Position numbers and translations under genes: made by a program | Virus record (IMG/VR): IMGVR_UViG_3300008114_002635 | Coordinates: 1-27,832 of that record | From: a virus | Reading direction: 5' to 3' (one strand) | DNA length: 27,832 bases | The notes under the pieces: generated by a model | Databases searched by the model: none | Seen by the model: only the letters and a program-made list of their open reading frames with translations | What the model was told of the DNA's origin: nothing | Part shown: piece after piece, positions 1-27,832 of the stretch | Numbering within the stretch: the first letter of the stretch is position 1 | Layout: each line of letters opens with the position of its first letter

Positions 1-5
1 TTTAA

Positions 6-224
6 ATGAAAGAATATATAAACAGAAGTTTTAGTATAGTTACTGAAAATTTACTCAAGTGTAAAGCTGAGAATTTCAAGGTGTTTTATGAGAACGAATT
101 AAATCAATCATTCGAAATTGGTGGATATATGATAAATGGAGATTATACTTTTGTAAAAATGAAAGAAGCTGGAAACTTTTTCAGAATAAAAGACAACGAA
201 AAGATATACATTCTTCGCAATTAA
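6..224 (+). CDS. small hypothetical protein (72 aa)
   Basis: A 72-residue ORF that I do not recognise. It is rich in Lys, Glu, Asn and aromatic residues, with no membrane segment or signal peptide. The pattern (FEIGGYMI, then TFVKMK, then FFRIKDNEKIYIL) suggests a small beta-rich fold. The ATG lies 6 bases from the window edge, so a start further upstream cannot be excluded. It is separated from the sugar operon by 146 bp that contain a possible hairpin terminator and a promoter, so it probably belongs to an upstream transcription unit. Codon use is AT-rich like its neighbours. Confidence 0.6.
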   Translation: MKEYINRSFSIVTENLLKCKAENFKVFYENELNQSFEIGGYMINGDYTFVKMKEAGNFFRIKDNEKIYILRN

Positions 225-237
225 TTTTTCGTTGTTT
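193..237 (+). terminator. possible weak hairpin terminator after the first ORF
   Basis: A 10-bp perfect stem (ACAACGAAAA at 193-202 with TTTTCGTTGT at 226-235) encloses a 23-nt loop and is followed by TT. The left arm is inside the 3' end of the 72-aa ORF. It is GC-poor with a long loop, so it is a weak terminator candidate at best. Confidence 0.3.
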
Positions 238-282
238 ATAATGGTTTTAAAAATAATAGTATAGACAAGCATTACTAAAAAT

Positions 283-299
283 GTAGATATAATATCTAC
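283..299. repeat. 17-bp inverted repeat upstream of the sugar operon
   Basis: GTAGATA-TAA-TATCTAC is a perfect 7-bp inverted repeat with a 3-nt centre. It lies about 35 bp upstream of the -35-like element of the sugar operon promoter. It could be an operator or a small RNA hairpin. No function is shown by the sequence. Confidence 0.4.
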
Positions 300-332
300 T
301 ATGCAAAATAATACGATTTAATTTATTATTGC

Positions 333-360
333 TTGCATATATATGATAAAAGTCTATAAT
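333..360 (+). promoter_or_regulatory. sigma70-like promoter of the sugar operon
   Basis: TTGCAT at 333-338, a 16-nt spacer, then a perfect TATAAT at 355-360. The box ends 10 nt before the ATG at 371, so the leader would be only a few nucleotides long. No Shine-Dalgarno sequence is visible. The host-type consensus suggests expression by unmodified host RNA polymerase, that is, early or middle rather than late. Confidence 0.5.
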
Positions 361-370
361 ACAAAGTTAT

Positions 371-1630
371 ATGAAAAAAAATAATGATCTAATATTCGTG
401 CAGATAGCATCATATCGTGATCCAGAATTGGTTCCTACCATCAAGGACATGATTGCCAAAGCGAAACATCCAGAAAAATTAACATTTGGTATTTGTTGGC
501 AAAAAGATGAAACGGAAAATCTTGACGAATTCATCGACAATCCAAATTTCAGAATTGAAACATATCATTATTCAGAAAGCCAAGGACTGGGTTGGGCTAG
601 AAACATAACAAACAAGTTGTATCGTGGGGAAAAATACACCTTGCAGATTGATAGTCACCATCGTTTTGTTCAAGATTGGGATGCAATGATTCTTGAAGAT
701 TATGATCAGGCTTTGTCGGTTGCAAAAAAACCAATCATAAGCACATATTGTACACCATTTGACACTGCGTTGCCGATTGAAAAAGCAAGCCCAGTACCAT
801 GCTTGATGTCACAATATGAATTTAGCAATGACAAACTTTTGATGAGCATGCCTCATTACATTGGAGATTATGAGAAGCGAACCAAAATTATTCGCGCTCG
901 CACGTTGAGTGGACATTTCTTTTTTGTTGCTGGAAAATTTATTGAAGAAGTACCATATGATCCAGACATTTATTTTGGTGGATACACTGAAGAAACAACT
1001 ATGAGTGTTCGTGCATATACACATGGATATGATTTCTTCAGCCCATACAGAATGATTATGTGGCATGAATATACTCGCAAATATCGTCCAAAGCATTGGG
1101 ATGATCACGGCAAGGAAAGTGCCACAAAGAAGACAAGTGGTGAGAGAGATATTTATGCAAGAAAGAAAACTCGCCAATTGTTCGGACAAGAAGAACATGG
1201 AATTGATATGGGAATTTATGGATTAGGAAAGGTTCGCTCTTTGCATGATTATGAAGTATACGGAGGTTTTAATTTCAAAGCATGTAAAATACAAGATTAT
1301 ACTCTATTGGTAAAAGAACCACCGAATCCACCTGATTGGGAGGCGCAATTCAAAAAAGAAAGACTCAAAATGAATGTTGCATGGGATGTAGGACATTTCA
1401 TGGAAGAAGACACTGGAGATTTTGAATTCATCACATTTGGCGTCGTTGACAAATATGACACAAATTTGTTCAGAGTTGATTTCAAACCATCAACTCATCC
1501 TGAAATATTCACATACAAGAAAAGTTCAATTGATGTAGAGATAATTTCAGATAACAAGCCAGACAGAGTAATAATGTATTCTTTTAGCAAATCAAAACAG
1601 TGGGGTAAGCGTTACGAGAAAAAACTATGA
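371..1630 (+). CDS. GT60/GlcNAc-type glycosyltransferase
   Basis: Probable UDP-sugar-dependent glycosyltransferase of the PF11397 (GlcNAc, GT60-like) family, 419 aa. The N-terminus shows the family pattern FVQIASYRDPEL (residues 9-20) followed by IKDMIAKAKHPEKLTFGICWQ. The metal/nucleotide motif reads QIDSHHRF with D94-S95-H96 in the DxD position. A central FFVAGKF...DPDIYFGGYTEE stretch also fits the family. Characterised eukaryotic members attach GlcNAc to protein hydroxyl groups (Skp1 hydroxyproline, Thr of Trypanosoma cruzi mucins); substrate use here is not shown. The C-terminal third (about 300-419) is beta-rich and unassigned. It is first in a seven-gene operon and overlaps the next gene by ATGA. 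No SD precedes the start; the TATAAT at 355-360 is just upstream. Confidence 0.85.
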   Translation: MKKNNDLIFVQIASYRDPELVPTIKDMIAKAKHPEKLTFGICWQKDETENLDEFIDNPNFRIETYHYSESQGLGWARNITNKLYRGEKYTLQIDSHHRFVQDWDAMILEDYDQALSVAKKPIISTYCTPFDTALPIEKASPVPCLMSQYEFSNDKLLMSMPHYIGDYEKRTKIIRARTLSGHFFFVAGKFIEEVPYDPDIYFGGYTEETTMSVRAYTHGYDFFSPYRMIMWHEYTRKYRPKHWDDHGKESATKKTSGERDIYARKKTRQLFGQEEHGIDMGIYGLGKVRSLHDYEVYGGFNFKACKIQDYTLLVKEPPNPPDWEAQFKKERLKMNVAWDVGHFMEEDTGDFEFITFGVVDKYDTNLFRVDFKPSTHPEIFTYKKSSIDVEIISDNKPDRVIMYSFSKSKQWGKRYEKKL

Positions 1631-2805
1631 GAATATTGTTCACTGTTTTAGGAAACAGTCGTCGTAGTAATTATCTTGACGGAGAAACATTAAGATATGG
1701 AAACGGCGGTGGATCTGGGACTGATACCAGTTCAATAATAGTTGCTGAACAACTCGCCGCACAAGGCCACGATGTGGTGTTTTGTTCAGACAAACTAGAA
1801 CCACTGTTGGAAGAGTCTTATGCCAAAAAAGGAATTGTATTTAATGCAGGAAAGAAAGTTCGTGGTGTAATATACACGAACTTTCAGTTGGATAATGTTG
1901 AAAACAAAACATTTGATGTGTTGGTGAACAGTCTATGGTTCAGTAAGTACAAAGAGTTGCCAGTCAAAATCACAAAGGCTGTAATCTATTGGTGTCATAT
2001 GCAATGGATTTATGGAATTGGCGAGATGATTGAGTATGTCAAGGAAAACAACCTAACCCTCGGATTTGTTCATATTTCAGAATGGGAAAAGAGCATGACA
2101 AATCCAGTTGTACAGGATGCTTGTAACAAATTGCCAAATACAAAGGTTGTTACGATACCAAATCCTATAATGGATGACATGATTGAAGAAGTGTTGAGTG
2201 AGAAGATAGAAAAGAAAAGCGGGTCATTTATTTTTCATCCACTTTGGGCAAGAGGAGGAAATGTGGCAGTACAAGCGGTACGTGAACTTGATTTTCCAGA
2301 AAAAGAATTCAACGCATTTGATTATCTCATGTGCATTCATGGTCACACTGATCCATTCTTTAGAAATCATAATGGTGTGGACAAGAAAACCTTGTTCAGA
2401 TGTTTGGCAAAGAGTGACTATTTCATTTATCCACTGTATACTCCATACAAGGATGTTCACAAAGATACATTTTCGTGTGTTGTTGCAGAGGCAATTGCTA
2501 TGGGCGTAACTGTAGTAACATACCCATTAGGTGCATTACATGACAACTTTGATGGATATTGCGCATGGTTGGATTTTCCACCAGATACTGATCCTATAAA
2601 GATGCAAAAGGAACAATTGTCAAAGGACGAAGAAGGCAAGTTCAATTACACAGAGAACATAGTTGAAAAGGTCAAATATTTGGAAGCCAATACTGAATTT
2701 AAAAACAAAGTAAGAACCCAAGGCAAAGATTTCATATTTGAGAAATTTAATTCCAACAAAGTAGGACTGATGTGGCGCGATTTTATTTCACAGTTAACAT
2801 CATAA
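1627..2805 (+). CDS. GT-B (GT4-like) glycosyltransferase, copy 1
   Basis: A 392-aa protein with a GT-B layout. The N-terminus has a Gly-rich acceptor loop (GNGGGSGTDTSS, residues 25-36) followed by VAEQLAAQGHDVVF, typical of the first Rossmann fold of GT4 enzymes. The C-terminal domain carries DTFSCVVAEAIAMGVTVVTYPLGAL, resembling the GT4 sugar-nucleotide-binding E-x7-E region. The exact activity is unknown. It overlaps the upstream gene by ATGA and is followed after 4 nt by a paralogue of identical length with about half of its residues identical, so the pair arose by tandem duplication. No signal peptide or membrane segment is visible, so it is presumably cytoplasmic. Confidence 0.75.
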   Translation: MRILFTVLGNSRRSNYLDGETLRYGNGGGSGTDTSSIIVAEQLAAQGHDVVFCSDKLEPLLEESYAKKGIVFNAGKKVRGVIYTNFQLDNVENKTFDVLVNSLWFSKYKELPVKITKAVIYWCHMQWIYGIGEMIEYVKENNLTLGFVHISEWEKSMTNPVVQDACNKLPNTKVVTIPNPIMDDMIEEVLSEKIEKKSGSFIFHPLWARGGNVAVQAVRELDFPEKEFNAFDYLMCIHGHTDPFFRNHNGVDKKTLFRCLAKSDYFIYPLYTPYKDVHKDTFSCVVAEAIAMGVTVVTYPLGALHDNFDGYCAWLDFPPDTDPIKMQKEQLSKDEEGKFNYTENIVEKVKYLEANTEFKNKVRTQGKDFIFEKFNSNKVGLMWRDFISQLTS

Positions 2806-2809
2806 TATC

Positions 2810-3988
2810 ATGAGAATAGCAATCATAGTAATAGGAAACAGCAGACGAAACAATTATCTGAACGGTCATAATCTCAGATATGATGGTGGAGGGGCATCTG
2901 GCACAGACACTAGTTCAATGCTTGTTGCTGAATATTTGGCAAGCAAAGGACATGAGGTTGTAATGACTGTGGATGAATTGGAGCCATTACTTGAAGAGAA
3001 ACTACAAAAGCAGGGAAAGAAGTTTGTGCCCGGAGCAAAAAGTTATGGTGTTTCATACACAAATAAAAACTTCGACGGTATTGAGAATAAAACTTTTGAT
3101 GTATTGATAAACATGCTTTGGTTTCAAGACTATGACAAGCTTCCTATTACAGTAACCAAGAGTTTGATTTATTGGTGTCATATGCAATGGGTATATGGGA
3201 TAGATGCACATATGGCATATGCAAGAAAACACAATCTTACTCTCGGAATGGTTAATGTTTCGACTTGGCAAGCTAGTGTGTCACAGAATGTTATAAATCA
3301 TGTCAAAGCCAATTACGAAAAAACAAAGCAATTCCTAATTTCAAATCCAATTTTTGATGAAATGATCAGAGAGGTTGAGCAGGAACCAATTCAAAAGAAG
3401 AAAGGTAAGTTTATATTTCACGCCACATGGCCAACGGGTGGAGATGTTGCAATGCAGGCAGTCAGAGAGTTGGATATGCCAGAAAAACAGTTTCATGCAT
3501 TTGATTATTTCATAACGGTGCATGGTCATACTGAGTCATATTTCCACAACCATCAAGCGGTGGATAGAAAAACACTTTACAAACACTTGGCTGAAAGTGA
3601 ATATTTCATATATCCATTGTATACCATACACAAGGTTTTGAGAAAAGATACATTTGCATGCACTGTTGCAGAGGCTCTTGCTTTTAACACAATTGTATTA
3701 ACATATCCACTTGGTGCATTGCCAACTGTGTTTGGTGACAAGTGTGTTTGGTTGGATGCCCCGCCGGGCACTAACCTCGATGAGCTTCAACGTGCTGATT
3801 TGGCAAGAGACGAAGAAGGAAAGTTCAAATATACAAAAAATATCGTGGATAAGATAAACTATCTTGAAGCTAACCCAGAGATAAAGGAAAAATATAGAAC
3901 TGGTGGAAGACAATATGTGCTTGAAAATTTTAATATTAACAAGATTGGAAAAATGTGGGAGGATTGCTTGGAGGAATTGACAAAATGA
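2810..3988 (+). CDS. GT-B (GT4-like) glycosyltransferase, copy 2
   Basis: A 392-aa paralogue of the preceding gene. Shared blocks include GNSRRxNYL, LRYxxGGxSGTDTSS, ENKTFDVLxNxLWF, IYWCHMQWxYGI, QAVRELDxPEK, and SxYFIYPLYT with KDTFxCxVAEA. The conserved N-terminal Gly-rich loop and C-terminal E-x7-E-like region predict the same GT-B fold. Divergence is highest at residues 160-210, as expected if the copies now recognise different acceptors, though this is inference. It starts 4 nt after the first copy and overlaps the GT25-type gene by ATGA, so the genes are probably translationally coupled. Confidence 0.75.
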   Translation: MRIAIIVIGNSRRNNYLNGHNLRYDGGGASGTDTSSMLVAEYLASKGHEVVMTVDELEPLLEEKLQKQGKKFVPGAKSYGVSYTNKNFDGIENKTFDVLINMLWFQDYDKLPITVTKSLIYWCHMQWVYGIDAHMAYARKHNLTLGMVNVSTWQASVSQNVINHVKANYEKTKQFLISNPIFDEMIREVEQEPIQKKKGKFIFHATWPTGGDVAMQAVRELDMPEKQFHAFDYFITVHGHTESYFHNHQAVDRKTLYKHLAESEYFIYPLYTIHKVLRKDTFACTVAEALAFNTIVLTYPLGALPTVFGDKCVWLDAPPGTNLDELQRADLARDEEGKFKYTKNIVDKINYLEANPEIKEKYRTGGRQYVLENFNINKIGKMWEDCLEELTK

Positions 3989-4683
3989 AAATAGAAAATT
4001 TCTTTGAAAAAGGATACTATATAAATCTGGACAGAAGAACAGACAGAAACGAGCTTTTTCGTAAAGAAATGGATAGAGTTGGGTTGCTATCTTTTTTTGA
4101 AAGAGTTTCCGCTGAAGATGGTATAAATGAACCAGATCCAATGAAGAGGCATGCGTACTGTGCATATACTTATCACAAATTATTCAAGAAAATATGCGAT
4201 CTCGGATATGAAAGAGTGCCGATTTTTGAAGATGATGCATTTTTCTATGACAGACCAGAAATATCAGGAAGAGATTTGGCGGAAAAAGCATTGGACGATC
4301 TAAAATATTTTCCAAATTGGGACATGGTTTTGTTTGGAGGAAGACCCGTGGATACAGTTGGACCTCTGCAAATAATGACAGACAATCTTTTCAGATCACA
4401 AATGGTTCTAGGAACTCACGCCGTTGGATACAGAAGAAAAGTTATCAAGAAGGTACTTGATGAATATGTTCCATTTCAAGATGGTACGATTGATGGTTGG
4501 TATGGTAATGTTCCTGTCATAGAAAAATATCTGGTAAACCCCCTCGCATGTGGAGCTATGCCCGTTAAAAGTGATTTGGACGGCAATGGCTATATATCAA
4601 ACGTTAAAGATGATATCATTTGCTATGATAGAGTGCCAAAAATAGACAAACGCCATGAAACACAAAGTAATAAGCCTGTATAA
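3985..4683 (+). CDS. GT25-type glycosyltransferase
   Basis: A 232-aa protein of the GT25 type (LPS/collagen galactosyltransferase family). The N-terminal YYINLDRRTDR (residues 11-21), then FFERVSAEDG (37-46) and the acidic motif FEDDAFF (81-87) are family hallmarks; the EDDA motif is expected to bind the nucleotide-sugar metal ion. The ATG at 3985, which gives an ATGA overlap with the previous gene, is preferred over the in-frame ATG at 3955, because the family N-terminus begins just before the YYINLDRR strand and 3955 would lie deep inside the upstream gene. Donor and acceptor sugars cannot be read from the sequence; GT25 members usually transfer galactose or glucose. Confidence 0.8.
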   Translation: MKIENFFEKGYYINLDRRTDRNELFRKEMDRVGLLSFFERVSAEDGINEPDPMKRHAYCAYTYHKLFKKICDLGYERVPIFEDDAFFYDRPEISGRDLAEKALDDLKYFPNWDMVLFGGRPVDTVGPLQIMTDNLFRSQMVLGTHAVGYRRKVIKKVLDEYVPFQDGTIDGWYGNVPVIEKYLVNPLACGAMPVKSDLDGNGYISNVKDDIICYDRVPKIDKRHETQSNKPV

Positions 4684-5344
4684 ATCGGATATTGACTATA
4701 CGATAGTTGAATTGCAAAAGAAAGTTTTTGATTATTTTTCAATTCCTCTTGAGCAAATTTCATTCGATGGCATGCATTCTACTGCCATTGAAAAATATGT
4801 GAAAAATAACAATGATTGGGACAGTATAACCATATTTGATGTTGATTGCATTCCCATCACACATGATTGTGTATCAAGAGCAATCAAGGAAATATCAGAC
4901 AATAATACCATCTATGGGAATGGACAGGCTTCCAACTCAATATTTCCAACAACACCAAGAACTCCTCCTTTTATAGCACCAAGTTTTCTAAGCTTCAGCA
5001 GAGATTTATGGGAAAGATCTCCATTCAAGAATTTTGATTTTCAAAGATATCCAAATCCAGAAGGAATTTCTATGGAAGCTGATGTGGCGGAGGTATTCAC
5101 CAGAGAAAATGAAAAAGCTGGAAGAAGAATAGCTATGAATTATCCAACCAGATGTTTAACTGGTATAGCATGGAATTATTTCGGCGGATATGGCTATAAG
5201 GAATTTGGTTTTGGAATTGCAACGGAGTTTGAAAGCGGAACATATCATAATTTTCAAATCAGATTGCCAGAGAAACAAAAATACTTCTTTGATTATTGCG
5301 ACAAATTGATGCGCGGAGAAAAAATTGAAAGTTTTGTATCATGA
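4655..5344 (+). CDS. probable GT-A-like glycosyltransferase
   Basis: A 229-aa protein that I cannot place in a named family. The stretch SITIFDVDCIP (residues 57-67) looks like the end of a beta strand leading into a DxD motif (D62-V-D64), as in GT-A sugar transferases. Its position inside a co-directional block of sugar enzymes supports this. The C-terminal half contains an aromatic, Gly-rich stretch (WNYFGGYGYKEFGFG) but no membrane segment. The start overlaps the GT25 gene by 29 nt, and the stop overlaps the GT11 gene by ATGA. It could alternatively be a non-catalytic sugar-processing protein. Confidence 0.55.
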   Translation: MKHKVISLYKSDIDYTIVELQKKVFDYFSIPLEQISFDGMHSTAIEKYVKNNNDWDSITIFDVDCIPITHDCVSRAIKEISDNNTIYGNGQASNSIFPTTPRTPPFIAPSFLSFSRDLWERSPFKNFDFQRYPNPEGISMEADVAEVFTRENEKAGRRIAMNYPTRCLTGIAWNYFGGYGYKEFGFGIATEFESGTYHNFQIRLPEKQKYFFDYCDKLMRGEKIESFVS

Positions 5345-6165
5345 AGGAAATGACCAGCAATTATATCACTTGCAGACTGCAAGGCAGAACAGGAAACATA
5401 ATGTTTCAGATAGCAAACGGCTACTCTCAGTCGTTAAAACATAATAGACAGTTTGTTGTTCCGTCAAAAGAATCAACAACCAGTCATTTGGAAAAAGGAT
5501 TGTTCAGAAAATTTGACTTTAGAATAAACACTATCCCGTCAAACAATATTGCACATCATATTTGGGCACCTTTTACATACAAAGAATTTGCTCCAGCAGA
5601 AGACAGACCCACGGCTTTCTGTGGATGGTATCAATCTGAAAAATACTTTGGAAACTATAAAGAAGTAATAAGAGATGCATTTAGTCCAACTACGGAATTT
5701 GTAATAAAAGCAACAAAAGAATTTCCGTTTTTAAATTCAGCCAGAGTTGCCGCCATAAATGTAAGAAGAGGAGATTATCTCACCCAACCAAGACATCATC
5801 CAGTTGTGACATTGGATTATATAGAAGAAGCAAGAAAACTTCTGCCACAACATGATTATCTAATGGTTCTTAGTGATGATTTTGAATGGTGTAAGAACAA
5901 CATCAAAGGAAATAACATCATATTTCCAAGCAACTATGTTGATCAGGATGCTATGTGGCTATTATCAATGTGTGATGATTTTATTATTTCAAACTCTACA
6001 TTCAGTTGGTGGGGTGCATTCTTATCAAGAACAAAAAACAAGGTGGTTATATCTCCATCCACGTGGTTTGGACCAGACATACATGAAGATCCTTCTGATG
6101 TTTGGTGTGAAGGTTGGATAAAAGTTCCAACAAAATGGAAAGACGGTTTTATTGTAATGGAATAA
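5341..6165 (+). CDS. GT11 alpha-1,2-fucosyltransferase
   Basis: A 274-aa protein with the defining motifs of GT11 (alpha-1,2-fucosyltransferase) enzymes. An N-terminal GRTGNIMFQIANGYS (15-29) matches the family GxGNQMFQ motif. The peptide NVRRGDY (140-146) is the HxRRGDY GDP-fucose-binding motif, with N in place of H. SNSTFSWWGAFLS (217-229) is the third conserved block. The enzyme would transfer fucose from GDP-fucose to a galactose-type acceptor in the cytoplasm. No GDP-fucose biosynthesis gene is in the window, so the donor must come from the host or from elsewhere in the genome. Length is close to bacterial members (about 280-300 aa). It joins the upstream gene by ATGA and glf by a 1-nt gap. 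Confidence 0.88.
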   Translation: MKEMTSNYITCRLQGRTGNIMFQIANGYSQSLKHNRQFVVPSKESTTSHLEKGLFRKFDFRINTIPSNNIAHHIWAPFTYKEFAPAEDRPTAFCGWYQSEKYFGNYKEVIRDAFSPTTEFVIKATKEFPFLNSARVAAINVRRGDYLTQPRHHPVVTLDYIEEARKLLPQHDYLMVLSDDFEWCKNNIKGNNIIFPSNYVDQDAMWLLSMCDDFIISNSTFSWWGAFLSRTKNKVVISPSTWFGPDIHEDPSDVWCEGWIKVPTKWKDGFIVME

Positions 6166-6166
6166 T

Positions 6167-7276
6167 ATGTACGACTATCTAATAGTAGGAGCAGGATTTT
6201 TTGGAAGCATATGCGCTTATGAACTAAACAAGATTGGAAAGAAAGTCTTGGTGATTGATGTGCGCAATCATATTGGTGGAAATTGCTATAGCGAAAATAG
6301 GGATAATATCAACCTACATGTTTATGGTCCACATATATTTCATACTTCAGACGAAGAGGTTTGGAAGTGGATCAATCAGTTTACATCGTTTAATAACTTC
6401 ATATACACCCCCGTGGCTAATTATGATGGAGAGTTGTATTCTTTACCATTTAACATGTGGACGTTTTATCAGCTATGGGGAGTGCAAAGTGAAGAAGAAG
6501 TAAAAGCAATAATAGCCAAACAATCGGCCCATATTGGTGAGCCAAAAAATCTTGAAGAACAAGCAATCAAGTTGGTTGGTAGAGATGTGTATGAAACATT
6601 GATCAAAGGGTACACGGAAAAACAGTGGCGCAAAAAGGCGACAGAGTTGCCAAAAGAGATTATCAAGAGACTGCCAGTAAGATACACTTTTAACAACAAC
6701 TATTTCAATGATAAGTATCAAGGTATTCCAATTGGTGGATACACTCAGATATTTGAAAAGCTTTTAAAAGGAATAGATGTCAAAACCGGTGTTGATTATT
6801 TCAAGGACGAATTGCCGCCTCATGACAGAGTGATATACACAGGTCCGATTGATAAATTCTATGGATACAAATATGGACATCTCGAATACAAGACTGTTTC
6901 GTTAGATCATATGAGAATGGAAACTCCAAATTATCAGGGAGTCGCCGCTATAAATTACACAAGTGAAAAAGTTCCATTCACTCGCACCATAGAACATAAA
7001 CATTTCGAAAATTCACAGAGTGATGTGACTTGGGTAAGTTGGGAAACGCCAATCCAATATGTTCCAGAAAAAACAGAGCCATATTATCCTGTAAATGATG
7101 CTGCCAATATGGAAATATTGAAAAAGTACAAGGAAGAATCATCAAAGCAAGACAAAGTGATATTCGGTGGTAGACTTGGTGAATACAAATATTATGACAT
7201 GCACCAAGTTATACGCAGTGCGTTGGATTGTGCAAATCATCTCAAATATTTGGAAGTTTGGCATCCAAAAGTGTGA
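6167..7276 (+). CDS. glf: UDP-galactopyranose mutase
   Basis: A 369-aa FAD enzyme that interconverts UDP-galactopyranose and UDP-galactofuranose. The N-terminal dinucleotide-binding GAGFFG (8-13) is followed by VLVIDVRNHIGGNCYS and HVYGPHIFHT. Further family blocks are FTRTIEHKHF (with the conserved active-site Arg), a WETPIQYVPEKTEPYYPVND region, and the C-terminal GGRLGEYKYYDMHQVI. Length matches bacterial UGMs (about 367-390 aa) and all blocks are intact, so it should be active. It supplies a galactofuranose donor and is the last gene of the sugar operon, implying that one of the upstream transferases uses UDP-Galf. A short inverted repeat begins at its stop codon. Confidence 0.95.
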   Translation: MYDYLIVGAGFFGSICAYELNKIGKKVLVIDVRNHIGGNCYSENRDNINLHVYGPHIFHTSDEEVWKWINQFTSFNNFIYTPVANYDGELYSLPFNMWTFYQLWGVQSEEEVKAIIAKQSAHIGEPKNLEEQAIKLVGRDVYETLIKGYTEKQWRKKATELPKEIIKRLPVRYTFNNNYFNDKYQGIPIGGYTQIFEKLLKGIDVKTGVDYFKDELPPHDRVIYTGPIDKFYGYKYGHLEYKTVSLDHMRMETPNYQGVAAINYTSEKVPFTRTIEHKHFENSQSDVTWVSWETPIQYVPEKTEPYYPVNDAANMEILKKYKEESSKQDKVIFGGRLGEYKYYDMHQVIRSALDCANHLKYLEVWHPKV

Positions 7277-7300
7277 CATATGGCACATATACTGTGTCAC
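7273..7300 (+). repeat. imperfect inverted repeat at the end of glf
   Basis: GTGACA at 7273-7278 pairs with TGTCAC at 7295-7300, and an inner TATG/CATA pair has a GCA loop. The remaining 5 nt would be a bulge. It spans the glf stop codon. A T-rich stretch (ATTTTTGATT) begins about 15 nt later rather than immediately, so a terminator role is uncertain. The rest of the 156-bp gap to hsp20 (7301-7432) shows no strong promoter; TTGGCA at 7361 and CATAAT at 7398 are poorly spaced. Confidence 0.35.
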
Positions 7301-7432
7301 AATATCACAAATTGATTTTTGATTCTTAACACTGTCAGAGGTAAACTCTGGAAAATCTGATTGGCACAATTATTGATATAGTGTATCTGTCGGTGTCCAT
7401 AATGGAGCCGATATAAACAAAGGATACAAAAC

Positions 7433-7879
7433 ATGAGTACACTAAGTAGATATACACGGGATGAGTTTCTCACCCCATTTGATCGTCTATTTGACGATGT
7501 CTTCAATAACTTCGGCGTAACACCTTACGCTGGGTCTTATACCAAGAACAGCTATCCAAAAGTAGATGTTGTTGAGTATGATGACAGGTATGTGCTTGAA
7601 GCGGATGTTGCTGGATTGAACAAGGAAGAAGTTTCCGTGGATCTTGAAGGCGATACACTAGTAATCAAAGGAGGCAAAAGAACAAACCATGAAAATACAA
7701 ATAAAGGAAAATATCTGTATAAAGAAATTAAGCGTTCTAGTTTCACACGCTCGTTTAGTGTGGGAGAAGGTATTGACAAAAATAAAATCAAAGCCGACTT
7801 CGCAAACGGAACAATAAAAGTTGATCTTCCTAAACTGAAGATTGAAGAACAAAAGCCAAAAACATTGAGGCTCCTATAA
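7433..7879 (+). CDS. small heat shock protein Hsp20 (alpha-crystallin family)
   Basis: A 148-aa ATP-independent holdase that should bind unfolding proteins and keep them refoldable by DnaK. The alpha-crystallin domain spans about residues 42-134, from YPKVDVVEYDDRYVLEADVAG through KGKYLYKEIKRSSFTRSF to the signature ADFANGTIKVDLPK (121-134). The N-terminal arm (LTPFDRLFDDVFNNF) has the usual amphipathic, Phe-rich character, and the C-terminus ends with L145-R-L147, an IxI-like oligomerisation motif. Length is normal. AAAGGA about 8 nt before the ATG is one of the few SD-like sites in this window. Hsp20 genes are known in T4-like cyanophages; pairing with dnaK is less usual. It is followed by the dnaK promoter/inverted repeat region. 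Confidence 0.93.
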   Translation: MSTLSRYTRDEFLTPFDRLFDDVFNNFGVTPYAGSYTKNSYPKVDVVEYDDRYVLEADVAGLNKEEVSVDLEGDTLVIKGGKRTNHENTNKGKYLYKEIKRSSFTRSFSVGEGIDKNKIKADFANGTIKVDLPKLKIEEQKPKTLRLL

Positions 7880-7884
7880 AATAG

Positions 7885-7913
7885 TTGACAATGTTTGGGG
7901 CTAGGTTTATTCT
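7885..7913 (+). promoter_or_regulatory. candidate sigma70-type promoter of dnaK
   Basis: A perfect -35 TTGACA at 7885-7890 is followed by a 17-nt spacer and TATTCT at 7908-7913 (4 of 6 matches to TATAAT). Transcription would begin near 7920, about 18 nt before the dnaK ATG. The -10 falls exactly in the loop of the inverted repeat at 7891-7926, so a protein bound to the repeat would block the promoter. Confidence 0.45.
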
Positions 7914-7926
7914 TAGCCCCAAACAT
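7891..7926. promoter_or_regulatory. perfect 13-bp inverted repeat between hsp20 and dnaK
   Basis: ATGTTTGGGGCTA (7891-7903) and TAGCCCCAAACAT (7914-7926) are perfect inverted arms around a 10-nt centre. The element lies directly behind the TTGACA and ends 11 nt before the dnaK start. Its architecture resembles CIRCE, the HrcA operator of dnaK and groE operons (9-bp arms, 9-bp spacer), but the arm sequence is not CIRCE. As RNA it would be a strong hairpin, but it lacks a T-run, so it is a poor intrinsic terminator. It could instead be an mRNA thermosensor or stabiliser. Confidence 0.6.
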
Positions 7927-7937
7927 ATTATAAATTT

Positions 7938-9797
7938 ATGACTAAATCAAATGACATTGTTATTGGTATTGACCTTGGCACGACGAATTCGTGCGTGGCT
8001 GTATGGCAAGCGGGTGAAGCTACAGTAATTACCAACTCGGAAGGTGCTCGTACTACCCCTTCGGTTGTTGCTTTTACAAAAAGCGGGGAAAGACTTGTTG
8101 GTCAAGCTGCTAAGAGACAGGCGGTGACCAATCCAAAGAATACAATTTTTTCGGCCAAGAGACTTATTGGTCGCAAGTTCAACGAAGTGCAGGAAGAAAT
8201 CAAGAATCTTCCATACAAGGTCGTTGAAGGTACAAATGGAGATGCTTGGATCGAAGTAACAGAGAACGGAGAAGCTAAGAAATATTCTCCTCAACAGATT
8301 GGCGCATTTGTTCTTGGAAAGATCAAAACCGATGCCGAATCATATTTGGGACAATCTGTGAAGAAGGCGGTTATCACAGTACCTGCGTATTTTAATGATT
8401 CTCAACGTCAAGCTACCAAGGATGCTGGCACTATTGCCGGTTTGGAAGTTCTGCGTATTATCAACGAACCTACCGCAGCATCCTTAGCCTATGGTCTAGA
8501 CAAGAAGAAAGACGAGAAAATTGCCGTCTTTGACCTTGGCGGTGGTACGTTTGACGTTACCGTTCTCGAAATTGGGGACGGTGTATTTGAAGTTAAAGCC
8601 ACCAATGGTGATACGCATCTTGGTGGTGATGATTGGGACAGAGCAATCATGGACCACATGGTTGCGGAATTCAAAAAAGAAAATGGTATTGACTTGTCCA
8701 AAGATAATATGGCTTTACAGCGTCTACGCGAAGAAGCCGAAAAAACCAAGATTGCTTTGTCTTCTGCAACATCATATGATGTAAATCTCCCGTTTATCAC
8801 GGCGGATGCATCTGGCCCAAAGCATTTGAATATGACAATTTCTCGTTCAAAAATGGAACAAATCTGCGAGAAGTTGTTTGAAAGAATGGATGCTCCATAT
8901 AAGAACTGTTTGAAGGATGCTGGTGTATCAAATAGTGAACTCAATGAGCTTGTGCTTGTTGGTGGCATGACAAGAATGCCAAAGGTTGTTGATTATGCCA
9001 AGAAGTTCGGTGGTAAAGTTCCAAATCAAGGTGTAAATCCAGATGAAGTTGTGGCAGTCGGTGCCGCTGTACAAGGTGGTGTATTGAAGGGTGAGGTCAA
9101 CGACGTATTGTTGCTTGACGTTACTCCGCTGACCCTTGCGATTGAAACCGCAGGAAATGTTGCGACGGCAATGATTCCTCGTAACACAACAATTCCTGCT
9201 AAGAAGTCACAAGTGTTCTCCACATACAGCGACAATCAGCCTTCCGTTGATATTGTTGTATTACAGGGTGAGCGCCCAATGAGCAAAGACAATAAGCGTC
9301 TTGGAAACTTCAAACTGGACGGCATTCCGCCAGCACCAAGAGGCACTCCTCAAATTGAAGTGACGTTTGACATTGACGTAAACGGCATTCTTCATGTCTC
9401 TGCAAAAGATCTTGGAACGGGCAAAGCTCAAGATATCACCATTCAAGGTTCATCTGGTCTTTCAAAGGAAGAAGTTGAAAGAATGAAGCAAGAAGCTGAA
9501 GCAAATGCTGATAAAGACAAAGAACTCAAGGAAAATCTTGAGACCAAGAATTCTCTTGACAATATTATCTATGGTTGGGAAAAACAACTAAAGGATGGTA
9601 ACTTTGAAGATTCTGTCAAAACCGAAATTCAAAAAGGTATTGACAAAGGCAAAGAAGTGTTACAGAGTGGTGATGTTGGAAAAATGAAAGATACTATCTC
9701 TGAACTTAGCAAACTCGGAGAACTTGTTTATAAGAACAAGTCTAATGGTGGGAAAGGAACTCCAGAAGATCCAATCGAACCAGAAGTAGTAAGCTAA
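7938..9797 (+). CDS. dnaK: molecular chaperone DnaK (Hsp70)
   Basis: A complete 619-aa Hsp70 (E. coli DnaK has 638). The ATPase domain shows [15 protein letters not shown] (9-23), SAKRLIGR with the conserved Lys (K74), [25 protein letters not shown] (197-207) and [12 protein letters not shown] (339-350). The linker [10 protein letters not shown] (391-400) leads into a substrate-binding domain with [14 protein letters not shown] and [18 protein letters not shown] shortened helical lid occupies about 505-600. The tail ends PEVVS rather than the bacterial EEVD-like terminus. All ATPase motifs are intact, so the protein should be active. No dnaJ or grpE is in the window, so host co-chaperones are probably used. 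The protein looks very bacterial, and its codon use seems richer in CGT/CGC Arg codons than its neighbours, hinting at later acquisition (inference). No SD is seen. Confidence 0.97.
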
Positions 9798-9810
9798 AAA
9801 GGTTATGGTT

Positions 9811-9859
9811 GTCAGTTGTCCCATAAACTGACTGGTGGAGGATGGTGAATTCATCATCC
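9811..9859 (+). other. two hairpins in the dnaK 3' region
   Basis: GTCAGTT (9811-9817) pairs with AACTGAC (9826-9832) around an 8-nt loop. A second, near-perfect 20-nt palindrome at 9840-9859 (centre TGAATTCA, one G.T pair) follows 7 nt later. Together with the terminator at 9862-9893 they form three consecutive structures in about 85 nt. They may protect the dnaK mRNA 3' end or be part of a small 3'-derived RNA. Confidence 0.45.
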
Positions 9860-9861
9860 CT

Positions 9862-9893
9862 AACAACCCCCAAGAAATTGGGGGTTGTTTTTT
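9862..9893 (+). terminator. strong intrinsic terminator after dnaK
   Basis: A 12-bp perfect stem, AACAACCCCCAA with TTGGGGGTTGTT, is capped by a GAAA tetraloop and followed by a run of six T (T88-T93 of the 98xx-98xx numbering, that is 9888-9893). This is a textbook rho-independent terminator, and it ends the chaperone transcription unit 22 bp before the next start. Confidence 0.93.
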
Positions 9894-9903
9894 GTATATA
9901 CGA

Positions 9904-9911
9904 TATTTATA
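9904..9911 (+). promoter_or_regulatory. TATTTATA box (putative late promoter)
   Basis: TATTTATA lies 10 nt after the dnaK terminator and ends 4 nt before the ATG at 9916. A new transcription unit must begin here because the terminator isolates the gene from upstream transcription. No SD is present. If the box behaves like the T4 late -10 element, the transcript would start at or next to the initiation codon. Confidence 0.5.
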
Positions 9912-9915
9912 ATAC

Positions 9916-11463
9916 ATGACATTTTTCGCATTTCTAGTGCTTTTAAGCGCAATAGCCATTTCTGCTTGTGGTGCATATTTTAGCATTATTGGTCTTAAAA
10001 TGTTGTTTATTGGGGGAGGAGTATCAATCATAGTGATGGGAACCGCGCTTGAAATTGGAAAACTTATCACCGCCACCTTCTTGAAACAAAAATGGAACGA
10101 GATTGGATTTCTTCTGAAAACATATCTTGTTATCGCCACAATATTTTTGATGGGTATAACTTCTATAGGAATATATGGGTATTTGAGTGCAGGATACACT
10201 TCAACAAATATTGCAGTAAAAGGATATGAGCAACAAATAGAATCAAACAATATAAAGATAGTTGATCTTGAGAAAGAAATAGAAACACTCAAGAAGACAG
10301 AATACAATGTGGTGGAAATAGGAGCGACTGAAGATAATAGGAAAAAAACAATAGAGCAAAAATTACAACTGATTGCTCAAAGAAATCAACGTATAGAAGC
10401 TATAAGAAAATCATCAAACACAAATCAAGACGCATCTGGTGATATTTTAGCAGCCAAGCAAGCATTGGAATTATCAAAGTCTTCAACAGATAACGATATC
10501 TCAAGAGAACTTGAGCAAATAAAGCTGTATAATTCAAGATTAGAAATTTTAGATAAGGAAGTACAGAAATGGATAGATCAAGGAACAGGAAATTTATTCA
10601 GAAAAAGCGGGTTGGACCAAGCAAGAATTGTAAAGGAAGGACAGGAAAAGGAACGCTCCGATATAGATGCACAAATTAAATCTTCACAGGACAGAATATC
10701 AAAATTAAGAGATCAATATTCATCCCAAGTAAAAGAATACAACAGTCGTGTAGCTGAAATAGAAGGTAGAAGTAAATCACAAAGAGGAGAAATAGAATCC
10801 AATGTAAAAAATCTTGAAAAAGAAATAACGGAAATAGAAGCATCTATAGTATCATACAATAAGGAAGTGGATGAAAAGATTTCATTGCTTAACAAGAACA
10901 AAGAAGAATCCGCCGAAAAAGGAAAAAATAAAATTTCAGAATATCAAGAAAACATAAAAGTTCTTAGAGTTCAAAACACCGAGATACAGGAAAAAATTAT
11001 TGGGACTGACGTTGGTACATTTAAATTCATCGCAAATAGTCTTGGAATACCATTGGAAAAGGCTGTAAATTATTTCATATGGTCTATTATGGCCGTGTTT
11101 GATCCATTGGCTATATGTTTAATCCTAGCATTTAATTCGTTGATGATAGATAGTAAAAACAAAAAATCAAAAAATAATGATAAAGAACTTAACGTAGTTG
11201 AAATTTTACCTACGTTGGAACACACGCCCACACCAACTCCTACACCAACTCCTACACCAACTCCAACGCCAACTCCAACGCCAACTTATATACCTTCTCC
11301 AACGCCGACATATGTTCCATCTAACACTCCAACACCAACGCCAACCGAAATACCAATTCAAGTCGAGTCTACAAATGAAGATATAAATGTTGCCGCGCCA
11401 CTTCCCCCACCAATTGCTATACCTCACGCAATATCAAATGGAAAATTGCATCCAAGACAATAA
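9916..11463 (+). CDS. four-TM coiled-coil membrane protein with Pro-Thr repeat tail
   Basis: A 515-aa protein of unknown function. Three hydrophobic segments lie at about residues 3-24, 28-50 and 66-90. A long charged helical, predicted coiled-coil region follows at 100-360 (frequent EIE, LEKEI and IEQKL patterns), then a fourth membrane segment at 386-411 containing FDPLAICLILAFN. The tail has (Thr-Pro)n repeats at 437-477 and ends in a Pro-rich segment (PLPPPIAIP). The layout recalls bacterial membrane coiled-coil proteins such as DUF4407, but I cannot confirm membership. The Pro-Thr tail resembles an extended, mucin-like linker that might be O-glycosylated. The gene stands alone between the dnaK terminator and the def promoter, with TATTTATA 4 nt before its ATG. 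Confidence 0.8.
   Translation: MTFFAFLVLLSAIAISACGAYFSIIGLKMLFIGGGVSIIVMGTALEIGKLITATFLKQKWNEIGFLLKTYLVIATIFLMGITSIGIYGYLSAGYTSTNIAVKGYEQQIESNNIKIVDLEKEIETLKKTEYNVVEIGATEDNRKKTIEQKLQLIAQRNQRIEAIRKSSNTNQDASGDILAAKQALELSKSSTDNDISRELEQIKLYNSRLEILDKEVQKWIDQGTGNLFRKSGLDQARIVKEGQEKERSDIDAQIKSSQDRISKLRDQYSSQVKEYNSRVAEIEGRSKSQRGEIESNVKNLEKEITEIEASIVSYNKEVDEKISLLNKNKEESAEKGKNKISEYQENIKVLRVQNTEIQEKIIGTDVGTFKFIANSLGIPLEKAVNYFIWSIMAVFDPLAICLILAFNSLMIDSKNKKSKNNDKELNVVEILPTLEHTPTPTPTPTPTPTPTPTPTPTYIPSPTPTYVPSNTPTPTPTEIPIQVESTNEDINVAAPLPPPIAIPHAISNGKLHPRQ
11224..11346 (+). repeat. Pro-Thr coding repeat (6-12 bp units)
   Basis: The DNA repeats units of CCAACN and the 12-bp CCAACTCCTACA, encoding alternating Pro and Thr at residues 437-477, interrupted by YIPS and YVPSN. 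Codons vary between units (ACA, ACT, ACG; CCA, CCT), suggesting selection on the peptide. Slippage between units could change the tail length among related phages. Confidence 0.9.
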
Positions 11464-11465
11464 AT

Positions 11466-11473
11466 TATTTATT
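11466..11473 (+). promoter_or_regulatory. TATTTATT box in the gap before def
   Basis: TATTTATT begins 2 nt after the stop of the coiled-coil gene and 54 nt before the def start. It matches the TATTTATA boxes of the other right-half gaps in 7 of 8 positions. A separate sigma70-like promoter lies just downstream. Confidence 0.3.
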
Positions 11474-11478
11474 ATACA

Positions 11479-11506
11479 TTGACAAAAATAAATTTATGCA
11501 TATATA
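11479..11506 (+). promoter_or_regulatory. sigma70-like promoter before def
   Basis: A perfect -35 TTGACA at 11479-11484, a 16-nt spacer, then TATATA at 11501-11506, about 20 nt before the def ATG. This would let host RNA polymerase transcribe def, the two small genes and the sigma factor gene before late transcription starts, as expected for a late sigma gene. Confidence 0.55.
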
Positions 11507-11526
11507 TGTAAGCCTCAATCATATAT

Positions 11527-12141
11527 ATGAGTTACAAAATTGTCAAAAACAAGGATTATCTACACAAGAAGACTGAACCAGTAGCGTCGATTGAAGAAGG
11601 CGAAGCAATTGCGAAGCAACTAATAGAAGCACTGGACCAGCTATCAAACGGACTTGGTTTATCCGCCAATCAAATTGGAATATCAAAGTCGGTTTCTGTC
11701 ATAAGAGTTAAGAAGGACAAAGATCCATTGATTCTTATGAATCCAACAATAACGGAATATAGTAAAGAAAAGCTTGTATTCACCGAAGGCTGTTTGAGTT
11801 TGCCCGGAAAACTTACAAACACGGTTCGTTCAACAAAAGTTACAGTATCAACATTAAATCATGCCAATCCAATTCCATTCGGACCAGAGGTCGAGCCAAT
11901 CACACAAGAATCTGTGAGAAGTGACTATGGGATATTAGAAGCGGTGTGTGTACAGCACGAGATAGATCATCTAAATGGTGTTCTTATGACCGACGACGGT
12001 GTAAGATACAACCCTCCACCAGAAAAAAAAGTAAAATATGGAAGAAATGACAAGGTGATGGTAGAAAAAAATGGAGAAACTCAATATATAAAATACAAGA
12101 AAGCCGAAGAGCTTTTAGCCGATGGATGGAAAATACTATAA
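11527..12141 (+). CDS. def: peptide deformylase
   Basis: A 204-aa metal enzyme that removes the formyl group from N-terminal Met of new proteins. All three motifs are intact: GLGLSANQIG (42-51), EGCLS (88-92, metal ligand C90) and QHEIDH (143-148, ligands H144 and H148, catalytic E145). The segment between motifs II and III is longer than usual. After the catalytic core there is an extra 45-residue charged tail (about 160-204, ending KKAEELLADGWKIL). E. coli PDF is 169 aa and cyanophage PDFs are shorter still, so the tail is unusual. It is first in a unit with two small genes and the sigma factor, behind the TTGACA/TATATA promoter. No SD precedes the ATG. Confidence 0.95.
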   Translation: MSYKIVKNKDYLHKKTEPVASIEEGEAIAKQLIEALDQLSNGLGLSANQIGISKSVSVIRVKKDKDPLILMNPTITEYSKEKLVFTEGCLSLPGKLTNTVRSTKVTVSTLNHANPIPFGPEVEPITQESVRSDYGILEAVCVQHEIDHLNGVLMTDDGVRYNPPPEKKVKYGRNDKVMVEKNGETQYIKYKKAEELLADGWKIL

Positions 12142-12314
12142 AACAAAACATGAATATCAATACTGATAATCTTGAGGAAATAAAGCAATTACTAGAATAT
12201 GCTCTTGAATACCGTAGTTGGCCCAGTGTTGAAGATGCACTGGCCATTCTCAATGAAGAATTGGGATACGAAAACGAAGAGGATACAGATGAGGAAGAAA
12301 TAGACGAGGAATAA
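12126..12314 (+). CDS. small acidic protein (62 aa)
   Basis: A 62-aa protein of unknown function, with a helical middle (NLEEIKQLLEYALEY, SVEDALAILNEEL) and a strongly acidic C-terminal tail of Glu and Asp. It starts inside the last 16 nt of def; a second in-frame ATG at 12150 would give 54 aa and no overlap, and the sequence does not decide between them. It lies 4 nt before the next gene. The acidic tail might mimic nucleic acid or bind a basic partner; the neighbouring sigma factor has a very basic N-terminus, but any interaction is speculation. Confidence 0.7.
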   Translation: MENTIKQNMNINTDNLEEIKQLLEYALEYRSWPSVEDALAILNEELGYENEEDTDEEEIDEE

Positions 12315-12318
12315 AATT

Positions 12319-12573
12319 ATGTGGATACTATGGACGTTGTTGGTTATATTTTTCATCGCCGCTTGTGCGTTCGGCTATGCGTGTTACAACATGGTTAAGA
12401 AAATAGAAACCTATGAAGAATGGTTAGAATTCTTCAGAGGCGAAGTAGACGATGTGTACAACAGAATGAAGGCTGTGGACGATAGAAATTTATTTGAAAA
12501 AGACGACGACGTTGGATTTGTATTCACAGAACTAGTAAGAATATCAAAAGAGTTCAACGAACGCATCAAATAA
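12319..12573 (+). CDS. small single-TM protein (84 aa)
   Basis: An 84-aa protein with one N-terminal membrane helix (residues 2-24, ILWTLLVIFFIAACAFGYAC) and a charged, helical soluble part (30-84, beginning KKIETYEEWLEFF). The helix lacks a signal cleavage site, so it is probably a membrane anchor with the soluble part in the cytoplasm, given KK after the helix. A GAGGA sequence about 10 nt upstream could serve as SD. I do not recognise the family. It sits 4 nt after the acidic protein gene and 3 nt before the sigma factor gene. Confidence 0.75.
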   Translation: MWILWTLLVIFFIAACAFGYACYNMVKKIETYEEWLEFFRGEVDDVYNRMKAVDDRNLFEKDDDVGFVFTELVRISKEFNERIK

Positions 12574-12576
12574 CAT

Positions 12577-13467
12577 ATGAAGAAACGCAAAAAAATTGTT
12601 AGATCGACTAAAAAGTCGATCAAAAAGATAAAATTGATCAAAAAGATAAAAAAGATACAGAAGAAAAAAGTTGTTAAAATACATACACTTCCTACTGAAT
12701 TTTCTCAAGTACAAGATCCGCTCACAAGACGACGCGGTAGACCAAAAGGAAGAAAAAACAAGAATACACTCGACGGTGCTCCCAAAAAAACTTCAAATGT
12801 ATACTTCACAAAAGACACCGAGGATGCTATTGTGGCGTACAACGAAACTGAAGACCCTAGGGAAAAAGATCGCATCTACAATGACAAGATACAAGCTGCT
12901 TTTTCAAAGATTGCAGAAAACGTTTATAACACGTTCAAATTCAGTTACGCTGATGTAAGCCCACTTGAAATTCAAAAGCAGGCTATATCGCATATGGTGG
13001 CTAATATAGCCAAGTATGAGAAAGGAAAAGGAAAAGCATTCAGCTATTTTAGTATCGTGGCAAAGCATTGGTTTATTTTGGATAATAACACCACATATCG
13101 TCGTTTTAAAAAGCATGTTGAAATATGTGAGCAAGTGGGCGAGTCTGGTGAGTTTGTTATTGAACCAGAACATGAGAAGCAAGAAAGTGAGACTCGTGAA
13201 TTTATAAAGCTCATGGTTGAATATTGGGATAAAAATGTAGGTAAGCATTTTACCAAAGAACGTGATCTAAAAATAGCTAATGCTGTGATTGAGATTTTTA
13301 GAAACTCAGATCGAATTGATGTATTCAATAAAAAAGCACTATATTTGTATATACGTGAAATAGCAGATTGCCAAACTCAACATATTACGAAAGTAATTAA
13401 TCGCATGGCAAAGCCACAGTCAGATATAAAAAGTGAATATTTGAACCGTGGTACCATTGTTATCTAA
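12577..13467 (+). CDS. T4 gp55-like late sigma factor with AT-hook extension
   Basis: A 296-aa divergent sigma factor. Residues 102-200 hold a sigma region-2-like core: LEIQKQAISHMVANIAKYE, then GKAFSYFSIVAKHWFI (152-167) and NTTYRRFKKHVEI. The pattern of a KYD/KYE helix followed by a KAFSYFS/AYITQA-type strand-binding segment fits T4 gp55. T4 gp55 is 185 aa; this protein carries about 100 extra N-terminal residues, including a Lys-rich stretch (2-34, many KKIKK units) and an AT-hook-like RRRGRPKGRK (51-60). It should redirect host RNA polymerase to late promoters; the TATTTATA boxes nearby are candidate targets. It is last in the def unit, with its start 3 nt after the TM gene, and it precedes the structural block. 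Confidence 0.8.
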   Translation: MKKRKKIVRSTKKSIKKIKLIKKIKKIQKKKVVKIHTLPTEFSQVQDPLTRRRGRPKGRKNKNTLDGAPKKTSNVYFTKDTEDAIVAYNETEDPREKDRIYNDKIQAAFSKIAENVYNTFKFSYADVSPLEIQKQAISHMVANIAKYEKGKGKAFSYFSIVAKHWFILDNNTTYRRFKKHVEICEQVGESGEFVIEPEHEKQESETREFIKLMVEYWDKNVGKHFTKERDLKIANAVIEIFRNSDRIDVFNKKALYLYIREIADCQTQHITKVINRMAKPQSDIKSEYLNRGTIVI

Positions 13468-13484
13468 AACATATATATTCAGAC

Positions 13485-13492
13485 TATTTATA
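13485..13492 (+). promoter_or_regulatory. TATTTATA box before the structural block
   Basis: An exact TATTTATA in the 29-nt gap between the sigma factor gene and the first structural-region gene. It ends 4 nt (GTGT) before the ATG at 13497, the same geometry as the box at 9904. There is no SD. It is a likely late promoter for the baseplate operon. Confidence 0.5.
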
Positions 13493-13496
13493 GTGT

Positions 13497-13877
13497 ATGG
13501 AAACTTCCGAGTATGAATTGTATAAGGGAAAAAGCTTTGCTTCACTGTGCAAAGATATTGTCAGCAATTCTGAAGAAAAGAAGCAGCAATTAGATGTTTT
13601 GATTACAGATCTTCGTGAAATGATTAAAACAGTAAACGATGCTGTTACAATTGTACCACTATTAAAGGAATATTTTGACGCTGGTATAAGAAACGACGAA
13701 CAATTAATTAAACTGGCTGCAATTGTTCAAAGACTCATGGCAGATAGAGCAGGTGCAGAATCAGATTCCAACAGTGGTATATTGACGGACGACGAAAAGA
13801 AACAGTTGATGAGTGTTATAGAAGAGGCGGCAAAGCCTGTTCAAAAAATTAAACAACCAACCGACGAAAGATCATAA
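13497..13877 (+). CDS. hypothetical protein, probable virion/baseplate accessory (126 aa)
   Basis: A 126-aa mostly helical, soluble protein that I do not recognise. Residues 18-75 form likely helices (VSNSEEKKQQLDVLITDLREMI and VPLLKEYFDAG); residues 80-126 are low-complexity and charged, ending with KPVQKIKQPTDERS. It is the first gene after the TATTTATA box and overlaps the gp5-like gene by one base (TAATG), so it is co-translated with the baseplate hub and may be a chaperone or small component of it. That role rests on position only. Confidence 0.65.
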   Translation: METSEYELYKGKSFASLCKDIVSNSEEKKQQLDVLITDLREMIKTVNDAVTIVPLLKEYFDAGIRNDEQLIKLAAIVQRLMADRAGAESDSNSGILTDDEKKQLMSVIEEAAKPVQKIKQPTDERS

Positions 13878-15334
13878 TGGCATATGTAAATGCAGAACGT
13901 CGCAGTGATCTTAATGTAAAACAAGACGATTTGCTTGCGTCGAAACGTTTTGTGTTGGAAAGAAAACCGGATAGTTCATTTTTTTACGAGTTGGAAGAAG
14001 CTGTAGTATTGGATGTGGTGATGGACGAAAACCATCCATTGGTAAAAAATAATGCAGTTTTGGTTGGGGCCATGCCACCTAACATAGATGGTAGTGAAGT
14101 ACAAGAAGGAACAGAAGATTACGGTAGAATTGGATGCATCAAGTTCAGATTCTTGAATTCGGAAAGAAACAAGAAAAAAGAACAACTTAATTGGGCATAT
14201 CCAATAGAATGTACAGGAATAACCGAATGGCCGCTCATGAATGAAACGGTTATTGTTGGTGTATATTTGGGCAAGTTCTATTACAGTAGGAAATTGAATT
14301 TCAATTCCATCATAAATTCAAATGCTTCTTTCATAACAGAGAGAGTTGTTGGAAAAGTTGACGAAAACATAAATGAATATACGGAAAAACCATATGAGGG
14401 TCCAAGATCACAGTTGAATTATTACGGAGGACCAAATTATACGGGAGTTCTTGGTCAATATTTCAAGTTTAATCCTAAAATCAGAGGATTGAAACGATAT
14501 GAAGGAGACACTATTTTAGAATCAAGATTTGGTTCATCGGTGCGATTTGGCGCATATGATGATAATCGTACAAATGACAGCGGGCTGAATGATTATTCTG
14601 ATGGTGGTGGAAATCCGATGATATTGATCAGAAATAGACAAGCGCCGATAAAAAATCCAGAAGGACAAACCGCAAGAGGGTACACGCGAGAAGACATAAA
14701 CAAAGATGGATCTTCAATTCATATTACATCTGGGAAAACAATTTCAAAATTTGCCCCAGAGACAAAAAATGCAATAATAAGTGGAAATAAGCCTGTACAG
14801 CTTCCTAAATTTGACGGAGATCAAATTGTAATCAACAGTGATAGATTGGTATTTTCTTCTAAGTCAAATGAAATGTTTTTCTTTTCCAAGAAAAAAATTG
14901 GAATGACAAGTGATGACACTATTTCCATTTCATGCCCAAACACGTTGACTTTGACTTCATTAAAGGTTGCTACAATAAATTCTCCACAAATATTTTTGGG
15001 AGATCATGCAAAAATATATGAGCCTGCATTACTGGGACGTTCTACAGTGGCTTGGATGTATGCGATGTGCGATTGGATGCTTTTGAATGTAAACACGCAA
15101 ATACAAATATTGACCACATTGATTTCATTTGCCACACCGGGAACGGGCCATAGTCACATCGGAAACATGGGAAAACCTACTCCAATATTTCCACCATCTG
15201 TTGTGGCTCCTCTTGCTCTTTGGGCAGAGCAATTACAATCTTTACAAGCATCTCAAATTAGTTTGTTGGCACTTCGTTCGCAGTTAAGTGAGCTTATGAG
15301 TAGTAGAGTGTTTGTATCAGGAGGATCGGATTAA
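13877..15334 (+). CDS. gp5-like baseplate hub / spike protein
   Basis: A 485-aa probable central baseplate spike or hub protein. The first 150 residues (VVLDVVMDENHPLV, GRIGCIKFRFL, YPIECTGITEWPLMNETVIVGVYLG) fit the OB-fold domain of phage gp5/VgrG-like proteins. Residues about 310-390 (GDQIVINSDRLVFSSKSNE, MFFFSKKKIGMTSDDTISI, SPQIFLGDHA) have the short alternating strands of a triple-stranded beta-helix-like stem. The C-terminal 100 residues are helical with a His-containing loop (GTGHSHIG). No lysozyme domain is seen, unlike T4 gp5. It would sit at the tail tip in the virion. The position ahead of gp25 and gp6 supports the assignment. The start overlaps the previous stop by one base. Confidence 0.75.
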   Translation: MAYVNAERRSDLNVKQDDLLASKRFVLERKPDSSFFYELEEAVVLDVVMDENHPLVKNNAVLVGAMPPNIDGSEVQEGTEDYGRIGCIKFRFLNSERNKKKEQLNWAYPIECTGITEWPLMNETVIVGVYLGKFYYSRKLNFNSIINSNASFITERVVGKVDENINEYTEKPYEGPRSQLNYYGGPNYTGVLGQYFKFNPKIRGLKRYEGDTILESRFGSSVRFGAYDDNRTNDSGLNDYSDGGGNPMILIRNRQAPIKNPEGQTARGYTREDINKDGSSIHITSGKTISKFAPETKNAIISGNKPVQLPKFDGDQIVINSDRLVFSSKSNEMFFFSKKKIGMTSDDTISISCPNTLTLTSLKVATINSPQIFLGDHAKIYEPALLGRSTVAWMYAMCDWMLLNVNTQIQILTTLISFATPGTGHSHIGNMGKPTPIFPPSVVAPLALWAEQLQSLQASQISLLALRSQLSELMSSRVFVSGGSD

Positions 15335-15340
15335 TAGCCT

Positions 15341-16207
15341 ATGGAATTTCCAAAATTTACAGCACCAACAATATCAATCAGTTCACAAACATCACTGAGT
15401 AGTATTGCAAAATCGTCTATACCTTCCATTAGTTCTCCAACAGGGCCGATCAACATAAGTGGTGTATCTAGTCAATTGTCTTTGTCTTCTATAGCTTCAA
15501 ATGCCAAGGTACCGACTTCATTATCAGGGGCGGCAAGTTCTTTGGGAGTACCAACGACCGTCGGTGGTATATCCTCCGCATTGGGAGGACCAACTTCGCT
15601 ATCGGCGGGATTGAGTTCCGCTGGCATTCCTACTACTTTACCAAATATATCGGCAGCAATACCTAATTTTTCAGCCACTTTACCGACACTCCCTACATTA
15701 AAATTGACACCAATTTCAAATTTTCCGGGACTAGATCAAGCTGGGATTTTACTTGGGGCTGGACCAAAATTTGCTGCTGAAAAAATTGCTAAACTAAAAT
15801 CGATTGTTCCTCCATTTGCGCCGGGACTAAAGTTGAATATGGGAATGGTTGCCGGTGCATTATCGGTTATCAAAGCAATATCTTCGGCAAATCCATCAGA
15901 ATTATTGAAGCAAATAACTTCAAGTATTGCCGAAGACATAAAAGGTCAAGTTGGAGATGTTGCAAAGAGTGCATTAGATAGTACAGGAATTTCTAATATT
16001 CAAGGCCAAATACAAGGATTACAGAGTAGCGTAGAATCCACAGTATCTGGTGTTACGGGTGCAGTACAGGAAAACATATCCACTGTTACAGGGGCTGCAC
16101 AGGATGCGGCTGCTTCTGTAACAAACCCTATACAAGAAACCGTATCTAATACAACATCGACGGTTAATGACAAAATAAGTGCTCTCAGCTTCCCACCATC
16201 GGGATAA
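15341..16207 (+). CDS. Ser/Ala/Pro-rich repeat protein, probable virion component
   Basis: A 288-aa low-complexity protein of unknown function. Residues 47-111 contain five consecutive 13-residue units, consensus SLSxxxSSxGxPT. The N-terminal third is similarly Ser/Thr/Pro-rich. Residues 140-200 include hydrophobic helices (MGMVAGALSVIKAISSANP), and residues 205-280 are Ser/Thr/Val-rich with repeated VTGA-type peptides. No signal peptide is visible. It lies between the gp5-like hub gene and the gp25 cluster, 6 nt after the hub stop, with a GGAGGA about 19 nt upstream. The repeats suggest an extended fibrous or linker protein, and the Ser/Thr density makes it a possible glycan acceptor. Both are inference. 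Confidence 0.7.
   Translation: MEFPKFTAPTISISSQTSLSSIAKSSIPSISSPTGPINISGVSSQLSLSSIASNAKVPTSLSGAASSLGVPTTVGGISSALGGPTSLSAGLSSAGIPTTLPNISAAIPNFSATLPTLPTLKLTPISNFPGLDQAGILLGAGPKFAAEKIAKLKSIVPPFAPGLKLNMGMVAGALSVIKAISSANPSELLKQITSSIAEDIKGQVGDVAKSALDSTGISNIQGQIQGLQSSVESTVSGVTGAVQENISTVTGAAQDAAASVTNPIQETVSNTTSTVNDKISALSFPPSG
15479..15673 (+). repeat. five 39-bp (13-residue) coding repeats
   Basis: Residues 47-59, 60-72, 73-85, 86-98 and 99-111 align as 13-residue units. The first four end in PT (KVPT, GVPT, GGPT, GIPT) and the fifth is degenerate (PNFS). The DNA units are diverged, so the amplification is old and the peptide pattern is maintained. Confidence 0.8.
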
Positions 16208-16224
16208 TTATCAAAAATACATTA

Positions 16225-16232
16225 TATTTATA
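16225..16232 (+). promoter_or_regulatory. TATTTATA box before the gp25 unit
   Basis: An exact TATTTATA in the 40-nt gap before the ATG at 16248. Here the box lies 15 nt upstream and is followed by AAGGAA at 16235-16240, an SD-like site 7 nt before the start. A transcript starting about 6 nt after the box would carry this SD, so the geometry is that of an ordinary promoter plus short leader. Confidence 0.5.
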
Positions 16233-16247
16233 TAAGGAACCATATAT

Positions 16248-16694
16248 ATGAAAAAGCAGGAACTTGTAGAAATTATAAGAACTCTAGTAAAAGAAGAAGT
16301 TAATAATGCACTTCCACATCTTCTTATGGAAGTTTTGGCAGAAAAAATGGTGCAAAATTCAAACTCTTTGTTGGAAACAAAAAAGCCAACAGAGCAGCTT
16401 CCAAAAAGAACACCAAATGTTTCTTTTGAAGCAACTCCAAAACAGTCACCAGTTCAAGCGCCAAAAACGTTCACAACAAACCCAATTTTGAATCAAGTGC
16501 TCAATGAAACTGTTGGAGGGATTCCACAAGAAGAATCTTCTGGTACACCATCCGCAATAGATGCACTTCAAAGTCTTCCAAAACAAGTATTGGCGGAAAA
16601 CAAAGAAGTTGCAGCGGTCGCATCTGCAATGACAAGAGACTATTCTCAACTATTGAAAGCAATTGACACGAAAGCAAAAGCTAAAAGACCATAA
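16248..16694 (+). CDS. hypothetical baseplate-cluster protein (148 aa)
   Basis: A 148-aa protein with an N-terminal amphipathic helical region (2-34, KKQELVEIIRTLVKEE, then a leucine-rich stretch), a Pro/Thr/Gln-rich linker (44-80), and a C-terminal helical part (105-145) ending in a basic KAKAKRP tail. No family recognised. It has a good SD (AAGGAA) and a TATTTATA box upstream and overlaps the gp25 start by one base (TAATG), so it begins the gp25-gp6 transcription unit. The modular helix-linker-helix layout is typical of small assembly or connector proteins, but no function can be assigned. Confidence 0.65.
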   Translation: MKKQELVEIIRTLVKEEVNNALPHLLMEVLAEKMVQNSNSLLETKKPTEQLPKRTPNVSFEATPKQSPVQAPKTFTTNPILNQVLNETVGGIPQEESSGTPSAIDALQSLPKQVLAENKEVAAVASAMTRDYSQLLKAIDTKAKAKRP

Positions 16695-17101
16695 TGGCAA
16701 CACAAAACGCACAACCTTATGGAATAACTCTACCCATAACACATGGGCCAAGTGGATATTTTAATCAAAGTTATAGCGTGGGAGAACAAATTAAAAGTAA
16801 TCTAAACTTATTGCTGAGAACAAAAAAGGGAGAAAGAAGAATGAATCCTGATTTTGGTTCTGGATTATGGAGCGTGTTGTTCGAGAATAATGTGGAGGAA
16901 ATTGGTCAAATTGTTGAATCCACTATCAGAAAAGATATATCAAGATGGATGAATTATGTGAATGTCGAATCTGTTGATGTTGATAGAACAAGTGATAGTT
17001 CGCAACACAGAATAAATGTTTCCGTAGTATACACTGTCCCAGTTGTTGGAATAACAAACGAGCAAGTATTACAAGTTGACATGAACACAACCAACGTATG
17101 A
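16694..17101 (+). CDS. baseplate wedge protein gp25-like
   Basis: A 135-aa protein of the GPW/gp25 family (T4 gp25 has 132 aa). The core block is LLLRTKKGERRMNPDFGSGLWSVLFE (residues 39-64), which carries the G-E-R segment and the conserved NPDFGSGL turn. It is followed by a helix (IGQIVESTIRKDISRWM) and a C-terminal beta sheet (INVSVVYTVPV). In contractile-tail phages gp25 sits in the inner baseplate and helps initiate sheath polymerisation. It overlaps the gp6 gene by ATGA, matching the close association of these two proteins in the wedge core. Confidence 0.93.
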   Translation: MATQNAQPYGITLPITHGPSGYFNQSYSVGEQIKSNLNLLLRTKKGERRMNPDFGSGLWSVLFENNVEEIGQIVESTIRKDISRWMNYVNVESVDVDRTSDSSQHRINVSVVYTVPVVGITNEQVLQVDMNTTNV

Positions 17102-19053
17102 TATTAGACACACCAAAATCATTTCTACCGGGCAAAAAAGATGTCAAATATCTTAACAAGGATTTTTCCCAACTAAAATCCAGCTTGATTGAATTTGCCA
17201 AAACATATTATCCAAATACATATAAGGATTTCAGTGATGCATCAACAGGAATGATGTACATAGAAATGGCGGCGTATGTTGGAGATGTGCTTTCATACTA
17301 TATTGATTATCAGTTCAAGGAATCGATGTTAGTAAATGCAGAAGAGCGCCAAAACATTATTGATGCGGCAAGATCTGTTGGTTACAAAACAAAGCCAAGC
17401 ACACCAAGTTTCACAAAATTGGATGTATATCAACTTATTCCTTCAAAAATAAATGAAGATGGCAGTATATCTCCAGACATGAAATATGCTCAGATTATAA
17501 AGCCGGGCATGGCGTGCAGCAGCGACTCTGGCATACCGTTTCTTACTAGTGTTCCCGTTGATTTTACTGTTGATACCAAGAATGATCCGTTGGAAATTTC
17601 CGTTTATCAAAGAAACGCTGCTGGTCAACCTGAATTTTATGTATTGAAAAAGACAGTAAGTGCATTTTCTGGTCAAATATCCACTGCCACAATTTCGGTT
17701 TCTTCTCCTGTTCCATTTTTCAAAGTTACTCTTTCAGATACAAATGTTATTGAAGTTATGGATGTATATGACTCCGATGGCAACAGATGGTATGAGACAG
17801 ATTATCTTGCACAAGATCTTGTTCCTATTGAAAGTGAAAACATATTCAAGAATGATTCTGCATTATCAACATATCGTGATACTGTTCCTTTCCTATTAAG
17901 ATATCTGAGAACACCGAAAAGATTTGTCACGGGGGTTGGTGCCGACAACACAACATTTTTGGAATTTGGATCTGGAACCAATGTTTCAGACGACGAAGTT
18001 ATTATTCCAAATGTGTATACAGTGAACAGAGTTTCAACTTTTAGAAATGAAACTGCCACATATGATCCATCAAATTTCTTGTCATCAAGAGCATTTGGTC
18101 AAGCGCCTTCAAATACCTCATTGACAGTTCGTTATGTTGTTGGTGGCGGAATAACCAGCAATGTTAACGCAAATTCAATAAAGAACGTAACAGCGGTTGA
18201 TTTCTTCGGTGATATAACAGAACTTCCTGTTTTTGAACAGAATTTGACCACATTGGTAAGAAAGTCCATAAAAGTCAATAATCCATCTCCAGCGACAGGT
18301 GGTCGTAACGCCGAAACAAATGATGAAATACGAAATAATGCTCTTGCTAGTGTAGCAGCACAAGGTAGAGCAGTAACACAAAAAGATTATGTTATACGAG
18401 CATATGCGATGCCTTCAAAATTTGGATCGGTTGCAAAAGCATGGGCAGTGTCGGATGCACAATTGAATCCACAAAATATCCAAGCACAGCCGCAGTCAGA
18501 TGTAACAAGTTCACTTTCTCCATCAGCAACAAATAACAAAACATTGCAGGCTGCAAACTCATTTGCGATAAATCTTTATTTGCTTGGTTATAACACAAAT
18601 CAGAACTTGATTGCAACAAACGAGGCAATTCGTCAAAATCTCAAAAACTATTTGAATCAGTATCGTATGTTGACCGACAGTGTTAATCTTCTTGATGGAT
18701 ATATCATCAACATTGGTGTCGATTTTACGATCATTGCATACAAGAATTACAACAAGAGAGAAGTGTTGGCAAACTGCATATCACTTGTTCAGAAATTCTT
18801 TGATATCAATAATATTCAATTCTGCCAACCAATCAATTTAAGCAGACTTGAATTGGAAATTGCAAAGGTGGACGGAGTTCAGTCTGTATCATCATTGAAG
18901 ATAAAGAATCTTACACTGCGTGATGGCGATTATTCTCCATATGAGTATGATATTGAAAAAGCGACTATGGACAAAGTGGTATATCCTTCCATAGATCCTA
19001 GCGTGTTTGAGGTTAAATTCCCATCAAAGGATATAGTAGGCCGCGTAAGTTGA
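17098..19053 (+). CDS. baseplate wedge protein gp6-like
   Basis: A 651-aa protein close to T4 gp6 in length (660). The N-terminus (FLPGKKDVKYLNKDFSQLKSSLIEFAKTYYPN, then ASTGMMYIEMAAYVGDVLSYYIDYQ, 49-72) is the family block also seen in Baseplate_J proteins. The central beta-rich region contains FLEFGSGTNVSDDEVIIP. The block NAETNDEIRNNALASVAAQGRAVTQKDY (about 403-430) is a second hallmark. A C-terminal domain (DSVNLLDGYIINIGVDFTII and onward) matches the gp6/gpJ trimerising region. It forms the inner wedge ring with gp25. It overlaps gp25 by ATGA. Confidence 0.93.
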   Translation: MILDTPKSFLPGKKDVKYLNKDFSQLKSSLIEFAKTYYPNTYKDFSDASTGMMYIEMAAYVGDVLSYYIDYQFKESMLVNAEERQNIIDAARSVGYKTKPSTPSFTKLDVYQLIPSKINEDGSISPDMKYAQIIKPGMACSSDSGIPFLTSVPVDFTVDTKNDPLEISVYQRNAAGQPEFYVLKKTVSAFSGQISTATISVSSPVPFFKVTLSDTNVIEVMDVYDSDGNRWYETDYLAQDLVPIESENIFKNDSALSTYRDTVPFLLRYLRTPKRFVTGVGADNTTFLEFGSGTNVSDDEVIIPNVYTVNRVSTFRNETATYDPSNFLSSRAFGQAPSNTSLTVRYVVGGGITSNVNANSIKNVTAVDFFGDITELPVFEQNLTTLVRKSIKVNNPSPATGGRNAETNDEIRNNALASVAAQGRAVTQKDYVIRAYAMPSKFGSVAKAWAVSDAQLNPQNIQAQPQSDVTSSLSPSATNNKTLQAANSFAINLYLLGYNTNQNLIATNEAIRQNLKNYLNQYRMLTDSVNLLDGYIINIGVDFTIIAYKNYNKREVLANCISLVQKFFDINNIQFCQPINLSRLELEIAKVDGVQSVSSLKIKNLTLRDGDYSPYEYDIEKATMDKVVYPSIDPSVFEVKFPSKDIVGRVS

Positions 19054-19059
19054 TTTATA
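19052..19059 (+). promoter_or_regulatory. GATTTATA, one-mismatch match to the TATTTATA box
   Basis: GATTTATA ends 5 nt before the ATG at 19065 and overlaps the gp6 stop codon. It keeps the box-to-start spacing seen at 9904, 13485 and 27099 but lies at a tight gene junction, so it may be chance. Confidence 0.2.
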
Positions 19060-19064
19060 ACACC

Positions 19065-20390
19065 ATGCACTATTTCTTATATCCAACCAAAGACGCATAC
19101 ATAAGCAACGACCCAGCATATATCACCAAGAATACTGGGCTGGATGAAATCTTGGAAGTTGAAAAGAGAATTTCATTCACAAGTTGTGCCAGTTTAGGTT
19201 CATATATCATAGAAGTTGGATATACCAGTTCAAGTATTGAACTTTTAAGTGGATCAATGTCATCTTCATATGACTCTGGATCAACAGATCCAAGAGTAGT
19301 ATCAAGTTCATATGTGTACAAAAATTCTCCATCGGCTGGTGCAGTTTTGTCAAGAGCACTTCTTCATTTCGATCTATCAACCATTTCGGCATCACTGGCA
19401 TCAAGTGATGCAAATAAGCCAGTAAATCCAAGATTTTATCTTAATCTCAAGATTTGTGAAAGTACGGAAGTACCTACCAAGTATTCATTGGCGGCATATC
19501 CAATATCTCAATCATGGTTGATGGGAACTGGTTACAAGTATGATGGAACAACAGCACCAGACGGTGTAACATGGAAATTTTCAGATGGATATATTGAAAA
19601 GTGGGTAAGTGGATCTTTGATTGATTGTACAGGCGGCGGAAATTGGTGGATATCATCAAGTCTAGTCAGCGGTTCTGCGGTTGGAATTGTTGGTAGTGGA
19701 TCTGGCTATGTTCAACCATCATATGAAAATTGGTATTTTACATCAAGCACGGTTCCTACCACTGGATCATATGGATCGGGCCAAACCTTTGATTATGAAA
19801 GTGGAGATGTCAGAATGGATGTCTCCAATATGGTATATGCTTGGCTAAGTGGATCATTGGTTAATAACGGATTGATTCTTATGCATGGCGATGAATCAAG
19901 TTCTATTGACTATGGATCACTGAAATTCTTCAGTAAGGAAACCAATACTGTATATTCTCCATATTTGGATATGTGTTGGCATGATTCTGTATTCATTACG
20001 GGAAGTACGGACCCGATTCAGATCAGAGATTCTGTAGTGAATATGAAAAATATGGCATCTGAATATAAGTTTGGATCTATTGTACGAATGGATGTTACCG
20101 CAAGAAAGCGTTATCCAGTAAAAACATTCACCAACAAAGCATCGGATTATTTGTTCCCATATTACTTACCATCATCAAGCTATTATCAGATCAAGGACGC
20201 AGAAAGCGAAGAAACAATAATTCCATATGATGATTACACCAGACTAAGCTTTGACGGTAGTGGAAATTATTTTATGTTGGACACCAGCGGTCTTCCAATG
20301 GAAAGATATTTCAAAGTAGAAATTCGCACGGAACAAAGCGGTTCTGTTTTGACCTTTCCAGTTCCAACCGCATTCAAAGTTTCTAGATGA
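19065..20390 (+). CDS. Ser/Gly-rich baseplate or appendage protein
   Basis: A 441-aa protein directly after gp6, so probably part of the baseplate or its appendages. The N-terminus (FLYPTKDAYISNDP and then SRALLHFDLSTI at residues 96-107) resembles the DNRLRE-type beta-sandwich found in phage and cell-surface proteins. Ser, Gly and Tyr are abundant (many SGS and SSS stretches). A C-terminal part (from about 340, VRMDVTARKRYPVKTF) looks like a separate domain. I prefer the ATG at 19065. The longer frame begins with TTG at 19050, adding only five residues, and no SD separates the choices. It overlaps the next small gene by ATGA. Confidence 0.75.
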   Translation: MHYFLYPTKDAYISNDPAYITKNTGLDEILEVEKRISFTSCASLGSYIIEVGYTSSSIELLSGSMSSSYDSGSTDPRVVSSSYVYKNSPSAGAVLSRALLHFDLSTISASLASSDANKPVNPRFYLNLKICESTEVPTKYSLAAYPISQSWLMGTGYKYDGTTAPDGVTWKFSDGYIEKWVSGSLIDCTGGGNWWISSSLVSGSAVGIVGSGSGYVQPSYENWYFTSSTVPTTGSYGSGQTFDYESGDVRMDVSNMVYAWLSGSLVNNGLILMHGDESSSIDYGSLKFFSKETNTVYSPYLDMCWHDSVFITGSTDPIQIRDSVVNMKNMASEYKFGSIVRMDVTARKRYPVKTFTNKASDYLFPYYLPSSSYYQIKDAESEETIIPYDDYTRLSFDGSGNYFMLDTSGLPMERYFKVEIRTEQSGSVLTFPVPTAFKVSR

Positions 20391-20608
20391 ACGCCAATCC
20401 ATATCTATCAGGATATAATCAAGATGACATACAAAAGCTATATCAGAGTGGTTCAATCATTCCGAATATAGACGAGTATGGTAATTTGATCATTCAAAAC
20501 GTAAAAGGCCAGCTTTATTCTTCTTCCATAACAATTCCTTTGGAAAACGTAGTATATAATCCAGTAAAAGTAGAAACAAAGTATACAGTAACATTCAGCG
20601 AACTATGA
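20387..20608 (+). CDS. small baseplate-cluster protein (73 aa)
   Basis: A 73-aa protein linked by ATGA overlaps to the genes on both sides, so it is clearly translated with them. The sequence (NPYLSGYNQDDIQKLYQSG, then IIPNIDEYGNLIIQNVKGQLY) suggests a short helix and a small beta structure. No family recognised. Its constant coupling to the flanking large structural genes suggests a small connector or a chaperone for the 1,545-aa protein. Confidence 0.7.
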   Translation: MNANPYLSGYNQDDIQKLYQSGSIIPNIDEYGNLIIQNVKGQLYSSSITIPLENVVYNPVKVETKYTVTFSEL

Positions 20609-23600
20609 ACCTTGAAGACATGAAGTATATTTCGGCATCTTCCTCGTCACTCGGGGTTGGTTCCGACATGACTAAAGAAGATTTGATGTTTTTCACGGAC
20701 GGACTAAAGTCTCAAAATTTTCCATTTGGCAAAACCGAGGATGACTTTATAAAGTTCAGCGTATATAACTTTGATAATACCTTGGTAACAGAGTCGATGA
20801 TATATCCGAGCGGATCATATCGTAATTACACACAGTCATATTACGATCCTACAAACAGATATATTACATATTCGTATTCAAAATTTGATGGAACGGCTCC
20901 TATATTAGTTGGTGAAACAAGCTCTTTGTTTATTGATGTTTCATCGGAAATGAGAAATCTCAATGTACCGGATGGAAATTATAGAATAACGGTAGAATTA
21001 ATGAGAAACATCGTTGGATCCAATTCTTCATCTGAAGATAAGTTGATGATATACCAGATATCAACCAACAGAGATGAAGTGGCATTGATTCCAAAAAATT
21101 TGGCAGGATCAACCGAAAAAATAAACACGCAAGTTGATGTGTTTGGAACAAACAAGGTTTTTGTAAGTGATATTGCAGATAGTATAATAGAATCAATAGC
21201 ATCTCCTGAGATTTATAATGTATACTACACTGCAAAGAATGAAAATCCTTCTGGTGCGGAGTTGTTGAAATTCTATTATGGATTTACCAACAGAGAAAAC
21301 GAAACCAATAATGATATAGATGTAATTTCATTCGTCACCGATTTGTATTATGGTGTAAGGAAAGGTGGAACCAGAAACAATGGTCAAATTGCAGTAAATG
21401 ACATCTTGGGAATATATGATCAATTTAAGAATTGGTTGTATAGCAATTATGATTCAGGGTCAACTTTTAGGGATATTCAGGATTATTACTACAGCTTGTT
21501 CAGATTTGTGATTGATCAGGAGTTGAACAGAATCACAAACAAAAAGCCAGCGGAGTATGATCAAATAGTTGCATTCTTGCAAAAAATTTATTACGATCTT
21601 ACCTTTTATCCGCAATTCTATTTTCTTCAACTGAAATACAACATCGATTTGTCTGGGTATTTCAAGAATATTTTGAATCATTCGGGTGGATACGTTTCAA
21701 TTACAAATAAGAAATTGGTATTGTCCGAGGATCCTAGATACCAAAATAAGTTGGTCTTGAAACTTTCTGAGCCACTTCCACAGTCTGTTCAAAACGGAGA
21801 TGATGTTTGGATAACAAACAATTTTGGATTTTTACCAATTGTTCAAAATGTATATTACTTTACTTCAAATGTAATACAGACCATACCTTTGCGTGGTCCT
21901 AATTTCTTGGTTAGAATTGAAAGTCAGGGAAATTCCACAGAAGCACTATCAATGGAGCAATTAATTGCTCAAACTGGAAGTGCATATAATGAAGTTCTTT
22001 CCAAGATTCTCACACCTTCTCAAACCGTAGTAGATAATACCAACTACAGAAGTTTTGAAAACTTCATAAACTTTTCTTCCGCCAAATTGAGAGTTGACGC
22101 ATTCACTGTAAAGAAAACAAAAATAGATGACTTGTATCAGACCATTGCAGAGTTGCAGCAGAAAATTGATGCCAATCCAAATGATCAGTTCTATATCAAG
22201 GAAAAAACAGACGCCAATACTGAAATAGATAATTTGGAAAATTCAATGGATGGTTATGAAAAATTCCTATACAACAATCCTTCTTGGTATACTGATCATA
22301 ACGCATCATCCTCATTATTTGACAGAGATAATGGTAACTCGCTGATCAACAATCTTCCACAGTTCATATTGGAGGATATGGAACAAAATCAGGACTATAT
22401 CCTATTCGTTGGAATGATAGGACACTTCTTCGATAACATATCGTTGTTGATCAGGCAGATCACAGAAAAGAACAATTATTCAAGTAGTCCAAACTATGGA
22501 ATATCTGTTGATATCGTGGAAGATATGTTGGCTTCACTTGGTTGGGATGCGGAAATATCAAAGGAAAATCTTCCATTGCTTCTTTCCAATTTTTCTCAAA
22601 ATGATTTCGACACAAACAGCAACCTTTATGATCTTTCCAGAACAATTTCTGAAAAGCAAAGAAATCAGATAATATGGAAGAGAATACTAAACACTCTTCC
22701 TTACATATACAAGACCAAGGGTACAGAAGCATCACTGTCTTCACTATTAAGTTGTTTTGGCGTTCCAAAGAATATTATCAAGCTCAAGGAATATGGTGGA
22801 ATACAAGACGTTCATAATCTTCAGGACACAACATTGTATGTTTTGGATGAAGTAAAATACGAACCATATTTCAGTGGAAGCGGAGAATATTTCAAGTTCA
22901 ATTGGACAGGAAGCGCACAAACACTGGAACTCAATTTCTCATTCGATCCAAACAAGACAAGCACAGTTGGAAATGTGTTCAGACTTGTAAACTGCCCAAA
23001 TAGTTGGGTGGTTGGAGTGTACAGAGACAAAGGCAAGGATTGGGGAAGATTATTCTTTAGCATTGATAACGGAAGTGGTAGTGTAAAAACGATAATGACG
23101 GACAAAGCTCCGTTCTTTGATGGTAATTCATACCACGCAATGCTTCGTAGAAATGATGCCACGGTAAATTATTCAATGTATGGATTCACCGAAAGTCAAA
23201 TTGACGAGTATCCTATAAAGTATGATATAATTGCACAACGTGCAGAGGATGCTAGAATCACATTTGAAGCAACCTCCAGCCAGTATTTAAGTGGAAGCTA
23301 CAATACTCAATTCAGATCTGGTTCGTATGTTTATGTAGGAAATTACAATCAAAATACCGCATCATTGAATATTGACCCAGAGGCATTTTTTGGAAACATT
23401 GACGAAATAAAGTTGTGGGAACTTCCGTTGGACGATGGTAGATTTGAAAGTCATACATTATATCAAAATGCATATGACGGAAATTCGCCAGAAAAAATGA
23501 TAGCGGAAAATCTGGTTAGAATTTCATTTGAAAGACCAACCGATTTGCATGATTCAAGTACAAGTGCATCATTGAATAATCTTGCATTTAGAAAAGACTT

Positions 23601-25242
23601 CCCAACATTCACAGCAGTTAATTTCCCAGAGAGTCTTGTAGCTACAGTACAAAATTCAGAATGCGACCCTTCAATGGTGGCCGGATTCCCATATCAGTTT
23701 AGTAGAAAAGACACTCGGCAAACTGTAAAACTTCCTGATTATGGATCCAGCAAGTTCAGAAGCAACAAAATCAATTATGTTGATCAGGAACTTGCCGCGC
23801 CATTATCTTCAACTGAAAGATCTTCGCTTCAATCGAGTGAACTTGTTTCCGTCGATTCAAATAGATTGGGTTTATTCTTCTCGCCGTCCGATATTCAAAA
23901 CACAGAAATCATAAAGTTCTTTGGAGAATATCCACTAAGTGAACTGATTGGGGATCCTTCAACAGTGTATGAATCATCATATGCAAGATTTGAAAAGTTC
24001 AGACAGATATTCTACGATCAAGGTTTTGGAAACATAGATTATCAGTTCTTCATGAACGTTGTTCGATTCTATTTTGACAAGGCGATGTTCAAATATATTC
24101 GTTCAATTGTACCAGCAAGAGCAACACTTGTTGATGGTATACTTGTTGAGCCTTCCATACTCGAACGTCCGAAGATTGCACTTAAACCATTGGTAAGAGA
24201 AAATATTCCACAGAAGGAAGCACCAATCGATGCCAACAGAAATATTGTGGCAACCCAATCTCCAAAATTGGAAGATTCATTGGATGTAAGAACATCGGGT
24301 AGATCAATATTGAACGATGTTAATCAAGTATTCTTCCCAACCGATGAAGACCAATATGGATTCGCCGTGTATTCAGATAATGGAATAACATACTACAACG
24401 GAGATTATTATCGCGCCGATGTATTGACCATCAAGAAGCAATATCAAATACACAACAAATATAATCTTCCCACAAATGCCCTGAACGATTATGAAAAAAA
24501 TGTAAACTTGAATGGAACCGTGCAAACGGTAACAAGTTCATACCAAAAGATAAATTTGGCAAAGCTACCTGTGCTAACAGAGTATACAGCAGATTGCTCA
24601 TTGATTCAACCTCCCACTTTCAGCGGAAGTTTCAGTGGAAGTATAAGTTTTGATCCGGGTGGAGGAAATGGATTTTATTTCACAAATATATCATCAAGTC
24701 ACACCATAGATGGAGTGTACATCGGAAAAATAATTGGAGATGCCGGTGAGGGTATAATACAAAATCCCGGAATAAAGATCAGAGCCACATATATTGCGGC
24801 ATATCCACTTCAATACGGCGGACAATTTAGTTATCAATCTGGCACATGGTATTTCAACGGATACATTTACGGCGGTATTCCAGCCACAATCAATCTGACC
24901 AAATTCTCAACAACATTTTACACAACAGACGGCAGTTCTGTGTTTGATTCATTCAGATACTTGACGCAAGGACCATTCTTTGGTCCATTATCATCGGCAT
25001 TTAGCTACAGAAAAGCATACAGCATGCAAAATTATCCGTATAATGCAACACTGCTGAACGGATACTTCTCCAACCACTACAAATACAGCAATCAACAGTT
25101 TTCAGTAAAGGAGATAAATTCATACGATAACACCGATAGGCCGTTCAAATGGAAAAAAGGTAGCCAAAATAAAAAAACTACCGTAGATCCTCTTACTGGC
25201 CTATTGGATAACACTGAAGCGATTGAAACAAAAACGGTCTAA
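20605..25242 (+). CDS. giant virion protein with LamG-like domain (1,545 aa)
   Basis: A very large structural protein, probably a baseplate wedge or tail appendage component in the position of T4 gp7 (1,032 aa). N-terminal 150 residues are beta-rich. A short coiled coil lies at about 502-557 (KIDDLYQTIAELQQKI, IDNLENSMDGYEKF). Residues 690-735 carry the block LPYIYKTKGTEASLSSLL followed by SCFGVPKNIIKLKEYGG, which I associate with baseplate proteins of marine T4-like phages. Residues about 750-960 look like a LamG/concanavalin-type sandwich: ELNFSFDPNK, VYRDKGKDWGRLFF, SYHAMLRR and FFGNIDEIKLWELPLDDG. This is a likely glycan-binding domain. The remaining C-terminal part is beta-rich with aromatic and Gly residues. 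The ATG overlaps the small gene by ATGA. Confidence 0.8.
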   Translation: MNLEDMKYISASSSSLGVGSDMTKEDLMFFTDGLKSQNFPFGKTEDDFIKFSVYNFDNTLVTESMIYPSGSYRNYTQSYYDPTNRYITYSYSKFDGTAPILVGETSSLFIDVSSEMRNLNVPDGNYRITVELMRNIVGSNSSSEDKLMIYQISTNRDEVALIPKNLAGSTEKINTQVDVFGTNKVFVSDIADSIIESIASPEIYNVYYTAKNENPSGAELLKFYYGFTNRENETNNDIDVISFVTDLYYGVRKGGTRNNGQIAVNDILGIYDQFKNWLYSNYDSGSTFRDIQDYYYSLFRFVIDQELNRITNKKPAEYDQIVAFLQKIYYDLTFYPQFYFLQLKYNIDLSGYFKNILNHSGGYVSITNKKLVLSEDPRYQNKLVLKLSEPLPQSVQNGDDVWITNNFGFLPIVQNVYYFTSNVIQTIPLRGPNFLVRIESQGNSTEALSMEQLIAQTGSAYNEVLSKILTPSQTVVDNTNYRSFENFINFSSAKLRVDAFTVKKTKIDDLYQTIAELQQKIDANPNDQFYIKEKTDANTEIDNLENSMDGYEKFLYNNPSWYTDHNASSSLFDRDNGNSLINNLPQFILEDMEQNQDYILFVGMIGHFFDNISLLIRQITEKNNYSSSPNYGISVDIVEDMLASLGWDAEISKENLPLLLSNFSQNDFDTNSNLYDLSRTISEKQRNQIIWKRILNTLPYIYKTKGTEASLSSLLSCFGVPKNIIKLKEYGGIQDVHNLQDTTLYVLDEVKYEPYFSGSGEYFKFNWTGSAQTLELNFSFDPNKTSTVGNVFRLVNCPNSWVVGVYRDKGKDWGRLFFSIDNGSGSVKTIMTDKAPFFDGNSYHAMLRRNDATVNYSMYGFTESQIDEYPIKYDIIAQRAEDARITFEATSSQYLSGSYNTQFRSGSYVYVGNYNQNTASLNIDPEAFFGNIDEIKLWELPLDDGRFESHTLYQNAYDGNSPEKMIAENLVRISFERPTDLHDSSTSASLNNLAFRKDFPTFTAVNFPESLVATVQNSECDPSMVAGFPYQFSRKDTRQTVKLPDYGSSKFRSNKINYVDQELAAPLSSTERSSLQSSELVSVDSNRLGLFFSPSDIQNTEIIKFFGEYPLSELIGDPSTVYESSYARFEKFRQIFYDQGFGNIDYQFFMNVVRFYFDKAMFKYIRSIVPARATLVDGILVEPSILERPKIALKPLVRENIPQKEAPIDANRNIVATQSPKLEDSLDVRTSGRSILNDVNQVFFPTDEDQYGFAVYSDNGITYYNGDYYRADVLTIKKQYQIHNKYNLPTNALNDYEKNVNLNGTVQTVTSSYQKINLAKLPVLTEYTADCSLIQPPTFSGSFSGSISFDPGGGNGFYFTNISSSHTIDGVYIGKIIGDAGEGIIQNPGIKIRATYIAAYPLQYGGQFSYQSGTWYFNGYIYGGIPATINLTKFSTTFYTTDGSSVFDSFRYLTQGPFFGPLSSAFSYRKAYSMQNYPYNATLLNGYFSNHYKYSNQQFSVKEINSYDNTDRPFKWKKGSQNKKTTVDPLTGLLDNTEAIETKTV

Positions 25243-25269
25243 AAATAGTAAAAAAAGTATTTAGATATA

Positions 25270-25277
25270 TATTTATT
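25270..25277 (+). promoter_or_regulatory. TATTTATT box before the LTKKGREL protein gene
   Basis: TATTTATT (7 of 8 matches to the box) in the 51-nt gap before the ATG at 25294. It is followed by GAGAAAG, a weak SD-like sequence at 25278-25284, with the start 9 nt further on. The geometry parallels the box at 16225. Confidence 0.4.
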
Positions 25278-25293
25278 GAGAAAGTAACACTAT

Positions 25294-25935
25294 ATGGCGT
25301 ATATCAACAATGAGATTATTACCGTGGATGCGGTGCTGACAAAAAAGGGTAGAGAACTACTCGCGGCAAATGGCGGTTTGAACATTACGTCATATGCTTT
25401 GGCTGATGACGAAATTGATTATCGCTTATATCAACCAAACCACCCACAGGGTTCTGCATATTACGACTTGGCAATTCGAAACACTCCTGTATTTGAAGCA
25501 TTTACCGATGAAACTCAATTGCTGAAATACAAACTTGTTACATTACCTTCTGGTCAAACTTCTATTCCTATTATCTCTCTTGGTCAAAGTGCCATTTATG
25601 TGGACAAGGATTATAAGGGCGAAGTTGTTATTGTTCCATCAACAAATCCAGTATATAACACAACTCTTGGATATACAGCAATATTAGCAAACAAGTCAGC
25701 TGGAACAATAATTGGCGAACAGCTACAAAACGTAAGCACTGCAACTATTCCAACATTTATTGGAGACGTATCTTCAACAACTGCACAAGTAAGCTTGGGT
25801 CTTCGTTTCCGCTTTGTTCCAAATTCATCACTAACACAAACATTGTCAACAAATCTAACAGTGGTTGGAAATGAAAGCGGTGGATCTGTCACAATTCCTG
25901 TTACTGTCACCGTAAAGGGATCAACAACGACTTAA
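25294..25935 (+). CDS. phage structural protein (213 aa)
   Basis: A 213-aa protein that is probably a baseplate or tail-tip component. The N-terminal block reads AYINNEIITVDAVLTKKGRELLAANGGLNITSYALADDEIDYRLY (residues 2-46) and then HPQGSAYYDLAIRNTPVFEAF. I associate this arrangement with structural proteins of T4-like phages, but the exact role is not known to me. Residues 110-213 are beta-rich with alternating Thr/Val and end VTIPVTVTVKG, suggesting an Ig-like or C-terminal beta sandwich. It begins a new unit after the 1,545-aa gene, with a box-like TATTTATT and GAGAAAG upstream, and lies 12 nt before the next gene. Confidence 0.75.
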   Translation: MAYINNEIITVDAVLTKKGRELLAANGGLNITSYALADDEIDYRLYQPNHPQGSAYYDLAIRNTPVFEAFTDETQLLKYKLVTLPSGQTSIPIISLGQSAIYVDKDYKGEVVIVPSTNPVYNTTLGYTAILANKSAGTIIGEQLQNVSTATIPTFIGDVSSTTAQVSLGLRFRFVPNSSLTQTLSTNLTVVGNESGGSVTIPVTVTVKGSTTT

Positions 25936-25947
25936 TAATTTAAAGCC

Positions 25948-27069
25948 ATGATTTTCAAGCAATTTGATACAACCGACATAGTGGCAGGAAGAACACAGCC
26001 AGTATCAACTGGGTTGTGGAGCGACGGTACCGCAAGCTGGGATTCCTTTTATACCAGCAGTCGTCAAGGTCAGCAGTCCTCCTCTTTATACGAGCCACTA
26101 AACGGTTTGTATTATACCAATGTATACGACGAGCCAACAGGTTCTGCAAATTCAGATATCTATTTTTCAATATCGTATGGACATTATGCAGGATCTGGCT
26201 CTTCGGCGTTTGACACAGGCTCGTCACAAGGAAGTTTGTTGTTCCCAACTAAGGCAATTTACAATCAATACAGAAACTTGTTGCTTGCTCCGGGTGATTC
26301 TAAATTCACCTTCGTAACATCTTCAGTATCTGGATCTGGTGTTGAGTCCGATGATATTTATGCAATTTCATTCAGAAACGCAAAATACAAGGATCGTTTA
26401 GATCCGGGACAATTTGAAATGACCCTAAGTGGATCTGGTGTTGGAGGTGTTGCAACAAGAATTACGGTAATCGACGATTCTCGTGACAATCCAGACACCG
26501 GAGTACAAAGCGGTGGTAAGAGATATAATCTTATCGTTGGAACATTGAGCACAGGTGCGGCACAGACAAGAAATTATCAAGGAATCGGTCTAATGTACCC
26601 AGACCTTGGTATTATTATCTTGAATCCAAAGAAAGTGCACGAACTAATTGGAAAAGTTGATGGATATTCATTATATTGGAATACATCAACAAATGAATGG
26701 GGTGCACAATTTGCTAGAATGAATTCATTATTGTTTAAAGCAATAGAATCTGGTGCAGATTTTGCAGGAATGAAAGCCAGAGTTACAGAGTATGTGCCCG
26801 CTCGACATTTCTTTGTAAGGGTTAAGAATCAAGAGTACAATTATAGTAATAATCCTACATTTGTAATCTCTGAGAATGATAATCCATCAAATTCTCAAGA
26901 TATTGGAAAATTGAGATTCACAGACTTTTACACCAATCCAAAGGTGTATATCACGACCGTTGGGCTATATAACGAAAGCAACGACCTTGTTGCTGTTGCG
27001 AAGTTAAGTCAGCCATTGCTGAAAGACTTCACCAACGAGTGCTTAATAAAGATAAAAATTGATGTTTGA
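25948..27069 (+). CDS. phage structural protein (373 aa)
   Basis: A 373-aa structural protein. The N-terminus (MIFKQFDTTDI) shares its pattern with the next gene (MIKQFSAGDI), suggesting a common attachment segment. The middle is Ser/Gly-rich (residues 35-80 and 120-160). The C-terminus (ARHFFVRVKNQEYNYSNNPTF, then PKVYITTVGLYNESNDLVAVAKLSQP, about 335-360) matches a block I associate with virion proteins of marine T4-like phages. A near-match to the box, TAATTTAA, lies 4 nt before its ATG. The 42-nt gap after its stop contains a short hairpin and an exact TATTTATA. Confidence 0.75.
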   Translation: MIFKQFDTTDIVAGRTQPVSTGLWSDGTASWDSFYTSSRQGQQSSSLYEPLNGLYYTNVYDEPTGSANSDIYFSISYGHYAGSGSSAFDTGSSQGSLLFPTKAIYNQYRNLLLAPGDSKFTFVTSSVSGSGVESDDIYAISFRNAKYKDRLDPGQFEMTLSGSGVGGVATRITVIDDSRDNPDTGVQSGGKRYNLIVGTLSTGAAQTRNYQGIGLMYPDLGIIILNPKKVHELIGKVDGYSLYWNTSTNEWGAQFARMNSLLFKAIESGADFAGMKARVTEYVPARHFFVRVKNQEYNYSNNPTFVISENDNPSNSQDIGKLRFTDFYTNPKVYITTVGLYNESNDLVAVAKLSQPLLKDFTNECLIKIKIDV

Positions 27070-27073
27070 GTTA

Positions 27074-27088
27074 GCGGGTAAATCCCGC
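27074..27088 (+). terminator. short GC hairpin after the 373-aa gene
   Basis: GCGGG and CCCGC form a perfect 5-bp stem around TAAAT, 5 nt after the stop codon. There is no T-run, so it is a weak attenuator or processing signal at best. It stands out as GC-rich in an AT-rich gap. Confidence 0.3.
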
Positions 27089-27098
27089 CTCAATCAAA

Positions 27099-27106
27099 TA
27101 TTTATA
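27099..27106 (+). promoter_or_regulatory. TATTTATA box before the last gene
   Basis: An exact TATTTATA that ends 5 nt (TCCAT) before the ATG at 27112. By T4 late-promoter geometry the +1 would be at the A of the start codon, giving a leaderless transcript. No SD is present. Confidence 0.5.
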
Positions 27107-27111
27107 TCCAT

Positions 27112-27832
27112 ATGATTAAGCAGTTCTCTGCGGGAGATATCACAGTCAGACCTTTTAGCACGTTCAAGAATTGGACTGTGCAGAGCATTGACTCATCTTC
27201 TGTAGATAAATATGGTTTCCCCACTTATTATAATAACCGTTGTGAGGTTAACTATGGTATTAGAACAAGTGCCTCATTCTTTCCATCCGAAAGTGTATAT
27301 TGGCAAGCTAGTATAGATCCAATAAACACATCTGGAAAATATGCCAGAAATATATGGAATTTGACAGATGCAATGTTCTACAAGAACTCAAGTGAGCCAA
27401 CTAAGTTGTTTGGTGTTGAATATTACACACAAGATCCAGAAACAGGAAAAAAGGAAATAAGAAAGATTGGAGATAGAATCGTCACATTAAATTTGAAGCA
27501 CAATGTTTGGGGAGAAAAGATTGTTCCAAACACAGTAAGAATTGTTGATGACTCAAATCCAAATAACACGCTATATGTGTTTGATGATGGATATACAAAC
27601 CTTTATGCAACAGGTGGGCATTTTCCATCGGCTGAAGAAATTGGGGCAGTAAGAGAATATTTGGCTACGCCATATTGGGTGACATCAAGTGGAGAATTTT
27701 ATGTTGTGTTTAACAATGGAACAACACAATCTGTTGATTTGACAAACGCCAAACAATATATGGCAATGGGACAACAAGTTATTTATGTTGAACCATCGAG
27801 TGGATCTTGGGCATGGGACACTTCCACTCATC
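27112..27832 (+). CDS. phage structural protein, 3' end outside the window
   Basis: An open reading frame of at least 240 codons with no stop before the window end, so the gene is partial at its 3' end. It begins MIKQFSAGDITVRPFSTFKNWTV, matching the opening pattern of the 373-aa protein (MI-x-KQF-x3-DI, with a later Ser-Thr and a W). The visible part is beta-rich, with abundant Asn, Tyr and Ser (EVNYGIRTSASFFPSESVYW, VTLNLKHNVWGEKIV), as in phage appendage proteins. A LYVFDDGYTNLYATGGHFPS segment ends the readable part. It is preceded by TATTTATA. It probably belongs to the baseplate/tail-fibre set; no specific T4 equivalent can be named. Confidence 0.8.
   Translation, partial: MIKQFSAGDITVRPFSTFKNWTVQSIDSSSVDKYGFPTYYNNRCEVNYGIRTSASFFPSESVYWQASIDPINTSGKYARNIWNLTDAMFYKNSSEPTKLFGVEYYTQDPETGKKEIRKIGDRIVTLNLKHNVWGEKIVPNTVRIVDDSNPNNTLYVFDDGYTNLYATGGHFPSAEEIGAVREYLATPYWVTSSGEFYVVFNNGTTQSVDLTNAKQYMAMGQQVIYVEPSSGSWAWDTSTH

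What the first reader, a model, noticed from the sequence alone, without database searches (positions are those of the whole stretch)
371..7276. Seven-gene sugar operon that could build an O-linked glycan in a phage
Six genes that appear to be sugar transferases (GT60/GlcNAc-type, two GT-B, GT25, one probable GT-A, GT11 fucosyltransferase) and UDP-galactopyranose mutase are coupled end to end. Characterised GT60 enzymes prime protein O-glycans with GlcNAc (Skp1 and T. cruzi mucins); in Skp1 the chain is extended with galactose and fucose, and some T. cruzi mucin glycans contain galactofuranose. The same enzyme set in one phage operon suggests a protein-linked, Galf/Fuc-containing glycan. Extreme Ser/Thr/Pro-rich candidate acceptors lie in the same window (9916-11463, 15341-16207, 19065-20390). 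Modification of host surface polysaccharide is the main alternative.
Basis: partly seen in the sequence, partly recalled or inferred. Interest (0 to 1): 0.8.

Follow-up and report, generated by a model that had tools for sequence, protein, structure and literature searches.

The report
Phage mucin-type sugar-coating gene cassette
A large phage carries a seven-gene sugar kit whose first enzyme resembles those that start mucin glycans in animals and protists, and relatives of that enzyme tend to sit beside proline-threonine 'mucin-like' proteins in phages and some bacteria, which suggests that phages may build their own mucin-type glycoproteins.

Summary
The operon is real. Gene 1 is a GT60-family protein (PF11397, 202 bits; invariant DxH motif; predicted fold nearest the mucin-initiating GalNAc-transferases, Z 21.5). 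Genes 6 and 7 are GT11 and UDP-galactopyranose mutase; genes 2-5 are GT-B, GT-B, GT25-like and GT-A-fold. No transmembrane segment was seen.

Just before the window lies a gene for a Pro-Thr-tract (PT) protein, two genes upstream of GT60. Of 30 dereplicated viral GT60 loci, 19 have a PT gene within two genes on the same strand (permutation mean 8, maximum 18 of 20,000); 13 of the 21 not fetched through PT tracts do. PT tracts occur in 22 of 26 GT60-bearing records against 1 of 37 control contigs. The pairing recurs in several GT60 lineages, including bacteria. A GT60-lacking relative has the window's PT protein without its tract.

Most likely: cytosolic mucin-type O-glycosylation of Thr in PT tracts of phage proteins, extended with Galf and Fuc. 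Acceptors are inferred from linkage; sugars and virion location are unproven. Rivals: host-surface or DNA glycosylation. New variant of a known kind.

The parts
371..1630 (+). GT60 (PF11397) putative polypeptide HexNAc(GlcNAc)-transferase, 419 aa, with a C-terminal mostly-beta domain (about residues 330-419)
   Evidence: Pfam 202.5 bits; D94-S95-H96, E208, R214, H232, E233 invariant in 21 aligned sequences; AF2 pLDDT 79.9; nearest solved folds are GalNAc-Ts, Z 21.5
1627..2805 (+). GT-B glycosyltransferase, core of the cassette; proposed second-sugar (Galf) transferase (inferred)
   Evidence: PHROG glycosyltransferase 36.9 bits; a relative in 19 of the 20 loci L004-L023, in L015 on the other strand
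2810..3988 (+). Second GT-B, paralogue of the preceding gene
   Evidence: matched by gene 2 at 513 bits with phmmer; PHROG 22.8 bits
3955..4683 (+). GT25-like transferase, variable gene of the cassette
   Evidence: PF01755 23.5 bits, just under cut-off; relatives in 11 of 20 loci L004-L023
4655..5344 (+). GT-A-fold transferase of no named family (FDVDC motif), variable gene; relatives in 3 of 20 loci L004-L023
   Evidence: No Pfam/PHROG match; AF2 pLDDT 81.4 from 3 sequences; Foldseek hits to GT domains, best E 1.5e-5, TMq about 0.47
5341..6165 (+). GT11 fucosyltransferase-family gene, variable
   Evidence: PF01531 90.3 bits; relatives in 9 of 20 loci L004-L023
6167..7276 (+). UDP-galactopyranose mutase (would supply UDP-Galf)
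   Evidence: PF03275 237.9 bits; in 13 of 20 loci L004-L023
6..224 (+). 72-aa ORF (g192) between the PT-protein gene g191 and GT60; function unknown
   Evidence: ORF call on G001
1..5 (+). Marker: two bases before window base 1 ends the PT-rich gene g191 (G001:101018-103525, 835 aa, outside the window), the prime acceptor candidate
9916..11463 (+). Membrane/coiled-coil-like protein (g202) with a (PT)n tract near its C-terminus; possible acceptor
   Evidence: max KD19 2.22; tract in the sequence; the Mel-JY01 homologue lacks the tract
11224..11346 (+). The PT tract itself (about residues 437-477 of g202)
   Evidence: counted from the translation; (PT)4 DNA pattern hits at G001:114754-114812
15341..16207 (+).
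19050..20390 (+).

Best explanation
A phage-encoded, cytosolic mucin-type O-glycosylation cassette. The GT60 enzyme would transfer a HexNAc (GlcNAc by analogy with characterised GT60s) from a host UDP-sugar onto Thr/Ser in proline-threonine tracts of the phage's own proteins, above all PT-stalked proteins whose architecture and neighbours look like virion appendages. The conserved GT-B next door would extend it, plausibly with Galf supplied by the mutase; the GT25-like, GT-A-fold and GT11 genes, which vary between relatives, would add outer sugars such as fucose from host GDP-fucose. The product would be stiff, protease-resistant, variable glycosylated stalks. Shown by computation: gene families, DxH motif, predicted fold, operon, gene linkage and co-occurrence with PT proteins. 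Inferred: acceptor, sugars, order, virion location, biological role.
For: GT60 membership by profile and motif. The first 29 rows of the structural alignment are GalNAc-Ts (Z 21.5-18.1), the next family 16.6. A PT-tract ORF within two genes, same strand, in 19 of 30 dereplicated viral GT60 loci; random-position mean 8.0, none of 20,000 reached 19; of the 21 loci not fetched through PT tracts 13, mean 5.6, 3 of 20,000 reached 13. (PT)4 DNA pattern in 22 of 26 GT60-bearing records (13 of 15 when dereplicated at 90% GT60 identity, counted) against 1 of 37 control contigs (p=6e-12); backward pattern 0 in all. In reverse: 10 of 42 contigs >=30 kb found by a (PT)6 pattern carry GT60, 0 of 37 found by a P[K/E]6 pattern (p=0.001; 9 of 41 without the one already known, p=0.003). 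Within the baseplate clade: PT in 12 of 14 GT60+ against 3 of 9 GT60- contigs (p=0.02). Viral GT60s with PT neighbours fall in several lineages, two of them grouped with bacterial GT60s at support 0.96-0.98. Microcystis phage Mel-JY01, in which no GT60 was found, has a g202 homologue without the PT tail. In bacteria, P/S/T-rich genes stand next to GT60 in L414, L416, L431 and L433. No transmembrane segment by hydropathy in the seven products. [quoted passage not shown]
Against: No acceptor, glycan or activity has been measured. 4 of 26 GT60 records have no (PT)4 tract, one of them 136 kb long (G005). 32 of 42 PT contigs show no GT60 (many are fragments). 71 of 80 bacterial GT60 loci have no PT ORF at my threshold, and only the best 80 of 170 were returned. 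9 of the 30 loci came from contigs picked for PT tracts. Loci are related, so p-values overstate independence, and nearness on contig fragments inflates co-occurrence. Which XacN1 proteins are glycosylated, and how this was detected, was not seen (supplement not read); XacN1's GT60 has no PT gene within two genes. Tested GT60 activities are from protists (recalled; one passage); a prokaryotic GT60 might use another donor or acceptor. No mutase lies in the fetched stretches of L007, L011-L015, L022 and L024-L027, so Galf may not be universal.
Confidence: 0.62

Rival explanations
1. The cassette remodels host surface polysaccharide (O antigen/capsule), for example to exclude other phages, as a review proposed for jumbo-cyanophage sugar-transferase clusters.
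For: That review reads variable phage transferase clusters so (PMC7824862, passages). Galf, Fuc and GT25/GT11 enzymes are common in LPS (recalled). The outer transferases vary between relatives.
Against: Gene 1 resembles polypeptide transferases by motif and predicted fold; the seven products show no transmembrane segment, and Pfam shows no flippase or lipid-carrier transferase among them. It does not predict the GT60-PT linkage.
Confidence: 0.15
2. The transferases glycosylate phage DNA through a hydroxymethylated base, as in T-even phages.
For: Phage transferases are often DNA-modifying; the moraphage paper names this first (PMC12619734, passage).
Against: No thymidylate-synthase/dCMP-hydroxymethylase family member found in G001 (1 of 11 records has one). 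Tet/JBP search 0 of 13 records, but no control rang, so that is inconclusive. I recall no DNA activity for GT60, and this rival does not predict PT linkage.
Confidence: 0.06
3. GT60 glycosylates protein, but chiefly other acceptors (the G-S/T-X triplet-repeat protein g254, S-rich tail proteins or host proteins), and the PT linkage reflects shared residence in appendage-gene islands.
For: g254 is a 3407-aa ORF, 45% S/T, with GSS/GTS repeats; in L395 the ORF directly upstream of GT60 has a similar repeat; some GT60 records lack (PT)4 tracts.
Against: A PT gene is within two genes in 19 of 30 loci of differing gene context; bacterial GT60s, one on a 1.3-Mb contig of an isolate (L431), also have P/S/T-rich neighbours; the PT tail is absent from the Mel-JY01 homologue of g202.
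Confidence: 0.15

Closest known systems
GT60 polypeptide alpha-GlcNAc-transferases of protists (Dictyostelium Gnt1 on Skp1; Trypanosoma cruzi mucins; recalled)
   Same: PF11397 profile, DxH motif, predicted GalNAc-T-like fold; Galf- and Fuc-type enzymes in the same operon
   Different: Phage-encoded, no membrane anchor, one operon with its extenders, putative PT-tract acceptors; no GT60 structure was found by sequence in the PDB copy
GT27 polypeptide GalNAc-transferases (mucin-type O-glycosylation)
   Same: Nearest solved folds (Z up to 21.5); DxH motif; Pro/Thr-rich acceptors proposed
   Different: Different family, 12-16% identity in the aligned rows; here a short mostly-beta C-terminal domain of about 90 residues follows the catalytic domain; donor unknown
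Mycobacteriophage virion glycosylation (Freeman et al. 2023; seen only as cited in PMC12619734, the paper itself not held)
   Same: Phage-encoded transferases thought to decorate virion proteins
   Different: As cited there, the glycans lie at the C-termini of capsid and tail-tube subunits; here a GT60 primer paired with PT-tract proteins
Xanthomonas phage XacN1 ORF334 and Stenotrophomonas phages CM1/RAS14
   Same: GT60 homologues 34-35% identical; PT tracts in the XacN1 and RAS14 records (7 and 3 pattern hits; CM1 not searched), in XacN1 at least partly in the giant ORF325 after the baseplate wedge gene; glycoproteins reported for XacN1
   Different: No mutase/GT-B cassette next door; a carbamoyltransferase follows in XacN1; no PT gene within two genes
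Moraphages (large aquatic Bacteroidota phages, PMC12619734; abstract, passages and one section seen)
   Same: Large phages, some with DnaK and Hsp20, and four putative transferase orthogroups in the core
   Different: Membership of this phage not tested by marker tree; habitat and host of this phage not established by any search; what I read there makes no GT60-PT link

Membership tests
GT60 (PF11397) | Profile match above the curated cut-off | tested here: met
   202.5 bits against 21; 14 well-known control genomes: 0
GT60 (PF11397) | DxH in place of DxD, as stated for GT27/GT60 in PMC7185993 (passages) | tested here: met
   D94-S95-H96 invariant in 21 of 21 aligned; Q-[LIMV]-D-[SA]-H in 45 of 46 viral sequences, the 46th (L023) has QFDSH
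GT60 (PF11397) | GT-A fold close to polypeptide GalNAc-Ts | tested here: met
   predicted model, Z 21.5, rmsd 3.8, 275 residues aligned
GT60 (PF11397) | Transfer of GlcNAc to Ser/Thr or hydroxyproline of protein | not testable with these tools
   needs enzymology
Mucin-type O-glycosylation system (works like) | Candidate acceptor with dense Pro/Thr tracts genetically linked to the initiating enzyme | tested here: met
   19 of 30 loci; 13 of 21 without PT-selected contigs; co-occurrence tests
Mucin-type O-glycosylation system (works like) | Glycans demonstrated on the tracts | not testable with these tools
   no mass spectrometry data for this phage
Phage virion glycosylation | Modified proteins are virion components | tested here: inconclusive
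   PT genes lie beside baseplate/tail genes in L007, L013, L014 and L022; g178 has two Laminin_G_3 stretches; of 10 PT proteins, PHROGs gives mostly phrog_15511 of unknown function at the tract and one hit (g180) to a virion structural protein family
Phage DNA glycosylation | Hydroxymethyl-base pathway (dCMP hydroxymethylase or Tet/JBP) | tested here: inconclusive
   PF00303 not found in G001 nor in 9 more of 11 records; Tet_JBP 0 of 13 without a ringing control
Moraphages | Marker-gene phylogeny | not tested
   DnaK and Hsp20 present, which is only suggestive

The most novel reading that the evidence does not exclude
There is a widespread prokaryotic mucin-type O-glycosylation system: a cytosolic GT60 polypeptide HexNAc-transferase dedicated to Pro-Thr tracts. 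In bacteria it pairs with PT proteins whose N-termini look like twin-arginine signals (L416, L421, L431, L433), so that sugars would be added before export of the folded protein; in phages it has been acquired repeatedly together with PT-stalked appendage proteins and diversifying extension enzymes, giving phages a variable, self-made mucin coat.
Probability: 0.4. Interest if true: 0.88.

Novelty: new variant of a known kind. Interest (0 to 1): 0.76.

Why it matters
Phage-made protein glycans are known in very few cases, and mucin-type initiation is thought of as a eukaryotic trait. If GT60 enzymes of phages and bacteria act on Pro-Thr tracts, then (1) an experimentally open family (PF11397 in prokaryotes) gets a predicted acceptor that can be tested with one peptide, (2) many hypothetical PT-rich phage proteins gain a role as glycosylated stalks, (3) the variable outer transferases would give phages changeable surface sugars, which bears on adsorption, shielding and binding to other surfaces, and (4) it offers soluble, presumably cytosolic mucin-type enzymes as tools.

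Tried and rejected
DNA glycosylation was tested through PF00303 and Tet_JBP (no control rang) and left as an unlikely rival. GDP-fucose synthesis was sought only with PF16363: none in G001, two weak matches (about 50 bits) in G041 and G054. A sequence search of the PDB copy with the GT60 protein and with its profile gave nothing; gene 5 gave one chance-level hit. PHROGs on ten PT proteins did not establish that they are virion proteins. Host assignment was not attempted beyond reading the moraphage paper. The gene-5 fold hits (mimivirus R699, collagen lysyl hydroxylase LH3, chondroitin synthases, later nucleotidyltransferases) are too weak (TMq about 0.34-0.55) to name a family. Literature searches for prior description: in one open-access library only; none of the listed titles or abstracts describes a GT60-PT pairing, but most subscription papers are not held and supplements were not read. 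The first permutation had included nine loci from PT-selected contigs, so it was repeated without them. My ORF picker recovered no GT60 ORF in 21 of 80 bacterial loci, so neighbour statements for bacteria cover 59 loci plus coordinates for L421. The bacterial/viral tree is an untrimmed MAFFT/FastTree tree with midpoint rooting; the grouping of L399-L406 with bacterial L417 has support of only 0.34. In the tree, all four viral members of the group with the Saprospiraceae (L390, L391, L392, L396) came from PT-selected contigs.


Full report
What is there. The window holds seven same-strand genes at 371-7276 that overlap or nearly touch. Gene 1 is a GT60-family protein (PF11397, 202.5 bits against a cut-off of 21), gene 6 a GT11 and gene 7 a UDP-galactopyranose mutase, all far above their Pfam cut-offs; gene 4 is GT25-like, just under its cut-off; genes 2 and 3 are GT-B paralogues seen best in PHROGs; gene 5 has no family match. 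The 31.5-kb record is contained at 99.8-99.9% identity in a 184.8-kb IMG/VR contig, G001, which I fetched in stretches. Baseplate wedge genes in the window show a myovirus-like phage; its nearest isolates by the larger wedge protein are Microcystis phage Mel-JY01 (45%) and Flavobacterium phage immuto (37%), neither of which has a GT60 match.

Gene 1. In 21 aligned relatives D94-S95-H96, E208, R214, H232 and E233 are invariant. A published analysis of GT-A enzymes gives the change of DxD to DxH as a mark of GT27 and GT60 and places these two families together, citing shared Ser/Thr O-glycosylation of polypeptides (PMC7185993, passages). The AlphaFold model (pLDDT 79.9, 13 sequences) has polypeptide GalNAc-transferases as its first 35 Foldseek matches and, realigned, as its first 29 entries with Z 21.5 to 18.1, the next family at 16.6. 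This is a predicted fold at 12-16% identity; it supports a polypeptide acceptor but does not show it.

Gene 5. It has a DVD motif; the model from three sequences (pLDDT 81.4) matches GT-A domains weakly, best E 1.5e-5.

The cassette in relatives. In the 20 loci with a close GT60 (L004-L023; L004 is this phage's own longer contig) a GT-B relative is present in 19, the mutase in 13, GT25-like genes in 11, GT11 in 9 and gene 5 in 3. So GT60 plus GT-B, often with the mutase, is the core and the rest varies. The whole cassette sits upstream of Hsp20/DnaK here and right after baseplate genes and before a fibre-like gene in L007, L013 and L014. No transmembrane segment is seen by hydropathy in the seven products.

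The acceptor. Two bases before the window ends gene g191 of G001, an 835-aa protein with long Pro-Thr tracts; ten such proteins occur in G001, with 1,241 tract residues and 462 Thr in them, written with 15 different PT codon pairs, so the repeat is kept at protein level. g178 has two Laminin_G_3 stretches with a PT tract lying between them in the sequence. I then asked whether PT tracts go with GT60 in general. (a) Of 26 GT60-bearing records, found through GT60 alone, 22 hold a (PT)4 DNA pattern and 0 its backward control; after dereplication at 90% GT60 identity 13 of 15. Of 37 contigs of at least 30 kb found by a Pro-Lys/Glu pattern, 1 holds it (p=6e-12). (b) In reverse, of 42 contigs of at least 30 kb among the 80 listed for a (PT)6 pattern, 10 carry GT60; of the 37 controls 0 (p=0.001). 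One of the ten was known before; without it 9 of 41, p=0.003. (c) Among contigs related by the baseplate gene, PT occurs in 12 of 14 with GT60 and 3 of 9 without (p=0.02); all are possible fragments. (d) Among 30 dereplicated viral GT60 loci, a PT-rich ORF lies within two genes on the same strand in 19; random positions in the same loci give 8.0 on average and at most 18 in 20,000. Without the nine loci from PT-selected contigs it is 13 of 21, mean 5.6, reached by 3 of 20,000. (e) The Mel-JY01 homologue of the window's PT protein (9916-11463) aligns to residue 409 and lacks the PT tail. These tests do not correct fully for kinship of the phages.

Bacteria. A scan of one genome per species found 170 loci with relatives, of which the best 80 were returned. 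Nine of 80 have a PT-rich ORF at the threshold used. P/S/T-rich genes stand directly beside GT60 in L414, L416, L431 and L433, and the ORF of L421 abuts the GT60 match by coordinates. In L416, L421, L431 and L433 the N-terminus has an RR motif and hydrophobic stretch like a twin-arginine signal (by eye and simple pattern). In a FastTree tree the viral GT60s fall in several places among bacterial ones; the L024/L393-L395 group joins Verrucomicrobia-type sequences at 0.96, the L390-L392/L396 group holds Saprospiraceae sequences at 0.98, and XacN1/RAS14 join Burkholderiales-type ones at 0.97. So the PT pairing is not confined to one phage clade.

Published facts that bear on it. [quoted passage not shown] ORF334 is the GT60 homologue (34.6% identical). 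PT tracts lie in the giant ORF325, which follows a baseplate wedge gene. Which proteins are glycosylated I did not see. The moraphage paper (PMC12619734; abstract, passages, section 13) reports large aquatic phages with DnaK, Hsp20 and four core transferase orthogroups and offers DNA, serotype or virion modification as options; whether the present phage belongs to them was not tested. A jumbo-phage review reads transferase clusters of cyanophages as surface polysaccharide systems (PMC7824862, passages).

Mechanism and odds. Shown by computation: families, motif, predicted fold, operon and the linkage with PT proteins. Inferred: that Thr in the tracts is the acceptor, that the first sugar is GlcNAc, that GT-B adds Galf, that GT11 adds Fuc from host GDP-fucose (no GDP-mannose dehydratase was found in G001), and that the products are on the virion. 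I hold the mucin-type reading at 0.62, another protein acceptor at 0.15, host polysaccharide at 0.15 and DNA at 0.06.

Against it: 4 of 26 GT60 records without (PT)4, one of 136 kb; many PT contigs without GT60; most bacterial GT60 loci without a PT neighbour; XacN1, RAS14 and others without a PT gene within two genes; no enzymology. Novelty: a new variant of a known kind (phage protein glycosylation; GT60 enzymes), with a bolder reading, a general prokaryotic mucin-type system, at 0.4.

Noticed in passing
G001:18104-31890 (L493): A second, larger sugar cluster: GT4-type, GT-B-like, several GT2-type, a GT11, a DUF707 match and methyltransferases including an FkbM type; it could add to the same glycan or serve another.
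   Followed up: partly
G001:173842-184065: A 3407-aa ORF, 45% Ser/Thr, with long GSS/GTS triplet-repeat blocks, near the contig end; a collagen-like fibre candidate and a possible second acceptor.
   Followed up: partly
G001 g180, g181 and PT ORFs of L005, L403, L405-L407: A recurring short N-terminal module (HGNP...VFG...GW) followed by a PT tract and a variable C-terminal part, like a cassette of interchangeable appendages.
   Followed up: no
L428 and L432 (Sphingomonas MAG contigs): About 1200-aa PT-containing proteins with a baseplate-like N-terminus (by eye) lie a few genes from GT60; perhaps a phage-tail-like system.
   Followed up: no
G001:8603-8996: A phage tmRNA gene with a long predicted tag peptide; ten tRNA/tmRNA genes in G001 in all.
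   Followed up: no
G001:63498-66324: Adjacent DUF1800 and DUF1501 genes, an odd pair for a phage; also UvdE and an IMP dehydrogenase-family gene.
   Followed up: no
AP018399.1 ORF333-ORF334: In XacN1 the GT60 homologue is followed by an annotated carbamoyltransferase, which might modify the same sugar; a similar-sized gene follows in RAS14.
   Followed up: no
window 7433-9797 and 11527-12141: Hsp20, DnaK and a peptide deformylase gene next to the sugar operon.
   Followed up: no
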